NCBI RefSeq assembly: GCF_900112765.1
Contig: NZ_FOMZ01000004.1
Coordinates: 49,446-113,445, forward strand
Direction of reading: 5' to 3'
DNA from: Actinopolyspora alba
GTDB lineage: Bacteria > Actinomycetota > Actinomycetes > Mycobacteriales > Pseudonocardiaceae
DNA: 64,000 bases
A program made the position numbers and the translations under genes. Below, one piece after another: positions 1 to 64,000 of the stretch. Under the pieces are notes generated by a model. That model was given only the letters and a program-made list of their open reading frames with translations, ran no database searches and was not told the origin of the DNA. How positions within the stretch are numbered: position 1 is the stretch's first letter; the number at the start of each line of letters is the position of its first letter.

Positions 1-638
1 TAGGCCGGAGGGGGCGGGGGATAACCGGGCTGGCCGTAGCCCTGGTCGGGGAAGCCACCGGACTGGGGGTATCCGCCGCCGGGCTGACCGTAGCCTTGGT
101 CATAACCGGGCTGGCCGTAGCCGTAGTTCGGGTCCTGCCCGTACTGGCCCTGGTCGTAGCCGTACTGCGCCTGCTGGCCGTACGGATCCCCCTGGGGATA
201 TTGGCCTGGTGGCTGGCTCATGGGTCGGTCTCCTGCGGTACGAGGTGTTGCCGGCCGTCGGCTTACGTCGGGGTCGACGGACGAGCTTATTCGAAACTGT
301 CCCGTGTGCAGCGTCTCAGAGCGCTCCAGGGAGACTACGACGTCACCATATGTGTCCCACCGCTGCTCGGTGAGATGCTCCTGAACGCAGTCGGCGAGAA
401 GATCGGTGACCCGATTCTCGTCCTCCATGAGTCGATCGTGATCGGTGGGGCTCAGCTGCACGACGTAGTGGTTGCACGCCAGCAATCTGCCGCCCGCGAG
501 TTCGCGCACCTGCAACTCGGCTTCCCGCTGCAGTGACTGCGCGACCTCCTGGGGAACGACCTTGCCGCCGAACACCCGCGCGAAGCTGTTGCCGACGATG
601 CCTTCGAGCCTGCGCTCGAAGCGCTGCACGAGGCCCAC
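1..638 (-). CDS. fhaA: FhaA-type protein (DUF3662 + disordered linker), 3' end outside window
   Basis: The frame reads from a GTG at 638, preceded by GGAGGGGG, to the window edge with no stop. Residues 1-130 match the DUF3662 N-terminal domain of actinobacterial FhaA: the start reads GLVQRFERRLEG, followed by FARVFGGKVVPQEVA and NHYVVQLSPTDHDRL. From about residue 140 the chain turns into a Gly/Gln/Tyr/Pro-rich linker with repeated YGQPGY units. In FhaA this linker leads to a C-terminal FHA domain that binds phosphothreonine of Ser/Thr kinase targets such as the MviN/PknB cell-wall system; that domain lies outside the window. An ATG at 221 with a Q-rich downstream frame is in the same frame, so it is internal and not a separate gene. 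Confidence 0.88.
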   Translation of the reverse strand, partial: MGLVQRFERRLEGIVGNSFARVFGGKVVPQEVAQSLQREAELQVRELAGGRLLACNHYVVQLSPTDHDRLMEDENRVTDLLADCVQEHLTEQRWDTYGDVVVSLERSETLHTGQFRISSSVDPDVSRRPATPRTAGDRPMSQPPGQYPQGDPYGQQAQYGYDQGQYGQDPNYGYGQPGYDQGYGQPGGGYPQSGGFPDQGYGQPGYPPPPPA

Positions 639-848
639 GGCAATCCCCCTCCATACTCTCGACTCTTGCGTACCATCGTATCTGGCGCGACGAGCCGTTA
701 CAGCTACTAGTTCCGAGCGGGGGCGCACCCCGCGGGATTCCGGTGACCCGGCTGTGTTAGCCTGATCGGGCCGGTGCGGAACACGCTTCCGCGGGCCGAT
801 TGTACCGATCGCTCACGGTCGGTACGGCGCTTCGGACGAGGACCCCCG

Positions 849-879
849 TTGAGGGGATCGGATCCGAGTGTTGTAGAGT
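849..879 (+). promoter_or_regulatory. possible promoter of tRNA-Leu
   Basis: TTGAGG at 849-854 followed 17 nt later by TGTAGA gives a weak sigma-70-like pair just upstream of the tRNA gene. The 639-848 stretch before it holds the fhaA promoter region and no further gene that I can support. Confidence 0.35.
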
Positions 880-902
880 GAGATTACAACGGAAAAGCCC
901 AC

Positions 903-986
903 GGGCGGGTGGCGGAATAGGTAGACGCGCACGGTTCAGGTCCGTGTGTCCGAAAGGACGTGGGGGTTCAACTCCCCCCTCGCCCA
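903..986 (+). tRNA. tRNA-Leu (anticodon CAG)
   Basis: A full class II cloverleaf is visible. The acceptor GGGCGGG (903-909) pairs with CTCGCCC (979-985), followed by discriminator A. The anticodon stem CACGG/CCGTG encloses loop TTCAGGT with anticodon CAG. A long variable arm (GTCC-GAAA-GGAC) follows, and the T arm is GGGGG-TTCAACT-CCCCC. The 3' CCA is not encoded (CCG follows), as is common in actinobacteria. It reads the abundant CUG codon. A terminator lies about 65 nt downstream. No integrated element is visible next to it. Confidence 0.95.
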
Positions 987-1052
987 CCGAGGGCCGACGA
1001 CACAATGGGTGTCGGGTAACCGACACAATGAGTCGTCGACTTGATCGTGATG

Positions 1053-1096
1053 ATCGGGGAGAGCTTCGCTGAAGGCGGGGCTCTCCCCGATTTTTT
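1053..1096 (+). terminator. intrinsic terminator after tRNA-Leu
   Basis: ATCGGGGAGAGC (1053-1064) pairs with GCTCTCCCCGAT (1080-1091), a perfect 12-bp stem, followed by a run of T residues. It ends the tRNA transcript. Confidence 0.9.
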
Positions 1097-1280
1097 GTGT
1101 GTTCTGGGGTGTGCCGCGTCCGGCTTTTCGCGCCGTGGCGGGGTTCTCGGGGTGGTGGAGTGTTTCGAGTGTCACTCCATTGGTGGTGTTTTCGCCTTGT
1201 TCCCGGCGGGTGCCTGGGTTTGGTGTGTCCACTGTGGCAGTGCTCCGTCCGTACCGGGGCCGGTTCCTCGTGGCCCGGTG

Positions 1281-2657
1281 TCACTCGACGAGCTGGTCGA
1301 GGGCGGCCTCGATCGCCCGGTGGAAGGTGGGGTAGGCGAAGATCATCCGGCGGAGCTGGGCGAGGTGCACCTGGGTGTGGACGGCTACGGTGAACGCGCC
1401 GAGGATCTCGCCGCCCAGCGGTGCGACCACGGTGGCGCCGAGCAGGATGTCGCGCTCGGTGTCGGCCACCAGTTTGATCAGCCCCTCGTTACCGGCCTTG
1501 TGGATCCAGCCGCGGGCCGAGGAGGGAATTCCCGTGACCGCTGTGCGCACGGGGAAGCCCGCTCGGCGAGCTTGGTCCTCGGTGAGCCCGAGGGAGGCCA
1601 CCTCGGGGTCGGTGAACGCGACGGCGGGCATGGCCCGGTAGTCCGCGGTCTCCGCACCATCGCCGAGGATGTCGTCGGCGGCGATGCGTGCCTGGTACAC
1701 CGAGGTGTGGGTGTAGGCACCGTGACCGGTGACGTCACCGATGGCCCACACCCCGTCGGCGGCGCGCATCCGCTCGTCCACGTCGATGGTGTTCGCGGCC
1801 TCGTCGAGCCCGAGTGATCCCACCCCCAGCGCGGCGAGGTCCGTGCGGCGCCCGGTGGCGACCAGCAGTTGTTCGGCCGAAGGACTCTCCCCGGAGTCGA
1901 GTTCCACGGTGAACCGGCCGTCGTGGTGACCCACGCGTCGTGCGGAGGTGCCGGTGTGCACGGTGATCCCCTCGGCGGTGAACACCTCGGTGATGCTCTC
2001 GGAGGCCTCGGGTTCGCCGCCCGGCAGCACTCGCGGCGCGGCCTCGACCACGGTGGTCTCGACGCCGAACCGTGCGAACACCTGGGCGAACTCCATCCCC
2101 ACGGGACCCGCGCCGAGTACCACCACCGAACCGGGCAGCGAGCGGGCCCGCACCGCTTCCCGGTTGGTCCAGAAGGGGCTCTCCCGTAGCCCGTCGATCG
2201 GCGGCACGGCGGGATCGGTACCGGGGTTGAGCACGATCGCCCGGCGAGGGCGGAAGACCCGATCCCCCTCCGCCGTGGTGACGGTGACCTCGCCGGGGCC
2301 GGTCAGCCGACCGGTACCGCGCACGAACCGCCCTCCGGTGTCCTCGAAGCGCCGCACGGCGGCCCGGTCGTCCCATCCGGTGGTGGCCTCGTCGCGGATG
2401 CGATCGGCGACCGGGGTCCAGTCCGGCTGGACCGACGCCGTTCCCGCGAGCAGCGGAACCCGTCCGGCCTCGGCGAGCGCACCGGCCCCGCGGACCATCA
2501 TCTTGGTGGGAATGCAGGCGTAGTAGGGGCACTCGCCCCCGACCAGGCGGTTGTCCACGCCGACCACGCGCAGTCCCGCCGTGGCCAGTCGTCCGGCGAC
2601 GTCCTCGCCACCCGGACCCATGCCGACCACCACGGCATCGACCTCGTCCTCCGCCAT
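1281..2657 (-). CDS. NAD(P)/FAD-dependent disulfide oxidoreductase (dihydrolipoamide dehydrogenase/mercuric reductase family)
   Basis: This 458-residue flavoprotein starts at ATG 2657 behind GGCGGAG. The N-terminal FAD-binding GMGPGG (about residues 12-17) is followed by the redox-active disulfide GECPYYACIPTK (C43 and C48). A second dinucleotide motif, VVVLGAGPVGMEFA, binds NAD(P)H, and the dimerisation domain closes the protein. The usual C-terminal HPTxxE active-site motif of dihydrolipoamide dehydrogenase is replaced by AYPTFHR, so the natural substrate is uncertain. A Crp/Fnr regulator lies 86 nt upstream on the same strand. A second member of the family lies at 5506-6864. The fold assignment is firm; the substrate is unknown. 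Confidence 0.9.
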   Translation of the reverse strand: MAEDEVDAVVVGMGPGGEDVAGRLATAGLRVVGVDNRLVGGECPYYACIPTKMMVRGAGALAEAGRVPLLAGTASVQPDWTPVADRIRDEATTGWDDRAAVRRFEDTGGRFVRGTGRLTGPGEVTVTTAEGDRVFRPRRAIVLNPGTDPAVPPIDGLRESPFWTNREAVRARSLPGSVVVLGAGPVGMEFAQVFARFGVETTVVEAAPRVLPGGEPEASESITEVFTAEGITVHTGTSARRVGHHDGRFTVELDSGESPSAEQLLVATGRRTDLAALGVGSLGLDEAANTIDVDERMRAADGVWAIGDVTGHGAYTHTSVYQARIAADDILGDGAETADYRAMPAVAFTDPEVASLGLTEDQARRAGFPVRTAVTGIPSSARGWIHKAGNEGLIKLVADTERDILLGATVVAPLGGEILGAFTVAVHTQVHLAQLRRMIFAYPTFHRAIEAALDQLVE

Positions 2658-2743
2658 CTCCGCCCCCTCGGCTAGGCATCCCTGTCGCGCTCAGCCCAGC
2701 ATCGGAACGGCGAGTACGCACGGCGGAGCGAGGTTCCGGAGCG

Positions 2744-3496
2744 CTACTGGCCGGGCTCCTGTTCCAGGACGCGGTGCAGTCCGGCGATGTCGTGGAGTTC
2801 GATGGCCGCGTAACGTACGGTGATCAGTTTGCGGGCCTCGAACTCCTTGAGGATCTTGTTCAGTGAGGGGCGCTGCGCACCGACCATGGCGGCCAGGGTC
2901 CGCTGGGGCAGCGGGACGCGGTCCTCGGCGGCCTCGTCGAGCAGCAGCTGGGCGACCTGCTGGGGCAGCGAGCGGCCGAGCAGTCCGATCACCCGTTGCT
3001 GGCTGGTCGCCGGACGCTGGGCGACGCTGGACAGCCAGCGTCGCAGGATCGCCGGGTGCTGTCCGAGCAACCGCTCGAAGTCCGCGGCGGACAGGAACAG
3101 GACGGTGGCGTCCTCCAGCGCCCGGGCGGTGTAGGGCAGGATCATCTCCAGCAGGTGCTGGATGTCGCCGTCGACGTCGCCGGGCCGCAGCACGTGCACC
3201 ACCGAGCGCCGCCTGCCCGAACTCACCGACAGCTCCACCCGGCCCTCCCGGACGATCCACACCCCGGCGGGTGCGGAACCACCGTGGAACAGCGGGGCAT
3301 GCCGGGACACGTGCCGGGTGCGCAGGAACGTCGCCAGTGCGGTGAGGTCGTCCGGCCGCAGCGGTGCGGCCTCCCCACGCCCGACGCAACGTGCCACCCA
3401 CGCGGCCTGCCGGACGGCCAGCTGCGCCTCGTCGCCCGGGCCCAGGGCCCGTACGGCTCGGTCCAGCGCCGCGCTCGACAGGCGGGAGAAGGTCAT
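2744..3496 (-). CDS. Crp/Fnr-family transcriptional regulator
   Basis: A 250-residue protein starting at ATG 3496 (MTFSRLSS). An upstream in-frame extension to 3601 looks non-coding and was not used. A cyclic-nucleotide-binding-type beta-barrel spans about residues 45-150 (around [14 protein letters not shown] and LRPGDVDGD). A C-terminal winged helix follows at about 190-245, with [20 protein letters not shown] as the recognition region. No cysteine cluster typical of FNR is seen, so the signal may be a small ligand. It is transcribed in the same direction as the flavoprotein at 1281-2657 and is a plausible regulator of it. Confidence 0.88.
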
Positions 3497-3637
3497 GGGG
3501 TCATCATGGCACCGAACGCCGGCTACCGGGGCTCCGATCGGCCCGAGGAGATCCCCTCGGGCCTCGGTCGTTTCGCGGCGGCGCGAACCGGATCGCCTCA
3601 CGGGACGAGGCGATCCGGCGGTAGAGGTGATGCGTGC

Positions 3638-4069
3638 TCAGTGGGCGGTCCTGTGACGGATGCCGTACAGCACCAGCGCGGTGACCGCGCCGTAGAGCAG
3701 GTGGCCGATGAGCGACGGCAGCGCGGTGGCGCCGAGTTGCAGGATCGGCATGCCGAGCATGGCGGGCATCAGCACCAGCGGCCCCAGAACCCACCAGGCG
3801 AGTCCGTACAGCAGCCCGTAGCCGAACAGGCGCCACAGCCGTGCGTGCGGAGCAAGCACCCCGAAACCCGCTCCGATCCCGGCGGAGATGACCAGATGCA
3901 CCACCAGGCCGATCACGGGACCGCTCGCCCCGACCAGGCCCGCGATCATGGTCAACATCCCCGTCATCGCCATCAGTGCTCCGAACACGATGCCGCCACC
4001 GATCCCGGCTGCCGCGCCGGACAGCGCGCCGGTTACCAGCCTGGTCGGCATGTGTGTGGTGGTGGACAT
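3638..4069 (-). CDS. small tetraspan membrane protein of unknown function
   Basis: A 143-residue hydrophobic protein starting at ATG 4069, directly preceded by GGGGGGAGCGACC. About four transmembrane segments are visible, rich in Gly/Ala/Leu/Met (for example the stretch with GIGGGIVFGALMAMTGML and the one with YGLLYGLAWWVLGPLVL), ending in a short basic tail. The frame stays open far upstream, but that part has no membrane character and no ribosome site. I do not recognise a family. It may be co-transcribed with the Crp gene, which lies 141 nt downstream. Confidence 0.7.
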   Translation of the reverse strand: MSTTTHMPTRLVTGALSGAAAGIGGGIVFGALMAMTGMLTMIAGLVGASGPVIGLVVHLVISAGIGAGFGVLAPHARLWRLFGYGLLYGLAWWVLGPLVLMPAMLGMPILQLGATALPSLIGHLLYGAVTALVLYGIRHRTAH

Positions 4070-4315
4070 GGTCGCTCCCCCCTCATCGCTGAGTAGCCAC
4101 GAGTCCGCTCCCGGAGGACGGGGAGCGAAACCGTTGGCGGAAGTCCCTTCCGCACGGGTGTTCAGTCCGTGTGAACCGACCCGTCCCGGCAGATGTTGGT
4201 TCGTGCCGCCGGTCACATCGCCCAGTGCAGCGCATGTGTCCTCCACCGGGGTGGGGAGTGTCAGCCTGGTGACACCTTCGGCCGGGTTTTTCCGTCGGCC
4301 GCTTCGGGGCATGTC

Positions 4316-5095
4316 GTGAGCGTGGGTGAACGTGAGGACTGGCGGGGCTACCTCGCCGCGTTCCACGCGCATCGGCCCGGTGTGACCGAGCGGGTGTTCG
4401 CGCGGCTGGACGACGATCCGTACGAGTGGGTGACGGCACCGCTCCGCGAACTCGGGAGCGGGTTGGTCGTGGATCTGGCCTGCGGCTCGGCCCCCACGCG
4501 GCCGTGGCTGCGCGAGCGTCGGTGGGTGGGGGTGGACCACAGCGCCGAGGAGCTGGCCGCTGCCGCCGGGGCGGGGCGTGGACCGCTGGTGCGGGCACGC
4601 GCGGACGCGCTGCCGGTGGCCACCGGGGCTGCCGGGGCGGTGTGCGCGGCGATGGCGCTGCCGCTGCCGGTCGTGCTCGACGAGATCCGCCGGGTGCTGC
4701 GGCCCGGCGGTGCGCTGGTGGCACTGGTGCCCGCGCGGATCGGCCTCGACCCGGCGGGCTGGTTCGCGTGGCTTCGGGTGCTGCGCGCCGCGGGGGTCCC
4801 GGCCCCGCGCTGGCCGAACCCCCGTGCCCGCGAACACCTCGGCGGGGTGCTCGACCGCGCCGGTTTCGAGGTGCTCGACTCCGAACGCCGCGTGTTCTCG
4901 TTCCCGCTGCAGTCACCGGAGGACGCCGCGGTGCTGCTGGAGAGCCTCTACGATCCCGCCCGTCCTCCGTCCCGCCCCACGGATCCGCGCGTGGCGGCGG
5001 CCGTGGCGGAGTCGGTCCGCGCACTGCCGATGCCGCTGCGCCGGATCGTGGCCCGGCCTCAGGCCAGGGTGCCCAGCCACGTGGTCAGTCCGTAG
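4316..5095 (+). CDS. class I SAM-dependent methyltransferase
   Basis: About 259 residues from a GTG at 4316 (VSVGEREDW); a GTG at 4322 or an earlier in-frame start is also possible. Motif I appears as VVDLACGSA (about residues 51-59), the acidic loop as WVGVDHS, and the later LRPGGALVALVP strand is typical of methyltransferases with a Rossmann fold. The substrate is not evident. The 3' end overlaps the end of a minus-strand small peptide gene (5059-5187) by 37 nt. It shares the island with a Tes-like radical SAM protein and a second methyltransferase, which suggests action on the same or a related metabolite. Confidence 0.82.
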   Translation: MSVGEREDWRGYLAAFHAHRPGVTERVFARLDDDPYEWVTAPLRELGSGLVVDLACGSAPTRPWLRERRWVGVDHSAEELAAAAGAGRGPLVRARADALPVATGAAGAVCAAMALPLPVVLDEIRRVLRPGGALVALVPARIGLDPAGWFAWLRVLRAAGVPAPRWPNPRAREHLGGVLDRAGFEVLDSERRVFSFPLQSPEDAAVLLESLYDPARPPSRPTDPRVAAAVAESVRALPMPLRRIVARPQARVPSHVVSP

Positions 5096-5187
5096 CGGGC
5101 CGCGTAGGTGGCGGTTCCGATGAGCAGGACACCGGGCAGCCGAGCGGAGCTGCGTGCCGGGGTTCGGCGTCGGAGTGGTCGGGTCAC
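5059..5187 (-). CDS. 42-residue single-pass membrane peptide
   Basis: The start GTG at 5187 follows a strong GGGAGGAA site. The product is basic at the N-terminus (TRPLRRRTPARSSAR) and then has one hydrophobic segment (LPGVLLIGTATYAARYGL), ending in TLA. No homologue comes to mind. It overlaps the 3' end of the methyltransferase gene tail to tail. It could be a small membrane anchor or a substrate peptide of the neighbouring enzymes. The ribosome site and membrane segment make a real gene likely, but its short length limits confidence. Confidence 0.5.
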   Translation of the reverse strand: MTRPLRRRTPARSSARLPGVLLIGTATYAARYGLTTWLGTLA

Positions 5188-5505
5188 TGTTTCCTCCCGG
5201 CGGGGGAGGCCGATTCGGCCGTCGGCGGGCACTCGTCCTTCTCGGGCCGACCAGTTCCCGTACCCACCACAGCCTCGGCACATCGCACCGGAACGACTCC
5301 TTCGGGCTCCAGGACAACCACCGGTCAACCGGCCGTGCGCGGCGTTGGCGAGGTGAGTGTCGGCACGATGACAACTTCCCGTGCCGTGGTCCTCGCCGCG
5401 CCGAGGCCGTTGGGGACCGCTCTCCGCTTTCGTTCGTGGCGATCGGTGTCAGCGGCCGGACACTTCGCGTGTCGGATCGCGCGGTGGTGTGGTGCGCTAG
5501 GAGCC
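5188..5505. other. gene-free region between divergent peptide and flavoprotein genes
   Basis: About 320 nt between two divergent starts. No convincing frame is present on either strand. It should hold both promoters, but no clear -35/-10 pair stands out. Confidence 0.5.
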
Positions 5506-6864
5506 ATGACCCACGGCGAGGTGCTGGTGCTCGGTGGTGGGGCGGCCGGGCTGGCCGCCGCGAACACCGCGCACCGGGCGGGGATGCGGGTGACGCTGGT
5601 TTCCGAGGGCGCACCGGGTGGCGACTGCACGTTCACCGGTTGCGTGCCGTCGAAGACGCTGATCGAGGCCGCCGATGCGGGACCGTCGTTCTCCGAGGCC
5701 GTGGCCCGGGGGCGGCGGACGGTCTCGCGGGTGGCCGCCACCGAGGACGAACACGTGCTGCGGTCGGAGGGCATCGACGTCGTGCGGGGGCGGGCGCGGT
5801 TCGTGGCCGAACGCGCGGTGGAGATCGACGGCCACCGCAGGAGTGCCCGGCGGGTGGTGCTCGCCACTGGGGCTCGTCCCGCCGTTCCCCCGGTGCCGGG
5901 GTTGGGCGAGGTCGAGTACCTGACCAGCGACACCGTGTTCGACCTGGTGGACCCACCCACCTCGCTGGTGGTGCTCGGCGGGGGACCGGTCGGATGCGAG
6001 CTCGCCCAGGCGCTGGCCCGGCTGGGGGTGGGCGTGACCCTGGTCGAACGGGCACCACGGCTGCTGCCCGGCGTGGACGCCGAGGCCTCCGAGGCGCTCG
6101 CCCGGGCGCTGCGGACCGACGGCGTGCGGTTGCGCACCGGCGCACCGGTCCGCCGGGTGCGCTCCTCGGACGGGAAGATCCTGGTGGAACTCGCCGACGG
6201 TGAGGCGGTGCGCGGTGAACGGTTGCTGGTGGCCACCGGACGTCGACCGAACACCGAGGGAATCGGGCTGGACACCGTGGGAGTGCGGACCGACCGGCAG
6301 GGGCACGTGCTCGTCGACCGGCACATGGCCACCACGGCGAGGGGTGTTTCCGCCGCCGGTGACGTGACGGGGGTGTTCGGCCACACCCACGCGGCCTACG
6401 CGATGGGGCGCGTGGCGGTGCTGGCAGGCACCCGACGCACCCGGCGCCCCGCCTTCGAACCGGACTCGGTTCCCCGCGTGGTGTTCACGAGCCCGGAGGT
6501 CGCCACCGTCGGCCGCGCCGAGCACGAACTCGCCGACACCGCCGCCAGGACGGCTTATCTGCCGATGAGCGAGGTGGACCGGGCGGTGACCGCCGACGCG
6601 GAGGCCGGGGTCGTCAAGCTGTTCGCCGGGCCGCGCGGACCGCTCGGACATCTCGGGGGAGGGCGGGTGCTCGGGGCGAGCATCGTGGCCCGGCGGGCCG
6701 GGGAGATGATCCACGAGCCCGCGCTGGCGATGCGTACCGGCATGTTCGCCGGGCGGCTGGCCCAGACCGTGCACGCCTACCCCAGCTGGTCGATGGCGGT
6801 CCAGCGGGCCGCCGCGCAGTTCGTCGGTACCCACGGCGGACGTACCGCCCGTCCGGCGGGCTGA
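5506..6864 (+). CDS. FAD/NAD(P) disulfide oxidoreductase (mercuric reductase-like)
   Basis: A 452-residue protein from ATG 5506 behind TAGGAG; the open frame upstream lacks family similarity. It has an FAD motif GGGAAGLAAA, a redox disulfide GGDCTFTGCVPSK (C41, C46), an NAD(P) motif VVLGGGPVGCELA and a second FAD motif SAAGDVTG. The C-terminal HPTxxE expected in dihydrolipoamide dehydrogenases is AYPSWSM here, so the catalytic His-Glu pair is absent. It is unlikely to be a true lipoamide dehydrogenase and may reduce a special thiol, quinone or metal(loid). The radical SAM gene starts 81 nt downstream on the same strand, suggesting an operon. Confidence 0.9.
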   Translation: MTHGEVLVLGGGAAGLAAANTAHRAGMRVTLVSEGAPGGDCTFTGCVPSKTLIEAADAGPSFSEAVARGRRTVSRVAATEDEHVLRSEGIDVVRGRARFVAERAVEIDGHRRSARRVVLATGARPAVPPVPGLGEVEYLTSDTVFDLVDPPTSLVVLGGGPVGCELAQALARLGVGVTLVERAPRLLPGVDAEASEALARALRTDGVRLRTGAPVRRVRSSDGKILVELADGEAVRGERLLVATGRRPNTEGIGLDTVGVRTDRQGHVLVDRHMATTARGVSAAGDVTGVFGHTHAAYAMGRVAVLAGTRRTRRPAFEPDSVPRVVFTSPEVATVGRAEHELADTAARTAYLPMSEVDRAVTADAEAGVVKLFAGPRGPLGHLGGGRVLGASIVARRAGEMIHEPALAMRTGMFAGRLAQTVHAYPSWSMAVQRAAAQFVGTHGGRTARPAG

Positions 6865-6945
6865 AACCGCGGCCGTGATCGTGGAGAGTGTCCGGTCGCC
6901 GACAGTTCCACTGCGAACCGGGCCGGGGACTGCTGTGCTTCCCCC

Positions 6946-8598
6946 ATGACCGAACTCTCCGAGAGCGAGCGACCGAGCGATCGTGCTCGGCGCAAACGGG
7001 ACCGCGACGAGGTGTTCGTGGAGTTCACCAGGAGCGTCTGCCCCGTGTGCAAGACGGTGATCGACGCGCAGGTCAACCTCCGCGACGACAAGGTCTACCT
7101 GCGCAAGCGCTGCCGCGAGCACGGCGAGTTCGAAGCCCTGGTCTACGGCGACGCGCGGGCCTACATGAACTCCGCCCGGTTCAACAAACCCGGCACGATC
7201 CCGCTGCGCTTCCAGACCGAGGTGGCCGAGGGCTGCCCCTCGGACTGCGGGTTGTGCCCCGAGCACAAGCAGCACGCCTGCCTGGGCATCATCGAGGTCA
7301 ACACCGACTGCAACATGGACTGCCCGATCTGCTTCGCCGACTCCGGGCACCAGCCGGACGGCTACTCGATCACCCCCGAGCAGTGCGCGCACATGCTCGA
7401 CATCTTCGTCGAGGCCGAGGGCGAGCCGGAAGTGGTGATGTTCTCCGGCGGTGAGCCCACCATCCACAAGCACATCCTCGACTTCGTCGACCAGGCCCAG
7501 CGACGGCCGATCAAGGCGGTCAACCTCAACACCAACGGCATCCGGCTGGCCACCGACGAGCGGTTCGTGCACGCGCTGGGAGAGCGCAACCGTCCCGGCA
7601 GGCGGATCAACGTCTACCTGCAGTTCGACGGGTTCGACCGGGACACGCACCTGGCGATCCGCGGCAAGGACCTCCGCGAGCGCAAACGGCGCGCCCTGGA
7701 CAACTGCGCCGAGGCCGGGCTGACCGTCACCCTGGTCGCCGCCGTGGAACGGGGGCTCAACGAACACGAGATCGGCGACATCATCCGGTTCGGCGTCGAA
7801 CACCCGGCGGTGCGCTCGGTCGCGTTGCAGCCGGTGACTCATTCTGGCAGGCACGCCGAGTTCGACCCGCTCAACCGGTTGACCAACCCCGAGGTGATCG
7901 GGCACGTCGCCGACCAGTGCCCCGACTGGCTGCGCGGGGACGACTTCGTTCCCGTGCCGTGCTGCTTTCCCACCTGCCGCTCGATCACCTACCTGCTGGT
8001 CGACCACAAGGAGGACCGCACCGACGTCGTGCCGATCCCTCGACTGATCGATGTGGACGAATACCTGGACTACGTGAGCAACCGTGCGGTGCCCGACCAC
8101 GCGGTGCGCGAGGCGCTGGAGAAGTTGTGGAGCGCCTCGGCGTTTCCGGGGACCGAGACCACCGAGACCAATTTGGACACCACCGCCGCCGAGCTGGAGT
8201 GCGAGGCGTGCGGAATCGACCTGCCCGAAGCCGCCAGGGGACTCGGCGACAAGGCCTTCATGATCGTGGTGCAGGACTTCCAGGACCCCTACACCCTCAA
8301 CGTCAAACAGCTCATGAAGTGCTGCGTCGAGGAGATCACCCCCGACGGACGGATGATCCCGTTCTGCGCCTACAACTCCGTCGGCTACCGCGAGCGGGTC
8401 CGCGCCGAGCAGTCCGGGGTGGAAGTGGACGGCGTGGTGCCCAACTCGACCGAGCTGCGCGGGATCACCACCGACTCGCCGTACGGATCGAGAATCGTCC
8501 CCCGCGATACCGAGGCCACCACCGCCGAGCGGCGTAGTGCTCGTTCGGGAGCCGACTCGACCGGCACCGAGGTGAGGGGAAGCGGTCATGACGAGTGA
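6946..8598 (+). CDS. radical SAM protein of the Tes/MJ0619 type
   Basis: A 550-residue protein. The radical SAM cluster motif is CNMDCPIC (C122, C126, C129). It is preceded by the extra cysteine block GCPSDCGLCPEHKQHAC (C97-C112) that marks the family of archaeal tetraether synthase (Tes) and the MJ0619 pterin methylase. N-terminal cysteines (VCPVC, RC) and C-terminal ones (CEACG, KCC, FC) suggest additional metal or FeS sites. MFSGGEPT is the SAM-binding GGE motif. The family makes C-C bonds or methylations by radical chemistry; the bacterial substrate is unknown. It overlaps the next methyltransferase by 11 nt, so the two are translated together. No strong ribosome site precedes the ATG. 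Confidence 0.9.
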   Translation: MTELSESERPSDRARRKRDRDEVFVEFTRSVCPVCKTVIDAQVNLRDDKVYLRKRCREHGEFEALVYGDARAYMNSARFNKPGTIPLRFQTEVAEGCPSDCGLCPEHKQHACLGIIEVNTDCNMDCPICFADSGHQPDGYSITPEQCAHMLDIFVEAEGEPEVVMFSGGEPTIHKHILDFVDQAQRRPIKAVNLNTNGIRLATDERFVHALGERNRPGRRINVYLQFDGFDRDTHLAIRGKDLRERKRRALDNCAEAGLTVTLVAAVERGLNEHEIGDIIRFGVEHPAVRSVALQPVTHSGRHAEFDPLNRLTNPEVIGHVADQCPDWLRGDDFVPVPCCFPTCRSITYLLVDHKEDRTDVVPIPRLIDVDEYLDYVSNRAVPDHAVREALEKLWSASAFPGTETTETNLDTTAAELECEACGIDLPEAARGLGDKAFMIVVQDFQDPYTLNVKQLMKCCVEEITPDGRMIPFCAYNSVGYRERVRAEQSGVEVDGVVPNSTELRGITTDSPYGSRIVPRDTEATTAERRSARSGADSTGTEVRGSGHDE

Positions 8599-9394
8599 AG
8601 GTGCTCCCACCGATCCCGACACGATCAAGCACTGCTGCGCGACGGCCTACGGCCGCGACGTGGTGGCGCTCGTGCTCGGCGAGTCCTACCACCCGGGCGG
8701 GCGCGCGCTGACTCGGACGTTGGCCGAGGCGGTCGGACTGCGGCCGGGAGAGCGGGTCGCCGACGTCGCAACCGGTCCCGGCGACACCGCCCGGCTGCTG
8801 GCCGCCGAGTACGGTTCCGTCGTCGACGGCGTCGACCTCGGGACGGAGGCCGTGCGGCGGGCGCGCGAGACGACCGAGCGGGTCGGGCTCACCGGGCGGG
8901 TGCGGTTCCACACCGGTGACGCCGAACGGATGCCGCTGCCCGGGGATTCCTTCGACGCGCTGGTGTGCGAGTGCGCCCTGTGCACCTTCCCCGACAAGCC
9001 CGCCGCCGCGGCCGAGTTCGCCCGACTGCTGCGCCCCGGCGGTCGGGTGGGCATCACCGACATCACCGTCTCGTCCGCGGGGCTTCCCGACGAGCTCGCG
9101 GGGCTGACCGGCTGGATCGCCTGCCTGGCCGACGCCCGCCCGCTCGACGACTACACCGCCACACTGGCCGGGGCGGGGTTGCGCGTCACCCGCGCCGAAC
9201 GGCACGATCGAGCACTCACCGACATGGTCGACCGGATCGAGGCACGCCTGAGGCTGCTGCGCATGACCGCCCCCGAGCGCCTGGCGAACTCGGGGGTCGA
9301 CGTGGACGCCGTGCTGGCGCGCACCCGCGACGTCACCGAGGCCGTCGCGGACGGCGTCCTCGGCTACGCCCTGCTGACCGCCACGAAAGCCTGA
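8588..9394 (+). CDS. ArsM-like SAM-dependent methyltransferase
   Basis: A 268-residue protein overlapping the end of the radical SAM gene. The N-terminus has a Cys pair (IKHCCATAYG) and LGESYHPGG, followed by motif I VADVATGPGDTA and GDAERMPLP. This arrangement resembles arsenite methyltransferases and their relatives. Cysteines in VCECALCTF could bind a thiophilic ligand, but the full conserved arsenite cysteine set of ArsM is not obviously present. Coupled translation with the Tes-like enzyme suggests that the pair act on one product. Methyl transfer to a metalloid, a lipid or a peptide are all possible. Confidence 0.85.
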   Translation: MTSEGAPTDPDTIKHCCATAYGRDVVALVLGESYHPGGRALTRTLAEAVGLRPGERVADVATGPGDTARLLAAEYGSVVDGVDLGTEAVRRARETTERVGLTGRVRFHTGDAERMPLPGDSFDALVCECALCTFPDKPAAAAEFARLLRPGGRVGITDITVSSAGLPDELAGLTGWIACLADARPLDDYTATLAGAGLRVTRAERHDRALTDMVDRIEARLRLLRMTAPERLANSGVDVDAVLARTRDVTEAVADGVLGYALLTATKA

Positions 9395-9654
9395 ACCACC
9401 GTGGCGAAGGCGAACCGAGCGCCCGATCAGTCTGATTGCTGTGCGGCGCGTCAATTCGCTCATTTCTGCGGTTATCCGCCGCCCTGAACGTTTCAGCTCG
9501 AAGTTTCTTCGCCACCAGAGTCGTGCTGATGAGCGTCGATCGATTGAGTGTTTCTGCTGTGCTCCGCGTGCCGGCTCGCGGGAATTCGTCAGTTGTAACC
9601 GTCGCCGCGGGTGGTTTCGGTGGTGTGCTCGGGAGTAGCGGCCCAGCCGGCGAG

Positions 9655-9933
9655 CAGGGCATCCGGGCCACCCGTCCGGGCGGGCACGTCGGTTTCGTGG
9701 GGGTCAGCCACGACGTCACACTCAACGACCAGGAGCTGTTCTTCTCCCAGATTCACCTGCACGGCGGCCCGGCCCCGGTGCGCCGGTTCCTGCCCGAGCT
9801 GGTCGACCTGATCTGGCAGCGCGGGATCGATCCCGGCAAGGTCTTCGACCTCACCCTCCCGCTCGACGAAGCGGCCGAGGCCTATCGGGCCATGGACGAG
9901 CGTCGCGCCGTCAAGGCCATGCTCACCTTCTGA
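9655..9933 (+). pseudogene. C-terminal remnant of a zinc-type NAD(P)-dependent alcohol dehydrogenase
   Basis: From about 9655 the frame encodes IRATRPGGHVGFVGV, then LHGGPAPVRRFLPEL and DPGKVFDLTLPLDEAAEAYR. This is the last 90 or so residues of a medium-chain alcohol dehydrogenase. The zinc- and NAD-binding parts are missing, and the upstream frame (to 9436) is unrelated. It is a decayed gene end; the 9395-9654 stretch before it holds nothing else I can support. Confidence 0.75.
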
Positions 9934-10248
9934 GCCTGTTGTGGCCGGTGTGGTCGCCCGGTGGACGGTTGTGGCAACGGACGGCGGTCCGGGCCAGCGG
10001 TGTGTGGTTCGTTACACGGCAGGAGGAGCGGTCCTGTTTCCGGGCGTTCCACCGGGAGCGGGGCGGGTGGTCACCCGCGGCGTTGTGTTGCTGTTCCCCT
10101 GATCGTGGGGAACTGGGTCGCCGCGGCGGCGCCGAACTTTCCGAAGTGTCGTTCGTCGGCACCACAGGATTACGCTCTCCGACGGAGACCGCCCGATGGC
10201 AAGCGGCCAAATGAAGGAAGCTCGCGCGGCGTTTGTCATCACTCAACG

Positions 10249-10330
10249 TACATATTCAGTAATACCGAAGTGTAATGTTATACTTGAGTACATACATTTG
10301 GAGAGGGGGCGACCGAGTTAGGAGGCGGAC
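10249..10330 (+). promoter_or_regulatory. AT-rich promoter/operator of the TetR gene
   Basis: The sequence turns AT-rich, with TATACT (near 10283) as a possible -10 and a short palindrome TACTTGAGTA that could bind the TetR protein. A TTAGGAGG ribosome site precedes the ATG at 10331. The rest of 9934-10248 has no gene I can support. Confidence 0.4.
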
Positions 10331-10969
10331 ATGAATCCGGTCAGCGGTTCCTCGTCCGGGCGGCGTGAGCGTCATAAGCAACGAGCGAAGCAGCGGCTCT
10401 ACGAATGCGCCCTCGAGCTGTTCGCGAAACAGGGCTATGACAACACTACGGTCGACGAGATCGCGGAGGCCGCCGACGTCGCGCGTGGGACTTTTTTCAA
10501 CTATTTCCCCCGCAAGGAGGACCTCGTTTCCTGGTGGGGTCAGAAGCGCCGGGAAGGTTTGCGTGAGTACATGGGGATGGCCGAGTCGCATGACCCGGAT
10601 CTCTCGAATTTCTCCGAGGACGTCGTCGCTGAGCTCGAGTGGTGCATGGAAGCTTTGGGGAGGATGAACGAGGACGAGTGGAAAGTAACTCCCTCGATGC
10701 TGATGGCGTGGGTCAGGGCCGGCAGCCCCATATCGGAAGAACCTTATGTTTCCGGGGTGTTCGCGGAGATCATCCGGCGTGGCATAAACCGACAACAGGT
10801 GAAGCCCACAGTGGACCCGCAGGAGATCGGAAACATTCTTCGTGACGTCTACCTGGGCGCGCTTTACCGGTGGTCCCGTTCCGATGAGTTCACTCGTCCG
10901 CCCAAGGAAGAGCTTTCCAGGATTCTGGGCGTGGTGCTGGAAGGAATTTTGATCAGGCCGAATCAATAG
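10331..10969 (+). CDS. TetR-family transcriptional regulator
   Basis: A 212-residue protein with a strong TTAGGAGG site 6 nt before the ATG. The N-terminal helix-turn-helix runs over about residues 20-65 (ALELFAKQGYDNTTVDEIAE, then ARGTFFNYFPRKEDLV). The C-terminal ligand domain is divergent. It lies next to and converges with the PKS gene, so it may control this cluster or the exporter at 16608. The gene shares a long bidirectional hairpin terminator with the PKS. Confidence 0.92.
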   Translation: MNPVSGSSSGRRERHKQRAKQRLYECALELFAKQGYDNTTVDEIAEAADVARGTFFNYFPRKEDLVSWWGQKRREGLREYMGMAESHDPDLSNFSEDVVAELEWCMEALGRMNEDEWKVTPSMLMAWVRAGSPISEEPYVSGVFAEIIRRGINRQQVKPTVDPQEIGNILRDVYLGALYRWSRSDEFTRPPKEELSRILGVVLEGILIRPNQ

Positions 10970-11090
10970 TTTCGTCCTGCCGCGGCGGTCCGAGAGTGGT
11001 GGTGGACGATTCACACTCCGGGGCACCTCATCGGCGTCGAGCCGGCGATTCGGGAGCGCGGAGTACGAGTCGCACTTTTGGGCGCGACAA

Positions 11091-11127
11091 CGTGGGGAGG
11101 CGGTCAGGTCGTGGTCGCCTCCCCACG
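11091..11127. terminator. bidirectional hairpin between TetR and PKS genes
   Basis: CGTGGGGAGGCG (11091-11102) pairs perfectly with CGCCTCCCCACG (11116-11127). No T run follows. Its place between two converging genes suggests termination for both. Confidence 0.6.
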
Positions 11128-11143
11128 GGGTGCCATCACCGCA

Positions 11144-14100
11144 TCACACCGGGCGGGCGTGAATCAGCGCCTCACTGGTGGGCTCGCCGTTCGCGCTGCC
11201 CTCGTCGAGGGCTATGTACTCTTTTATGCTCGTCGCGTTCGGCTGGTTCGAGAACTCTTCCTCCGGAGCGTGCTCAGGGATGATTTCCGCGATCAGTCGC
11301 CGGATGTCGGCGGACTGGAGAAGACTTCGAGCCGTCGTGCTGATTCCGACGGCGGCGAGTCGGCGTTGGAGCTGGAGCGCCATGAGCGAGTCGAGCCCCA
11401 GTTCGATCAGTGTCTTGTGCTGATCGATGTGTCGTGGAGAAGTCCCCAGTGCTGCGGCGATCTCGGTCAGTACCGTGTTCCGGTCGACGGTGGGAGCGGT
11501 TCGTCCGTGATGATGTTCGTGGTCGGTGTCCGGACCCGCTCGTTCCGTCGTGGTGGGGTGACCGACGAGTTCCGTGCCTTTCCCCGACTGTGACCGTGGC
11601 GGTTTGAGGAGGGTTATGCCGCGGAACTCGGCTATCAGCGAGCCGTCGGGGGCCAGAACAGTGACGTCCGCTCTCGAAGGGCTCGGTGAGTCGGGCTCGG
11701 TGATGCGGGCGATGCTCCAAACGTTCTCACCGGGATGTGCGTACCAGGTGATCTCGTGGAAGGAAGTGGGTACGTAGCCCGTCGGGACGGCGGTGTCGTC
11801 AGTGGAACCGGGGTGGGCGATGAGCAGTGGTTGCAGCAGCGCTTCCAGCACGTTGCCCGGTGATTCGACCGGGGGATGGAGCCACAGTACCGCGTTTCCG
11901 TCCGCGCGCCACCCGTGTGCGCTGGAGTCCCTCGGAAGTCGTATGCCCCGCTCGACGGCGCTGCTGTGAATCTGCTCGCCGGAGACGTAATCCCGGCAGC
12001 GGGCGAGTGCCGTCGTGAGTGTCTTTTCCCCGGACTTCGAGGTGGGAGCGGGCCTGTTCCGATCGAGACGTACCCAACCCGTCATACATTGTGTCCCCGA
12101 ACCGGTGACACCGTCGATGTCGCCGTGCAGCTGGACGCTGAACGGTGCCTCGGCCGTGTGCGCGGTTACGTCGATCCGGACCTCCAACCTCGCCTCGGCC
12201 AGCCCTGCTGTTTCGACGGTGACCTCGGACAGTTGGATTCCTTCGAGCACCGGGATCGCCGCGGCATGATGCATCGGAGTGGTGACGGTCCGTTGCACGG
12301 CGGCGTAGACGGCTTCCAGCGACGCGGCCGCGGGGAGGACGGTGATTCCGCCCTGACCGAGTCCTCGGCACAATTCGGTTACGCCGAGCTGTTCCAAAGT
12401 GAAGTGCGTGCTGTTCGCTCGTGTCGCTTCGGAGTTCACCACGGGTTTCGCGTCGTCGAGCCAGAATTTTTCCCGGTCCCACGCGTAGGTGGGTAATCGT
12501 ACGTGCCGCGCTTGCGCGCGGTACCAGTGTTCCCACTTCACGTCCAGCCCGAGGCAGAAGACGTGTCCGAGTGTCTTGGCGATCGCCAGGTCCTCGGCGG
12601 TGTTCCGGTTCTGCGCGGCGACGACGCTCGCGCCGTCGCTGATGTCGCTCGTGATTTCCGCGATGGCGGGCAGCAGGACGGGATGGGGGCTGATCTCGAG
12701 GAAAACCTCCGAGCCCTCCCGGGCCGCGCGGTCGATGGATTCGGCGAACCTGACGGGCAGCCGGAGATTGTCGGCCCAGTACTGGGTATCGAGATCCTCG
12801 TCGGTGACCGGTCGGCCGTGCACCGTCGACAGCATCGGGATCCGATGTCCGGAGTCCGACACCCCGATCCCGGCCAACTGGTCCAGGAGATCATCCCGCA
12901 GTTCGTCGGTGAGCGGGGAGTGCGAGGCCACGTCCACGTTGATCTCGCGACACCATTTCCCCTGGGCGTTCAGCCGGTCGGCGATGCGGTGAATGGCATC
13001 GGCCTCGCCCGAGAGCACGGTGTTGTTCGCCCCGTTTTCCGCCGCTACGCAGACTTCGCTCTGCGAAGTCAGCAAAGTGTGTGCCTCGACCGGGGTGAGA
13101 TCGGTGGCGAGCATGAGGCCGCGACCGGACAAGCGTTTCATCAGACGGCTGCGACGTGCGATCACCTGTGCCGCCGTTGACAGGGACAACCATCCGGCGA
13201 TATGTGCGGCGGCCACTTCACCCATGCTGTGTCCGATACACAGCTTCGGCTCGATACCGTGGGAACGCAGCAGTCGAGCCAGGGACACTTGCATCGACCA
13301 CAGCAACGGTTGAACGATCTCGACAGCGGTGTTGTGCTCCGCGACGGTCGGTTCGGTCAGCGTGTCCAGTACCGACCAGCCGAGTTCCGGGTGCAGTGCT
13401 CGGTCGCACTCGACCAGTGCTTCGCGAAACGTGGGGGAGACCTCGAGCAGTCGACGCCCCATGCCCGACCACTGTCCACCTTGGCCGGGAAATACGAACA
13501 CGCTGCTCGGTGCTGTTCCCGCGGAAACCCGATGAACACCGCCGTGCTGGGTTTCGGTGCCTTCCACCAGGTCCCGCAGTCTTTCGGCCAACTCGCCGTG
13601 GGTGAATCCGGTCACCCATAATCGATGCGGATGCGCCTCGCGCCTGGTGGCCGCCGTGTGACAGATGTCGCGGAGCGGGTGCTGAGTTCCCGGACCGTCG
13701 GTGGAAAGGTAGTCGGCGTACTGGGCCGCCGTTCTGAGCAGTGCCGATCGTGATCGGGCCGACAGAACCAGTACGTGTGGTTCCGCCGTGTCGGTCACCG
13801 CCGGTGCGGATCGGGACGGAGCGGGTTCGGCACCGAGTACGACGTGGGCGTTCGTGCCCGAGATCCCGAACGAACTCACCCCCACCACTCCGCGACCTGT
13901 GGTCGCCGTGAGCTCCTTCGGCGTGGTGACCACTTGAACAGCGGGGTTCTCCCGCAGCGTTCGATTCGGCGTACTCATGTGCAGCGAGGCGGGAATCGTC
14001 CCCCGCTCGAGAATCAGGGTGGCCTTGATCAGGCCCGCGATACCCGCGGCTGCCTCGGTGTGTCCGATATTGCTCTTGACCGAACCCACGGGTAGCGGTG

Positions 14101-15124
14101 CTCCGGTTCGGTCGTGTTCGCCCGCGAGCTGCGCCAGTGCTTCCAGTTCCACCGCGTCACCGGTACCCGTGCCGCTCCCGTGCGCCTCCACGTAGTCCAG
14201 TTCGGCGGGATGTACGCCGGCTTGTCGGCAAGCCGTGCTCACCAGATCCCGCTGCCCCGTGACAGCGGGTTTCAACAACAGACCGCTGCTGTTTCCGTCG
14301 TTGTTGATCGTGCTTCCCAATACCGAGGCGCGGATCGGATTTCCCTGCCGCAGCGCGTCCTGTCGACGTTGTAGAACGACTACTCCGATACCGTCGCTGC
14401 GTACGAATCCGTCGGCCTTGGCGTCGCCGAATTTGCACCGGCCGTCGGCGGAAAGCATGTCCCCCTGGGAGTAGCTGATCGCATCGTTCGGTGACAGCAC
14501 CAGATTCACTCCGACGGCCAGCACCAGATCACTGTCGCCGGATCGAAGGCTCTCGCATCCCTGGTGTACGGCCACCAGCGATGAGGAACACGCGGTGTCG
14601 ACCACCAAACTCGGGCCACGCAGGTCCAACGCGTGTGACACACGTCCGGCCGTGACCGTGCGCAGTACACTGCCCGCGGCGCGGTGCACGTGAAGGTTCT
14701 CCCGGTGTTCGGACAGGCTCGCGTATTCGGCGGTCGCCTGCCCGACGATGACACCGGTACGAGTTCCGGCCAGCTCGGAGGGGCGGATACCGGCATCTTC
14801 GAGCGCTTCCCACACGCCGTGCAGTACGAGTCGTTGTTGTGGATCCATTTCTCGGGCTTCTCTGGGTGAGATCCGGAAGAACTCGGCGTCGAACTCGTCG
14901 ATCCCCGACAGGAACCCGCCGCTTCGCGACACCGTCCTGCCCGGTGTCGCGGGGGTTGGGTCGTAGTAGCTGTCGATGTCGAACCGGCTCGTCGGTATTT
15001 CAGTGACCGCGTCGACTCCACGCGTGAGTATCCCCCAGTAGTCATCGACGCTATCGGCACCGGGAAAACGGCAGGCCATCCCCACGATGGCCACGTCCTC
15101 GCGGCTCTTGGTGTAGCCGTCCAT
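11144..15124 (-). CDS. single-module type I polyketide synthase (KS-AT-DH*-ACP)
   Basis: A 1326-residue protein. The ketosynthase covers about residues 8-430 with DTACSSS (C179), EAHGSGTGTGD (H315) and NIGHTEAAAG (H355) intact. The acyltransferase (about 540-850) has GHSMGE (S633) and VASH (732-735), the type usually linked to methylmalonyl units. The region at about 895-1190 has a dehydratase-like fold, but where the catalytic HxxxGxxxxP is expected it reads LGQGGITVLP, so the His is missing. The ACP (about 1205-1290) has LGLDSL with S1246 for phosphopantetheine. No ketoreductase or thioesterase is present. It likely performs one or few unreduced extensions. It is divergent from the response regulator and the LysW operon. 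Confidence 0.93.
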   Translation of the reverse strand: MDGYTKSREDVAIVGMACRFPGADSVDDYWGILTRGVDAVTEIPTSRFDIDSYYDPTPATPGRTVSRSGGFLSGIDEFDAEFFRISPREAREMDPQQRLVLHGVWEALEDAGIRPSELAGTRTGVIVGQATAEYASLSEHRENLHVHRAAGSVLRTVTAGRVSHALDLRGPSLVVDTACSSSLVAVHQGCESLRSGDSDLVLAVGVNLVLSPNDAISYSQGDMLSADGRCKFGDAKADGFVRSDGIGVVVLQRRQDALRQGNPIRASVLGSTINNDGNSSGLLLKPAVTGQRDLVSTACRQAGVHPAELDYVEAHGSGTGTGDAVELEALAQLAGEHDRTGAPLPVGSVKSNIGHTEAAAGIAGLIKATLILERGTIPASLHMSTPNRTLRENPAVQVVTTPKELTATTGRGVVGVSSFGISGTNAHVVLGAEPAPSRSAPAVTDTAEPHVLVLSARSRSALLRTAAQYADYLSTDGPGTQHPLRDICHTAATRREAHPHRLWVTGFTHGELAERLRDLVEGTETQHGGVHRVSAGTAPSSVFVFPGQGGQWSGMGRRLLEVSPTFREALVECDRALHPELGWSVLDTLTEPTVAEHNTAVEIVQPLLWSMQVSLARLLRSHGIEPKLCIGHSMGEVAAAHIAGWLSLSTAAQVIARRSRLMKRLSGRGLMLATDLTPVEAHTLLTSQSEVCVAAENGANNTVLSGEADAIHRIADRLNAQGKWCREINVDVASHSPLTDELRDDLLDQLAGIGVSDSGHRIPMLSTVHGRPVTDEDLDTQYWADNLRLPVRFAESIDRAAREGSEVFLEISPHPVLLPAIAEITSDISDGASVVAAQNRNTAEDLAIAKTLGHVFCLGLDVKWEHWYRAQARHVRLPTYAWDREKFWLDDAKPVVNSEATRANSTHFTLEQLGVTELCRGLGQGGITVLPAAASLEAVYAAVQRTVTTPMHHAAAIPVLEGIQLSEVTVETAGLAEARLEVRIDVTAHTAEAPFSVQLHGDIDGVTGSGTQCMTGWVRLDRNRPAPTSKSGEKTLTTALARCRDYVSGEQIHSSAVERGIRLPRDSSAHGWRADGNAVLWLHPPVESPGNVLEALLQPLLIAHPGSTDDTAVPTGYVPTSFHEITWYAHPGENVWSIARITEPDSPSPSRADVTVLAPDGSLIAEFRGITLLKPPRSQSGKGTELVGHPTTTERAGPDTDHEHHHGRTAPTVDRNTVLTEIAAALGTSPRHIDQHKTLIELGLDSLMALQLQRRLAAVGISTTARSLLQSADIRRLIAEIIPEHAPEEEFSNQPNATSIKEYIALDEGSANGEPTSEALIHARPV

Positions 15125-15718
15125 GCCCTATACCCCTTTGTCGTGAAACATCGTGACGTCCCACTGATACCGGGAACCAGTGGGGCATTGGAATCCAAAG
15201 TTAAACGTTAGAACAAACTTATCCTAGAGATGCAAGTAAGTAATTCACGTAGTGGACGAGCTTCCGGGGAGTTGTTTGGCTCGGCCGCTCCCGGTGCTCA
15301 GGGGGGAGCTGTCACTGCCAGGGCATTCACCGGTGACGGAGCTCGGGTTCGAGGGTGAGCCAGACCGTGCCGGCTTACGGCAATACCCCAAAAAAGTGAT
15401 TTATATCACAAAAAGTATGCACTAAGGTGATAGTTTGATCTAGAGTTCAAAATCAGATTGGAGGCCAACGAAGATGGGTGTCCGGGCTCGGCGCACGACC
15501 CACGCACGGAGATGAACGGTGTCGCGACGACGAGTCGCGCGCCACGGATGTAGGGACTTTCACCGGTGCTCGCGCGGTTCGCGGTGCGAAAACACGGATT
15601 GGTTTGATTCATGCTTGAGGTGTTCGTCTACTGGGGAAACTGATTAGCTGTGTGACTTTCCGGTGGCATGAGAGGCGCTGCCACCGTCGGGTCGGCATGG
15701 CGAATTTTTGGAGTGACC
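15125..15718. promoter_or_regulatory. divergent promoter region of the PKS and response regulator, with GTGAT-N4-ATCAC site
   Basis: This 594-nt AT-rich stretch separates the divergent PKS and response-regulator genes. It contains a palindrome GTGATTTATATCAC at 15396-15409 flanked on both sides by A5 runs, a plausible operator. No convincing gene is present. The response regulator and the TetR protein are candidates to act here. Confidence 0.5.
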
Positions 15719-16393
15719 ATGCGTTTGCTTGTCGTCGAGAACGAGGAAACTGTTGCCGTCCCCCTGATCAACGGATTGCGGAGACACGGTTACGACGTGG
15801 TCGGAGTCGATACGGGTAACCAGGCGTTGGAGATCTACGAAGATGTGGATCTCGTGCTGCTCGACCTGGAATTGCCCGACATGGATGGTTTGGAGGTCTG
15901 CCGCACGGTTACGGAGGCGAATACGCCGGTTATCGCGTTTACCGAGCGCGGTACCGAGTCGGATCGGGTGTTGGGACTTCAGGCGGGTTCGGACGACTGC
16001 CTGGACAAGCCCTACGGGTTCCGAGAGCTGATGGCTCGCATCGACGCCGTCATGCGTCGTGTGGAGCGACAGAACTCACTGGCCGAGCCGTTGATCACAC
16101 GGGGGCAACTGCGGATCAACAACGCGAACAGGCAGGTTTGGTTGGGGAGCGAGCGGATCGAGGTCACCCCGAAGGAGTTCGAACTGCTGTTCCTGCTGGC
16201 CAGTAGGCCCGGCGTGGTGCACTCGCGGCACCAACTGATGTCCGAGGTCTGGGGGGATTCGATGAACCACAAGGCGAGTACGAGGCCCAGTCGCACCATA
16301 GACACGCACGTGAGCAGTTTGCGGAGCAAGCTCGGTTCCGGTCACTGGATCCACACCGTACGAGGATTCGGTTTCTGTTTCACAGCGGAGTGA
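15719..16393 (+). CDS. orphan OmpR-family response regulator
   Basis: A 224-residue protein from ATG 15719 behind TTGGAG. The receiver domain (about 1-115) has an acidic start (VENEE), the phosphoacceptor strand LVLLDLELPDMDG and the conserved Lys in LDKPYGF. The C-terminal winged helix (about 130-222) has VTPKEFELLFLLA and TIDTHVSSLRSKLG. No histidine kinase is adjacent, so it is an orphan. Its position between the PKS and the LysW operon suggests it is the pathway activator. Confidence 0.92.
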   Translation: MRLLVVENEETVAVPLINGLRRHGYDVVGVDTGNQALEIYEDVDLVLLDLELPDMDGLEVCRTVTEANTPVIAFTERGTESDRVLGLQAGSDDCLDKPYGFRELMARIDAVMRRVERQNSLAEPLITRGQLRINNANRQVWLGSERIEVTPKEFELLFLLASRPGVVHSRHQLMSEVWGDSMNHKASTRPSRTIDTHVSSLRSKLGSGHWIHTVRGFGFCFTAE

Positions 16394-16607
16394 AACGTTC
16401 GAATCGTCACTGGAGAGTCGTACCCGTTCTTCGGGTACCGCCGGATTTTCCGGCTCGAATTTTGTGCTGTGCCCATCGGGCGGTGGTTCGCAATCGGCGC
16501 GACCACCGGCAGTGAAAATCGAAGGAGTTGCCAGTTTCGCGGGAGCAGTGAATCACCCCACTTGAAAGATACTTCCGAACCGTAGTGCGAGGATTGGATT
16601 TACTGGA

Positions 16608-17819
16608 ATGTCTAGTACGCAACTGTCCGATGATTCATATACTGAGAACAAGCCCACACGGCTCCCGATGGGGCCGCTGTTGGCATTGGCCACGGCCGCG
16701 TTCATCACAGTCCTGACCGAGACACTGCCGGCGGGGCTGCTGCTCGGCATGAGTGCCGATCTCAATGTCAGTGAGTCGGCGGTAGGGCAGTTGGTGACGC
16801 TCTACGCTCTCGGCACCGCGCTCACCGCGGTACCGTTGTCCGCGGCCACCGTGGGGTGGAGTCGCAAGAACCTGCTGCTGGTCGGTGTCGTGGGCTTCGT
16901 CGTCGGTAATACGATCACGGCGATCTCGTCGCATTATCCACTGACCATGGCCGCCCGTTTCATAGCCGGTGTCGCCGCGGGCGTGGTGTGGTCGCTCCTG
17001 GCGTCGTACGCCCGCCGCATGGCTCCGGAGAACCTCCAGGGCAAGTCGATCGCGATCGTTATGGCCGGTATTCCGCTCGCCCTGTCGCTGGGAGTGCCCG
17101 CGGGTACGTTCCTCGGCAAGGTCGTCGGCTGGAAACTGACCTTCGCGCTCATGTCGGCACTTGCCGTGGTCCTGGTCGGCTGGATCATGGCGATGGTTCC
17201 GAACTTCCCCGGCCAGCCGCGTGGTAGTCGTATGCCGATCAAACGGGCCCTCACGGATCCGGGAGTCCTGGCGGTACTGTTCGTGACGCTGGTCTTCGTG
17301 CTCGCGCACAACATTCTCTACACCTATATCGCGACTTTCCTGGAGCGAGTGGGCATAGCTGACTCCATCGACGTCGTGCTGTTGGTCTTCGGCGTGGCAT
17401 CCATGCTCAGCATCTGGATCGTCGGTGCGCAAATCGACCGCCGTCTCCGGGCCCTTACGATCGGTGGCACCATTCTGGTCGCCGTGGCCGCCACGATCCT
17501 GGCGGTGCTGGCTCAACCCGTGTTCGTTTACATCGCCGCCGTGCTCTGGGGGCTGGGTTGGGGAGGTGTCCCCACGCTGCTGCAAACGGCCGTCGGCAAC
17601 GCGGGCGGTGAGGTCGGCGACACCGCGCTGGCCATGCTTGTCACGTTGTGGAACGCCGCGATGGCGGGCGGCGGTATCGTAGGCGGGATTCTGCTCGGTT
17701 CCCTCGGAGCCGCGGCCTTCCCCTGGAGCGTTGTCGCGCTCCTGGTGCCGGTGTTGATCGTCGTGCTCGCCGCTCGTACCCGCGGCTTCCCGGCCGGGAA
17801 CACCGGGACAACCGCCTAG
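16608..17819 (+). CDS. MFS exporter (DHA1 type)
   Basis: A 403-residue protein with about twelve transmembrane segments. The N-terminal part, LATAAFITVLTETLPAGLL, is typical of the AraJ/PbuE-like sugar- and drug-efflux branch. In this cluster the natural role is export of, or self-resistance to, the product. It lies 214 nt after the response regulator on the same strand. Confidence 0.88.
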   Translation: MSSTQLSDDSYTENKPTRLPMGPLLALATAAFITVLTETLPAGLLLGMSADLNVSESAVGQLVTLYALGTALTAVPLSAATVGWSRKNLLLVGVVGFVVGNTITAISSHYPLTMAARFIAGVAAGVVWSLLASYARRMAPENLQGKSIAIVMAGIPLALSLGVPAGTFLGKVVGWKLTFALMSALAVVLVGWIMAMVPNFPGQPRGSRMPIKRALTDPGVLAVLFVTLVFVLAHNILYTYIATFLERVGIADSIDVVLLVFGVASMLSIWIVGAQIDRRLRALTIGGTILVAVAATILAVLAQPVFVYIAAVLWGLGWGGVPTLLQTAVGNAGGEVGDTALAMLVTLWNAAMAGGGIVGGILLGSLGAAAFPWSVVALLVPVLIVVLAARTRGFPAGNTGTTA

Positions 17820-18393
17820 TGGGGCCTTGTCAGCTCCTGTCGTGACCGCTCCGGGGGTGGGATGTCTCGCGGGTGTCCTTCGGCGTCCGCGGCGTCGGGC
17901 GCACCGACGCGCGTGGACTGACCACCCCCGGGGTTCGATCGGTGGTCGGTTACTCCGACACCGGTCGTATCACGGTGTCGCCGGGCACAACGTCGCCGGA
18001 TACATGGTCACTGGACACATCGGGCGGACGGCCCCCGCGTCCCTTCGGGATCTTCCGCCGCACCTCCGGGGCCGCTGGCCCCGTGCGGACCGAGTACCGG
18101 AACCGAGAGGTCGTTCCCGCCGACCACGAGAAAGATCGTGGAGTCGACGAACGGGTGATCCCGCGGCCAGGGTCGCGAAGTCGTGGCCGCGGGTAGTACC
18201 CGCCTGTTCCAGATCGTGGAGTCATTCCGATTGACCCGAAGAATTGATCGTTCGATCGAACCAGCGAGATTACCGCGTCGATGCTCTTCCGCCGGGACGA
18301 CGGAAGGGCGCGGTGTCAGAGGGTATCCCACTCCGAGGGACACTGATGTCGCGGCGACGCTGGGTGACTGGAGATCCCGGAGTGGTGAATACC
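17820..18393. other. gene-free region before the carrier-protein operon
   Basis: About 570 nt with no convincing frame. Short frames on both strands lack ribosome sites and family similarity. It should contain the operon promoter. Confidence 0.5.
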
Positions 18394-19128
18394 ATGGATT
18401 TTTCCTCATTACCGCGGCTCGGCGTGGTGGTTCCTCCCGAGAACCCCACTGTCGAGCCTGAATTCACGCGTCTTGCCGGCGATATTATGCGGGTGTACAG
18501 TTCCAGGTTTCCACTGGTCGTGGGAGAGGAGTTGCAGCAAGTTCTGCACGCCTGGAACGTGGCTCTGCCCGAGATCCTGTCCAATTTCGGGTCACTGGAG
18601 CTCGACGCTACCGTCGTCGCTTGCAGCGCCTCGCACTATCTGCTCGATCCCGAGGGGGATCGGGACTTCTGTGACCAACTTTCCGGTCGACTGGGGTTCC
18701 CGGTGCAATCCTCGACGCAGGCGATACTCGCCTGCTGCGCTTCGCTCGGCATTACTGAGCTGACACTGGTCTCTCCTTACGAGCCCTGGCTGACCGAACT
18801 CTCACGGAGCTTCTGGGAAAAGGCCGGGATCACCGTCGATCGAGTTATTCCGGTACCGGCGGGAGACCGCTTCGACCCGTATTCGGTGACCACCGACAAG
18901 ATCGTCGAAGAGGTGAGTGGTGGTGACATCGACGACGACGGCCCCCTGCTGTTCACCGGCACCGGGATGTTCACCCTGGAAGCTCTTGATCAACTATCTC
19001 GCCGCACCGACCGGGTGCTGTTGACGTCCAATCTCGCCAGCGTCTGGTGGGGGCTGAAAGTCACCGCGCTGCCGCACGAGGAGAGCGAGCTCCACCCACT
19101 TCTTCGCCGGTTGCGTCCCGAGCGGTAG
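18394..19128 (+). CDS. Asp/Glu racemase-superfamily enzyme (maleate isomerase/arylmalonate decarboxylase-like)
   Basis: A 244-residue protein from ATG 18394 (GTG at 18382 is an alternative). The opening LGVVVPPENPTVEPEF matches the start of maleate cis-trans isomerases and arylmalonate decarboxylases. The first catalytic Cys is present in VACSAS. The second half reads LLTSNLASVWW where isomerases carry the second Cys, so only one catalytic Cys is left. A one-Cys member may act as a decarboxylase or an isomerase on a 2-substituted dicarboxylate. It is the first gene on the plus strand before the LysW set, and a terminator separates it from the next gene. Confidence 0.8.
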   Translation: MDFSSLPRLGVVVPPENPTVEPEFTRLAGDIMRVYSSRFPLVVGEELQQVLHAWNVALPEILSNFGSLELDATVVACSASHYLLDPEGDRDFCDQLSGRLGFPVQSSTQAILACCASLGITELTLVSPYEPWLTELSRSFWEKAGITVDRVIPVPAGDRFDPYSVTTDKIVEEVSGGDIDDDGPLLFTGTGMFTLEALDQLSRRTDRVLLTSNLASVWWGLKVTALPHEESELHPLLRRLRPER

Positions 19129-19341
19129 TGCGCTGCCACGAGCTCCGGCTCCATCGGTGGCATTCGGTCGTTCGCCGCCGCGATGTGTGCCGTCTCCCGG
19201 GCCGGTGTGAATCGAATTTTACGCGGTGGCGGACGAAACATTGCCTGGGGAAAAATTATCTTGAAGAAAGTTGACTCAACCATGACCTTTCTGGTCTTGC
19301 GGGAAGGTTCGAGGATTGCCAATATGGTTGGTGCGAGGCCG

Positions 19342-19367
19342 AAACCGGAGAGTCCGGTTTTCTTTCT
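19342..19367 (+). terminator. intrinsic terminator or attenuator before the homocitrate-synthase-like gene
   Basis: AAACCGGA (19342-19349) and TCCGGTTT (19353-19360) form a tight 8-bp hairpin with loop GAG, followed by TCTTTCT. It lies 60 nt before the next start codon, so it may be an attenuator. Confidence 0.65.
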
Positions 19368-19427
19368 GGGGATTGTTCCAAATGAAACTCCCCGGCGGCC
19401 GAGAAGGGGTTTTCAGGTATTCTTGAA

Positions 19428-20612
19428 ATGGTAAGCGATATTTCTGATCCCGAGTCGGGTTCGGGGAGAAGTGCGGCTGAGGCAGTCCCGCCGAACTCGT
19501 TTCCCCACTTGTCCGACGCGACGTTGCGGGACTCGGCGCACATGGCGGGCGTCGAGTTCGGTCCCGGCGATGCGGCCCGCATCGCCGACCTGCTGGTGAA
19601 GACCGGGGTGGAGCTCGTCGAGGTGGGTATGATCTCCGGCCCTTCCTCGAAGGACGCTGACCTGATCGAGGCGGTACACGAGAGAGTGGGACCGGAGCGC
19701 GCTCTCACGCTGGTGGTGGTGCGTGACCGCCGGCAGGTGGAGAAGGCGTTGGACGAGGCCGCGCGGCTACGAGTGCGCTCGCTGATGCTGTCCATCCCGA
19801 CTTCGGAAGAGCACGCGGGGTTGAAGCTGGCCTCGTCGAGTGCCAAGTACTTGAACACTCTCGCCCGTACCGCCATAGAACTCGCCAAGGCCAGGGGATT
19901 CCACGTCACCTTCAGCGGCGAGGACGGAGCCCGTACCCCAACGGAACGGCTGGTTCCCTACGTGACCGCCGGTTTCGAGGCCGGCGCGGACCGCTTTCGG
20001 CTCGCGGAGACCGTTGCCTCACTGTCCCCGTGGCAGATGGAGAGCAAGATCCGGGAGCTGACCTCGATCGACGGCGCTGAAATCGAGATTCATTCGCACC
20101 ATATGCTGGGTATGGCGGTGGCGAATTCGCTCGCCGCCCATCGGGCCGGTGCGCGCTGGATCTCGACCACCGTGGGAGGTATCGGCGAACGCGGTGGCAA
20201 CGCGCCGCTGGCCGAGGTGTTGACCTCACTTCGAGTCATCCACGGTGATACGCGGTTCGATCTGCGCCACCTCACGGACCTGTCCGCCCTGGCACTGGCC
20301 GGGTCCGGTCTCGGAGAGGCGTTCCAACCCGGTCCCACGGCCCCGCACGCCTTCGCGTACGAGCTTCCGGGGCAGCTGAGCAGGCCGGACGCCTACGAGA
20401 CCATCGCCCCGGAGGTCGTCGGTAACGTACGTCAGCTGCGCGTCCGCAGCAGGTTGACCTCGCCGCTGGTCCGATGGGCGCTCGGTGACGAGGGTGAGGA
20501 CCTTGCCGTCGACTCCTTCGTCGACTGGCTCGTCGAACGCCAGCGGAATCACGGCCTCCCCGTCATCGATCAGGACGTGATCCGGAAGGCGGCCGTGGAA
20601 TTCCGCTCTTAG
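19428..20612 (+). CDS. homocitrate synthase/isopropylmalate synthase-like (DRE-TIM) enzyme
   Basis: A 394-residue TIM-barrel protein. The entry motif is DATLRDSAHMAGVEF; canonical members read DTTLRDGEQ, so the Gly and the Gln are changed. Metal-binding HSHHMLGMAVAN, the strand TFSGEDGAR and GIGERGGNAPLAEV are conserved. The family condenses an acyl-CoA with a 2-oxo acid. In LysW pathways homocitrate synthase starts 2-aminoadipate formation, but no homoaconitase or homoisocitrate dehydrogenase is seen in this window. It therefore may make a different alkylmalate-like acid. LysW follows 113 nt downstream. Confidence 0.88.
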   Translation: MVSDISDPESGSGRSAAEAVPPNSFPHLSDATLRDSAHMAGVEFGPGDAARIADLLVKTGVELVEVGMISGPSSKDADLIEAVHERVGPERALTLVVVRDRRQVEKALDEAARLRVRSLMLSIPTSEEHAGLKLASSSAKYLNTLARTAIELAKARGFHVTFSGEDGARTPTERLVPYVTAGFEAGADRFRLAETVASLSPWQMESKIRELTSIDGAEIEIHSHHMLGMAVANSLAAHRAGARWISTTVGGIGERGGNAPLAEVLTSLRVIHGDTRFDLRHLTDLSALALAGSGLGEAFQPGPTAPHAFAYELPGQLSRPDAYETIAPEVVGNVRQLRVRSRLTSPLVRWALGDEGEDLAVDSFVDWLVERQRNHGLPVIDQDVIRKAAVEFRS

Positions 20613-20725
20613 CGAGCGATTCCGTTTCTCGGTGCGGGTCGAGTTTTCCCGCGGCACGGTGCGCCGGTGTTTCCGGCCCTGTTTCAGTTCGAATGTTTTC
20701 CTTTTCGAGAGGTGTGGAGAAAATC

Positions 20726-20914
20726 ATGACATCGATCCAGACGCTGACCGGTGAGTGCCCCGAGTGCGAGACCGGCGTGACCACCCCGCCGATCGAGGTC
20801 GGGGAGACCATGGGCTGCCCCGAGTGCATGCTCACGCTTCGCGTCGAGGGCATCAGCGAAGGGGTTCTCGACCTGCGGATGGTCGAGGTTCAGCTCCGCG
20901 ACTGGGGCGAGTGA
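20726..20914 (+). CDS. lysW: LysW amino-group carrier protein
   Basis: A 62-residue acidic protein with two CPEC zinc knuckles (residues 11-14 and 31-34) and a C-terminal RDWGE. The last Glu is the attachment point: its gamma-carboxylate forms an isopeptide with the substrate's alpha-amino group, which masks that group during later steps. All features of LysW are present. Actinobacteria normally make lysine through diaminopimelate, so this copy most likely serves a specialised product. LysX follows 28 nt downstream. Confidence 0.95.
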   Translation: MTSIQTLTGECPECETGVTTPPIEVGETMGCPECMLTLRVEGISEGVLDLRMVEVQLRDWGE

Positions 20915-20942
20915 GAAAACGGCCGATAAAAGGAGACCGTTG

Positions 20943-21794
20943 ATGGGCGGCAATATCGCCATTGTCGCGGACCGGATCAGCTGGGAGGAACGCCGGCTGA
21001 TCCACACCGCGCCCGAGTTCGGCCTGCGGATGGAGTGGGTCAACGACGAGTCCTTGTGCCTGGGGCACCCGGACGCCGAGTTGATCAAAAAGTACGACGC
21101 CGCGCTGATCCGCAGCCGCAGTTACACCAGGGGTGGGTTACTGGCGACGTTGACCGAGGCATCCGAGATGCCCACCATGAATTCCGCGTCAGCCATCCAC
21201 GCCTGCGAGAACAAATTGTCCTTGCGGACGTTGTTGCGTACCGCCGGTGTGCCGGTGACGGATTTCCGGCTGGTGCTGTCCCGCCGGGACTTCACCGCGG
21301 CACTGGACGAGATACCACTGCCAGTGGTGTTCAAGCCGGTTCTGGGCGGCATGGGAAAGCGGGTGACGCTGGTGCGCCACTCGGACACCGCGCAGTCGGT
21401 CTACGACTACGTCGAAGACCTCGGACACGGATTCGAACAAGCCGGCTTGGTGGAGCCTTACCTGGATGAGGGGACCTCGGTCCGCTGCTTCGTCGTCGGT
21501 GGTGAGCTGGTCGCCACCGCCGAGTTCGCCGGAGCGGGAAAGGACTGGCGCAGCAACGCCGCACTGGGCAGTCGGACCCGCGCTTTCGAGCACGAACCGG
21601 ATGTTCGGGACATCGTGGATCGAGTCGTGGGTGTGCTCGGTGAGGGGATTTACGGGATCGACCTGTTCCACACCCCGACCGGTTACGTGGTCAACGAGGT
21701 CAACCACGCTCCCGCCTTCCGTGCGGTGTCCTCGGCGACCGGACTCGATTTCACCCATGCCATCAATAGCTATGTGCAGGAGAAACTGCGATGA
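20943..21794 (+). CDS. lysX: LysX-family ATP-grasp ligase (amino acid-LysW ligase)
   Basis: A 283-residue RimK-type ATP-grasp enzyme from ATG 20943 behind AAAGGAG. A TTG three bases earlier is the alternative. It joins an amino acid to the LysW C-terminal Glu. The ATP-binding VVFKPVLGGMGKRV and metal-binding YGIDLFHT, VVNEVNH are present. The motif after EVNH reads APAFRA (about residues 256-261), whereas 2-aminoadipate and glutamate enzymes that I recall carry TMEFKN-type residues. This suggests a different amino acid substrate. The stop overlaps the LysY start (ATGA). Confidence 0.92.
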   Translation: MGGNIAIVADRISWEERRLIHTAPEFGLRMEWVNDESLCLGHPDAELIKKYDAALIRSRSYTRGGLLATLTEASEMPTMNSASAIHACENKLSLRTLLRTAGVPVTDFRLVLSRRDFTAALDEIPLPVVFKPVLGGMGKRVTLVRHSDTAQSVYDYVEDLGHGFEQAGLVEPYLDEGTSVRCFVVGGELVATAEFAGAGKDWRSNAALGSRTRAFEHEPDVRDIVDRVVGVLGEGIYGIDLFHTPTGYVVNEVNHAPAFRAVSSATGLDFTHAINSYVQEKLR

Positions 21795-22846
21795 TCCGTA
21801 TCGGAATCGTCGGTGCTTCGGGGCTGGCCGGCGGTGAATTGATCAGGCTGGTAACCCAGCATCCGGATCTGGAGCTCGCCTTTCTCGGCGGTTCGTCCAA
21901 CATCGGTCGGAGACCGGCGGAGCTCCACCCGGGGCTGCGTACGGATGTCGGACTGGCCGTCGAACCGATAACGGAGGACCTCGCCGACAGATGTGACGCC
22001 GTACTGCTCGCCACCCCTGCTTCGGTATCAGCCGAGCTGGCCACGAAGCTGACTGATCGGGTTCCCTGCGTGATCGATTTGAGCGGAGCGTTCCGGATTC
22101 GGGACTCCGAGCTCCACCAGCGCTGGTATCCCTCGGTCGAGCGTTCCACCGAACTCGCCGACCGCGTCGTCTACGGGGTGCCGGAACTCGTCGGTGAGCA
22201 GCTGACCGATGCCTCGTTGATCTCGCTGCCCGGCTGCTACGCCACCGCGATCACCCTGGGGTTGGCTCCGCTGACACTGGAGCTCGGCCTGGACCTCGGA
22301 AACGTGGTGGTCGACGGCAAGAGTGGCTCCAGCGGAAGTGGTCTGCGACCGCGGACCGCCGATCTGCACCCCCTCCGCGACGGGGCCATTTCCGCTTATT
22401 CCCCCGCAGGGCATCGGCACGCCGCGGAAGTGAGTGACTTCTTCGAGCACGCCAAGCCCGGGCGGATCGGATCGTTGAGCATGTCGGCCTACGGGGTTTC
22501 CCACGTCAGGGGACTGCTGGCCAGCTGCTACGTGTTTCCCGAAGAGTCGGTGGACGCCCGTGAACTGCACCGGACATTTCTGCGGTTCTACAAGGAACAC
22601 CCCTTCGTCCGGGTACGACGCCACAACGAAACCCTCATCCCGGTTCCCGATCCGCAGGCGGTACTGGGTTCCAACTTCTGCGATCTGACCGCGATGGTCG
22701 ATCCGGACGGCGGCCGCATCGTCGTTCTGTCCGCGCTGGACAACCTCGTCAAAGGGGCCGCCGGACAGGGCGTACAAGCGGTCAACCTGCGTTTCGGTCT
22801 TCCGGTGGAGAAAGGACTGGCCATGCAACCGGTGATGCCGGCATGA
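21791..22846 (+). CDS. lysY: LysY/ArgC-type semialdehyde dehydrogenase (LysW-bound acyl phosphate reductase)
   Basis: A 351-residue protein with an NADP-binding GASGLAGGELIRL and the catalytic Cys in LPGCYATAI (C149). The histidine in SPAGHRHAAEVSDF fits the family. It reduces the carrier-bound acyl phosphate made by LysZ to the semialdehyde. It overlaps both neighbours by ATGA, so translation is coupled across lysX-lysY-lysZ. Length is normal for ArgC/LysY. Confidence 0.93.
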   Translation: MIRIGIVGASGLAGGELIRLVTQHPDLELAFLGGSSNIGRRPAELHPGLRTDVGLAVEPITEDLADRCDAVLLATPASVSAELATKLTDRVPCVIDLSGAFRIRDSELHQRWYPSVERSTELADRVVYGVPELVGEQLTDASLISLPGCYATAITLGLAPLTLELGLDLGNVVVDGKSGSSGSGLRPRTADLHPLRDGAISAYSPAGHRHAAEVSDFFEHAKPGRIGSLSMSAYGVSHVRGLLASCYVFPEESVDARELHRTFLRFYKEHPFVRVRRHNETLIPVPDPQAVLGSNFCDLTAMVDPDGGRIVVLSALDNLVKGAAGQGVQAVNLRFGLPVEKGLAMQPVMPA

Positions 22847-23643
22847 CGTCTCGTGCTTCGCGCGTTCCGACCGTGGTCAAGTTGGGCGGCAGTTGCCTGG
22901 ACGACCTGTCCGATTCCTGGTGGGACGATCTCGCCCGACACGGACACGACGCACCGCTCGTCCTGGTACACGGTTGGTCCAAGCCGCTCAAGCGTTTCGA
23001 TCCGCGGCACGCCGACCCGTCGGCCGTGCTGCGGGATCGATACGGCAATCAGAGTCGGTGGACCACTCCCGAAGTGATCAGCGACATCAGGACGGTCAGT
23101 GAGCGACTCGCCGAGCAGGTCCTCGAGCGGTTGGCGACACGCGGAATCACCGGTGAGCGAATGCTCGGTAGTGACGGTCTGCTCCGGGCCGGACGAGCCG
23201 AGCGTTGGTGGTGGCAGGACAAACAGCTCGTCGAGATCGACAACCGGGTCGGCCCGATCACCGGTGTCGATCCGGAAGTGCTGAAGAACCTGTCGGTCGG
23301 ACACTGCTACATCGTCACTCCGCTGGCGCGCAACGGCGAGGGCGATGAGGTGAACACCGACGCCGACAGGGCCGCGGCCGCCGTGGCAGGAGCTACTTCG
23401 GCGTCCTCATTGGTGCTGGTGACCGATGTGGAGCACCTGCTGATCGACGGGGAACCGGTCCGACGCATCAGCGCCGAGGACGCAGCCGCCTTCCGCGACC
23501 GCGGTGCGGTCGGAGGCATGCGCAAGAAGCTGCGTGCCGCGGGCGAGGCGTTGGAGTCCGGCGGAGGCAGCGTCGTCATGGGCAACGCGCTCGTGACGGA
23601 GATGCTCGCGGAACGAGCCGGGACCGTCATCACCCCCACGTGA
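22843..23643 (+). CDS. lysZ: LysZ-type amino acid kinase (acts on carrier-bound substrate)
   Basis: A 266-residue member of the amino acid kinase family, related to ArgB. The glycine-rich VVKLGGSCLDD start binds phosphate. The later NTDADRAAAAVAGA and the GGMRKKLRAAGEAL helix are typical of LysZ. It phosphorylates the distal carboxylate of the LysW-linked amino acid, giving the LysY substrate. The gene starts inside the lysY stop codon (ATGA). Confidence 0.93.
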   Translation: MTSRASRVPTVVKLGGSCLDDLSDSWWDDLARHGHDAPLVLVHGWSKPLKRFDPRHADPSAVLRDRYGNQSRWTTPEVISDIRTVSERLAEQVLERLATRGITGERMLGSDGLLRAGRAERWWWQDKQLVEIDNRVGPITGVDPEVLKNLSVGHCYIVTPLARNGEGDEVNTDADRAAAAVAGATSASSLVLVTDVEHLLIDGEPVRRISAEDAAAFRDRGAVGGMRKKLRAAGEALESGGGSVVMGNALVTEMLAERAGTVITPT

Positions 23644-23658
23644 AGAGAGGAGCGTTCC

Positions 23659-24222
23659 GTGTCCGTTCCACGGGTGCTCATGGTCAACAACGGAACCCTG
23701 TCGTTGCCGCAGCTGCGGCGACGAATCGAGGATCTGGGATCGTCCACCGAGACTGTCGACACCTCCTCGGTTCCCAGCCGATTATCCTCCGGATATCAGG
23801 CCATCGTTTTGAGTGGGACCAAGGTCAGGGCTTGGAACACTGAATTCTACCGTCCGCTGGTGGACCTGGTCATGAATTCCAGTGTTCCGGTGCTCGGTAT
23901 CTGTGGTGGAATGCAGCTTTTGGCGATGGCCGCGGGCGGCAGGTTGGTCGAGGGGCAGCAGCGTGTCGGGAGCTACGACGCGCGGGTGGATGTCGACGAG
24001 CCCCTGTTCGCCTGCGTCGAACCCACGGTGAAGGTGTTCCACCGTCATACGCTGTACCTGGATCAGGTGCCAACCGGATTCCGCAACATCGGGCGTTCCG
24101 ACCAGGCGCCCGTGGAGTTCATGGCCTCCGATGACGGCAGAATATTCGGTTCGCAGGCGCATCTGGAGTTCCGCAAGGACGGTTTCGAGATACTGCGTGG
24201 ATTCACGCGGCTCTACGGTTGA
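23659..24222 (+). CDS. class I glutamine amidotransferase-fold protein (possible gamma-glutamyl hydrolase)
   Basis: A 187-residue single-domain protein with an intact Cys-His-Glu triad: nucleophile C82 in GICGGMQLL, and H168/E170 in SQAHLEF. No synthetase partner domain is attached. Single-domain members include amidotransferase subunits and gamma-glutamyl hydrolases such as PuuD. LysW links its cargo through a gamma-glutamyl isopeptide, and the usual releasing peptidase LysK is absent here. Hydrolysis of that bond is therefore an attractive role; ammonia supply for an amidation is the alternative. It follows lysZ by 15 nt. Confidence 0.85.
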   Translation: MSVPRVLMVNNGTLSLPQLRRRIEDLGSSTETVDTSSVPSRLSSGYQAIVLSGTKVRAWNTEFYRPLVDLVMNSSVPVLGICGGMQLLAMAAGGRLVEGQQRVGSYDARVDVDEPLFACVEPTVKVFHRHTLYLDQVPTGFRNIGRSDQAPVEFMASDDGRIFGSQAHLEFRKDGFEILRGFTRLYG

Positions 24223-24308
24223 ACCGGATTTCGTTTCGTGAGAGCGATACCGGGCAGAAATTCGTTAAATCTCGTCACGATTCACGATAACTATCCCATG
24301 AGGTCGTC

Positions 24309-25463
24309 ATGACGCAGAAAGATTCTCATTCGTCCCCCTCGTGCGAGGAGAGCCAGGATCCCGCCTTCGTGGTGTCCCTCAACGGCAGCGGCGGTTCCGC
24401 CAAGGGGTGGGTGGTCGTCGACGAACTGGTCGACTCGCTCGCCATCGGCGGCACCAGGATGACCGAGGACGTCACCGAGGAGGAGGTGCGTGCACTCGCC
24501 CGGGCGATGACTCAGAAACTCACCCTCGTAGGGCTTCCCATCGGCGGTGCCAAGGCGGGTGTCGTCGCGGGGCCCGAACAAGGACCGGAGCGCGAGGAAG
24601 TGCTGCGGACTTTCGGGCGTACCGTCGCACCGCTGCTTCACGGTGGTATTCACCTGGGATGCGATCTGGGTGTCACTCCGGCGGACCGCGCTGTCTTCTT
24701 CGAAGCGGCCGACTACGATCCGCGCTACAGGGCGCGCGCCGTCGACATGCCCTACGACTGGCGTACCTATTACGAACCACTGGTGGACTGCACGGGCCAC
24801 GGGGTCGGTGTAGCGGCCACGACCGCCCTCGACGCGCTTCACAGGGCAGGCTCCTCCTGCCGAGTCGTCATCCAGGGTTTCGGGACCGTCGGCCGTTCGG
24901 TCGCCCGCTTCCTCGCGGACCGGGGCCACCGCATCGTCGGTGTCGCCGATGTCGAGGGAACCATCAGCGCCCGCGAACTTCCCGTGGAGCAGCTGGAGAG
25001 CATCACCGACAGCTTCGGAAGGATCGATCGTTCCCGCCTGCCCGAAAGCGTCACGGAATCGCACGAGCCGGAGTCCTGGCTGGACGTCGAGGCCGATCTG
25101 CTGATCCTCGCGGCGAACCACAACGCCATCAACGCCTCCAACGTCCACCGGGTCAAAGCGGGGTTGGTGGTCGAGGGCGGAAACATCACCATCAGCCCCG
25201 AGGCCAAGGCGAAGATGACGGTGCAAGGTCTCACCGTCGTCCCGGACGTCGTCGCCAATGTCGGAGGCGTGGCCTCCGCGGCTCTGGCGCTGACCCGCAT
25301 CGTGCCGTTCGAGCTGGAAGCCGACAAGCGCAAGCAGTGGGTCTTCGACTGGGTGGGCGACCGGGTACGTCGTAATACGCGGGACTTGCTGGAAGTCGCT
25401 TCCGCGTGGACCCAGGACCCGTTGCCCGCCCTGCTGTCCGACCGACGGAAGGAGCGTCGATGA
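24309..25463 (+). CDS. Glu/Leu/Phe/Val dehydrogenase-family enzyme
   Basis: A 384-residue protein. The catalytic lysine is in GLPIGGAKAGVV, the following acid in HLGCDLGVT, and the NAD(P) motif in VIQGFGTVGRSVARFL. The family interconverts 2-oxo acids and amino acids with ammonia. In this cluster it could form the amino acid that LysX loads, or recycle nitrogen. It overlaps the next gene by ATGA. The first 20 residues are low complexity and may be a nonconserved extension. Confidence 0.9.
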   Translation: MTQKDSHSSPSCEESQDPAFVVSLNGSGGSAKGWVVVDELVDSLAIGGTRMTEDVTEEEVRALARAMTQKLTLVGLPIGGAKAGVVAGPEQGPEREEVLRTFGRTVAPLLHGGIHLGCDLGVTPADRAVFFEAADYDPRYRARAVDMPYDWRTYYEPLVDCTGHGVGVAATTALDALHRAGSSCRVVIQGFGTVGRSVARFLADRGHRIVGVADVEGTISARELPVEQLESITDSFGRIDRSRLPESVTESHEPESWLDVEADLLILAANHNAINASNVHRVKAGLVVEGGNITISPEAKAKMTVQGLTVVPDVVANVGGVASAALALTRIVPFELEADKRKQWVFDWVGDRVRRNTRDLLEVASAWTQDPLPALLSDRRKERR

Positions 25464-27157
25464 CCTCGCCGAGCACAGCGGATCCCTCGGTGGGCACGGC
25501 CGACACGAGTGATTCCACCAGGAACATTCCCCGCGACACAGCGGAGCGTAGGCGGATGTACCGCTGTCGTGGCTGGTGGCGGGAGGAGACCTTCCTCGAC
25601 GATCTGTGGCGACAGGTTCGTTCGCGGCCGCACAAGCTCGCGATCGCGGGCCGCCGGATCACGGAGGGACACACCGACACCCTCGACTACGTGGAGCTCG
25701 CCCAGCTCACCGATCGGTTCGCGGGAGCCCTCCTGGAACTGGGCGTCGAACGAGGCGATGTGGTGGCGGTACAACTGCCCAACCGGTGGGAGATGGTGCC
25801 CCTGATGTTCGCGTGCATGCGCATCGGAGCGACCATCTGCCCCGTCGACCCGGCCTGTCCCGAAGCGGAACTACGACACCGGCTCGAGCTGACCGAAGCC
25901 AGTGTGTGCATCACGATCTCCCGCTGGGAAGGGGAAGAACTGGCCGCGGTCGCGCTGGCACTGCGTGCTGAGCTGCCGACTCTGGAGCACGTGGTGGTCG
26001 TCGGTAGCCGCGTCCCCGACGGAGCCGAGGACTTCGACGAGCACTTCCTCGCCGCTGCCCGGGAGGACAGCCACGCGGGGAAACTGGGCGGAAACGAGCT
26101 GGGCCCCGATGATCCGTTCGTCGTGCTGTTCACCTCGGGTACCACCGGAGAATCGAAAGGAGTGCTGCACAGTCAGAACACCGTCCATTCCGCGCTGCGC
26201 GGTTATGCCGACGCGTTCCTGCTGGACGACAGCCTGGTCGCTGTGGTGACCACTCCGCTGGTCCACTACTCCGGCTTCGGTCAGGGCGTTCTCACCGGAG
26301 TGATGCTGGGAGGAACGATCGCCTTCCAGGACGTTCGACGCAACGAGGCGCTCCTCGACCTGGTGGAAAGGTACGGTGCCACCCTGCTGTACGGACCACC
26401 ACCCACTCTGGCGGAGATCGCCGCCTCGCAGCGATCCGAGCCACGCGAGGTCGGCACGATTCGTCATGTGGTGACCGGTTCGGCTCCGGTGCTGCAACCC
26501 TTGGTGGACGAGCTGCGCGACATGTTGGGGGCTCGTACGTACTCGGTGTGGGGCATGTCCGAGTACGGACCGGTCACCATCACGCATCTCGACTACAACC
26601 AGGACTGGGCCGCTCACAGCAACGGTAGACCCATCGATTCCATGGAGATCCGCATCGACGCGTGCCAGGATCCCGAACGGCGGGCGGACGTCGGTCGGCT
26701 GCGGGTCCGGGGCGCTTCCCAGGCGTTGGGGTACTACAAGCGCGAGGATGTCTTCGTCGCGCAGTTGAACGGGGACGGCTGGTTCGATACGGGGGACGTG
26801 GCCCGGGACGACGAACGTGGCGGGATCCGAATTCTCGGCCGGGCCAAGGACGCGATCCTGCGAAACGGGGTCGTGGTTCCCATGACCGAGATAGAGGCCA
26901 CTCTCGCTCGGCACTCGAGGGTCACCGAGGCAGCGTTGGTGGGACTCAACGGTCAGATCGACGACATGATCGTGGCCGTGGTCGCCACCGACTCGGCGGA
27001 AAAGCCCACATTGGACGAACTGCGGCAACATCTCCGGTGCTCCGGTCACCAAGAACAGTTCCTCCCGGAGCGTCTCGAGACGCTGCCCGCACTGCCCAAA
27101 ACCCTCACCGGCAAGGTTCGCAAGGCGGAACTGCGAAGGCGGTACGCCGCCGACTGA
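25460..27157 (+). CDS. AMP-forming acyl-CoA ligase
   Basis: A 565-residue adenylate-forming enzyme from ATG 25460, overlapping the dehydrogenase stop. The phosphate loop is LFTSGTTGESKG, followed by WGMSEYGPVT (A5), WFDTGDVA (A7) and the catalytic Lys in KTLTGKVRK (A10). The MYRCRGWWREETFLDDL start resembles cyclohexanecarboxylate-CoA ligase-like enzymes. It activates a carboxylic acid, perhaps the starter or substrate of the PKS or the acyl donor of the synthase at 19428. No carrier protein domain is attached. Confidence 0.9.
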   Translation: MTSPSTADPSVGTADTSDSTRNIPRDTAERRRMYRCRGWWREETFLDDLWRQVRSRPHKLAIAGRRITEGHTDTLDYVELAQLTDRFAGALLELGVERGDVVAVQLPNRWEMVPLMFACMRIGATICPVDPACPEAELRHRLELTEASVCITISRWEGEELAAVALALRAELPTLEHVVVVGSRVPDGAEDFDEHFLAAAREDSHAGKLGGNELGPDDPFVVLFTSGTTGESKGVLHSQNTVHSALRGYADAFLLDDSLVAVVTTPLVHYSGFGQGVLTGVMLGGTIAFQDVRRNEALLDLVERYGATLLYGPPPTLAEIAASQRSEPREVGTIRHVVTGSAPVLQPLVDELRDMLGARTYSVWGMSEYGPVTITHLDYNQDWAAHSNGRPIDSMEIRIDACQDPERRADVGRLRVRGASQALGYYKREDVFVAQLNGDGWFDTGDVARDDERGGIRILGRAKDAILRNGVVVPMTEIEATLARHSRVTEAALVGLNGQIDDMIVAVVATDSAEKPTLDELRQHLRCSGHQEQFLPERLETLPALPKTLTGKVRKAELRRRYAAD

Positions 27158-27257
27158 GTACCGCTTCCGCGTGGTTCGATCCGGCCGCGGCAAGCCACGC
27201 GGAAGCGACCTCCCCGCGATCATGTCCGGAATCCCGCGATTCCCCGGAGCGAAAATC

Positions 27258-28595
27258 ATGTCCACAAGCTCCTCACCGGCCATGTCGGCCACGCTCGCCG
27301 CCGACGCGCTGTTGGACAGCAAGCGTGCCGCTGGTCAACACGTGATCTCCATGGCCAGCGGTGAGATCGGTGTTCCCGTCCATCCCTCCCTCGCCGAGCG
27401 GCTCGCTCAGGCCGCCCACCGCAACAGCTACGGGCCGGTGGCGGGCAGTGCCGAACTGCGTACCGCGGTAGCCGGTTACTGGCAGCGCCGCGACCTGGAG
27501 ATCGATCCTGATCTCGTCATGTGCGGCCCTGGCAGCAAGTCGCTGCTGTTCGCCGTGCTGCTGGCGCTCGGCGGCAGCGTGGTGATCCCCCGTCCGAGCT
27601 GGGTCAGCTACGCCGCGCAAGCGGCTCTGGCCGGTCAGCGAACCATCTCCTGCCCTGTGCTTCCCGGCCAAGGAGGTGTGCCCGACCCCGACCGGCTGCA
27701 CGAGGAAGTCACCGCGGCGCGAGCCGACGGACACGAGGTTCGGGCGGTCGTGGTTACGCTGCCGGACAACCCGACCGGCACCTTCGCCTCCTCCGGAACG
27801 GTCCGTCGGTTGTGTGCGGTCGCCCAGCGGTTGGACCTGGTGATCATCTCGGACGAGATCTACTGTGATCTCGTTTTCGATTCCGCGGCACCTCCGATTT
27901 CCCCGGCGGCATTCGCGCCCGAGCGTACGATCGTCACCACCGGCCTCACCAAGAATTTGGCACTCGGTGGCTGGCGGCTCGGGGTCGCCCGGCTGCCCGA
28001 CGGTCCGCTCGGTCACACCCTGCGCGACCGGCTCCTGGGAATCGCGAGCCAGATCTGGTCCAGCCCAGCGGCACCCGTGCAGCGGGCGGCGGCGTACGCC
28101 TTCCAGGAGCCCCCGGAGATCAGCCGGCATGTGGCCGCGCTGCGCGGGCTGCACCAGAAGGTCGCGCGGGCCGTCGCCGAACGGTTCACCGCGGTGGGGA
28201 CGCGCCTGGAACCGGTGCGTGCCACCTGCTATCTGTACCCCGATTTCGAACCACTGCGCTCTCGCCTCGCGGCGAGACACGATGTTCACACCGGCGCCGA
28301 ACTGACGAGTCTGCTGCTCGAACGCTACGGCATCGGTGTGTTGCCCGGCAGCGAGTTCGGTGAGCCCGCCTCCGGTCTGCGCCTACGAGCGGCGACCAGC
28401 AGGCTTTACGGGGAGAGCGACGAGCAACGCGCGGAAGCCGTGCGCTCACCCGATCCGCTCTCCCTGCCCTGGATCAGGAGCAACCTCGATCGCATCGGGG
28501 AAGTCCTGACCGATCTCATCGGCTCTTCGAACCGGGACTCCTGTTCCCGCACCGCTCCGTCCACTCCTCCGCATCCGGAAGGACCTGTGTCATGA
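27258..28595 (+). CDS. class I/II PLP aminotransferase
   Basis: A 445-residue fold-type I enzyme from ATG 27258 behind GGAG. Upstream in-frame ATGs (27171, 27222) lack a ribosome site. The PLP lysine is in TTGLTKNLALGGWRLG, and TLPDNPTGT and ISDEIYCDL are typical of AspC-like enzymes. The usual LysW-pathway aminotransferase LysJ belongs to class III, so this is not a LysJ. It may aminate the semialdehyde or an early oxo acid. Coupled to the next gene by ATGA. Confidence 0.9.
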   Translation: MSTSSSPAMSATLAADALLDSKRAAGQHVISMASGEIGVPVHPSLAERLAQAAHRNSYGPVAGSAELRTAVAGYWQRRDLEIDPDLVMCGPGSKSLLFAVLLALGGSVVIPRPSWVSYAAQAALAGQRTISCPVLPGQGGVPDPDRLHEEVTAARADGHEVRAVVVTLPDNPTGTFASSGTVRRLCAVAQRLDLVIISDEIYCDLVFDSAAPPISPAAFAPERTIVTTGLTKNLALGGWRLGVARLPDGPLGHTLRDRLLGIASQIWSSPAAPVQRAAAYAFQEPPEISRHVAALRGLHQKVARAVAERFTAVGTRLEPVRATCYLYPDFEPLRSRLAARHDVHTGAELTSLLLERYGIGVLPGSEFGEPASGLRLRAATSRLYGESDEQRAEAVRSPDPLSLPWIRSNLDRIGEVLTDLIGSSNRDSCSRTAPSTPPHPEGPVS

Positions 28596-29470
28596 CCATC
28601 CTGTTCGAGTGTGAGTTCGCCGGTGAACGCTACGTCGGCTTCGGAAAGCCGGTCGTCGGCGAAAAGCACACCCTCCACCCGGTCGCCGACGGTCGGCTGC
28701 GGGCCGATTTCACGGCCGTGGACAGTCCCGAGGAGATCGTCACCCGCCGTGCCGATGGGGACGTCGCCGTCACGGTCGCCCCCGACGATCCGCGGCTGCG
28801 CTTTCTGCCGCCGCTGCTGCCCCGGAACACCGACAGCGCGATGTTGAGTGGATTCATGCGTACCCACCGGTCCAAGTTCGACACCGAACCGGCCGAGGAC
28901 GAGGGATTCGTTCCACCGAACTGGTTCTTCAAAGGCATGGGGGCCTGGGCGTGCATGCCGGAGGAGGCGTTGGTCGTCCCCAGGGAGCCCGTGGCGCTCA
29001 TCGAGGAACCGGAAGTCGCACTCGTCTACGTCAACGACGACGAGGGCAACCCGCACTACGCCGGTTACACCTTCGGCAACGACCTGTGCGACATCGGTCT
29101 GCACACGCGGAATCCGGGCTGGAATCCGTACTGCAAGTTGTGCGACACGGCTCTCCTGCCGTATCTCTTCCTCGACGAGCCACCGCGAACGGTTACCGGT
29201 CGCGTCGCCATCGAACGCGCGGGCACCACGGCGTGGGAGGGGGATTTCAGCTGTGGCGAGGACTCCCTGCAGTTCAGGGTGCGGGACATGATGGACAACC
29301 TCTTCGAGTACCCGGCGGTACGTCGCCCGGGCATGGTCAACTACGTGCTCCTCGGAGCCGACAAGGCCAGTTACCACGACGGGTTCCGGATCGCCGACGG
29401 TGACCGGATAGCCATCGATGTGCGTAGTCACGATGTCGCTTTTGCCAATCCCGTTCGGTTCGGTGCGTGA
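28592..29470 (+). CDS. fumarylacetoacetate hydrolase (FAH)-family protein
   Basis: A 292-residue protein. The middle has NWFFKGMGAWACMP followed by EEPEVALVYVNDDEG and HYAGYTFGNDLCDIGLH, the metal-binding core of the FAH superfamily (hydrolases, decarboxylases, hydratases of 2-oxo acids). In this operon it could cleave, hydrate or decarboxylate the carrier-pathway intermediate. It is the last gene of the run; a GC-rich hairpin follows. Confidence 0.82.
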   Translation: MTILFECEFAGERYVGFGKPVVGEKHTLHPVADGRLRADFTAVDSPEEIVTRRADGDVAVTVAPDDPRLRFLPPLLPRNTDSAMLSGFMRTHRSKFDTEPAEDEGFVPPNWFFKGMGAWACMPEEALVVPREPVALIEEPEVALVYVNDDEGNPHYAGYTFGNDLCDIGLHTRNPGWNPYCKLCDTALLPYLFLDEPPRTVTGRVAIERAGTTAWEGDFSCGEDSLQFRVRDMMDNLFEYPAVRRPGMVNYVLLGADKASYHDGFRIADGDRIAIDVRSHDVAFANPVRFGA

Positions 29471-29565
29471 GGTCGCCGAAGACGCGTCGCGGGGAAGTAG
29501 GCGGGAACTCTCCGCGACAGGGCGGCACGTGACGTTCGTCCCCCGGGTCCGCGCGCTTCGCGTTC

Positions 29566-29593
29566 GTGCCGCGACTTGGGGCGGTCGCGGCAC
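29566..29593 (+). terminator. GC-rich hairpin after the carrier operon
   Basis: GTGCCGCGAC and GTCGCGGCAC form a perfect 10-bp stem with an 8-nt loop, about 95 nt after the last gene. There is no T run, so it may act only weakly as a terminator. Confidence 0.45.
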
Positions 29594-29678
29594 AAGCGTG
29601 AGTCTTCCCGGGAGCGACTCGCTCTTCGGACGGTGGGCCGTCCGCGTACCGGCGGGGACCGTGATCGAGCCACTACTC

Positions 29679-29696
29679 TACCCTGACGTGAGGGTA
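29679..29696 (+). promoter_or_regulatory. MerR-type operator upstream of the HelD-like gene
   Basis: TACCCTGACGTGAGGGTA is a near-perfect inverted repeat 34 nt before the start codon. The same core recurs at 34141 and 34315. Its position fits a MerR operator between -35 and -10, with TAGATT (29695-29700) as a possible -10. Confidence 0.7.
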
Positions 29697-29729
29697 GATT
29701 CTATCCGGAGACCCGACCCGGAGGTGGCC

Positions 29730-31883
29730 TTGACGGATCCGCGGACGCGAGAGGAAGAGCGGGAGCGTCGGCATCTGGCCGAGACGACGCGGCTGCTGAA
29801 CACTGAGCTGGAGCGGCTGGTCGATTCCATCGACAGGTCAGCCGAGTTCATCCAGGCGCAGAAGGAGCACCTGTGGGAGCACTGGCGCGACATGGACAGC
29901 TCCGAGAAGGCCAGGTTCCGCGTCGACGTGGATCTGTCGGTCGCCCAGGGTGAGCACTCGGTCAAGCGGCGGGAACGCGTCGAACGGCTGCTGGAGTCGC
30001 CCTACTTCGGGCGCGTGGACTTCCGCGCGGAAAGCGACGCGGAGCCCAGTGCCCACTACATCGGGGTGCACAACTTCTCGGACCCCGAGACCCAGGAGAT
30101 CCTGATCCACGACTGGCGCGCGCCGGTCTCCACGCTCTTCTACGACTTCGAGTCCGGGGAGGCGTTCTTCGAGGCGCCGGTGGGCACCATCCACGGCGAG
30201 ATCACCAGCAAGCGCCAGTACAAGATCCGGGGCGGGCAGCTGGAGTACATGTTCGAGAGCTCGCTGAACATCGGTGACGACGTGCTGCAGCGGGAGCTGG
30301 GCGAGTCCGCCGACGACCGGATGAAGAACATCGTGGCGACCATTCAGCGGGAGCAGAACGCCGTGATCCGCAACGAGACGGCGCGGGTGCTGATCCTGCA
30401 GGGCGTGGCGGGTTCCGGGAAGACGTCGATCGCGCTGCACCGCGTGGCGTTCCTGCTCTACCGCTTCAAGGACACCCTCTCGTCCGACAACATCATGATT
30501 CTCTCGCCCAACAGGGTCTTCGGCGACTACATCGCCGACGTGCTTCCCGAACTGGGCGAGGAACAGGTCTCCGAGATCGACTTCGACAGGATCGCGGGCA
30601 AGTTCCTGGCCAAGGTCACCGGCTACGAGACGTTCAGCGAGCAGGTGATCGAACTGCTGGAGAACGGCGACGAGGCGGCGGCCGAGCGGATGCGCTACAA
30701 GGCGAGGCCCGAGTTCGTCGCCGAGCTCGACGAGTGGATCGCCGCGCGCGCGGACGAGGACTTCACGCCCGCCGAGATCGAGCGCAAGAGCAGGCGGCTC
30801 TCGTCCGACTGGGTCGCCGACGCCTTCGAGGAGGCCAGGGGGCTTCCGATCTTCACCCGGCTCGACCGCGTGGCGAGCAGGGCCGTGAACCAGCTCAAGC
30901 GGCAGGTGCTGGACAGGGGCGGCGGCAAGTGGTCCTCCTCGGACGCCTCCAGCGTCCGCAGGCAGGTCCACGCCATGTTCCCCTACAAGGACGCGCTGGC
31001 CCTGTACAAGGCGTTCTACGACGATCCGGCCCGGCGCGGCATGTTCCAGCCGCTCGCCCGGAAGCGGATCGAGTACGCCGACGTGTTCCCGCTGATCTAC
31101 ACCATGATCAGGACGGCCAGGCAGGAGGGCTACGGCCACATCCGTCACCTCGTGGTCGACGAGATGCAGGACTACACGCCGGTGCAGTACGCCGTGCTGC
31201 GCGAGCTCTTCTCCTGCGACATGACGATCCTGGGCGACTCCAACCAGTCGGTGAACCCGTTCAGCTCCTCGTCACTGGCCACGATCCACAGCGTTTTCCC
31301 GGAGGCCGACTGCCTGGAGCTGTGCAAGAGCTACCGCTCCACGATCGAGATCACCGAGTTCGCCCAGCGCGTCTCCAGGAACGACAAGCTCGTCCCGATC
31401 GAGCGGCACGGGCCCCAGCCCAGGGTTGTCGCCTGTTCCGACGAGCGGGCGCAGCGGGAACGAATCCTGGGCGTCGTCGAGCGGCACGGCGCCAGCGAGC
31501 ACCGTTCCCTCGGCATCATCTGCAAGACCGTCACCCAGGCGGAGGCGCTCCACGGCTTCCTGTCCGAGGCCGGTGTCGAACTGACCCTGCTCGACTACGA
31601 GAGCACGGAGTTCACCGGCGGCATCGTCGTCACCTCGGCACACGTCTCCAAGGGGCTGGAGTTCGACGCCGTGATCGTCCCGGAGGTCGACGACGCGAAC
31701 TACGCCGACGAGATGGACAGGTGCATGCTCTACATCGCCTGCACCAGGGCGATGCACGAACTCCACCTGACCCATGCCGGGCGGCTGTCGCGCTTCCTGG
31801 AGTTCGCGCGGCACTCCGAGGTGCTCTCCGGTGCCGGTGCGGCCGAGGTCCGAGAGCACCCCGCTGAGGTACGGATGGGGTGA
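29730..31883 (+). CDS. HelD-type ATPase (RNA polymerase-recycling helicase-like)
   Basis: A 717-residue UvrD-like protein from TTG 29730, with GGAGG spaced 5 nt before it. The long N-terminal coiled-coil arm (about 10-90) is typical of HelD, which dislodges RNA polymerase from DNA. Walker A is GVAGSGKTS (about 222-230), Walker B-like DEMQDYTPVQY (about 476) and a C-terminal motif HVSKGLEFDAVIVPE. Open frame continues upstream to 29418 without family similarity. A MerR-type operator lies just upstream, so expression is probably inducible. Confidence 0.92.
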   Translation: MTDPRTREEERERRHLAETTRLLNTELERLVDSIDRSAEFIQAQKEHLWEHWRDMDSSEKARFRVDVDLSVAQGEHSVKRRERVERLLESPYFGRVDFRAESDAEPSAHYIGVHNFSDPETQEILIHDWRAPVSTLFYDFESGEAFFEAPVGTIHGEITSKRQYKIRGGQLEYMFESSLNIGDDVLQRELGESADDRMKNIVATIQREQNAVIRNETARVLILQGVAGSGKTSIALHRVAFLLYRFKDTLSSDNIMILSPNRVFGDYIADVLPELGEEQVSEIDFDRIAGKFLAKVTGYETFSEQVIELLENGDEAAAERMRYKARPEFVAELDEWIAARADEDFTPAEIERKSRRLSSDWVADAFEEARGLPIFTRLDRVASRAVNQLKRQVLDRGGGKWSSSDASSVRRQVHAMFPYKDALALYKAFYDDPARRGMFQPLARKRIEYADVFPLIYTMIRTARQEGYGHIRHLVVDEMQDYTPVQYAVLRELFSCDMTILGDSNQSVNPFSSSSLATIHSVFPEADCLELCKSYRSTIEITEFAQRVSRNDKLVPIERHGPQPRVVACSDERAQRERILGVVERHGASEHRSLGIICKTVTQAEALHGFLSEAGVELTLLDYESTEFTGGIVVTSAHVSKGLEFDAVIVPEVDDANYADEMDRCMLYIACTRAMHELHLTHAGRLSRFLEFARHSEVLSGAGAAEVREHPAEVRMG

Positions 31884-32049
31884 CTCCGGGCCTCACCGGT
31901 ACGTCCGCGTCTTCCCGGTGAGACTCGGTGCGCCCACGGTTGCGATCCGCACACGTGGTCCGTGCCCGGTCGGGCACGTCGGTGCGCGAGAATCGTTGGC
32001 CACCGTCGTTGCGAACAACGGGCGTTCCGGGTGGCGAGGAAAGGACGGC

Positions 32050-32424
32050 ATGGTGGACGGGCATATGCAGATCGGTGAGGTCGCCGAGCGCACCGACCTG
32101 TCGTTGCGCACGATCCGCTACTACGAGGAAGTCGGTCTGGTCGTGCCGAGCGCGCGCAGTCAGGGCGGATTCCGGCTGTACACCGAGGCCGATCTGCGGC
32201 GCCTGGCCGTGATCAAGCGGATGAAGCCGCTGGGGTTCCAGCTCGAGGAGATGCGTGAGCTGCTGGAGCTGCTCTCCCGGGATACCGCCGAGCTGACGGA
32301 CCGGGAGCGGGAGCGGCTGCGGGATTTCCAGCACAAGGCCGACGAGCAGTGCGACCGGCTGCGGAGCCGACTGCGGACCGCCGAGGAGTTCGCCGAGACG
32401 CTGCACAACCGCCTGGCCGACTGA
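32050..32424 (+). CDS. MerR-family transcriptional regulator
   Basis: A 124-residue protein from ATG 32050 behind GAGGAAAGG. The N-terminal winged helix reads QIGEVAERTDLSLRTIRYYEEVGL, followed by the dimerisation coiled coil (about 80-120). No effector-binding cysteines are visible, so the signal is unknown. Three MerR-type palindromes in the surrounding 5 kb (29679, 34141, 34315) are its likely targets: helD-like, sulP and prfC. None is seen upstream of its own start. Confidence 0.92.
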   Translation: MVDGHMQIGEVAERTDLSLRTIRYYEEVGLVVPSARSQGGFRLYTEADLRRLAVIKRMKPLGFQLEEMRELLELLSRDTAELTDRERERLRDFQHKADEQCDRLRSRLRTAEEFAETLHNRLAD

Positions 32425-32574
32425 GCGGGTCGCGCTCGTGACCCGGGCTGGGCGCGGAACACCCCGATGGGGTTCGGCCCGATTTCGAGCGGTCGGGGCC
32501 GCACGGGCGGCAGCGCGACCGCTGTACCGCCCGTGCGGTGCTCTGTCAGTGGTGCTCGATCAAGCGGTGCCCGA

Positions 32575-34059
32575 TCAGTGTTGGCCGCCGAGGTTGCCCG
32601 CGAGGGCGGCGTGCCGCTGCTCGCTGGGTTCGTTCATCCCCGAGATGGTCACCTCGGTGCCGCGTTGTTCGTACTTGGTGGTGATCGCGTCGAGCGAGGC
32701 CACGGTGGAGGCGTCCCAGACGTGGGCCTCGGACAGGTCGATGACCACGTTGGCGGGGTCGTTGGCGTAGTCGAACTGGAACACCAGGTCGTTGCTGGAG
32801 GCGAAGAAGAGCTGGCCGGTCACGCGGTAGATCTTCGTGCTGCCGTCCGGGTCGAGGACGCTGTCCACGCTGACCAGGTGCGCCACCCGGTGAGCGAAGA
32901 GCACCAGTGCCACCACCACGCCGACCACGACCCCGATGGCGAGGTTGTGGGTGAACACGGTGACCGCGACGGTGGCGAGCATGACGGTGGTCTCGCTCTT
33001 GGGTATCCTCCGCAGCGTTCTCGGGTGGATGCTGTGCCAGTCGAAGGTGCCCACCGCGACCATGACCATGACCGCGACCAGGGCGGCCATGGGGATCAGC
33101 GCGACGACGTCGCCCAGCGCGAGCACGAGCACGAGCAGCAGCGCCCCCGCCAGGAAGGTCGACAGCCGGGTTCGGGCGCCGGACTTGACGTTGATCATGG
33201 TCTGCCCGATCATCGCGCAGCCACCCATGCCGCCGAAGAAGCCGGTGACGATGTTGGCCACGCCCTGTCCCCACGAGACGCGGGTCTTGTTGGAGTGGGT
33301 GTCGGTGAGGCCGTCGACGAGCTTGGCCGTCATCAGCGACTCCATGAGTCCCACCAGGGCCAGCGCCAGCGCGAAGGGGGCGATGATCCGCAGGGTCTCG
33401 AAGGTCATCGGCACGGCGGGGATGCCGAGCACCGGCAGGCTGTCGGGCAGCTGCCCCTGGTCACCGACCGTGGGGACGGGGATTCCCGCGGCGACGGCGA
33501 TGCCGGTGACCACCACGATCGCCACCAGCGGGGCCGGGATCGCCTTGGTCAGCCGGGGCAGGCCGACCATGATGCCCAGTCCGACCGCGGCCAGCGCGTA
33601 GACCTTCCAGGAGACGTCGGTCAGGTAGGGCAGCTGGGCGGTGAAGATGAGAATGGCCAGCGCGTTGACGAAGCCGACCATCACGCTGCGCGGCAGGAAG
33701 CGCATCAGCCGGGCGACGCCGAGCGCGCCGAGCAGGGCCTGCATCACTCCGCCCAGGACGACGGTGGCCACCAGGTACTCAACGCCGTGCTGCTGCGCGA
33801 CGGGAGCGACGACCAGCGCGATCGCCCCGGTGGCCCCGGAGATCATCGCGGGGCGCCCACCGGCGAACGCGAGCGTGACGGCCATGGTGAACGAGGCGAA
33901 CAGGCCTACGCGCGGGTCCACCCCGGCGATGATGGAGAACGAGATCGCCTCGGGGACGAGTGCGAGCGCGACGACGAGTCCGGCCAGCGCCTCGGTGCGC
34001 AGTACTCGCGGGGACAACCAGGACGGACGTGTTCGTAGGACAGCGGGAAGCGACATCAT
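32575..34059 (-). CDS. SulP-family anion transporter with STAS domain
   Basis: A 494-residue protein with about ten to twelve transmembrane segments (VVALALVPEAISFSIIAGV and GFFGGMGGCAMIGQTMINV are typical of SulP). A C-terminal STAS domain (about 395-490) contains VVIDLSEAHVWDASTVASLD. The substrate (sulfate, bicarbonate or a dicarboxylate) cannot be read. ATG at 34059 or the adjacent in-frame ATG at 34056 are both possible. A MerR-type operator lies 82 nt upstream. Confidence 0.93.
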   Translation of the reverse strand: MMSLPAVLRTRPSWLSPRVLRTEALAGLVVALALVPEAISFSIIAGVDPRVGLFASFTMAVTLAFAGGRPAMISGATGAIALVVAPVAQQHGVEYLVATVVLGGVMQALLGALGVARLMRFLPRSVMVGFVNALAILIFTAQLPYLTDVSWKVYALAAVGLGIMVGLPRLTKAIPAPLVAIVVVTGIAVAAGIPVPTVGDQGQLPDSLPVLGIPAVPMTFETLRIIAPFALALALVGLMESLMTAKLVDGLTDTHSNKTRVSWGQGVANIVTGFFGGMGGCAMIGQTMINVKSGARTRLSTFLAGALLLVLVLALGDVVALIPMAALVAVMVMVAVGTFDWHSIHPRTLRRIPKSETTVMLATVAVTVFTHNLAIGVVVGVVVALVLFAHRVAHLVSVDSVLDPDGSTKIYRVTGQLFFASSNDLVFQFDYANDPANVVIDLSEAHVWDASTVASLDAITTKYEQRGTEVTISGMNEPSEQRHAALAGNLGGQH

Positions 34060-34140
34060 CTTCTTTCGGTAACGACGGAAACGGAAAAGTCGACCTCAGT
34101 GGGAGGGCACGCCGATGGGCCCCGCGATCGAGTCCAACAC

Positions 34141-34158
34141 TACCCTTACGTCAGGGTA
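34141..34158 (-). promoter_or_regulatory. MerR-type operator upstream of sulP
   Basis: On the minus strand this reads TACCCTGACGTAAGGGTA, followed by TAGTGT as a possible -10. It matches the site at 29679 in all but one position. Confidence 0.7.
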
Positions 34159-34314
34159 TTGTTGGGAAGAGTGTGATTCAGCTCGGAGTGTGACCCGGCT
34201 TACCGTGCTGTTTCCCGTGTGAGGCGTCGCCCGGCTCGACGCTGTTCCCGCCGGACGGCGGTTCTCGCGCGCTCGGTCCGGCCGGGGGACGGAACCGTTC
34301 CGCATGCGGAAACC

Positions 34315-34332
34315 TACACTGACGTAAGTGTT
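34315..34332 (+). promoter_or_regulatory. MerR-type operator upstream of prfC
   Basis: TACACTGACGTAAGTGTT shares the CTGACGTAAG core of the other two sites, with compensating changes in both arms that keep the symmetry. It lies 144 nt before the prfC start. Confidence 0.6.
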
Positions 34333-34475
34333 GCGTGCCGGGGCTCGACCGGCGGCATCTCCGACACGACAGCGTTTTCGTACCGGCGCGGATCGACGTG
34401 ACGGTCCGGCCGCGTGGTGATTCGACGAGCGCCGGTGGGACGAACCCCGGCGATCCGGCTACAGCGGGAGACAGA

Positions 34476-36080
34476 TTGAGCACGGCCCCTCGGACCCAGC
34501 ACGCGGACCCCTCGGGGGAGGCGGCGCGGCGCCGCACCTTCGCGGTGATCAGTCATCCGGACGCGGGAAAGTCGACCCTGACCGAGGCGCTGGCGCTGCA
34601 CGCGAAGGTGATCTCGGAGGCCGGTGCGGTACACGGCAAGGCCGGTCGTCGCGGGGTCGTCTCGGACTGGCTGGAGATGGAGCAGAGCCGCGGTATCTCG
34701 ATCACCTCGGCGGCACTGCAGTTCGAGTACGACGACTGCGTGATCAACCTGCTGGACACGCCGGGCCACGCCGACTTCTCCGAGGACACCTACCGGGTGC
34801 TGGCGGCGGTGGACTCGGCGGTGATGCTGCTGGACGCCGCCAAGGGGCTGGAACCGCAGACGCTGAAACTGTTCGACGTCTGCCGCCACCGCGACATCCC
34901 GGTGATCACCTTCATCAACAAGTGGGACCGCCCCGGGCGCGAGGCGCTGCGGCTGTGCGACGAGATCAGCGAACGGATCGGGCTCCAACCGATGCCGCTG
35001 ACCTGGCCGGTCGGCGAGGCCGGACACTTCAAGGGCGTGCTCGACCGCGAGTCCGGGGAGTTCGTCGGCTACGAACGCACCGACGGCGGCGCCCACCTGG
35101 CGCGGGAGAACCGCCTGACCGCCGAGGAAGCCGCGTCGGAGGTCGGCGAGGAGTGGAACCGGGCCGTCGAGGAGTCCGAGCTGCTGACGGAATCCGGCGG
35201 TGACCTCGACACCGAGGCGTTCCGCGCGGCCGTGGCCACGCCGGTGCTGTTCGGTTCGGCGGTGCGCAACTTCGGTGTCGGGCAGCTGCTCGACCTGCTG
35301 GTGCGGCTGGCACCCCAGCCCGCCACCCGGCCGGACACGCGCGGGAACCCCCGAGCGCTCGACGCACCGTTCTCGGCGTTCGTGTTCAAGGTGCAGACCG
35401 GCATGGACCCCGCCCATCGGGACCGGGTGGCGTTCGCCCGGGTGTGCTCCGGCGAGTTCGAGCGCGGCATGGTCGCCACCCACGCCGCGACGAAGAAACC
35501 CTTCGCCACCAAGTACGCCCAGCACATGTTCGGTCAGCAGCGCGACACCGTCGAGACCGCCTACCCCGGCGACGTGGTCGGCCTGGTCAACGCCTCCGCG
35601 CTCGGGGTGGGGGACACGCTGTACGAGGGCAAGCCCGCCGTCGAGTTCCCCGGCATCCCCAGTTTCGCCCCCGAGCACTTCGCGGTGGCCCGCACGAGCG
35701 ATCCCGGCCGGGCGAAGCAGTTCCGGCGCGGTGTCGAGCAACTGGCCCAGGAAGGCGTCATCCAGGTGCTGCACTCCGAGGTTCGTGGTGAGGGAGCTCC
35801 GGTGCTGGCGGCGGTCGGGCCGATGCAGTTCGACGTCGTCACGCAGCGGATGGAGTCGGAGTTCCGCGCGCCGATCAAGCTGGAACGGCTGCCCTACCAG
35901 GTGGTTCGCCTGGTCGGGGACCGGAACCAGTCCGCCGCGCTGCGGACCCACAACAGCGAGGTCCTGGAACGCCGCGACGGTGTCACCCTGGCCGTTTTCA
36001 CCGACAACATCGCGCTGCGCTCGCTGGTGCGGCTGAACCCGGATCTGGACCTGCGCAACCTGGTCGCCGACGCGGAGTGA
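34476..36080 (+). CDS. prfC: peptide chain release factor 3
   Basis: A 534-residue GTPase from TTG 34476, with GGGAG 5 nt before it; the frame upstream to 34335 lacks family similarity. G1 is SHPDAGKST, G3 DTPGHADF, G4 INKWDRPG. RF3 recycles RF1/RF2 after termination. The length matches the usual 525-540 residues. A MerR-type operator upstream is unusual for this gene and suggests stress control. Confidence 0.95.
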   Translation: MSTAPRTQHADPSGEAARRRTFAVISHPDAGKSTLTEALALHAKVISEAGAVHGKAGRRGVVSDWLEMEQSRGISITSAALQFEYDDCVINLLDTPGHADFSEDTYRVLAAVDSAVMLLDAAKGLEPQTLKLFDVCRHRDIPVITFINKWDRPGREALRLCDEISERIGLQPMPLTWPVGEAGHFKGVLDRESGEFVGYERTDGGAHLARENRLTAEEAASEVGEEWNRAVEESELLTESGGDLDTEAFRAAVATPVLFGSAVRNFGVGQLLDLLVRLAPQPATRPDTRGNPRALDAPFSAFVFKVQTGMDPAHRDRVAFARVCSGEFERGMVATHAATKKPFATKYAQHMFGQQRDTVETAYPGDVVGLVNASALGVGDTLYEGKPAVEFPGIPSFAPEHFAVARTSDPGRAKQFRRGVEQLAQEGVIQVLHSEVRGEGAPVLAAVGPMQFDVVTQRMESEFRAPIKLERLPYQVVRLVGDRNQSAALRTHNSEVLERRDGVTLAVFTDNIALRSLVRLNPDLDLRNLVADAE

Positions 36081-36184
36081 TCCCCCTCTTTCGGCGGACT
36101 TCCCGGATTCCGTCCGATACCGTCGTTCGCGATCGAGCCCGTCGCTTCCGGCCGACCCCACGAATCCACCGAGGAACCCGCTTA

Positions 36185-37528
36185 GTGTCCACTCCAGACG
36201 GATCCGACAACAGCACTACAGCGACGAACACCACCACAGCGGCCGAGCCCCGCCTGTCCCGCGTGGTCGTTCCCACCGCGACGGCACTGGCGCTGACCGC
36301 CCCGGGACAGACCCCGGCCGTGTCGGTCTTCGTCGATCCGATCATCGAGTCGCTGGGACTCTCCCGCACCGTGGTCTCGACCGCCTACATGGCGGGTTCT
36401 ATCTCCGGCGCGCTCGTCATGCCGCTGCTGGGGCGTGTCATCGACCGCTTCGGCCCCCGCACGATCATGGCCGCCATCGGTGCCTGCTTCGGGATCATCC
36501 TGCTCGCCGCGTCCACCGTGTCCGGCATCATCGGCCTGACCGCGGCCTTCATCGGAATCCGGGTCGGCGGGCAGGGAGCGCTCAACCTGGTGGCCACCAC
36601 CACCGTGGCCGTGTACGTCCACCGCCGCCGCGGCTTCGCGATGGGACTCACCTCGGCCATCGGCACGGCGGGCATCTCCCTTGTGCCGGTGCTGCTCGAA
36701 CGGCTCGTCTCCCAGCTGGGCTGGCGCGAGGTCTGGGCCCTGGAAGGGACGGTCGTCCTCGCGCTCGTCGTCCCCGCCGCGCTGCTCGTCCTACCGCGCG
36801 ACCCACCCCGACCCGAAGGACACCGGGGGGAGTCCGCTTCCGGTGGCGGAACCGGGCGCCGTAACGGCCCTGCCGTGGACTGGACGCTGTCCGAGGCGAT
36901 GCGCACCGGCATGTTCTGGGTCGTCGCGAGCGGTGTCGGGGTGTGCAGCCTCGTGGCGACCGCGCTGACCTTCCACCAGGTCTCGCTGCTCGGCGAGCGG
37001 GGACTGAGCGCCGCGCAGGCCGCGGCCGTGTTCATCCCCCAGACACTGGCCGGACTCGCCGCCAGCTTCCTGCTCGGCTGGCTCGCCGACCACGTGGCCG
37101 ACCGCGTGCTCATCGTCGCCACCATGACCGTCCTCGCCGTGGCCACGCTCGGCGCCGGATGGGTCCACCCCGGTTGGACCGCCTTCGCCTACGGACTCGC
37201 GCTCGGCGTGTGCACCAACGGCATCCGCACCCTGGAAGCGGTGGCCTTTCCCCGCTGCTTCGGGCTGCGTCACATCGGATCCATCCGAGGGGTGGTCCAC
37301 TCCGTCACAGTGGGAGCCTCCGCCTTCGGGCCGCCGCTGCTGGCGATCGGACGTTCGATGACCGTGTCCTACCGCCCCGTGCTTCTCATGCTCTGCCTGC
37401 TGCCCGTCGCGGTCGTCGTGGCCGCTGTGCTGACCAGGGACCCGCCACCGGCGCCGCCCAACCGTCCCCCGACCGAGCGGGACGAGGAGCAGCCCGCCGC
37501 CGGTCCGGCCGAGGATCGGTCCGACTGA
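36185..37528 (+). CDS. MFS transporter
   Basis: A 447-residue protein from GTG 36185 behind GAGGAA; the upstream in-frame part to 36077 is not transporter-like. Twelve hydrophobic segments are visible, with an inter-domain loop at about 215-250 and the MFS-type GRVIDRFGPRTIM after the second segment. Layout resembles the oxalate/monocarboxylate branch. The C-terminal tail is proline- and glutamate-rich. Substrate unknown. It follows prfC by about 100 nt. Confidence 0.88.
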   Translation: MSTPDGSDNSTTATNTTTAAEPRLSRVVVPTATALALTAPGQTPAVSVFVDPIIESLGLSRTVVSTAYMAGSISGALVMPLLGRVIDRFGPRTIMAAIGACFGIILLAASTVSGIIGLTAAFIGIRVGGQGALNLVATTTVAVYVHRRRGFAMGLTSAIGTAGISLVPVLLERLVSQLGWREVWALEGTVVLALVVPAALLVLPRDPPRPEGHRGESASGGGTGRRNGPAVDWTLSEAMRTGMFWVVASGVGVCSLVATALTFHQVSLLGERGLSAAQAAAVFIPQTLAGLAASFLLGWLADHVADRVLIVATMTVLAVATLGAGWVHPGWTAFAYGLALGVCTNGIRTLEAVAFPRCFGLRHIGSIRGVVHSVTVGASAFGPPLLAIGRSMTVSYRPVLLMLCLLPVAVVVAAVLTRDPPPAPPNRPPTERDEEQPAAGPAEDRSD

Positions 37529-37539
37529 CGCCACGACGC

Positions 37540-38016
37540 TCACTCGTCCGGCGGAAGGAGCGGACCGCCGAGCCATCTCTGGAACACGAGGTTCGTGTGC
37601 ACCAGGGCTATCTCGTCACGTGCGGTGAGTTCGTCGAGCACCAGTCGTTGCAGAGCGTTCGCGTTCTCCGCCGCCACGTGGATGAGGAAGTCGTCGGGGC
37701 CCGTCAGGTGGTAGAGCTCGCGGGTCTCGGGCTGGTTGAGGACGTGCTCGACGAAGGGATCCACCAGCGGACGACGATGCGGCTGCATCCGGACGTAGAG
37801 CAGCGCTTCCAGCGGTCGATCGAGCTTGGCCGGATCGACTCGTAGCTGATACCCCACGATGACTCCGGTTTCGCGGAGTCTGTTCACCCGGTCCAGACAA
37901 GTGGACGGCGCGATCCCGACCGTCGCGGCCAGTTCTTTGTTGGGTAGCCGGGCATTGTTCTGCAGTGCCGCCAGAATTTTGAGATCCACCGAATCCAATG
38001 GGACAGACCGGGACAT
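37540..38016 (-). CDS. Lrp/AsnC-family transcriptional regulator
   Basis: A 158-residue protein. The N-terminal helix-turn-helix reads LPNKELAATVGIAPSTCLDR and the C-terminal RAM domain covers about 70-150. It is divergent from the LysE-type exporter at 38122, the classical arrangement in which the regulator senses an amino acid and induces its exporter. Confidence 0.93.
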   Translation of the reverse strand: MSRSVPLDSVDLKILAALQNNARLPNKELAATVGIAPSTCLDRVNRLRETGVIVGYQLRVDPAKLDRPLEALLYVRMQPHRRPLVDPFVEHVLNQPETRELYHLTGPDDFLIHVAAENANALQRLVLDELTARDEIALVHTNLVFQRWLGGPLLPPDE

Positions 38017-38121
38017 TGGTCGAATTCTACACGGATGTGTTGTCCCATACCGTGTTGTCAGCGGAGACTTTGGTCCAGTCGCGCCGAGAATGTTGAACCG
38101 GTCTCACCCAATTGGACCTTT

Positions 38122-38751
38122 ATGATCGAGCATGTTTTCGTCTTCATCGGCACGACCGTGCTGATGCTGGTCGTCCCCGGACCGGATTTCGTGCTGGTGA
38201 CCAGGAATGCCGTGGCCGGTGACCGGACTCGGGGCTACCGGACGATGGTGGGCATCTGCGCGGGACTGGCGTTGCTGACCATGATCACTGCCAGTGGGCT
38301 GGCAGCGGTGATAGCGGCCAGCACCACCATGCTGACGATCCTGCGCATGGTTGGAGGTATCTACCTCCTGGCGCTCGGTGGCTTCGTCCTGCTGTCGCTG
38401 TGGCGCCGGCGGCAACGTCCTCCCGCCACGGCCCCACCGCCGCCGCGACGGGCGAACTCGCCGTTCCTGCAGGGATTTCTCAACAACGTGCTCAACCCGA
38501 AGGCACTGCTGTTCTACCTCACCTTCATGCCGCAGTTCCTGCTCGCGTCGGGGCCGCCCGTGTTCGTGCAGACCCTGTTCATGGGGATGCTGGTGGTCGG
38601 CTGTGCCGCGACGTGGTGGACCCTGTACGTCACCGCGCTCGGTTCGATCCACACCACGCTCGCACGCGGGTCCGTCCGCACCGCCGTCGACGCCGGGGCG
38701 GGGACAGCGCTCGGCGCGCTCGGCGCGGTGGCTCTCGTGGGGGGACTGTGA
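38122..38751 (+). CDS. LysE-family amino acid exporter
   Basis: A 209-residue protein with about six transmembrane segments. The start VLMLVVPGPDFVLVTRNAV and the later FLNNVLNPKALLFYLTFMPQF are LysE/RhtB signatures. It is divergent from the Lrp gene, with 105 nt between them. Substrate probably an amino acid or close analogue. Confidence 0.92.
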   Translation: MIEHVFVFIGTTVLMLVVPGPDFVLVTRNAVAGDRTRGYRTMVGICAGLALLTMITASGLAAVIAASTTMLTILRMVGGIYLLALGGFVLLSLWRRRQRPPATAPPPPRRANSPFLQGFLNNVLNPKALLFYLTFMPQFLLASGPPVFVQTLFMGMLVVGCAATWWTLYVTALGSIHTTLARGSVRTAVDAGAGTALGALGAVALVGGL

Positions 38752-38761
38752 GATCCTGCGG

Positions 38762-38784
38762 GTTGCTCTCGCGCCGAGAGCGAC
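38762..38784 (+). terminator. hairpin after the LysE gene
   Basis: GTTGCTCTCG and CGAGAGCGAC form a 10-bp stem (one G-U) with a 3-nt loop, 10 nt after the stop codon. No T run. Confidence 0.45.
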
Positions 38785-38947
38785 GGAAGGCTCTCCCCGC
38801 GAGGGATTCCGGACGGTTTCCGGTTCCTCGGATTCCTCGCGGCGGAGTCCCGTCGGGACCCGTCGTCGACGACACAGTGTTCGGACCGCCGTGCCCGCGA
38901 CACCGTGTCGTCACCTACGAGATCCGACGTGGCGATTCCACTCCGTC

Positions 38948-40858
38948 TCACACGCCGCCGCGCGCTGAGCACTCGCGGCGCCTCGACTCCACCCGAGCGA
39001 CGTAGTGGGCGGTCTCCTCGTGGTTGGTGGAGCGTGCGAGCTCGGCGAACCCTTCGCGGAAGAGCAACCGCACGGGGGTGTGCACCCGCTCGGGCGGACC
39101 TGGCAGTTCTCCGGACGCCTTGGCCGTGTGGACGAGCTCGGGGACGTCGTGCGAGTACTCCCGGTCGACGGCCCAGTAACGCAGTGCTCCTTCCGCGACC
39201 GGTTCGGCCTCGGGGAACCCGCGTTTCTCCGCGTCGGGGAGCGGACGGGTGTCCAGGTCGAAACGCAGCACCTCACCGACGGCCTCGCGCCACTCGACAG
39301 GTACGGCGTGACTGAGGCGGTCGTGCCACCAGTCGACCACGAGGCTTTCGAACTCGGGCTCGGTGAAGCAGTACTCCAGTGCGGGTGCCAATGAGTCGGG
39401 ATCGGCGGTCGAGCGCTCCGCCGCCTGGGTGAGCAACCGGGCTCCCGGCCGGTTCTGCTCGTCGACGTAGTCCGCCAACGACAGAATGGCCTCCGACTGG
39501 GTCATGCTCCCGGTCGCCCGGAGCACCGGGAAGATGTTCCGGAGGACGACGTTCTCGGCGAGCAGGCGTGCCCAGAACAGGAAACGCTGCATCCGTAGAT
39601 TCTCGGACAGGCTCACGTCCTTGTTCGCCAGCACGTACTCGAAGTCGTCGCGGTCGCCGCGGACGGTGACGAAACCGTAGAGCTCCCGACGTTCGGTGTA
39701 GTCGGTGTTGGGCAACAGCAGCAGGGGGTAGGCCGCGATGCGGGACACGTGCTTGGCGAGTTCGTCATAACCGGCCAGGAACGAGTCCGGGGACTCCCCC
39801 GGAGCTCCCCATATGAGTTCGGCGTACGCGTCGAGCCCCTCGGCCGCCAGCCACTCCGCCAACTCGCGCCACTGATTGATCTTCATGTTGCGTCGGTTCA
39901 TGTTGGACAGCGTGTCGACGTCCAGCGTCTGCAGAGCGAGCGTGAAGGAGCTCTGCAGGCCAGCGTCCCGCATGAGTCGCACTATTCCGTAGAACATCGC
40001 GTTCTTGTTCTTGGCCCACGACGTCTCCAGGGCGACCGGATAGCCGTACCTGCTCTTGACGGCGATGAGGTCCTCGACGAACTCCATGTCCTGCGGCAGC
40101 ATTCCGAAGTTCGCGTCGCAGAGCACTATCGTCTCGGCCCCGGCCCGCGCCAGCGCCTCGAGTTCTCGACGTAACCTCTCCCGGGAGAACGCGCGAACTT
40201 TCTGCCCCACCGCGCCGCCCCAGAAGCAGAACGCGCAGTGATAGGGGCACCCCCGGTTGGTCTCCAGCAGCGCGACGTCGTACCGGAAACGACCGTTGTC
40301 GTCGAGCAACGGTACGGAACCGTTCAGAATGGGGGAAGGTATCTCGTCCAGGTCCGTTATCCGGTCCCGTGCCGGGGTCGTGACCAGCTGTCCGTCGGTG
40401 TCGTGGAAAGAGATGTCGTCGATTTCGGAGTAGTTGCGCTCGTCGAGCAGCGCGTGCAGGAGATCCCGGAACGTGAACTCGCCTTCGCCGTTGACGACGA
40501 CGTCCACCGCGTCGCAGTTGTTGAACACGCGTGTGGCCTGGTGGGCGACGTGGTTACCACCGAAGACGATCACGCACTCCGGATTGGCCTGCTTGATCGA
40601 TTCGGCCACGGCGGAGAACTGTCGAACATTCCAACCCAGCACGGAGAATCCGACGACGTCGGGTACTCCGCCCCGAAGGAGTTGGATCGCCATTTCGATC
40701 GGGGTGACATCACCCGGAAAATTCTCTATCGAGATATCGCATTCTTCCCGTAGGCGGGTGTCGCTCTCGACGGAAGCGGCCAGGTATCCCGCCGCGAGCG
40801 GCATGGACTCCTTGGACATGTGCCATACACCCTGCTGGACGAGCTTCACTGTGAGCAT
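38948..40858 (-). CDS. cobalamin-binding radical SAM enzyme
   Basis: A 636-residue protein from ATG 40858 (MLTVKLVQQG); a longer in-frame start at 40993 gives a basic, proline-rich extension and is less likely. The N-terminal Rossmann-type B12 domain (about 20-150) has DVVGFSVLGWNV, VIVFGGNH and VVVNGEGEFTF. The radical SAM cluster is GCPYHCAFC (about C204, C208, C211). Class B enzymes of this type often methylate unactivated carbon or phosphorus. The substrate is unknown. It is divergent from DUF2000 and SAM-hydrolase genes; no clear precursor peptide is visible. Confidence 0.9.
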   Translation of the reverse strand: MLTVKLVQQGVWHMSKESMPLAAGYLAASVESDTRLREECDISIENFPGDVTPIEMAIQLLRGGVPDVVGFSVLGWNVRQFSAVAESIKQANPECVIVFGGNHVAHQATRVFNNCDAVDVVVNGEGEFTFRDLLHALLDERNYSEIDDISFHDTDGQLVTTPARDRITDLDEIPSPILNGSVPLLDDNGRFRYDVALLETNRGCPYHCAFCFWGGAVGQKVRAFSRERLRRELEALARAGAETIVLCDANFGMLPQDMEFVEDLIAVKSRYGYPVALETSWAKNKNAMFYGIVRLMRDAGLQSSFTLALQTLDVDTLSNMNRRNMKINQWRELAEWLAAEGLDAYAELIWGAPGESPDSFLAGYDELAKHVSRIAAYPLLLLPNTDYTERRELYGFVTVRGDRDDFEYVLANKDVSLSENLRMQRFLFWARLLAENVVLRNIFPVLRATGSMTQSEAILSLADYVDEQNRPGARLLTQAAERSTADPDSLAPALEYCFTEPEFESLVVDWWHDRLSHAVPVEWREAVGEVLRFDLDTRPLPDAEKRGFPEAEPVAEGALRYWAVDREYSHDVPELVHTAKASGELPGPPERVHTPVRLLFREGFAELARSTNHEETAHYVARVESRRRECSARGGV

Positions 40859-41264
40859 CGGTATTTCCCAATCAGTCGGGACCGTTCGTCGGGAACACGC
40901 GGATACGAGCAGATAGGGCACCCCGGCCGGGGTCGGTGTGGGGGTCGCGAGGAATTTTTTACGCCGCCGAAACATCGTTGTGTTCGTCCCCACCGCGGCT
41001 GCGATTCAGCGCGACCTGATCGCAGTCTCCTGGTTTGTGATCAGTGTGTCAACGCTCGGTTTTTGTGTTTGTTCGGAAATCCTACGGTATGCACCGTATT
41101 CGATATCGAAAGATTCCTTGCCGACTCTCTCGGATTTTGTTCGTGCTGAGAGGTGTTTCGGCGAATTTGATCCGGATTTAGTGACACAGGGGGGTGTGTT
41201 GGGCAAGCTGTTGATCAAACCCGGCACCTTTTCGTTGCCGTCTTCCCGCACATGAGGGGGTTCG
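40859..41264. other. AT-richer divergent promoter region
   Basis: About 400 nt between the radical SAM and DUF2000 genes, with lower GC than both. Short frames exist on both strands but none has a convincing ribosome site. It should hold both promoters. Confidence 0.5.
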
Positions 41265-41675
41265 ATGTCCGACCAGGAGGACGAGGAGCTGTGTGTACTC
41301 GTGCTCGACGAGGAGCTGCCGCGATGGCTCGCTGCCAACACCACCGCGGTGCTGGGCGTGGCGCTCGGTGCTCACGGCCTCATTCGGACGGGGCCGGAGC
41401 TCGAGGACGCGGCGGGGGAGGTCCATCCGGGGATAGGGACCAGGCCGCTCCCGGTTCTCGGGGCGCCCGGTGCGGAGCTGCCCGCGCTCCGGCGTAAGGC
41501 CATCGGCTCGGGTGTCGTGGTGATCGACTTCAACGAGGCGGCCCGCAGCAGCCGTTCGTACGATGAATACGAGAAGAATATACGCATGGACGGCATGGGG
41601 TATCTCGGAATCGCGCTCCACGGGCCGCGCAAGGCCGTGAAGTCCATTTCGGGAAACCTGAAAAGCCTTCGATGA
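41265..41675 (+). CDS. DUF2000-family protein
   Basis: A 136-residue protein from ATG 41265 behind GAGGGGG. The start CVLVLDEELPRWLAANTTAV and the later GVVVIDFNEAARSS fit DUF2000, a small fold related to peptidyl-tRNA hydrolase 2. Function unknown. It lies 69 nt before the SAM hydrolase gene and probably shares a transcript with it. Confidence 0.8.
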   Translation: MSDQEDEELCVLVLDEELPRWLAANTTAVLGVALGAHGLIRTGPELEDAAGEVHPGIGTRPLPVLGAPGAELPALRRKAIGSGVVVIDFNEAARSSRSYDEYEKNIRMDGMGYLGIALHGPRKAVKSISGNLKSLR

Positions 41676-41744
41676 AGGTGTGTCGAAGTATTGTTTTGAT
41701 CAGAGCGTTTCTGGTGCTCGAACAGTGGGATCGGGGTTACTTTG

Positions 41745-42557
41745 ATGTCTCGCAAAAAATGGATCACTTTTCTGACCGACTACGGCCTGGAAAACAAGTT
41801 CGTGGGTATCTGCCACGGAGTCATGGCTCGTATCGCCCCAGACGCGCGCGTGATCGACGTTACCCACCTCGTGCCGCGTGGTGATCTCGGGCACGGTGCC
41901 GAGATATTCCGGCAGGCCGTTCCTTATCTGCCGGAGGACGCCGTGCACCTCACAGTGGTCGATCCCGGTGTGGGTACCCCGCGCAAGCCCGTCGTCCTCG
42001 TGGTCGGTGACCAGCTCTTCGTGGGGCCGGACAACGGGATGATGCTGCGTGCGGCGGATGAGCTGGGTGGCGTCGACGCCGCGTACGCACTCGACGATCC
42101 CGGCTTCCGGCTCGGCACCATCTCGAACACCTTCCACGGACGCGACATCTTCGCCCCGGCGGCCGCGCATCTCGCCGCCGGTGTCGCGCCGGAGGAGTTC
42201 GGTCCCGCTGTTCCGGTCGACGAGCTGATCCGCATCCCCGATCCCGTCCGCCGTAACGAGGGGGACACGTTCTACGCCGAGGTCGTCGTCGAGGACCGCT
42301 TCGGGAACCTGCAGACATCGCTGGATTCCGGGTTCCTCGAGTCGGGTGGGGCCACGGTCGGGACCAAACTCGAGTTGATCTCGAACGGGGAGACGTACCC
42401 GATCCCCTTCGTACACACGTTCGGCAGCGTCGCCGAAGGCGAGGCACTGGCCCACATCGACTCCGCGGACCGGCTCGCCGTCGCGGTCAACCTGGGCAGC
42501 GCGGCGAACAAGTTCTCGCTGCACGAGGGCGACACACTCACGCTGCGGCGCTCTTGA
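41745..42557 (+). CDS. S-adenosylmethionine hydrolase (SAM hydroxide adenosyltransferase, DUF62)
   Basis: A 270-residue member of the fluorinase/chlorinase superfamily. The start TFLTDYGLENKFVG and the catalytic set DPGVGTPR (D73, R80) with TFHGRD (H131) match the Asp-Arg-His triad of SAM-hydrolysing members, which give adenosine and methionine. A halogenating role is not indicated. Start is ATG 41745; a TTG three bases earlier is the alternative. Linkage to a SAM-consuming B12 radical enzyme is notable. Confidence 0.92.
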   Translation: MSRKKWITFLTDYGLENKFVGICHGVMARIAPDARVIDVTHLVPRGDLGHGAEIFRQAVPYLPEDAVHLTVVDPGVGTPRKPVVLVVGDQLFVGPDNGMMLRAADELGGVDAAYALDDPGFRLGTISNTFHGRDIFAPAAAHLAAGVAPEEFGPAVPVDELIRIPDPVRRNEGDTFYAEVVVEDRFGNLQTSLDSGFLESGGATVGTKLELISNGETYPIPFVHTFGSVAEGEALAHIDSADRLAVAVNLGSAANKFSLHEGDTLTLRRS

Positions 42558-42594
42558 GCGTCGGTGGCACGGCAGCGGAAACGTAGTCCGTCGT

Positions 42595-42615
42595 GGCCCG
42601 GTTCGCAGCCGGGCC
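42595..42615 (+). terminator. hairpin in the gene-free stretch after the SAM hydrolase
   Basis: GGCCCGG and CCGGGCC form a 7-bp stem, and a second GC-rich inverted repeat follows at once. No T run. The rest of 42558-42953 holds no gene I can support. Confidence 0.45.
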
Positions 42616-42953
42616 ACGCGGCGCCCTGCCGCGTCGCGCTCGTGCGGCGCGACGCCGCCCTAACCTCCCACGACGAACGAGCCGGTGCCTCGTACCACGA
42701 TCCGGAAGGCTCTCCACCGGAGCCGGGTTCGTGATTTCGTGTGGGAGTGGCAGTTTCGACACCTGTTCGCCGCGAAGCGGCGATGATCACCTCCGAGCCC
42801 GCCTTGCGAGGCCGTTCCGGAGCGTTCCGCGTCATCGCGGTACGTCGACGTGGGGTGCCGTCCTCCCGCACAGCCCCCGCTTCGAGTGCGGCGGCTCCGG
42901 TGCGAGGCTCGCGACCCCTGTCGGGAGCACGCCGGACGGGAGGGCGGTGAACG

Positions 42954-44156
42954 GTGCGAAAGCGTTCGGTGTGGCTGCTGGTGGCGATCGCGGCGCTGGC
43001 GCTGAACCTGCGCCCGCCGTTCACGGCGGCGGGCGCGCTGCTGCCGGACATCGCGGCCGGACTGGGGATGTCCCCCGGGCTCGCGGGTCTGCTGCCGACC
43101 CTGCCGGTGGTCTGCCTCGGCGTGTTCGCGCTCGCGGCCACCTCCATCCGCCGCCGGTGGGGCGACGAGGGCGTGGTCGCGGTCTGCCTGCCGCTGCTGG
43201 TGCTGGGCAGTCTGCTCCGCGCGGGGCCGGGCACGGTGACGCTGTTCGGCGGCACGATCGTGGTCGGCGCGGCCGTCGGAATCGCCAACGTCACGCTCCC
43301 CGCGCTGATCAAGCGGGAGTACCCGGGCAGCGTGACGCTGGTGACCTCGCTCTACACCGTGTTCCTCACGCTCGGCAGCAGCCTCGCCGCGGCGCTGGCC
43401 GTGCCGCTGATGCGTGCCGCCGGCGGCTCCTGGCGGGTGCCGCTGATCGCGCTGGCCGGGCTCGCCCTGCTGGCCGGTCTCGTGTGGCTGCCGTTCCTGC
43501 GGCGTGGTCGCGCGGTCGCCCCCGGTTCCGGCGTTTCGGCCGTGCGACTGCTGCGCAGCCCGCTGGCCTGGCAGGTGACCGCGTTCATGGGGCTGCAGTC
43601 GCTGCTGGCCTACGTGGTGTTCGGCTGGCTGCCCACCATCGCCCAGGACCGCGGGATGGCCGCCACCGCCGCTGGACTGGTGCTCTCGGTGTCCACGCTG
43701 GTGCAGGCGCTCGGCGCCATGGCACTGCCGCTGCTGGCGGGCAGGCGTGCGGACCAGCGGGTGCTGGGCGTGTCGCTGCTGGCGGTCTCGGCGCTGGGAC
43801 TGCTCGGGGTCTTCCTGGCGCCGCTCTCCTGGATGTGGGTGGCGGCCGTGGTGCTCGGCTTCGGGATGGGCGCGCTGTTCGGCCTCGCGCTGAGCGTGAT
43901 CGGGCTGCGTGCCTCGGACGCCGCCGTGGCGTCCCGGTTGTCGGCGATGGCGCAGGCGGTGGGGTATCTGGTCGCGGCTACCGGGCCACTGCTCGTCGGG
44001 CTGCTGCACCAGATCAGCGGTGGTTGGACGCTGTCGATGTGGCTGCTGCTGGCGGTGTGCCTGTTCGGCGCGCTGGCCGCGCTCGGTGCGGGGAGGCCAC
44101 TGCGCATCGGTGCGGAATCGACGGTGCGCCGTTCGGGGGAGCGCTCGGTGGGCTGA
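42954..44156 (+). CDS. CynX/NimT-type MFS transporter
   Basis: A 400-residue protein from GTG 42954 behind GGGAGGG. LNLRPPFTAAGALLPDI at the start is the signature of the CynX/NimT branch (cyanate, nitroimidazole and similar exporters). About twelve transmembrane segments. It is followed by an IclR regulator on the same strand, 137 nt downstream. Confidence 0.92.
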   Translation: MRKRSVWLLVAIAALALNLRPPFTAAGALLPDIAAGLGMSPGLAGLLPTLPVVCLGVFALAATSIRRRWGDEGVVAVCLPLLVLGSLLRAGPGTVTLFGGTIVVGAAVGIANVTLPALIKREYPGSVTLVTSLYTVFLTLGSSLAAALAVPLMRAAGGSWRVPLIALAGLALLAGLVWLPFLRRGRAVAPGSGVSAVRLLRSPLAWQVTAFMGLQSLLAYVVFGWLPTIAQDRGMAATAAGLVLSVSTLVQALGAMALPLLAGRRADQRVLGVSLLAVSALGLLGVFLAPLSWMWVAAVVLGFGMGALFGLALSVIGLRASDAAVASRLSAMAQAVGYLVAATGPLLVGLLHQISGGWTLSMWLLLAVCLFGALAALGAGRPLRIGAESTVRRSGERSVG

Positions 44157-44293
44157 TCACCGAATCCGCTGTGTGCGTCGTTTCACCCTCCCAGTATCTT
44201 TCCGGGTGAGGGCCGGTACGTGGCAGGTATTCGCGACGCGGCGACCGCGTCCCACGACCGGGTTCCCCGACGCCGAGGAATCGGGAGAGGTCG

Positions 44294-45073
44294 ATGGCGG
44301 GCAACAGCAGGCAGTCAGGTCGTTCGGTCACCGAGCGTGCGCTGAGCGTGCTCACCGCCTTCGGCCCGGACGCCGACAGGTTGTCGTTGACCGAGATCTC
44401 CCACCGTGCCGAGATCCCGCTGGCCACCGCGCACCGCCTGGTGGGGGAGCTGGAGAACTGGGGCGCGTTGCAGCGCGAGTCCGACGGGCGCTACGCGATC
44501 GGGTTGCGGCTGTGGGAGCTCGGGCTGCTCGCTCCGGTGCACACCGGGCTGCGCGGTGTGGCGATGCCCCACATGCAGCAGCTGCACGAGCAGACCGGCG
44601 CCAACGTGCAGCTGGCGGTGCGCGACGGGCTGCAGGCCGTCTACGTGGAGAAGCTCACCGGCAGGCGCTCCACCCCGATCATCTCCCGCAGCGGCGGCAG
44701 GCTGCCGCTGCACACCACCGGTGTGGGCAAGGTGCTGCTGGCACACGCCTCGCGGGACGAGGTGCAGGAGTACTGCGCCCACCACCTCTCCCGCCACACC
44801 CCCTACACGATCGTCGAGCCGGGCAGGCTGGTGCGCGAGATCGGTGGGATCCAGCGGCGCGGTTTCGCCTGGACCACCGAGGAGATGACGCTGGGTTCCT
44901 GCTCGGTGGCCGTGCCCGTGCGTTCCGAGGGCGAGGTGGTGGCCGCGCTCGGGCTGGTGGTGGACAGCGCGCGCGCCGAGGTCGCCAAGCTGGTCCGGCC
45001 GCTCTCCCGGGCCGCCGGGTCGATCGGGGAGCGGTTGGCCGAGGCGAACCGGACGACTGCCGGTGTGGACTGA
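44294..45073 (+). CDS. IclR-family transcriptional regulator
   Basis: A 259-residue protein behind GGGAGAGG. The N-terminal helix-turn-helix (LSLTEISHRAEIPLATAHRL) and the C-terminal effector domain (PLHTTGVGKVLLAHA and AVPVRSEGEVVAALGL) are typical. It likely controls a catabolic or transport operon; the preceding MFS gene is the nearest candidate. Confidence 0.94.
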   Translation: MAGNSRQSGRSVTERALSVLTAFGPDADRLSLTEISHRAEIPLATAHRLVGELENWGALQRESDGRYAIGLRLWELGLLAPVHTGLRGVAMPHMQQLHEQTGANVQLAVRDGLQAVYVEKLTGRRSTPIISRSGGRLPLHTTGVGKVLLAHASRDEVQEYCAHHLSRHTPYTIVEPGRLVREIGGIQRRGFAWTTEEMTLGSCSVAVPVRSEGEVVAALGLVVDSARAEVAKLVRPLSRAAGSIGERLAEANRTTAGVD

Positions 45074-45588
45074 TCGAGGTTTTCCGGTCGGGGCCGCTCG
45101 TAATCGGTCCGATTCGGGCACATCGCCGACCGCCCGGGCCGTCCGGAGCCGGATCCGCCGAAAGCTCCTCGGAAGGATCGTCCGCGCGACCCGCCCCGAG
45201 CTCCTTTCGGGGATGTTCCCGAGTTCCGTCCCTCGATGATCCGGCGTGTGCTGGGTGGTTGTGGGGATCCGCCCCGCTGTGGCCGAATCATGTCGGCTGT
45301 TCACTCGGATGGTGAAAATCAGCGAGAGGTGTCGGGTGTCGGTTCGCCGCGTGCTCACCCGAATGGCGGTCAAGCCGGACCGAATTTCCCGAACCATTCA
45401 GCTACCGGTCACCGACGTCTACTGGCCGTCTGTCGCAGCGAACGCGAGGTGAGCGCATAGAACCCCCTCGTGGCTGTTCTAGTCGGGTGCACGTGCAGAT
45501 GCGCCGAGTAGGCGGAGCCGGAGCCGTTCCGACGGTTCCGCCCGCTTCGGCCGTTGGTTTCGCGCAATCACCCTTGGAGGCGGGAAAA
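45074..45588. other. gene-free region
   Basis: About 515 nt without a convincing frame, repeat or strong hairpin. It contains the likely promoter of the next gene. Confidence 0.45.
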
Positions 45589-46239
45589 TTGACCGCGACA
45601 CCTGGATACGCCGCGAGAGACAACCGCGGGGACAACGGGATTCGAATCTGTTCGACCGGGCTCACCGACACGTGTGATCTGCCGAGCTCCGTGGAGGAGT
45701 TGGCCGACCTCGCCGTCGGAACGCTCGATTGGACGGGCAGCGTGCTGCCCGCGGTGCGGTTGCTGGGGCGACGTGTCGTCCCGGTCGCCGAGCTGGTTCC
45801 GGACGCGCACGCCGAGCGGGTCTGCGTCGGCAGTGCACCGGTGCTGGACCGCACGGAGATCGCCACCTGGGTGTGGCCGGAGATGAGCGACCGGGTGCCG
45901 CCCGCTGCGGCACGGCTGTCCGGGGTGCTCGCCCCGGCGCGGCACTGGCGTACCGCGCTGACCGCCGTGGTGCCCTTCGCGCGCTTCACCAGCGCGGCGA
46001 TCGTGGTCCCGCGCAGCGTCAGCGACCGCGACGGTTTCGTCTCGACCTGCCTGATCAGAGCCAGGCAGTTCGGTGTGGCGGTGCTCAGCGCCGACGAGAA
46101 CAGCATCCGCGTGGAGCTGGAGGGCAGGTCGTTCGCGGACAGCGCTCCCGTGGAGCAGACCGCCGTTTCCCGCTGGGTCAACGAAGTGGTCTACGACCAG
46201 CTGCTGGCTTCCGAGACTCCCGCGCCTTCGCACAACTGA
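45589..46239 (+). CDS. uncharacterised protein
   Basis: A 216-residue protein from TTG 45589, with GGAGG 9 nt before it; GTG 45487 is a longer alternative. No membrane segment or recognised motif is seen. The middle alternates hydrophobic strands and charged turns (LLGRRVVPVAELVPDAHAER), so it is probably a soluble globular protein. I do not recognise a family, and neighbours give no clue. Confidence 0.7.
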   Translation: MTATPGYAARDNRGDNGIRICSTGLTDTCDLPSSVEELADLAVGTLDWTGSVLPAVRLLGRRVVPVAELVPDAHAERVCVGSAPVLDRTEIATWVWPEMSDRVPPAAARLSGVLAPARHWRTALTAVVPFARFTSAAIVVPRSVSDRDGFVSTCLIRARQFGVAVLSADENSIRVELEGRSFADSAPVEQTAVSRWVNEVVYDQLLASETPAPSHN

Positions 46240-46486
46240 GATCCAACGACCGGTTTCGGCACGTGAGCTGTCGAACGTGCGCTGTCGAAACCGCCCGACA
46301 CCGTGGTTGGAAGATCGCCTGCCGGACGTTCGGCGCTCGTAGGCGGCGCGCGGGATCTCGTGGGGGTCCACGCGCGATACGAGCAGCCCGGGTTCTTCCG
46401 CGGAGTCCGGCGCGGGCCCGGTGTCGGTTTCCAGGCGGGGAGCAGCGAGGATCGCGGCGAGCGGTTACTGACTGACATATCGGCGA

Positions 46487-46516
46487 GGGCCGACATCGCG
46501 GGTGCGGTGTCGGCCC
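46487..46516. terminator. bidirectional hairpin between converging genes
   Basis: GGGCCGACA and TGTCGGCCC form a perfect 9-bp stem between the plus-strand gene at 45589 and the minus-strand gene at 46549. The rest of 46240-46548 has no gene. Confidence 0.5.
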
Positions 46517-46548
46517 TTCTCGTGTTCGCGGGGCATCCTTCGGCGGGG

Positions 46549-46974
46549 TCACGCCGCGACGAGCCGGTGTCGTTCGCCGTGAGTGGGTCGGGCCGTCAGG
46601 TCGCGACGGGTTTCTGCCGGGAGTTCGAGCAGTTCGGCGAGGTCTTCTTCCGCGAGGCTGGTGGGGTGGCGTGGTCGTTGCCTGGCCGCGTTCGGGGATT
46701 GGTACTCGGGGTGGGTGAGCAGGGCTCGTCGTCCGGCCGAGGTGTGCTGGTTGAGCAGCTGTGCCACTGTCAGCGCGCCCGGCCCGGAGTCGGCGTGTTG
46801 ACCGTGACCACCGCGCAGTGGGGTCAGCGTGCCCACCAGAGCCAGCGCGAGCGTCACGGTGACCGTGAGCAGTAGCCCCGAGGGGTGGAGGAACAACCCC
46901 GGTGGGTGGAGGAGTAGGGCCGAGTCGGTGATGGCCGGTATCGACACGATCAGGGGAATCGGTGGCGCGGTCAC
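46549..46974 (-). CDS. small membrane protein coupled to the zinc-binding gene
   Basis: A 141-residue protein from GTG 46974, which overlaps the TGA of the upstream frame (GTGA), a sign of coupled translation. One or two hydrophobic stretches (around LLLHPPGLFLHPSGLLL and TVTVTLALALVGTL) sit at the N-terminus, followed by a hydrophilic, arginine-rich tail. Unknown function. It belongs to the divergent arm of the XRE-DUF397 module. Confidence 0.6.
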   Translation of the reverse strand: MTAPPIPLIVSIPAITDSALLLHPPGLFLHPSGLLLTVTVTLALALVGTLTPLRGGHGQHADSGPGALTVAQLLNQHTSAGRRALLTHPEYQSPNAARQRPRHPTSLAEEDLAELLELPAETRRDLTARPTHGERHRLVAA

Positions 46975-47262
46975 AGTGCCCCTCCGTCCTTGCCGAAGCG
47001 TTCGCGGAGCTTGCGGCTGGTCTCCTGTTCCTGGCGCTCCTGCTCGCGGCCGTGCTCGATCGCCGCGCTCATGCAGATGTCGCAGGTGGAAGACAAATTC
47101 GGACGGATCCGTCAGCACCACGTGCTGCCCGCACAACGTGTCACGCCGCTGCTCCGGACGCGGCCGGACCTCCCGGGAGAACGCGTGCCGAAACCCGCCC
47201 ACCGGGTTCCACCACACCACCGGACCCGACCAACCCCACCCCAACAACGGAACCTCAAGCAT
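46971..47262 (-). pseudogene. small zinc-binding protein gene with an apparent frameshift
   Basis: From ATG 47262 (AAAGGAG upstream) the frame encodes GGFRHAFSRE and DTLCGQHVVLTDPSEF. The matching second half, with STCDICMSAAIEHGREQ and a natural stop at 46971, lies in the +1 frame. The total length, 292 nt, is not a multiple of three. LCG plus CDIC would form a zinc site as in related actinomycete proteins. It is either a frameshifted pseudogene, a sequencing error or a +1 frameshift near position 47098. A 155-bp copy of its 5' end lies at 48557-48711. Confidence 0.65.
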
Positions 47263-47292
47263 CGGGAGCACTCCTTTCATGTGAGCCATATT

Positions 47293-47339
47293 TTGTGAAC
47301 CTCACATACAAGGTGGAGCATAAAAAGTGAGGCTCACAA
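47293..47339. promoter_or_regulatory. 13-bp inverted repeat, likely operator of the first XRE module
   Basis: TTGTGAACCTCAC (47293-47305) and GTGAGGCTCACAA (47327-47339) are inverted repeats with one mismatch. They lie between the divergent small-protein gene and the XRE gene, a natural site for autoregulation. Confidence 0.6.
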
Positions 47340-47402
47340 GTAGCTTCACCTGATCGGGTACTGCGTACGCTCTGCCACAGCAGGCATCAGCGAGGAGGAG
47401 TC

Positions 47403-48260
47403 ATGAGCTTTACCGGCAGTCCACGTGTGCTGAAACGACGGATCGCATCGGAGCTGACGCGGATGCGTCTCGAACTGGGTTGGTCGCAGGCACATGTGGC
47501 ACGCCTGATGTCCTCCTCGGAAGGACGTATCGCCAATCTCGAAGGGCAGCGCAACCTTCCCAAGCCCGAGTTCCTGGAAAAGCTGCTGCGCATCTACGGA
47601 CGCGAAGACGAAACCGGGCACTACCTCTCGCTGCTCGAAGAAGCCAGAGGAAACAAGGCGGCGTGGGAGAACATCGATCTCACCGCCGAGCCGGTCGGCC
47701 TCGACGACTACCTCGGATTGGAACGAGGGGCCTCCAAGATCGAAGGCTACGAGTCGCGCCTCGTTCCCGGACTGCTGCAGACCCACGACTACGCCCGCGA
47801 CGTGATCCGTGGCAGACAGCGTTCGGACAGCAAGTTGGACCAGAAGATCGAGCTGCGTACCCGACGACAGGAGATCCTCACTCGCTCCGAACAGCCGGTC
47901 CGATCGTGGATGATCGTCGAGGAACAGGTGCTGGACCGCCCGGTGGGTTCTTCGGAGACCATGCGCGATCAGCTCGAACATCTGATGGAACTGGGTAAGC
48001 TCGACAACGTGCAGCTACAGATCTGCCCGACGTCGCTGGGCTCACATCCTGCGTTGACAGCGCCGTTCACCATCTTCCATGTGCCCATTCCGAACGATCC
48101 CGGACTGGTCAGTGTGGAGACCCGGATCAAAACGATCTGGTTCGACGATCAGGCCGAGGTCGACCAACACGTCGAGATCCTGAACCACCTGCGCACGCTC
48201 GCACTCACACCGGAACAGAGCCACGCACTGCTCGAGAACAAGCGGAAGGAATACCGATGA
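47403..48260 (+). CDS. XRE-family regulator with DUF5753 (Scr1 type), copy 1
   Basis: A 285-residue protein. The N-terminal helix-turn-helix (about 15-70) reads GWSQAHVARLMSSSEGRIA. The C-terminal DUF5753 region has ESRLVPGLLQTHDYAR. Such proteins pair with a DUF397 partner in Streptomyces and relatives, where the pair behaves like a toxin-antitoxin-like or developmental switch. The DUF397 gene starts inside its stop codon (ATGA). Confidence 0.92.
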   Translation: MSFTGSPRVLKRRIASELTRMRLELGWSQAHVARLMSSSEGRIANLEGQRNLPKPEFLEKLLRIYGREDETGHYLSLLEEARGNKAAWENIDLTAEPVGLDDYLGLERGASKIEGYESRLVPGLLQTHDYARDVIRGRQRSDSKLDQKIELRTRRQEILTRSEQPVRSWMIVEEQVLDRPVGSSETMRDQLEHLMELGKLDNVQLQICPTSLGSHPALTAPFTIFHVPIPNDPGLVSVETRIKTIWFDDQAEVDQHVEILNHLRTLALTPEQSHALLENKRKEYR

Positions 48261-48457
48261 CCAGCTTTCCCAGCCACTTATGGCGAACCTCCAGTCGAAC
48301 CACCGATGTCGGCCACTGCGTCGAAGTGGCCTTGACCAGTGGGGCCGTCGGTATCCGCGATACCAAGGACCGGCAGGGCGGCACCCTCACCGTCACCCCC
48401 GCAGCCTGGGCCGGGTTTATGGACCGCCTCAAAACCGGCGGCTACGACCAGGACTGA
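48257..48457 (+). CDS. DUF397 protein, copy 1
   Basis: A 66-residue protein. WRTSSRTTDVGHCVEVAL is the DUF397 core, and GIRDTKDRQGGTLTVTP completes it. It overlaps the XRE gene by ATGA. From codon 20 on it is nearly identical to the second DUF397 copy at 49701. Confidence 0.92.
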   Translation: MTSFPSHLWRTSSRTTDVGHCVEVALTSGAVGIRDTKDRQGGTLTVTPAAWAGFMDRLKTGGYDQD

Positions 48458-48525
48458 TCCGGTCGGACGTCGCTATACCGTGGCCGGGGCGTCAATTTCT
48501 CGCGAAATTTACGAAGCCCCGGTGC
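48314..48525 (+). repeat. direct repeat: 3' DUF397 plus hairpin, copy A (copy B at 49761-49973)
   Basis: About 210 nt, covering the last two thirds of the DUF397 gene and the following palindrome, recur at 49761-49973 with few mismatches. The flanking 5' gene parts are far less similar, which fits gene conversion. Confidence 0.75.
48484..48522. repeat. palindromic repeat family, member 1
   Basis: CCGGGGC (48484-48490) pairs with GCCCCGG (48516-48522) around AATTTCTCGCGAAATT. It follows DUF397 copy 1 and could also act as its terminator. Confidence 0.65.
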
Positions 48526-48697
48526 GGGCATGGACTCCTCGCCGCACCGATACCTGGTGCTGCCCGCACAACGTGTCACGCCGCTGCTCCGGACGCGGCC
48601 GGATCTCGCGGGAGAAGGCGTGGCGAAACCCGCCCACCGGGTTCCACCACACCACCGGACCCGACCAACCCCACCCCAACAACGGAACCTCAAGCAT
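48509..48697 (-). pseudogene. truncated copy of the zinc-binding small protein gene
   Basis: From ATG 48697 the first 48 or so codons repeat the gene at 47262 (about 4 mismatches in 155 nt by eye). It then runs into unrelated sequence without the CDIC half. It marks the decayed divergent arm of the second module. Confidence 0.7.
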
Positions 48698-48763
48698 CGG
48701 GAGCACTCCTTAATACTCAACGTACGTGTAAGATCACCTTTCGTTATCGACGGTAGATGACGA

Positions 48764-48779
48764 CTATCTAATTAGATAG
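48764..48779. promoter_or_regulatory. perfect 16-bp palindrome, likely operator of the second XRE module
   Basis: CTATCTAATTAGATAG is perfectly symmetrical and AT-rich, 40 nt before the XRE start. It differs from the operator of copy 1, so the two modules may be insulated. Confidence 0.65.
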
Positions 48780-48819
48780 ACAGATCACCAGAAAGCGTGA
48801 CGCAGTGAAGGAGCGTTCG

Positions 48820-49686
48820 ATGGCCCCGAGCTCACCGACCGTAGCCGCCTGGGAACTCGGACGTCGGCTCCGCGAGAAGCGCAGCGAAGCCGGGTTGAGT
48901 GCCACCGCCGCTGCCAAGCGGTTCGGGATCACCGCGGCCTACCTCTCCGAATTCGAGAACGGGAAGAAAAACATCGGCGAGGAACGACTCACGACGTTGG
49001 CCGAGGCGTACGAGCTCGATGGCAAGGAAGTCGCTGAGCTGCGTAGCCTTCGCGACGAAGCGGGTAATCGTGGCTGGTGGAGCGACTACTCGGCCCTGTT
49101 CAGCGACGAACTACTGCGCTTTTTCGGCTACGAGCACGGCTCGGAGAGCGTGCGCTCCTACGACAGCGCCATAGTCAACGGGCTACTGCAAACCGAGAAC
49201 TACGCCCGGGCCGTTATCGAGGCAGGCGCACCCAACATCCGACTGGCCGAAGTGGAACGCAGACTCGAATGCCGCAGGCGGAGACAGCATCGCATCACCG
49301 GCTCGGAACCGCTCCAGCTCAGCTCGGTGATGAGCGAAGCAGCGTTGCATCAACGGATCGGCGGCACCGAAGTGCTGGCCGAGCAGCTCGACCACCTCGT
49401 CGAGCTCATCAACGCTTACCCTGACACTCTCGACATTCGCGTCGTGCCCTTCGAAGCGACCGGGCACGACGCGATCGGCGGTTCACCGTTCCTGCTCATG
49501 ACGTTTCCCACCGGCAAGCTGCCCATGTTGCTGTGGCACGAAACCGTGACGAGCACACAACTGATCACCGATTCACTGACCATTCGCGAACACAGCCTCG
49601 CACACACCGAAGCGAGCAAAGCCGCCCTGAACCGCGAAGAGTCGTTGAACAAGATCACTTCGGCTTCCCGAAACTTGCGGGGATAA
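48820..49686 (+). CDS. XRE-family regulator with DUF5753 (Scr1 type), copy 2
   Basis: A 288-residue protein from ATG 48820 behind GAAGGAG; a GTG at 48805 overlaps that site. The helix-turn-helix reads LSATAAAKRFGITAAYLSEF. DUF5753 starts with WWSDYSALF and YDSAIVNGLLQTENYAR. It is clearly diverged from copy 1, so this is an old paralogue and not a recent duplicate. Confidence 0.92.
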   Translation: MAPSSPTVAAWELGRRLREKRSEAGLSATAAAKRFGITAAYLSEFENGKKNIGEERLTTLAEAYELDGKEVAELRSLRDEAGNRGWWSDYSALFSDELLRFFGYEHGSESVRSYDSAIVNGLLQTENYARAVIEAGAPNIRLAEVERRLECRRRRQHRITGSEPLQLSSVMSEAALHQRIGGTEVLAEQLDHLVELINAYPDTLDIRVVPFEATGHDAIGGSPFLLMTFPTGKLPMLLWHETVTSTQLITDSLTIREHSLAHTEASKAALNREESLNKITSASRNLRG

Positions 49687-49700
49687 CTACAGTCCCAGGT

Positions 49701-49904
49701 ATGGCAGGAAAAAACGCACCGCACACTTGGCGTAAATCCAGCCGCAGCGCCAACAACGCCCACTGCGTCGAGGTGGCCTTGACCAGTGGGGCCGTCGGTA
49801 TCCGCGATACCAAGGATCGTGCGGGCGGCACCCTCACCGTCACCCCCGCAGCTTGGGCCGGGTTTATGGACCGCCTCAAAACCGGCGGCTACGACCAGGG
49901 CTGA
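49701..49904 (+). CDS. DUF397 protein, copy 2
   Basis: A 67-residue protein, 14 nt after the XRE gene. WRKSSRSANNAHCVEVAL is the DUF397 core. Its last 45 residues are almost identical to copy 1 (48257), although the partner XRE proteins differ. This is best explained by gene conversion. Confidence 0.92.
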   Translation: MAGKNAPHTWRKSSRSANNAHCVEVALTSGAVGIRDTKDRAGGTLTVTPAAWAGFMDRLKTGGYDQG

Positions 49905-49973
49905 CCTGCCCAGGCACTGCTTACGCCGTGGCCGGGGCGTCGATTTCCCAAGAAATTTACGAAGCCCCGGCGC
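49761..49973 (+). repeat. direct repeat: 3' DUF397 plus hairpin, copy B (copy A at 48314-48525)
   Basis: Second copy of the repeat described at 48314. It ends just after the palindrome, suggesting that the palindrome may mark the edge of the converted tract. Confidence 0.75.
49932..49970. repeat. palindromic repeat family, member 2
   Basis: CCGGGGC and GCCCCGG arms around GATTTCCCAAGAAATT. It follows DUF397 copy 2. Confidence 0.65.
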
Positions 49974-50646
49974 GGTGGACTGAGCGTTGTGCGGTTGTCG
50001 GCCGGTGGCTTGGGGCTGGTCTGCTTGGGCTGTGGGGCGGGGTGTATGACTACCGGAATTAGGCAACTTTACTGTAACGATTTGTTCGGCCTCCGAAGGT
50101 TTCATCGGAAGACTTAGTGCCCGATAATCCGCGTTCTTTGCCGGGGTGGCGGCGGGCTGGTCGTCCGGTGTCAGCGGTGTCGATACTGCGTGCTCGGGCT
50201 GTAGACCTCGCCGCTGGCATCGGACGGTATCAGCGAAGCGATACGAAGTGTGTCCGGAAAAAGGACTTCTTTCTTTGTTTGCTTTCGCAAATCAGTGGTT
50301 GAGCAGCTGAAATCTATTCCGGAAACGTGAGAGATGTTGCTGACCGTAATCGATCGGTGATCCGCGGCTGACCTTACATCGGGCTTCCCGGTGCGTCAGT
50401 TCTGGGGTAAGAGCGTGGTTGAAGGTCATGCGGGTGGGTGAGTAGTGGCGGTAGCTCTTTACTCGTACGAGGGATCACTACGGGTGGGCTGAGCCGTTCG
50501 AGTGATCGCAGTGTGTTTTCCGGAACACGTTAGAGTGTCGATCGTCATAGTGATAGTGGGTCTGTTCTGCTGACGTGGCGTGCGCTGGTCCGGCAGGATG
50601 TGGCCCGGTTTCGGATCATGGCCCAGGGGACCAGGGGGAAGCAGAC
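49971..50646. other. gene-free region before the type VII secretion genes
   Basis: About 675 nt with somewhat lower GC. Short frames are present, but none has a supported start. It must hold the promoter of the following operon. Confidence 0.45.
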
Positions 50647-50979
50647 GTGAGCCAGCAGAACGGCTTCGGCGTTGACCACGAGAAGCTGCAAGCAGTCATC
50701 ACAGACCTCGAAGCCGCTCTTGATGAAGCACGTGCTCTGGAAAGGCAAGCTGAGCAGAGTGAGCCGGGGGAACTTACGGCATACGACGACACCACTGAGC
50801 AGGCGCGTGAGGCTTTCAAGAAGCGTATTCGAGGTGAAGGGTCTCTGAATTCTGCAGCTATGAATATACGACAAGAACTAGAAAGAAAGATCAACGCCTA
50901 CAGGGCAATATTGCAAGAATACGGCTTGGCCGAGGACAATGCATCCGTGGCGCAGCGGGAAACCGAAAGGCAGAGCTGA
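50647..50979 (+). CDS. small helical protein of a type VII secretion locus (WXG100-like)
   Basis: A 110-residue, mostly helical, charged protein from GTG 50647 behind GGGGGAAG. Length and helix-turn-helix layout suit the ESX small-partner role, but a clear WXG motif is absent. Its neighbours (lipoprotein, PPE-like, EspG) support the assignment. Confidence 0.65.
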   Translation: MSQQNGFGVDHEKLQAVITDLEAALDEARALERQAEQSEPGELTAYDDTTEQAREAFKKRIRGEGSLNSAAMNIRQELERKINAYRAILQEYGLAEDNASVAQRETERQS

Positions 50980-50984
50980 GGAAC

Positions 50985-51602
50985 GTGAGCAGTGTGGTGA
51001 GTAGGGGGCGGCTTATTACAGCTGTCGCCAGTGGGCTTATGCTAACTCTTGTACTTGCTGGTTGCTCCTCTGGTTCGAATGGTCAAAAGGATTCACCTGG
51101 AGATGCTTCAGTTAGTGATAACACGTCTCCGTCAACGTCTCAGTCTGAGATAGCAATCCCTAGTCCGAAGGACGTCACGGCGGTTGACGTGTGTGGACTC
51201 ATGCCGGGAGATGCTGCTTCAAAGCTCGGTCTTGGTCCTGATGGAGAAAAAGACGAAGGTGGATCCAGCGCTTCTTCTGCTTGCGTATGGGAAAATTCTG
51301 AGAGTTATAAATCGGTTTCGCTTTCTCCGATTCTCGATCGTTCGCTTAGTGTTTACTATGAGAATACTTCAGAATTTGTTGATTTTAAAAAATTAAAAAT
51401 ACTGGAAAACCCTGGGGTTCGGGCAAACAAGAGTAAGCCTATGGAAAGCGGCTCGTGTTCAGTATATGTTGCAACGCGACAAAATCAACTGGTTAATTCT
51501 TTTGCTACCGTCCCTGTGAATGAAATCGGTAAATCTGACCCTTGTGTGCCGGCGAAGAAGGCCTTGGAGCTATCATTGCCGTCATGGCCTGCGGCGAAGT
51601 GA
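50985..51602 (+). CDS. DUF3558-type lipoprotein
   Basis: A 205-residue protein with a signal peptide and lipobox LVLAGCSSG (C27). The low-complexity Ser/Thr linker and the DVCGLMPGDAASKLGLG and ACVWEN parts fit DUF3558. Its 3' half is markedly AT-richer than its neighbours. It lies 5 nt after the small helical gene. Confidence 0.82.
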   Translation: MSSVVSRGRLITAVASGLMLTLVLAGCSSGSNGQKDSPGDASVSDNTSPSTSQSEIAIPSPKDVTAVDVCGLMPGDAASKLGLGPDGEKDEGGSSASSACVWENSESYKSVSLSPILDRSLSVYYENTSEFVDFKKLKILENPGVRANKSKPMESGSCSVYVATRQNQLVNSFATVPVNEIGKSDPCVPAKKALELSLPSWPAAK

Positions 51603-51615
51603 GAAGGTGGGGGTA

Positions 51616-52959
51616 ATGTCTTCAGGTCCTACTGTTCCTATAATGTGCTATGCGAGTCAGGCTAAGGACATCCGTGCCAATATGGCCGGTTCGCCTGATG
51701 CGGCCCAGCTTCCTACGTCGACCAGTCAGGGTTCCGCCTCACTGAAGGCAGCCTCCTCGAAGTTTCGAAGCATCATCACTAGCGTCGACGCCGCACTGAA
51801 GAAGGCCGAAGAGGCCCACGAGGGTCGTGCGGCGGAGATCGCCAAGGCTTCGGTGTCCGCAGTCAAGCCAGTTGCCAGCAATGCTATCGACTTCTGCGAT
51901 ACCGTTCAGGACTCGTTGGACACTCAGGCAAGCACGCAGCACAAGACCTTCCAGGATCTCCCGGCTGAGGGCGGCAAACTCTCGGACGGTCGTCCCGCCC
52001 AGATGGAGCCGCCGGAGAAGAATTGGGCGGACGACAGTGGGGTCAGTGGTGTTCCGGGGTTGGGGTGGACCAGTGATTATGAGGAGAAGCAGGAGCGTTA
52101 CCGGGCCACCAACGCGGAGGCCAATAGTGTGATGGCTCGGTATACGGAGCAGACGACGGCGGCCACGCAGGGGTTGCCGGAGTTCAAGCCGCCGGAGGGG
52201 TCCGACACCGACGCGTCGCGGCAGGCCGATTACGGCGGCAGTGCGGGCAGCGTGGTGGCGGGCAGCACCTTCGACAACAGTGTGGGCTCGGGCTACTCGG
52301 CGCCCGCCTCCTCGTCCTCGGCGTGGGCCGGGGGTTCCGGCGGTTCGGTGGGTTCGGTCGGTGGTGGGTCGTATGCCCCGTCGGGTGGTTCCGGCGTGGG
52401 TGGTGGCTCCTACACCTCGCAGCCGGCCGGTTCCGGGTCGGCGTGGGTGAATCCCTCGGGCGGTGGCTCCGCGGGCAACGGTTCGCTTCCTCCGGGGGCG
52501 GTCCGTGGTTCGGATGGCACGGTCTACCGGCAGGGTCCGGATGGGGGTTGGCAGCGGCAGAATCCGTACAACGGCCGGTGGGCGCCGGCTCCGAGTGGTC
52601 CGCCCGGGGTGTCCGGCGGTTCCGGCTCGGGTGGTCGTGCCGGTGGTGCGGGTGGCTTGGGTGGTGCCCGTGGTGGTTACGCGGGTGGTACCGGTGCCGG
52701 TGAGCCCGCCGCTGGTGGTCGTTCGGGTACGGGCTCGTTCGGCCCGAGGGGCGGCGGCTCGGTGGTGTCGGGTGCCAATGCCGCCGGTGGTGGTCGTGGT
52801 GGGCCGATGGGTGGTGCCGGGGCCCGGCAGGGCGGTGGTGACGAGGAGGAGCACGATCGTCCGAGCTGGTTGGTCGAGGACGAGGACGTGTTCACCAACG
52901 ACATGCAACGTGTCGCTCCGCCGGTGCTCGGCGAGACCCCCTACGAGCAAGGCCGCTGA
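51616..52959 (+). CDS. PPE-like type VII secretion substrate with Gly-rich tail
   Basis: A 447-residue protein. The first 150 or so residues are helical, Ala-rich and PPE/WXG-like. Residues 180-400 are Gly/Ser-rich (GGGSYAPSGGSGVGGGSY). The C-terminal RPSWLVEDEDVFTNDM motif recurs in large ESX-associated proteins of this order. It probably is secreted or acts at the cell surface. Confidence 0.82.
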   Translation: MSSGPTVPIMCYASQAKDIRANMAGSPDAAQLPTSTSQGSASLKAASSKFRSIITSVDAALKKAEEAHEGRAAEIAKASVSAVKPVASNAIDFCDTVQDSLDTQASTQHKTFQDLPAEGGKLSDGRPAQMEPPEKNWADDSGVSGVPGLGWTSDYEEKQERYRATNAEANSVMARYTEQTTAATQGLPEFKPPEGSDTDASRQADYGGSAGSVVAGSTFDNSVGSGYSAPASSSSAWAGGSGGSVGSVGGGSYAPSGGSGVGGGSYTSQPAGSGSAWVNPSGGGSAGNGSLPPGAVRGSDGTVYRQGPDGGWQRQNPYNGRWAPAPSGPPGVSGGSGSGGRAGGAGGLGGARGGYAGGTGAGEPAAGGRSGTGSFGPRGGGSVVSGANAAGGGRGGPMGGAGARQGGGDEEEHDRPSWLVEDEDVFTNDMQRVAPPVLGETPYEQGR

Positions 52960-53179
52960 CCAGCTGCGACACCGAAGAGAGGCAACAGGCCGTCCCGCAC
53001 CGACAGCGGGACGGTGTCCAATCGACACCGAGGCGAACACTCGCGTGGAGCCGGGCGCGGGCGTGCTCAACCGGACACGTCCCACTGGGCACGCCACAGG
53101 AATCCCGCCGCTCGCCACGCGAGTTCCCCCGCCACGTGCCCGCGAACGCACGGCGCGTGGATCGGCTGAAACAACGGAA

Positions 53180-53995
53180 ATGACGGTGCGGAACCAGATC
53201 TCTGTCGGCCCGGCGGCGGCCATCTACCTGTGTGAGCGTTACGACCTGATGATCCATCCCCTGCTGCGGGTGGGCATGTTGTCGGTGCAGCTCGATGAGG
53301 ACGAGCGGGTACGTATCCCCGAAGAGGGCCGGGCCGAGCTGCAACGACAGGGGTTGATCCAGACCGACGAGGTGCACCCCTTCCTCGATGACGCCTGGCA
53401 CCTGCTCGCCTATCCGCCGCTGGCGCTCGGCATGGCGGTGCGCGACGACCAGGAGAGCTTCAACGCGGTGCTGGCAGAGCAGGGGCGCGGCACGCTGCGC
53501 GCCTACCAGGCCGACGCCCCCGACTCCGGCTCGGCGGAGAACATTCTGCTGGACCGGCAGGAGTACGGCGGCCTCGGCGGTAACGCCGTCAAACTGCTCG
53601 GTGAGCTGAAGCCGCTGTCCGGCGGCTCGGCCAGCGTGCCCACCGAGCTGCTGAAGCAGGCCGGGCAACGGATGAGCTCCGACCCCTCCGGCAACGCCAT
53701 GAGCGCGCTCGCCTCCGTCGGCATCCGGCAGAACGACGCGCGGGTGCTCGGCAACGTCATGACCACGCCGCGCGGCACCGAGGCGGTCATCACGGCCCGC
53801 CGCCACGATCGCAAGGTCAACAGGACGCACAAGCTGCCGAACGGACTGCAGGTCTTCCGCACCGAGCAGGGCTGCTACATGACCCAGCAGAGCACCGGAA
53901 GCGACGGGCGCGAGTGGTTCACCGTCGCGCCCGCCGACCCGCGCAAGGTCACCGCCAAGCTGGAGGAGATGCTCGAACACCTCCGTCGGAGGTGA
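53180..53995 (+). CDS. EspG-family ESX secretion-associated chaperone
   Basis: A 271-residue protein from ATG 53180; the long upstream frame is the antisense shadow of the Gly-rich gene. The start RNQISVGPAAAIYLCERYDL and the overall length match EspG. These proteins bind PPE partners in the cytosol before export, which fits the adjacent PPE-like gene. Confidence 0.85.
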   Translation: MTVRNQISVGPAAAIYLCERYDLMIHPLLRVGMLSVQLDEDERVRIPEEGRAELQRQGLIQTDEVHPFLDDAWHLLAYPPLALGMAVRDDQESFNAVLAEQGRGTLRAYQADAPDSGSAENILLDRQEYGGLGGNAVKLLGELKPLSGGSASVPTELLKQAGQRMSSDPSGNAMSALASVGIRQNDARVLGNVMTTPRGTEAVITARRHDRKVNRTHKLPNGLQVFRTEQGCYMTQQSTGSDGREWFTVAPADPRKVTAKLEEMLEHLRRR

Positions 53996-54183
53996 GGTCA
54001 TCTCTCCGGCCGTCGTGGGCGGTCGCTTGGCGGAACCTCTGGCACGGTTCTCGCTGTGAGTCCGGCGACATCGGGTAGCGACCACGCAACGTCTCCGGCG
54101 TCCTCGCGAGAACCCCACCGGAGAACCCGCGGCGGTGCCGACTGCGTGAGTGGTCGGAGTTCATCTTGCGGGGTTGGCGGGAG

Positions 54184-54243
54184 CTCGGCCCGCGTCGAAG
54201 GGGCGCGGCGATTTCGCGAGAAATCGACGCAGCCGGGGCCGAG
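54184..54243. repeat. palindromic repeat family, member 3
   Basis: CTCGGCCC (54184-54191) pairs with GGGCCGAG (54236-54243), enclosing the core CGATTTCGCGAGAAATCG at 54209-54226. It lies between converging genes and may terminate both. Confidence 0.65.
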
Positions 54244-54292
54244 CCGCCGCCCCGGGTGCGCTGCGGATGACGGCCGGGCCGGGAAAGCCCGG

Positions 54293-55627
54293 TCAGCTGC
54301 CGAGGACGCGGGTCAGGTAGGGGTTGCCGAACAGCCGGTCCGGGTCCAGCCGGTCCCGCACCCGCAGGAAGTCGTCGAACCGGGGGTAGCTGCCGCGCAG
54401 CTCCTCGGCGCCGAGTCCGTGCATCTTGCCCCAGTGCGGTCTGCCCCCGACCTCCCGCACGATTCCCTCGAAGGTGTCGAACCACTCGCGGTACGGCATC
54501 CCCTTGTACTGGTGGATCGCGACGTAGGCGGTATCGCGCCCGTGGGCGGTGGACAGCCAGATGTCGTCGGCCTCGGCCACCCGAACCTCGACGGGGAACA
54601 TCACCGGATGGCGCAGCCGCGCCACGGCACTCCGCAGCAGTTCGATCACCTCCGGCAACCGCTCGCGCGGGATCGCGTACTCCGACTCCACGAACCGAAC
54701 GGTCCGGCTGGTCACGAACACCCGGTGCGAGGTGTCGCCGTAGGAGCGCCCCGACCAAGTGGCACCGCAGATCCGGTTCAGCCGCTTCACCAGTGCGGGG
54801 CGGCGCCTGCCGATCTCGCACGCGAGACCGAACAGCCCGTTCTCCAGCACCCGGTACTCCAGCCAGGAGCGCACCGGGTGCAGCGGTCGGGGGCGTTCGC
54901 GCTCGGGGAGCCTGTTGTTGCGTTTGACCAGGGTGTGCGTGCTGTGCGGGAACCAGTAGAACTCGAAGTGGTCGTTCTCGGCGGCGTACCGCTCGAACTC
55001 GGCCAGTACCTCGTCGAGCTGCCGCGGCTGCTCCTCGGCCGCCAGCGCGAACGCGGGAACGCAGCGCAGCGTCACCGTGCTGATCAGGCCCAGCGCGCCG
55101 AGACCGACCCGGGCCGCGTCGAACACCTCGGGGTTCTCGGTGGGGGAGCAGCGCAGCGTCGAACCGTCGGCCAGTACCAGTTCCAGCGCCGCCACCTGGG
55201 TGGCCAACCCGCCCAGGTTCGCCCCCGTGCCGTGGGTACCGGTGGATATCGCGCCTGCCACGGTCTGCCGGTCGATGTCGCCGAGGTTGGGCAGTGCCAG
55301 CCCCATCCGGTCCAGTAGCTCGTTGAGCAGGTGCAGCGGCGTGCCGCCGCGAACGGTGACCGTCCCCCGATCGGGGGCCACATCGGTGATCCCGGTCCAC
55401 CCCGAGAGGTCCAGTGCCACGACTTCGCTACGTTCCCCGGACGGCAGCGGTGCGGCGATCTCGCTGAACGAGTGGCCGGACCCCACCGGGCGCACCCCGT
55501 GGCCCGCGGCACGCGCCTCGGTGACGGCGGTGACGAGGTCGGCCCGGTCGCGCGGGCGTGCGGTTCGGCTCCCGGGCGCGACCACCGTGCTCGCCCAGTT
55601 CGACCACGTGGTTCGGGTAATCGTCAT
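54293..55627 (-). CDS. FAD-linked aldonolactone oxidase (D-arabinono-1,4-lactone oxidase family)
   Basis: A 444-residue flavoprotein. The FAD-binding VRPVGSGHSFSE and ALPNLGDIDRQTVAGAIS are typical, and the C-terminal ALO domain ends with RLDPDRLFGNPYLTRVLG. The His in GSGHS may bind FAD covalently. It oxidises a sugar lactone or an alditol-like substrate. It is divergent from the PLP enzyme gene, 87 nt away. Confidence 0.9.
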   Translation of the reverse strand: MTITRTTWSNWASTVVAPGSRTARPRDRADLVTAVTEARAAGHGVRPVGSGHSFSEIAAPLPSGERSEVVALDLSGWTGITDVAPDRGTVTVRGGTPLHLLNELLDRMGLALPNLGDIDRQTVAGAISTGTHGTGANLGGLATQVAALELVLADGSTLRCSPTENPEVFDAARVGLGALGLISTVTLRCVPAFALAAEEQPRQLDEVLAEFERYAAENDHFEFYWFPHSTHTLVKRNNRLPERERPRPLHPVRSWLEYRVLENGLFGLACEIGRRRPALVKRLNRICGATWSGRSYGDTSHRVFVTSRTVRFVESEYAIPRERLPEVIELLRSAVARLRHPVMFPVEVRVAEADDIWLSTAHGRDTAYVAIHQYKGMPYREWFDTFEGIVREVGGRPHWGKMHGLGAEELRGSYPRFDDFLRVRDRLDPDRLFGNPYLTRVLGS

Positions 55628-55714
55628 GACCGCATCGTCCTTCCGCCGCCGATTCCCGGAAAATTATGTGAATATCTCTCGCGTAACAAGGGGTGCGGGC
55701 TTACCTTGAAATGC

Positions 55715-56992
55715 GTGACCCCGTCGGCACCACCCACCATCGCCGGCTCCGCGACACGGCTGGACGCCGTGACCGCCGAGCTGGAACCACCCTTCGGGGT
55801 GGCGGATCTGGACGCGTTCGACCGCAATGCCGCCGAGCTCGCGAGACGCGCCGACGGCAAGCCGATCCGCCTGGCCACGAAGTCGCTGCGCTGCCCCGAG
55901 CTGATGCGTCGCGCGCTGCGCTCACCGGGTTTCGCGGGACTGATGTGCTACAACCTGCCCGAGGCGCTCTGGCTGTACCGGCTGGGAATCTCCGACGACC
56001 TGCTGGTCGCCTACCCCACGGTCGACCGCGCGGCGCTGGCGGAACTGGCCGCCGATCCGGGCGCCGCCGCCGCGGTCGCGATCACCGTCGACTCCGCCGA
56101 GCAGCTCGACCTGATCGAGCGAGCGACCTCCGGCACCGCCGAGCGATTGCGGATCTGCATGGAGGTCGACGCCGCCTGGCGCCCGCTGGAAGAGTCATCC
56201 GTGTCCCGCCTCCCCGTGCTCGGCGCGAAGCTCGGCGAGCGGCTGCACGTAGGTCCGTTGCGCTCGCCGGTGCGTTCGCCGCGACAGGCACGCGAGCTGA
56301 CGCGGGAGATCCTGCGGCGGGAAGCCTTCCGGCTCGTCGGGCTGCTGGTCTACGAAGGACAGATAGCCGGGATCGGTGACGCCCCACCCGGGCAGCCGCT
56401 GCGCGCGGCTGCCGTCCGGTGGGTGCGGCGAGGCTCGGCAAGGGAACTCGCCCACCGCCGCGCGGCGGTCGCCGAGGCCGTCGGTGAGCTCTGCCCGCTG
56501 GAATTCGTCAATGGCGGTGGAACCGGCAGCCTGGAGACGACCACGAACGAACCGGCCGTCACCGAGGTAGCGGCGGGCTCGGGGCTGATAGGACCGACCC
56601 TGTTCGACGCCTACGAGGCGTTCCGACCGCTGCCCGCCGTGCTGTTCGCGCTGCCGGTGGTACGTCGCCCCGACCGTCGTAGCGCCACCCTCTTCTCCGG
56701 TGGCTACGCGGCTTCCGGGGCAGCGGGGCCGGATCGGCTTCCCAGCCCTTACCTGCCCAGTGGACTGCGACTGACCGGAACCGAGGGCGCCGGGGAGGTA
56801 CAGACCCCCGTCGTGGGGCCGGGAGCACGGCGTCTCCGGCCGGGTGATCGGGTTTGGTTCCGGCACGCCAAGGCAGGCGAGCTGGCCGAGCGGCTTCCCG
56901 AGTACCACCTGCTCGAATCCCTCGACTCCGGAGCGGACCGCAGGCTCGGTGCCGTCGACACTTACCGCGGTGCGGGCAAGTCCTTCGGCTGA
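55715..56992 (+). CDS. PLP fold-type III enzyme (alanine racemase/D-threonine aldolase-like)
   Basis: A 425-residue protein from GTG 55715 (TTG 55706 is an alternative). The PLP lysine is in IRLATKSLRC (about K56), at the start of a TIM barrel, followed by the C-terminal beta domain with LFSGGYAASGAAGPDRLP and DRVWFRHAKAGELAER. These enzymes act on D-amino acids or hydroxy amino acids; the exact reaction is unknown. Its 3' end overlaps the TetR gene by 31 nt. Confidence 0.88.
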   Translation: MTPSAPPTIAGSATRLDAVTAELEPPFGVADLDAFDRNAAELARRADGKPIRLATKSLRCPELMRRALRSPGFAGLMCYNLPEALWLYRLGISDDLLVAYPTVDRAALAELAADPGAAAAVAITVDSAEQLDLIERATSGTAERLRICMEVDAAWRPLEESSVSRLPVLGAKLGERLHVGPLRSPVRSPRQARELTREILRREAFRLVGLLVYEGQIAGIGDAPPGQPLRAAAVRWVRRGSARELAHRRAAVAEAVGELCPLEFVNGGGTGSLETTTNEPAVTEVAAGSGLIGPTLFDAYEAFRPLPAVLFALPVVRRPDRRSATLFSGGYAASGAAGPDRLPSPYLPSGLRLTGTEGAGEVQTPVVGPGARRLRPGDRVWFRHAKAGELAERLPEYHLLESLDSGADRRLGAVDTYRGAGKSFG

Positions 56993-57609
56993 TCCTCCGA
57001 GATCCGGCTGGACAGGTAACCGCGGACCAGCTCCCTCGCCTCGTTGACCAGTGTCTGGTCGCCCTCGGGAGCTCGCCGGAACGCCAGGTGCAGCACCGCG
57101 TCGGCGGCCTCCACCGCGACCGAGAGCGGTAGTTCCAGTTCACCCGGCGGCATCCCGAAACGATCCGAGATGAGGCTGGTGAGCTTCTCCGCGATCACCG
57201 CGTTGTTGTCCTTGGTCTCGTGCAGCAGCCGCAGATCCACCACGTCGCCGAAGTGCAGCTTGCTGAACGCGGGGATCTCCCGGTGCATCCCCAGGTAGAC
57301 GTCGAAGACCGTGTCCACGGCGTCCCACCAGTGGGCGAGCTCTATCCGGTCCAGTCGTTCGGAGACCGTCTGCACGAAGCGATCCAGATTGCGCAGCGTC
57401 AGCTCCTGCACCACCGCGCGTTTGTCCGGAAAGAACTGGTACAGCGAACCGACGGCGACACCGGCACGTTCGGCTATCAGTGTCGTGGTCAGCCCGTCGT
57501 ACCCCACCTCATCGATGAGCTGTGCGCAGGACTCCAGCATCCGCTCGACACGCTGGGCGCTGCGTTGCTGGACGGGCTTGCGGCGCAGCGGGGCTACTTC
57601 GGTTGGCAA
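56962..57609 (-). CDS. TetR-family transcriptional regulator
   Basis: A 215-residue protein from TTG 57609 behind AAGGAG. The helix-turn-helix reads DGLTTTLIAERAGVAVGSLYQFF. The frame continues to 57690 with no other start support. It converges with the PLP enzyme gene and overlaps its end; it may regulate the oxidase/PLP pair. Confidence 0.9.
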   Translation of the reverse strand: MPTEVAPLRRKPVQQRSAQRVERMLESCAQLIDEVGYDGLTTTLIAERAGVAVGSLYQFFPDKRAVVQELTLRNLDRFVQTVSERLDRIELAHWWDAVDTVFDVYLGMHREIPAFSKLHFGDVVDLRLLHETKDNNAVIAEKLTSLISDRFGMPPGELELPLSVAVEAADAVLHLAFRRAPEGDQTLVNEARELVRGYLSSRISEDQPKDLPAPR

Positions 57610-58130
57610 GGTGACTCCTTGATCGTATCCGAGCTCCAGGTTTTCCCGGACCGAGTCCGAGGCGCGCCGCAGACGCCAGCGGCCAGGCAAGCGGCACGGC
57701 TTGCCTAGTCTCGCGCTCTTACAGCGATCATGCTTCCTGAGCGGTCCTTCAGAGTGTCAGTCGATAGGGTGAGCAGTGATCCTTCGTCCGCACGACCGCC
57801 GCTGCCGCCGGCCCGGCGAACCGTGCCGACGTCGGCGGGATCCAGCGCCCGAGTCGGATCGCGTTACGCGATTATGCACCTCGTCACACAGACGGCGAAA
57901 AAGATCGCTCACTAGCGTGAGACGGTGCGCTCCGGCCGTTCCGGTCGTCCCCGCACGATTACTCGATGATTGACTATCGCGATCTCGGGGTAGCGCATGG
58001 TGTTGTCTGACCGAGACGAATCGCTGTCCGTAACCCCGGCACTTCCCATCCGGCACCCCGGGCCGGATGGTTCGAACCGCGGAGCTCGGTGTCTCCGCCC
58101 GCAGCCGGAGGAAGAGCAAGGAGATACCCG
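57610..58130. other. gene-free leader region with a hairpin before the isocyanide-synthase-like gene
   Basis: About 520 nt with no supported gene. CCATCCGGC (58046-58054) and GCCGGATGG (58062-58070) form a perfect 9-bp hairpin 60 nt before the next start codon; it could be an attenuator or an operator. Confidence 0.45.
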
Positions 58131-61100
58131 TTGGACGGTCGGTCCCGGCTTGGCCCCGAGGAAAACACAGTACCGCCGTTCGGGACGTGGCCGCTCGACG
58201 TGGCCCGGGCCGATTCCGTGCTCGCCGGAGGCGAGTACGGGGTGCGTCTGTCGCGTCGCGACGGTCAGGTCCGGCTGGTCGGAAGGCGGGCGGGGAGTGG
58301 GATATCCCTGGGAAGGGCCCCGACCTGGCGGGAGCTCTACCGGACGCTGATCCGGCTGCGACTCACCCGTGGACACCGTGATCCGGCATGGCTGGCGCTG
58401 CTCACCGAAGCACTCGAGAGGATCCCCGGTGATTCTTCCGGGGAAGAGCCCCCGAGGGACGGATTCGCGCAGCACGGAGCCCCGCGGGAGGCGTTCCCGC
58501 GGGGCGGGTCCCGACAAGGCGGGACCCGTCGTCCCGGATCGGCGTGGAGCCGGTTCGCCGGGATGCCGGCCGAGGACCCGATAATCCGGATGCACTGCGC
58601 CACGGCCGAACCACGCGTTCCCGACGACGCGGCGGCTCCGCTGGGCGAGCCGACCCCCGCCCACCCCGCCTTCCCTGGTGGGACCGTAGCCGTCCGGCTA
58701 CCCACCCTGCTGCGGACCGGTTCGGCCCCCCTGCTGGATGAGGTCGTGGGCAACCGCTTCGAACGCGGCGAGAGCGCGTCGCGCTACTTCCTGGAACACT
58801 TCGTCCGGCCGCCGCTGCGGGCCTTCCGGCTCGCACTGGAGAGCCCACCGGGAATGCTGTTCACACCGCGTGTCGAGACCCTGGCCGTGGAACTCTCACC
58901 GGAGACGCAGGCCACCGGCCGGTTCGTCGTCACTCCCGAGACCGCGGTGCGCGAGGCACGGGAGGTCACGGCGACCGAGGTGCGCGACGGGGTGCGCGAA
59001 CTGGTCCGCACGCTCCAGGAACTGTCCGCGACGTTCGAGCGGACCGAGTTCGGCGAGCGTGATCGGGCGGGGCGCGGCGAGTTCCGCGCCGCGATGCGAC
59101 AGGTGATCTCGGCCGAGCTGCGTGATCTGGAAACCGGCAGCGCCGATGTGCTGTCCGGCAACCATCCGCTGCGCGGTTTCGTGCACACCGTCCCGGCCGA
59201 ACAGGACGAGCTGCTTCGCCGGGTGCTGCGCACCGTGCAGGAGCGCACCCGGGTGCGCAGGTGGAACCGCGAGCTCGGCCAGCCGGCCGTGGTGATAGAC
59301 CTGGAATCGTGCGGGCTGGTGCCGGAACGCACGGTCCCACCGGGAAAGTCCCGGAGCGAATCGTTCCGGAACCGCTCGGACGTCGACGCGGTCCTGCGTC
59401 CCTTGCCACGCGAGGAACGGGCGAATCGTTGTCGACCAGGGGCCGTCGGCCCCGAATCCCACCACTCGGAGAACGTCCTGCCGGAAGAATCCCTGCCGGA
59501 GGCTTCCCGCACCGAGGATTACCCGTCCGACCCCCGCCGCTCCGAGTCGAGCCCCGACGAATCCGGTGGGGCGGGCGGACTCCGATTCCGGAGCCGGGAG
59601 TCCCACCGCGCCGCCGAATCCGTGTGGGACCCCCCAACCGCCGAACTCGCGGAGCTGAACACGCCGGTCACCGACACGGTCGGATCGGGACTGCCCAGGT
59701 TCGTCTGGGACATCCGCGACGCGGGTGGCCGGGTGGTGTTCTGCGTACCGGGCTCCGAGCGGCACTACGACCACGCCCGAGTCGTACTGGATCGCGCCGG
59801 GGTTCCCGAAGCCGACCTCATCCGGGTCCCGCTCACCGGGTCCGGTCCCGCGACCGAGTGGACCGTCCGCCGATTGCGCGAACTCGGCGACACCGATGTC
59901 GTGGCGATCTTCGACACCGAGTCCGCCGTCGAGGGGATCGAGCTCTCCGGAGTGCTGACCGTCGCGGTCTCGCAGCGGGCGGACCTGCCCCGGCAACGCG
60001 ACGGTCGGGAGAACGGCGCCGCCGATCCCCGCGCCGTTCCGGAGCGGGGCGTACCCGTGATCTCCAGTTTCGAGACCTCTCCGTGGCGCCGCTCCGCGTG
60101 GTCCCAGCCCGTGCTCTCCAACACGCATTCCCTTGAAGAGCTCCAGATAGCCTCGTTGCGGGAGAACCGCAGCTCGTGGCGCTGGGCGGTCCGGCTGACC
60201 CGTGCGGAAACCGAGTCCATGATCGAATCCGTGCTCGACGACGCCGACCGCGCCGCGGATCGAACCGCGCGTGGTGCGACGGCCAAGTTCGCGGCGGACG
60301 AGCCGGTCGCCGACCCCGCCGAACGGACCCGGCGCACCGTCGGGGCGCTGCACCACGTGCTCACCAGGAAGCAGTTCCTCAAGGGGTCGCGGTCCAACTA
60401 CCTGCTGGCGGACATGCACCGCGACGCGGACCTCTTCGTGGCGCGTGGCGAGCCGGTCGAGGTGATGCTGCTGGGTTTCCCGATCAAGCAGTCGTTGAAT
60501 CGGCTGAAGGCGTGCGGGCCGCTACCGGACATCGCCGAGCTGGGCGGCCTGATCCGACTGCGCGAACTGCAGCGGGCGGCGCGCGGTGTTCACCCGCCCG
60601 GGCTGCGCTTCAACATCCTCACCGACGGCAGGCACTTCCGCCCCAGGCCGGCGTCGGTGACAGCCGCGTACACCCGCAAACTGCGCGAGTACGCCTCGCT
60701 GGTCGGACTCGACGGCTGCGTGTCCATCCGCGAGATCGACTCACTGGCCACCGAACGGCTCGGTCGGGAGGTGATCGCCCGGCGCCCCGCCATGTACGAG
60801 CGCTTCCGAGGTTCGCTGGAAAGCGCGTTGCACGGGCTCGACATCACCGATCAACCACTGCGCACCCTGGACCGGGTGCGGGATCGGGCGGATGCGCGGG
60901 TCGGGCCGGACGCGGAGAGCGTGGCGCGTTCGCTCTACCTGTTCCGCGAGATGGTGATGTCCATGGTCTACTCCGTGCCCGTGCCGACTCCCACGGGCAC
61001 GGATCGGTTCGGCTGGGCCCGAAGGGTCTACGCCGACGTGTACAACTTCGGTGACTCGCGGCTCTCGCCGCAGCTCCGGCAGGCGCGTGTCGCGGTGCTG

Positions 61101-61490
61101 CGTCGTGCCTGGCACAACGCGATCCGCTATCTGTCCACCATGCAGGTGGACGAGGAGCTCGGTTACGAGAAGCTGTTGGATCCCCGGGTGAGGCTCACCG
61201 TGAGCGCCGTGACCAAGGGACGCTGTGGTTTCACCTATCTGGGTGGATCCGGGTTGCTTCCATGGCAGGGGACCGGGGTGCTCGACAGCAGGGGATACGT
61301 CGCCGTGGACTTCGCGGTCTCGCTGATCGACCAGGGCTTCGTGCCCGCCTTCTCCCCGCTGCTGGGGCCGAGCCAGCCGTTGATGATGGTTCCGCCGCAG
61401 TACGCGCGGCTGCCTTCCCGCGGGACACCTGCACCGGGCGCCCTGCTGGACGGCTCCCTGCGGGACAGAGCTCGCCTGCGCCGCAAATGA
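58131..61490 (+). CDS. large multidomain protein with C-terminal isocyanide synthase-like (DIT1/PvcA) domain
   Basis: A 1119-residue protein from TTG 58131, placed 6 nt after AAGGAGA. The C-terminal third (about 745-1090) has IKQSLNRLKACGPLPDIAEL, then NILTDGRHFRP and VDEELGYEKLLDPRVRLTVS, the order seen in PvcA/IsnA/Dit1 enzymes that turn an amino acid amine into an isonitrile. An N-terminal patch (about 185-275) with SRYFLEHFVRPPLRAF and ETLAVELSPE resembles the C-terminal part of IucA/IucC siderophore synthetases. A middle segment (about 520-620) is Rossmann/HAD-like. Linkers are Pro/Arg/Ser/Glu-rich. The usual oxygenase partner is not in the window. Domain fusion of this type is unfamiliar to me. 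Confidence 0.8.
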   Translation: MDGRSRLGPEENTVPPFGTWPLDVARADSVLAGGEYGVRLSRRDGQVRLVGRRAGSGISLGRAPTWRELYRTLIRLRLTRGHRDPAWLALLTEALERIPGDSSGEEPPRDGFAQHGAPREAFPRGGSRQGGTRRPGSAWSRFAGMPAEDPIIRMHCATAEPRVPDDAAAPLGEPTPAHPAFPGGTVAVRLPTLLRTGSAPLLDEVVGNRFERGESASRYFLEHFVRPPLRAFRLALESPPGMLFTPRVETLAVELSPETQATGRFVVTPETAVREAREVTATEVRDGVRELVRTLQELSATFERTEFGERDRAGRGEFRAAMRQVISAELRDLETGSADVLSGNHPLRGFVHTVPAEQDELLRRVLRTVQERTRVRRWNRELGQPAVVIDLESCGLVPERTVPPGKSRSESFRNRSDVDAVLRPLPREERANRCRPGAVGPESHHSENVLPEESLPEASRTEDYPSDPRRSESSPDESGGAGGLRFRSRESHRAAESVWDPPTAELAELNTPVTDTVGSGLPRFVWDIRDAGGRVVFCVPGSERHYDHARVVLDRAGVPEADLIRVPLTGSGPATEWTVRRLRELGDTDVVAIFDTESAVEGIELSGVLTVAVSQRADLPRQRDGRENGAADPRAVPERGVPVISSFETSPWRRSAWSQPVLSNTHSLEELQIASLRENRSSWRWAVRLTRAETESMIESVLDDADRAADRTARGATAKFAADEPVADPAERTRRTVGALHHVLTRKQFLKGSRSNYLLADMHRDADLFVARGEPVEVMLLGFPIKQSLNRLKACGPLPDIAELGGLIRLRELQRAARGVHPPGLRFNILTDGRHFRPRPASVTAAYTRKLREYASLVGLDGCVSIREIDSLATERLGREVIARRPAMYERFRGSLESALHGLDITDQPLRTLDRVRDRADARVGPDAESVARSLYLFREMVMSMVYSVPVPTPTGTDRFGWARRVYADVYNFGDSRLSPQLRQARVAVLRRAWHNAIRYLSTMQVDEELGYEKLLDPRVRLTVSAVTKGRCGFTYLGGSGLLPWQGTGVLDSRGYVAVDFAVSLIDQGFVPAFSPLLGPSQPLMMVPPQYARLPSRGTPAPGALLDGSLRDRARLRRK

Positions 61491-61507
61491 CCCGGGCCCG
61501 CCCGTGT

Positions 61508-61525
61508 CGATTTCTCGAGAAATCG
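61508..61525. repeat. palindromic repeat family, member 4
   Basis: CGATTTCTCGAGAAATCG is a perfect 18-bp palindrome just after the isocyanide-synthase-like gene. Confidence 0.7.
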
Positions 61526-61624
61526 CCGCGTAGGTCGCTACTCAAGAGCCGACCCAACGCCGCAAGGCGCCGACTCACGTGACGGCTACCCGGCCACGTG
61601 CGCGGGTCCCGCTGTCCATATTCG

Positions 61625-61680
61625 AAAAAACCGGGATCCCAGTACTCGCCAGGGGGGAAACGAGTGCCGGGATCCCGGTT
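61625..61680 (-). terminator. intrinsic terminator on the minus strand
   Basis: On the minus strand, AACCGGGATCCC (61680-61669) pairs with GGGATCCCGGTT (61640-61629), followed by T4 for a run of six T residues. It ends transcripts from the two small minus genes or from a separate small RNA. Confidence 0.7.
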
Positions 61681-61683
61681 CGA

Positions 61684-61845
61684 CTCCGTCGTCGTTGATG
61701 ATGTTGAGCAGCGGAGTATCTCAACGACGGAGCTGTTGGAATCCGCGAGCCGATACCGGTTCGGGGGAGGGGAGTAACGTCGGTACCGGCTCGCGGAAGT
61801 CTGGAGGGAGCACGATCTTTTCGGTGAAATCGTTGGTCCGAAAAG
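61684..61845. other. run of three further stem-loops, possible structured RNA
   Basis: Stems: 61684-61698 with 61721-61732 (one 3-nt bulge); 61743-61758 with 61781-61796 (16 bp, one G-U); 61817-61824 with 61838-61845 (8 bp). No reading frame in the region is convincing. Confidence 0.5.
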
Positions 61846-61978
61846 GTGTTCGTGTCTTCACCTTGTGACGCTGTAAGGCATTGTGGAGTTGTTGGGCAAG
61901 TCGAAGTTTCCACCGTGGCGACCTCCCGTCGGCGCCGTAGCCCTGTCGGGGAAACAGGACGCTCGGGGAAACGGGGGA

Positions 61979-62032
61979 GACCGGTGATCGGCATAGCCGT
62001 GGTCGGGGGGCACGTCATGCCGATCACCGGTC
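61979..62032. terminator. 16-bp perfect inverted repeat after the small minus genes
   Basis: GACCGGTGATCGGCAT (61979-61994) is exactly complementary to 62017-62032, with a 22-nt loop, 69 nt beyond the stop of the minus-strand gene at 62101. Confidence 0.55.
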
Positions 62033-62100
62033 AACCGGCGGTGACTCGGTCCGAAACCAGTTCGGGGGAGGTGGTGTCCGGTGACCGAGCCCGCCGAGTC

Positions 62101-62439
62101 CTACGGCACCGGCGCCGCTCGGCGCAGAGCCTGCGCCGGGCGCAGGTGCCGTGCGGGACGGGGCGCGAGGCCACCGGCCACCAGGTGCTCGTAGGCCGAG
62201 CGCCACACCGCGCAGGGTGCCTTGCGCTGGCGCCACCGGGTCGAGCACTCCGGGCAGTTGCCTCGTTCGTCCGGTTCGTGTGCGGTCAGCAGCGTCCGCC
62301 ACCCCGCGGTGAGGCGCGGGATCTCGGAGCGCGCTACGGACAGCAGGGACGACGCATCAGCGCGGTTCGCGAGCTCGGAAAGCACATCGAGTCGCTCCCA
62401 CACCGCGTTGCGCAGAACCTGTCCCAGGATCGCGTCCAC
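62101..62439 (-). CDS. small cysteine-containing protein, unknown function
   Basis: A 112-residue protein from GTG 62439. RGNCPECSTRWRQRKAPC suggests a zinc knuckle, followed by a helical VWRSAYEHLVAGGL and a basic tail. Similar small proteins occur in other actinomycetes, to my recollection, without known function. It follows the next gene (62452-62727) by 12 nt, so the two form an operon. Confidence 0.7.
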   Translation of the reverse strand: MDAILGQVLRNAVWERLDVLSELANRADASSLLSVARSEIPRLTAGWRTLLTAHEPDERGNCPECSTRWRQRKAPCAVWRSAYEHLVAGGLAPRPARHLRPAQALRRAAPVP

Positions 62440-62451
62440 CGTACGTCACCG

Positions 62452-62727
62452 TCACTTTCTCGCCTGATCAGCGGCGAACCGCAGCGCGGAGCTGAGTTGG
62501 CCGACCCGCTCGGTCGGCACCGCCGCGGTTGCGCCGGGCGGTCCGGCGAGAACCACCCTGTCCCTATCGAGGAGCACCTCGAGGGTCCGGGGAGTGTGGT
62601 CCACACCCCGGCACTGCACCCGCAGCCGATTCGCCCCGGCGGTCTCACCGGAATCGTCGTGGCGGTGTTCCGGTCGGGGGACGGGGCCCACCGATTCCGG
62701 TTCGCCGGACTGCTGGGGGGAATCCAC
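62452..62727 (-). CDS. small soluble protein, unknown function
   Basis: A 91-residue protein from GTG 62727 behind AAAGGA. The C-terminal part LRVQCRGVDHTPRTLEVLLD, then VVLAGPPGATAAVP, has regular beta/alpha spacing. No family recognised. First gene of the two-gene minus operon, divergent from the XRE-TPR regulator. Confidence 0.7.
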   Translation of the reverse strand: MDSPQQSGEPESVGPVPRPEHRHDDSGETAGANRLRVQCRGVDHTPRTLEVLLDRDRVVLAGPPGATAAVPTERVGQLSSALRFAADQARK

Positions 62728-62948
62728 TTCGCGGATGTCCTTTCGGTGCTCGGTTGCTTGCTGGTGTCTAGATTGGAACGAACCGGCGCCGGCTGGCTAG
62801 GTGGTGGGCGACGACCGGACATACCGCGCGATGAGCGGTCAGCGGACTTCGGTCCCGCCGATCACCACGTCTCGATGTCGACTTCACCGTCTGTTGGGCG
62901 GAGCCTTAATCTGCGATCGACGCCCGAGAAGCTTAGAGGGGTCTTCAA

Positions 62949-64000
62949 ATGAACACCATCGGTTCCAACGGCTCTCTCGTTACACCCGAGGTCTGGGAAG
63001 GACGAGAGATGCGCCAAGCGCTGGCCAATCGCGACATCAGCGACATCTACAAGCTGTTGCGCAAGCACGGTGTTTCGCAGCGTCAGATCGCCGCCGCGAC
63101 CGGCCAGTCGCAGTCCGAGGTTTCGGAGATCCTCAAGGGCAGGCAGGTCATCGCCTATGACGTGCTGGCCCGAATCGCGGATGGTCTCGGCGTCCCGAGG
63201 GGGTACATGGGCCTCGCCTATGACGGGGCGACGGCAGTGAGGGCCACCGAACAGGACACCGGTGGCTCGCCGGCTGAGGAGGACGAGACGGTGAAGCGTC
63301 GGAAGTTTCTTACCCATGCCGCGGCGGTTGCGATGGGGGCTTCTGTCTTCGGTGCGGAGGAAGGCGACTGGCTGATGTCCAGTGCCCAGACTCCGGCACC
63401 GTCGCGTATCGGCATGACCGACGTTCAACAGATTCAGGCAGCGACCAAGGCACTGCGCGATCTGGACTACCGGCACGGCGGGGGGACTTGCCGTGACGCT
63501 GTCGTGGCCCAGCTGAACTGGGCCAGGCAACTGCTGCACGCCGACTGCGCCGAACACGTCAAACAGCGGTTGTTCGTCTCGCTGGCCGACATGCACAGCC
63601 TCGCGGGGTGGACCTCGTTCGACATGGGGCTGATGGACCCGGCCAGGAGCCACTTCGGCAAGGCGCTGCAGTTCGCCAAGCAGGCCAACGACGACAGCCT
63701 GGTCGCCAACGTGCTCTACCGCATGGGGCGGGTCTACCTGCACTACCAGCAGCCCAACGAAGCGCTCAAGCTGTTCCAGCTGGGACAGATCGCCGCGCAG
63801 GACTCCGGATCCTCGTTGACGGTCGCGGTGATGTGCGCCAACGAGGGCTGGGCCTACGGCATGCTCAACCGCCCCGACCAGGTCGGCAAGATGTTGGGAC
63901 GTACCCAGGACGAGTTCGCCAGGGCCGAACTCCATCAGGAGCCGGACTGGGTGAAGTTCTTCGACCAGAACGACCTGCACGGCATGACCGGTTCGGTCTA
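62949..64000 (+). CDS. XRE helix-turn-helix regulator with TPR repeats, 3' end outside window
   Basis: The first 350 residues are visible. The N-terminal helix-turn-helix reads GVSQRQIAAATGQSQSEVSE (about 40-60). A linker ending in KRRKFLTHAAAVAMGASVFG follows, resembling a twin-Arg or hydrophobic segment but internal. From about residue 155 on, TPR-like helices (ADMHSLAGWTSFDMGLMDPA, then ANVLYRMGRVYLHYQQPNEA) form a peptide- or protein-binding scaffold. Such regulators in this order often control sporulation or secondary metabolism. The stop lies beyond 64000. Confidence 0.88.
   Translation, partial: MNTIGSNGSLVTPEVWEGREMRQALANRDISDIYKLLRKHGVSQRQIAAATGQSQSEVSEILKGRQVIAYDVLARIADGLGVPRGYMGLAYDGATAVRATEQDTGGSPAEEDETVKRRKFLTHAAAVAMGASVFGAEEGDWLMSSAQTPAPSRIGMTDVQQIQAATKALRDLDYRHGGGTCRDAVVAQLNWARQLLHADCAEHVKQRLFVSLADMHSLAGWTSFDMGLMDPARSHFGKALQFAKQANDDSLVANVLYRMGRVYLHYQQPNEALKLFQLGQIAAQDSGSSLTVAVMCANEGWAYGMLNRPDQVGKMLGRTQDEFARAELHQEPDWVKFFDQNDLHGMTGSV

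Follow-up and report, generated by a model that had tools for sequence, protein, structure and literature searches.

The window analysed here is a stretch of 64,000 nucleotides from Actinopolyspora alba, and the feature of concern within it is a 42-codon open reading frame (ORF) that runs on the minus strand from a GTG at position 5187 to a TGA that ends at 5059. A Shine-Dalgarno-like sequence, GGGAGGAA, lies upstream of the GTG at 5198–5191 on the same strand, with its GGAGG core ending 5 nt before the start. Convergent with the ORF is a class I methyltransferase gene (PF08241) on the plus strand at 4322–5095, whose start codon is uncertain (its ORF opens at 4193), and the two genes overlap tail to tail by 37 nt (5059–5095). 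Also on the plus strand, at 5506–6864, lies a gene for a MerA-like pyridine nucleotide-disulphide oxidoreductase, for which the best NCBIfam match is MerA at 358.5 bits against a cut-off of 454.45. The first-pass annotation had proposed that the 42-codon ORF encodes a real, tiny membrane peptide. Re-reading of the sequence bore out its description of the ORF's coordinates, strand, GTG start and length of 42 residues, as well as the strong ribosome site, the basic N-terminus and the 37-nt overlap.

The single hydrophobic helix that was also claimed stood only in part. Prediction with AlphaFold, run without an alignment, gave one helix at residues 10–41 with a pLDDT above 90 at residues 21–40. 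The hydrophobicity of this helix is weak: its best 19-residue Kyte-Doolittle mean is 0.93, compared with 1.56–2.45 for the matching helix of 33 homologues, a set made up of 32 of the 33 loci in named genomes described below (L105 lacks that end) plus L062, with the damaged genes L106 and L107 included. Taken by themselves, the ribosome site, start and helix of the ORF are no more than chance would give. In the window, 14 start codons open an ORF of 30–60 amino acids and have GGAGG a short distance upstream, of which one reaches a hydrophobicity of 0.93; ten Markov-1 random windows contained 10–30 such start codons, with 0–2 reaching the same value. Searches with the 42 residues returned no match to Pfam at E ≤ 10 and none to NCBIfam at E ≤ 1. 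A chance ORF was nonetheless rejected as an explanation, since both ends of the ORF are homologous to a longer gene, and it is this homology, rather than any feature of the ORF itself, that establishes its descent from a gene.

A search of 61 genomes (that of A. alba and 60 relatives) gave clear matches to the last 29–31 residues of the ORF in four other genomes, with E values from 1.6e-9 to 1.1e-4 and identities of 81% in Actinopolyspora righensis, 65% in Actinopolyspora mortivallis, 61% in Haloechinothrix halophila and 62% in Amycolatopsis arida. In each of the four, the matched stretch is the C-terminal end of a protein of 125–131 residues. Some match at E ≤ 1 turned up in 58 of the 61 genomes, and all except those in A. 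alba and these four relatives had E ≥ 0.01, a level expected by chance from a query of this length. A. righensis carries a 125-codon gene of 378 nt at the same place (positions 8001–8378 of locus L076), where the ORF of the window has 129 nt. Comparison of the DNA of the two species requires one gap of 249 nt, which is 83 codons and in frame, and with this single break 110 of the 129 nt are identical. The window thus retains the start of the long gene, about 15–18 codons, together with roughly its last 25 codons. The retained 5′ part (5187–5134) is identical to the A. righensis gene start at 40 of 54 nt, and the next best ungapped placement on either strand of the 19.9-kb A. righensis locus reaches 31 of 54. 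A protein alignment that set this N-terminal part against the second loop of the long protein was contradicted by the DNA comparison. The third and last helix is encoded by the retained 3′ part (5133–5059), in which Thr and Arg stand in the positions of a Val and a Leu of A. righensis, respectively.

The deletion junction is ambiguous within positions 5132–5141, and the flanks of the missing piece in A. righensis resemble each other (CTGCCCG and CTGGCCG, or CTGnCCG), which suggests that the deletion may have arisen between short similar sequences. The missing part carries two of the three predicted helices and three cysteines that are invariant in the family; the product of the window ORF has the third helix only and no cysteine, so that both the Cys-Cys pair of helix 1 and the loop Cys are absent. 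The long form occurs in A. mortivallis (loci L054 and L077), which belongs to the genus but is less similar, and in other genera, so parsimony places the deletion in the lineage of the window. Alternatively, the gap could stem from faulty assembly of a genome that carries the full-length gene. The assembly is a draft of 42 contigs; against such an error, the junction is internal to a contig of 391938 bases, the retained parts themselves deviate from conserved residues, and the remnant itself (E 8e-6) was the only match at E ≤ 1e-4 in the assembly, with no intact copy found elsewhere. We regard an assembly error as highly improbable.

The long gene belongs to a family of actinobacterial membrane proteins that has no Pfam name and that is recognised by a CC-x-GP motif. 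A start and a last helix ending in TTWLG..A, both homologous to those of the family, are present in the window ORF, which differs from other members in having lost the 83 codons with predicted helices 1 and 2. With A. righensis L076 and 32 more, the family was found at 33 loci in named genomes; that scan used two peptide patterns, both located in the stretch that the window lacks, and would overlook other copies deleted in the same way. In 30 of the 33 loci, CC-x-GP, the loop Cys and the final helix all lie in a single open frame, a count that concerns the core and not the start codons (L094 shows no ATG, GTG or TTG before the motif). Two of the three exceptions, L105 and L106, are cut or frameshifted, and the third, L107 from Saccharopolyspora elongata, has an in-frame deletion of its own of 34 residues that is separate from that of the window. 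At 6710–8240 of L107, the MerT-like gene and a radical SAM gene (residues 55–340 missing) are both broken, and this locus is a second case of decay in the same gene group. An alignment of 19 of the 33 loci, in which the rows for L080 and L081 do not begin exactly at the likely start, has Cys-Cys-x-Gly-Pro in helix 1 and one Cys before the last helix in all 19 members. A model of the A. righensis protein places helices at residues 20–58, 64–86 and 90–124 with low confidence (mean pLDDT of 64). One plasmid member was found, and it is annotated as a "hypothetical protein".

A search of 249 genomes of the taxonomic family, which did find the remnant in the window yet samples a larger group, gave 16 genomes with a match: 13 with an intact gene, the window, and two with a broken gene (G624 and G612). 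One of the 13 intact genes, L125, had escaped the core pattern and was recognised by alignment. The other 15 genomes with a match did not show the short 42-codon form. The first-pass annotation had offered conservation of the frame and start in relatives as a check on the peptide, and both are indeed conserved, only there they are parts of the longer gene, and among the 16 matching genomes the short form was seen in the window alone. Within the genus, the radical SAM neighbour occurs in 3 of 10 genomes, and the MerT-like gene occurs in those same three.

A possible function for the long protein is suggested by MerT, which has three membrane spans (PMC3466566). Four family members scanned singly against the MerT family (PF02411) scored 11.4–16.1 bits, all below the Pfam gathering cut-off of 32.9. 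MerT was the most common Pfam match, hitting 15 of 19 members at E ≤ 1 with a best value of 0.00054; better single E-values came from DUF2231 (0.00013, six members) and Cation_ATPase_C (0.00027, three members). The NCBIfam MerT and MerTP matches to the intact family (E 0.0066–0.21) fell far below the cut-offs, and hhalign of the family against only four MerT sequences covered 23 columns, those surrounding the Cys pair, with a probability of 81.5. Among solved structures, nothing significantly related to the intact family was found (best E of 0.38). No MerT passed the Pfam cut-off in any of the 61 genomes of A. alba and its relatives. One did so among 396 genomes of the phylum (genome G399, locus L109), where the protein is 100% identical to a MerT from a Methylophaga pinxianii plasmid and may represent contamination or transfer. 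The intact family resembles MerT in its length of about 125 residues and its three predicted helices (in a low-confidence model), in the Cys-Cys-x-Gly-Pro of helix 1, and in the MerA-like reductase that is found nearby in several genomes and whose gene is a neighbour of the intact MerT-like gene in several relatives. It differs in scoring below the Pfam cut-off with a profile match limited to 23 columns, and in having one invariant Cys in the second loop, before helix 3, in place of the two in the four MerT sequences compared; the window's own product differs further in having no Cys at all. The parent protein may therefore work like MerT, although we do not file it as a MerT member.

The gene group to which the MerT-like gene belongs is recurrent in actinobacteria. 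It spans positions 2744–9394 of the window and was seen in varying order at loci L076–L108, and its members are the MerT-like protein, the MerA-like flavoprotein, a radical SAM protein, two methyltransferases, a Crp-like regulator and a DUF1440-like membrane protein. The radical SAM protein is related in sequence to TrsS and Tes (338 and 322 bits, respectively), with scores below the NCBIfam cut-offs. A table in PMC13188914 has an entry for TrsS as a selenoprotein.

What remains of the gene in the window bears several signs of relaxed constraint. At the position preceding the conserved Tyr/Phe of the last helix, 32 of 33 homologues have Leu and the other has Ile, and the window has Arg. Identity to A. 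righensis is 37 of 37 nt in the overlap with the methyltransferase gene, 33 of 38 in the next part of the last helix and 40 of 54 in the N-terminal part, so the last helix appears to be best kept where the methyltransferase gene needs the same bases, on small numbers. The overlap with a live gene may account for the preserved 3′ end of the remnant. Three neighbouring genes, lying on both sides, have 92–97% DNA identity to A. righensis. Upstream of the ORF, 95 of 163 aligned nt are identical to A. righensis at 5188–5355, and 107 of 138 at 5356–5505. The first of these values hints that the segment 5188–5355 was replaced or is changing fast. Such low identity upstream is more than a simple deletion accounts for and counts against reading the ORF as a remnant.

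A different outcome of the same event would be that the deletion made a functional single-helix peptide from the parent's start and last helix, with an activity in the membrane such as pairing with other membrane proteins. An open frame, a good ribosome site and the helix predicted with confidence speak for such a peptide, as does the close similarity of the three adjoining genes to those of A. righensis. However, it would be a peptide with an Arg within its helix, with a hydrophobicity below that of all 33 homologues compared, with no cysteine left and with no counterpart in the other 15 matching genomes, and we consider it unlikely. A more specific proposal is that a new, still-translated one-helix peptide, with MerT-like ends and without the cysteines, now modulates its partners in the cluster (the MerA-like, radical SAM and methyltransferase proteins), and this we consider very unlikely. 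Since the short form is known from one genome only, selection on the 42-codon form is not measurable.

The overlap itself had been proposed to allow antisense regulation between the two convergent genes, an idea that is compatible with the other readings. The 37-nt overlap is present in both the window and A. righensis, identical at every position. Nine of the loci fetched hold both genes, and among them the genes overlap only in A. righensis and, by 4 nt up to the first stop codon, in Amycolatopsis acididurans; in the other seven the MerT-like and methyltransferase genes lie apart or are differently ordered, and for the remaining 24 of the 33 loci the fetched stretch contains no methyltransferase match. 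These loci thus lend no support to conserved antisense regulation. A scan covering one promoter type found no promoter-like site in 4900–5560, the one terminator-like site (plus strand, 5411–5426) lies outside both genes, and no Rfam family reached its gathering score in 4000–6000. Regulation of this kind seems scarcely credible here.

We conclude, with a probability of roughly 0.88, that the 42-codon ORF is a decaying gene remnant, left by an in-frame deletion in the coding sequence of a MerT-like membrane protein of about 125 residues and probably three helices. This reading rests on the homology of both ends, the exact loss of 83 codons relative to A. righensis, the full-length genes of relatives and the failure to find an intact copy. 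That the deletion is in frame says little, as one in three would be by chance, and an open frame with a good start and ribosome site need not persist in a long-dead gene, which is a point against the remnant. In the sequence of events that we envisage, a 249-nt in-frame deletion in the lineage of the window, probably between short similar sequences, would have brought the basic start next to the last helix, with the loss of two helices and the three invariant cysteines. The parent may have been a metal transporter, its function would have been lost in the window, and the remnant would now be free of selection except in the stretch that it has in common with the methyltransferase gene. The peptide may still be translated because the start codon and ribosome site survive. 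The ORF is best read as a pseudogene, at most a translated fossil. The tiny membrane peptide first proposed thus has a frame and start that trace to a real gene, but it looks like what an internal deletion left of a protein of about 125 residues and not like a purpose-made peptide.

Pseudogenes formed by in-frame internal deletion are a known class, and the ORF of the window resembles them in having kept an open frame, lost the functional core and acquired a substitution at a conserved site. What sets it apart from them is the overlap of its 3′ end with an intact gene, which may offer that end some shelter; beyond this overlap, the remnant is ordinary. Its wider lesson is that a small-protein candidate may look convincing, with a good ribosome site, a basic start and a helix, and yet be left over from a deletion and owe these features to the longer gene; comparing it with a single close relative goes most of the way to deciding between remnant and peptide. 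More interesting than the remnant is the MerT-like family from which it descends, together with the genes that neighbour it.

Follow-up and report, generated by a model that had tools for sequence, protein, structure and literature searches.

What does a LysW-type amino-group carrier do in an actinomycete, and how is it loaded and unloaded? The question is raised by a 64,000-nucleotide stretch of the Actinopolyspora alba genome (the window: positions 49,446 to 113,445 of contig NZ_FOMZ01000004.1), in which a sequence-only reading had described a carrier cluster with new partner enzymes. Our analysis confirms LysW, LysX, LysY, LysZ and all the named partner enzymes in one plus-strand run (Table 1), with real ATGA overlaps at LysX/LysY and LysY/LysZ; the earlier gene list was correct in what it named and had omitted one gene, that of a class-I GATase. 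By their coordinates, the aminotransferase and FAH genes also overlap, by 4 bases, and the start codon of the AMP/CoA ligase was inferred from its overlap with the preceding stop.

Table 1. Genes of the carrier cluster and its surroundings (positions in the window)
Feature	Position	Strand	Basis
Single-module PKS (KS-AT-DH fragment-ACP), possibly associated	11144..15124	-	
OmpR-type orphan response regulator	15668..16393	+	NCBIfam CreB/PhoB-like, under cut-off
MFS exporter	16608..17819	+	matches under cut-offs
AMDase / Asp-Glu racemase superfamily enzyme	18394..19128	+	PF17645 E 5e-7
HMGL/homocitrate-synthase-like enzyme, aldolase-type LRDSAH motif	19428..20612	+	PF00682 E 1e-48
LysW-like amino-group carrier, tail RDWGE	20729..20914	+	two CxxC pairs, tail
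LysX-like ATP-grasp ligase, GGMGK replacing GSWGR	20943..21794	+	PF22626, PF08443
LysY/ArgC-like reductase	21791..22846	+	TIGR01850 330 bits, above cut-off
LysZ-like kinase	22843..23643	+	PF00696; best NCBIfam [LysW]-aminoadipate kinase, 97 bits, under cut-off
Class-I GATase	23659..24222	+	PF00117 E 6e-18, PF07722
Glu/Leu/Phe/Val dehydrogenase-like (GDH)	24309..25463	+	PF00208
AMP/CoA ligase	25460..27157	+	best NCBIfam cyclohexanecarboxylate-CoA ligase, 379 bits, cut-off 792
Class I/II PLP aminotransferase (AT)	27258..28595, start inferred	+	PF00155; best NCBIfam GntC, under cut-off
FAH-superfamily protein, GguC/AraD1 type (2-keto-3-deoxy-acid dehydratase-like)	28592..29470	+	NF040903

The gene set is more than a chance assembly: the cassette is present, either complete or truncated by a contig end, at 69 other loci fetched from actinobacteria (locus L101, a remote match of 22% identity, was left out; counts of 70 below are these 69 loci plus the window). 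Homologues of the OmpR-type regulator and of the MFS exporter each occur at 63 of the 70 loci, the window counted. GC3 is 0.71-0.84 in the cluster genes vs. 0.91, 0.85 and 0.94 in the next three genes, and the set was probably acquired horizontally by Actinopolyspora alba. A tRNA scan found one tRNA-Leu (903-988); scans for promoters, terminators and repeats found nothing useful.

The product is suggested by a 2025 paper (PMC12022981) on BGC23a, the cluster for iso-maleimycin in Streptomyces sp. QL37. BGC23a is described there as containing an IPMS-like enzyme, an AMP ligase, LysW and RimK; deletion of lysW-rimK in QL37 abolishes iso-maleimycin, a host carrying the lug cluster produces the compound once BGC23 is introduced, and SM11, S. 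filamentosus and S. shenzhenensis are named as having BGC23a-like clusters (PMC12022981). The parts consulted give no enzymatic route to iso-maleimycin, and the main text does not use the word glutamine. Our loci include S. sp. SM11 (L037), S. filamentosus (L086) and S. shenzhenensis (L039), all of which match the cassette, and the window carries the four described genes in one run; this likeness to BGC23a is one of published description and shared names, two of the three at species level only. The sequence-only reading had proposed an unusual amino acid. Since a knock-out has been published for the cluster family that the set matches (PMC12022981), a bicyclic maleimide of (iso-)maleimycin type is the probable product, and not a free amino acid; likewise the partner set, correctly described as unlike that of vazabitide and azinomycin clusters, is probably not new to the iso-maleimycin family. 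On balance we favour the view that the window holds a horizontally acquired member of the iso-maleimycin (BGC23a) family, in which a GATase stands in place of LysK and an HMGL-like enzyme performs an aldol step.

The window LysW is a small protein with two CxxC pairs. It scores 30.9 bits against the curated profile NF041070 (cut-off 75), and PF21344 has no match at 1e-3 in the genome, the window LysW included; we regard it as a putative functional LysW from a divergent clade outside the curated families. LysW-type carriers hold their cargo on the side chain of a C-terminal Glu, and the last codon of the window LysW is GAG (Glu) in the one assembly available. Across the set, however, the terminal residue is Gln (CAG; RDWGQ) in 65 of 69 LysW sequences and Glu in the other four, with no third residue; the LysW of the window and of Rhodococcus are Glu-ended. 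Because Gln is the wrong residue for the known attachment chemistry, the Gln-ended carriers of most relatives examined point to an unrecognised activation step. They had escaped the sequence-only reading and are presented here as new; a literature search, with most subscription papers outside its scope, found nothing on Gln-ended LysW carriers.

A quick five-gene tree (42 rows) set the window beside the Rhodococcus rows with support 70; a careful seven-gene mixture tree (31 rows) grouped it with L039, L032 and L041 at 99/99, and a seven-gene FastTree of 64 rows (6 of the 70 left out for missing or short proteins) disagrees with the window-Rhodococcus placement of the five-gene tree. Forcing the Glu-ended rows into one group gave p 0.085 in an AU test, which favours, without proving, a change from Gln to Glu along the lineage of the window.

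With a stand-alone GATase beside it (69 of 70 loci, the window counted), this clade of mostly Gln-ended carriers hints either at a pro-carrier or at attachment by another chemistry. The GATase is found at 68 of the 69 cassette loci vs. none of 21 control carrier clusters; its Cys82, His168 and Glu170 are invariant in 21 rows, its annotated relatives are all (5/5) named as gamma-glutamyl-GABA hydrolase family, and its gene lies 3' of LysZ in every listed locus showing both. The enzyme may unmask the carrier, unload it, or both; as the Glu-ended LysW of the window and of Rhodococcus coexist with a retained GATase, deamidation cannot be its sole role. It is also possible, if not the reading we favour, that the GATase leaves the carrier untouched and instead provides the AMP ligase with ammonia, the source of the imide nitrogen. 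Its closest solved relatives are GMP-synthase GATases, and these pass ammonia on to a substrate activated by adenylation; a maleimide requires an imide nitrogen; and in Rhodococcus the ligase gene immediately follows the GATase gene. Outside Rhodococcus, however, GDH separates the two; the GATase gene comes after LysZ wherever the listed loci show both, and ammonia supply would leave the Gln-ended carriers unexplained and no M20 peptidase to unload the carrier in the flanks covered (0/69).

Returning to a GATase acting on the carrier, we infer every enzymatic step that follows, and the product in Actinopolyspora alba. LysX would load the LysW tail with a dicarboxylic amino acid, and LysZ and LysY would convert the side-chain carboxylate of that amino acid to an aldehyde. 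The HMGL-like enzyme would then add an enolate (of pyruvate or an acyl-CoA) to this aldehyde, replacing the transketolase of azinomycin and vazabitide clusters. Its LRDSAH motif is conserved in 67 sequences (with Thr for Ser in some), and the motif His aligns with that of E. coli MhpE and not with the Gln of LeuA; overall, the protein is nearer homocitrate/isopropylmalate synthases than aldolases. With this aldolase-type RDxxH, it could extend a carrier-bound semialdehyde. The FAH/AraD1-like protein, the aminotransferase (whose PDB matches are Asp aminotransferases) and the dehydrogenase would turn the resulting C7 chain into a cyclopentene dicarboxylate, which the alicyclic-acid-type CoA ligase would activate for imide closure. 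A Pfam search with the window FAH-like protein gave nothing, even with the threshold relaxed to E 1; the protein matches NCBIfam GguC/AraD1 NF040903 at E 6e-36 (124 bits, cut-off 340), and its profile matches 2q18 (E 2e-4) and lies near 2-keto-3-deoxy-acid dehydratases. The final step would fall to the AMDase-like enzyme or, in other members, to an acyl-CoA dehydrogenase, and the MFS exporter would secrete the product. The AMDase-like gene never occurs together with the acyl-CoA dehydrogenase pair; the enzyme conserves an ACSAS Cys and TGTGM in 45 sequences, with a conserved Cys in the N-half only, and has a weak PDB match to 3ixl (E 0.0016).

Unloading would be the task of the stand-alone GATase, replacing the M20 peptidase LysK by cutting the gamma-glutamyl amide through which the product is bound to LysW; in Gln-ended relatives, the same activity would convert the LysW Gln to Glu for loading. 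In its most specific form, which we put forward only as a speculative and rather unlikely whole, this amounts to a new carrier logic: a Gln-blocked pro-LysW is unmasked to Glu by a dedicated GATase, which later also releases the product from that gamma-glutamyl position, and aspartate semialdehyde is carried as the cargo and undergoes an aldol addition with pyruvate. The resulting C7 chain would be 2-amino-4-hydroxy-6-oxopimelate; masking of the nitrogen would block ring closure to the lysine-pathway intermediate, and the hydroxyl would land on the central ring carbon, as an achiral iso-maleimycin requires.

The same carrier module might instead make another end product, alicyclic or amino-acid-derived and perhaps joined to a short polyketide from the flanking PKS. 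Accessory genes do vary (AMDase 47, acyl-CoA dehydrogenase pair 13 and FMN pair 29 of the 70 loci), and a PKS of similar size adjoins the cluster both in the window and at L079 (homologue of 42% identity). These are the only 2 of 70 loci with a PKS, so that the polyketide link proposed earlier is weak, and we reject the PKS as a core part while keeping it as a possible accessory. An HMGL-LysW-X-Y-Z-GATase-GDH-ligase-AT-FAH core is, moreover, common to the loci of the three BGC23a-like names, and we consider a different product for the module doubtful. The window product itself may differ from those of its relatives, because the FMN-oxidase pair, PDR oxidoreductase and acyltransferase seen in some of them are missing and a PKS is present.

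The ligase raises a further alternative. The window LysX has a preATP-grasp domain (PF22626, 34.1 bits, cut-off 27) and scores 166.8 bits against TIGR02144, under the cut-off of 275.6; GGMGK occupies the place of the tail-reading GSWGR motif, of which SWGR is present in 21/21 controls, and the cassette type as a whole has GGMG(K/R). RimK-type relatives extend alpha-carboxyls, and with the tail-reading motif replaced, LysX of this clade could use the tail's alpha-carboxyl as the attachment point for its substrate, making the Glu/Gln side chain irrelevant. Drift would be expected, however, in a side chain that is free to vary, and the restriction to Gln or Glu renders such a linkage improbable.

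That the cluster is of the DADH type (vazabitide, azinomycin, ficellomycin) is highly improbable: LysW, LysX, LysY and LysZ logic is shared, but the transketolase pair and M20 peptidase, present in 21/21 control clusters, are absent from the covered flanks of all 69 cassette loci and from the window, where tblastn of positions 8001-36000 found no transketolase, as first reported. We reject the DADH reading on these controls. They carry (G/S)SWGR in LysX and EED(W/F)GE tails and lack GATase, HMGL-, FAH-, AT-, GDH- and AMDase-like genes (0/21), whereas the cassette has HMGL, GATase, GGMG(K/R) and RDWG(Q/E). The two types are mutually exclusive in our sample, and these sequence marks separate them among the sampled actinomycetes.

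With the LysW pathway of Thermus and archaea, the cluster shares a Zn-ribbon carrier with C-terminal WGE, a kinase and a reductase. Despite these enzyme families, a role in primary lysine or arginine biosynthesis is very unlikely, as the genome has separate lysA (473 bits), argB (258 bits) and argC (377 bits) elsewhere and LysX has no match at E 1e-20 in 7 same-genus genomes; the cluster thus belongs to probable secondary metabolism, as originally suggested. Unlike in Thermus and archaea, LysJ/LysK, homoaconitase and HICDH are absent beside LysW among the cluster ORFs scanned, the relatives' tails mostly end in Gln, and the product is presumably neither lysine nor ornithine. The RDxxH residues of the HMGL-like enzyme are shared with the E. 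coli mhp module, a meta-cleavage system in which an HOA aldolase is paired with a 2-oxo-acid dehydratase/hydratase; here, by contrast, the HMGL-like fold is nearer homocitrate synthase, the FAH-like protein is nearer AraD1/KdaD, and the pair would be used for synthesis on a carrier. The closest likeness is to BGC23a and the putative S. showdoensis maleimycin cluster, as far as their published description goes, in the IPMS-like enzyme, AMP ligase, LysW and RimK-type ligase. On the side of difference, the window has a Glu-ended LysW, a PKS, and an AMDase-like gene on the plus strand (as in 3 of 46 other loci with the gene). From the comparison comes a route, open to testing, by which the maleimide that serves lugdunomycin as dienophile could be made.

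Profile searches of the open reading frames found every gene that the sequence-only reading had named in the enzyme run, together with a class-I GATase that it had overlooked (see table). The 5' neighbours of the cluster are genes for an OmpR-type regulator and an MFS exporter, and the minus strand upstream carries a single-module PKS. The cluster genes have GC3 values of 0.71-0.84, vs. 0.91, 0.85 and 0.94 for the three genes that follow (HelD-like, MerR-like and SulP-like, judged by eye). Among 397 sampled genomes of the order, a close LysX occurs only in the source genome itself (5.24 Mb in 42 contigs), identity in the remaining 16 matches is 27-33%, and no LysX match at E 1e-20 was found in the 7 same-genus genomes listed; this distribution speaks for a probable horizontal gain of the cluster. 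Elsewhere in the window, a radical SAM protein resembling TrsS and the tetraether lipid synthase Tes, with an HMPTM zinc ribbon, precedes a DVU_1556-family-like methyltransferase; the two score below their NCBIfam cut-offs, and the pair seems odd company for an actinobacterium.

Coordinates of the cluster, its neighbours and features of related loci
Feature	Locus	Position	Strand	Basis or remark
AMDase-like, HMGL-like, LysW, LysX, LysY, LysZ, class-I GATase, Glu/Leu-DH-like, AMP ligase, class I/II PLP enzyme, FAH-like (in order)	window	18394-29470	+	ORF profile searches
AMDase-like enzyme	window	18394-19128	+	
Radical SAM protein and methyltransferase	window	6946-9394		below NCBIfam cut-off
256-aa ORF adjoining PKS	window	10256-11026	-	no Pfam or NCBIfam match
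1330-aa PKS, 42% identical to window PKS and corresponding to it in position upstream of the cassette	L079 (Streptomyces sp. SKN60)	2581-6573		
Diverged cassette	L035 (Rhodococcus)	16001-24401		

Relatives of the gene set (the cassette) were sought by tblastn on plasmids and by a genome-collection scan, which gave 5 annotated plasmid loci and 64 genome loci; plasmid matches H4, H5, H6 and H9 were left out, and a 65th genome locus, L101, was dropped as a remote match. Scored by tblastn (E 1e-8) in the window and these 69 loci (n=70), LysX and LysY are present in 70, LysZ, GATase, GDH and ligase each in 69, HMGL in 68, PLP enzyme in 65, MFS and regulator each in 63 and FAH in 62, several of the missing genes falling on short contigs and the rows being partly non-independent (near-copies L035, L036 and L099; likewise some Streptomyces). 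AMDase occurs in 47/70 and an acyl-CoA dehydrogenase pair in 13/70, never together, and 10 loci have neither; an FMN-oxidase pair occurs in 29/70, always with AMDase. The sequence-only reading had proposed looking for the same gene order in other genomes: HMGL, LysX, LysY, LysZ and GATase keep it wherever found, and the variable positions are those of GDH in Rhodococcus and of PLP enzyme and FAH in L063 and its kin. In Rhodococcus, GATase is directly followed by ligase. The diverged Rhodococcus cassettes (two plasmid records and one genome: L035, L036, L099) have LysX of 52-53% identity, a Glu-ended LysW and the FMN-oxidase pair.

Of the 70 cassette loci, counting the window, 69 gave a LysW (L096 is truncated); its tail is RDWGQ (CAG) in 65 and RDWGE (GAG) in four, namely the window and three Rhodococcus. 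The cargo has been described as attached to the side chain of the carrier's C-terminal Glu, with EDWGE recognised by GSWGR of LysX/ArgX and an E54A mutant auxotrophic for arginine (PMC10433800); isopeptide chemistry has been reviewed (PMC9303977). Cassette-clade LysX has GGMG(K/R) where LysX/ArgX have GSWGR, and a literature search without the main subscription papers found no printed mention of a Gln-ended carrier. As only Gln and Glu are seen at the LysW end, the sequences suggest chemistry at the gamma position of the terminal residue. Class-I GATases and Peptidase C26 enzymes cleave gamma-glutamyl amides, so a single GATase could both turn the LysW Gln into Glu and free the cargo; the window's Glu-ended carrier and intact GATase would fit only if the job of the GATase includes release, or ammonia feeding. 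The window's Glu may be a reversion from Gln: the 7-gene FastTree (64 rows) and the 7-gene mixture tree (31 rows) favour this, a quick 5-gene tree (42 rows) does not, and the AU test of the Glu-ended rows as one group gave p 0.085.

The window HMGL is most similar overall to homocitrate and isopropylmalate synthases; its motif is LRDSAH vs. LRDGMH in the aldolase MhpE and LRDGEQ in LeuA, both of E. coli, and, among the source genome's four further HMGL-like genes, the two extracted have LRDGNQ and PRDGLQ. The Ala-His pair is kept in 97% or more of the 67 sequences compared; in HOA aldolases, the His of RDxxH acts as catalytic base. For the FAH-like protein the nearest family is GguC/AraD1, and its own profile comes closest to 2-keto-3-deoxy-D-arabinonate dehydratase (E 2e-4); the best match for the ligase is cyclohexanecarboxylate-CoA ligase (379 bits, cut-off 792). 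Together, these matches and the HMGL motif are in keeping with an aldol product and with an alicyclic acid. The AMDase-like enzyme has a conserved Cys in its N-terminal half and Thr/Gly in its C-terminal half, opposite to wild-type AMDase, and its best PDB match, a weak one, is 3ixl, an engineered AMDase variant.

BGC23a of Streptomyces sp. QL37 contains an IPMS-like enzyme, AMP ligase, LysW and RimK; iso-maleimycin requires it, as deletion of lysW-rimK showed, S. coelicolor M1152 with lug and BGC23 makes iso-maleimycin, and both Diels-Alder substrates are called achiral (PMC12022981). Gene numbers in that paper are uncertain, since QL37_30720 is assigned to both AMP ligase and rimK. A similar cluster is reported in 27 strains, including S. 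sp. SM11, S. filamentosus and S. shenzhenensis (PMC12022981), which match L037, L086 and L039 by name, the latter two at species level only, since no strain is given for them. Maleimycin is C7H7NO3 (PMC4583450). From their structures, the hydroxyl would be central in iso-maleimycin and allylic in maleimycin; seven carbons would fit Asp semialdehyde plus pyruvate (central OH) or Glu semialdehyde plus acetyl (allylic OH). The window cluster is probably a member of the iso-maleimycin cluster family.

LysW-pathway clusters in Streptomyces have been rejected as false RiPP candidates (PMC7794033), some encapsulin clusters have LysW-like carriers (PMC8346489), and the azinomycin transketolase step has been described (PMC9570651). 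For comparison with vazabitide/azinomycin/ficellomycin-type clusters, 20 controls with flanks were taken from 28 further LysX matches in two genome samples, of 397 and 394 genomes, and the 21st was plasmid cluster L102, which also supplied the queries for M20, transketolase and control LysX/Y/Z; all were chosen by similarity to the window LysX, so there may be further types of carrier cluster beyond this choice. Each of the 21 controls has an M20 peptidase, the two transketolase halves and SWGR in its LysX, and LysW, ending in GE, was found in 20/21. Where the published substrate signature falls, window LysX has AVSSA and 16/21 controls have Gly-Phe or Gly-Leu; the preceding residue is Glu in 21/21 controls vs. 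Ala/Gly in the cassette (6 sequences shown). The suggested difference of the partner set from known clusters holds in this comparison: GATase, HMGL, FAH, PLP enzyme, GDH and AMDase of the cassette have no match at E 1e-5 in any of the 21 controls (ligase outside the tested set), and neither M20 nor transketolase occurs in 69 cassette loci (flanks up to 10-16 kb per side, less on short contigs). Within this sample, the cassette type and the transketolase/M20 type are two exclusive architectures. In conclusion, the iso-maleimycin family, to which the window cluster probably belongs, varies carrier-protein biosynthesis by including a GATase, an aldolase-type HMGL and, in most of the members found, a Gln-ended carrier.
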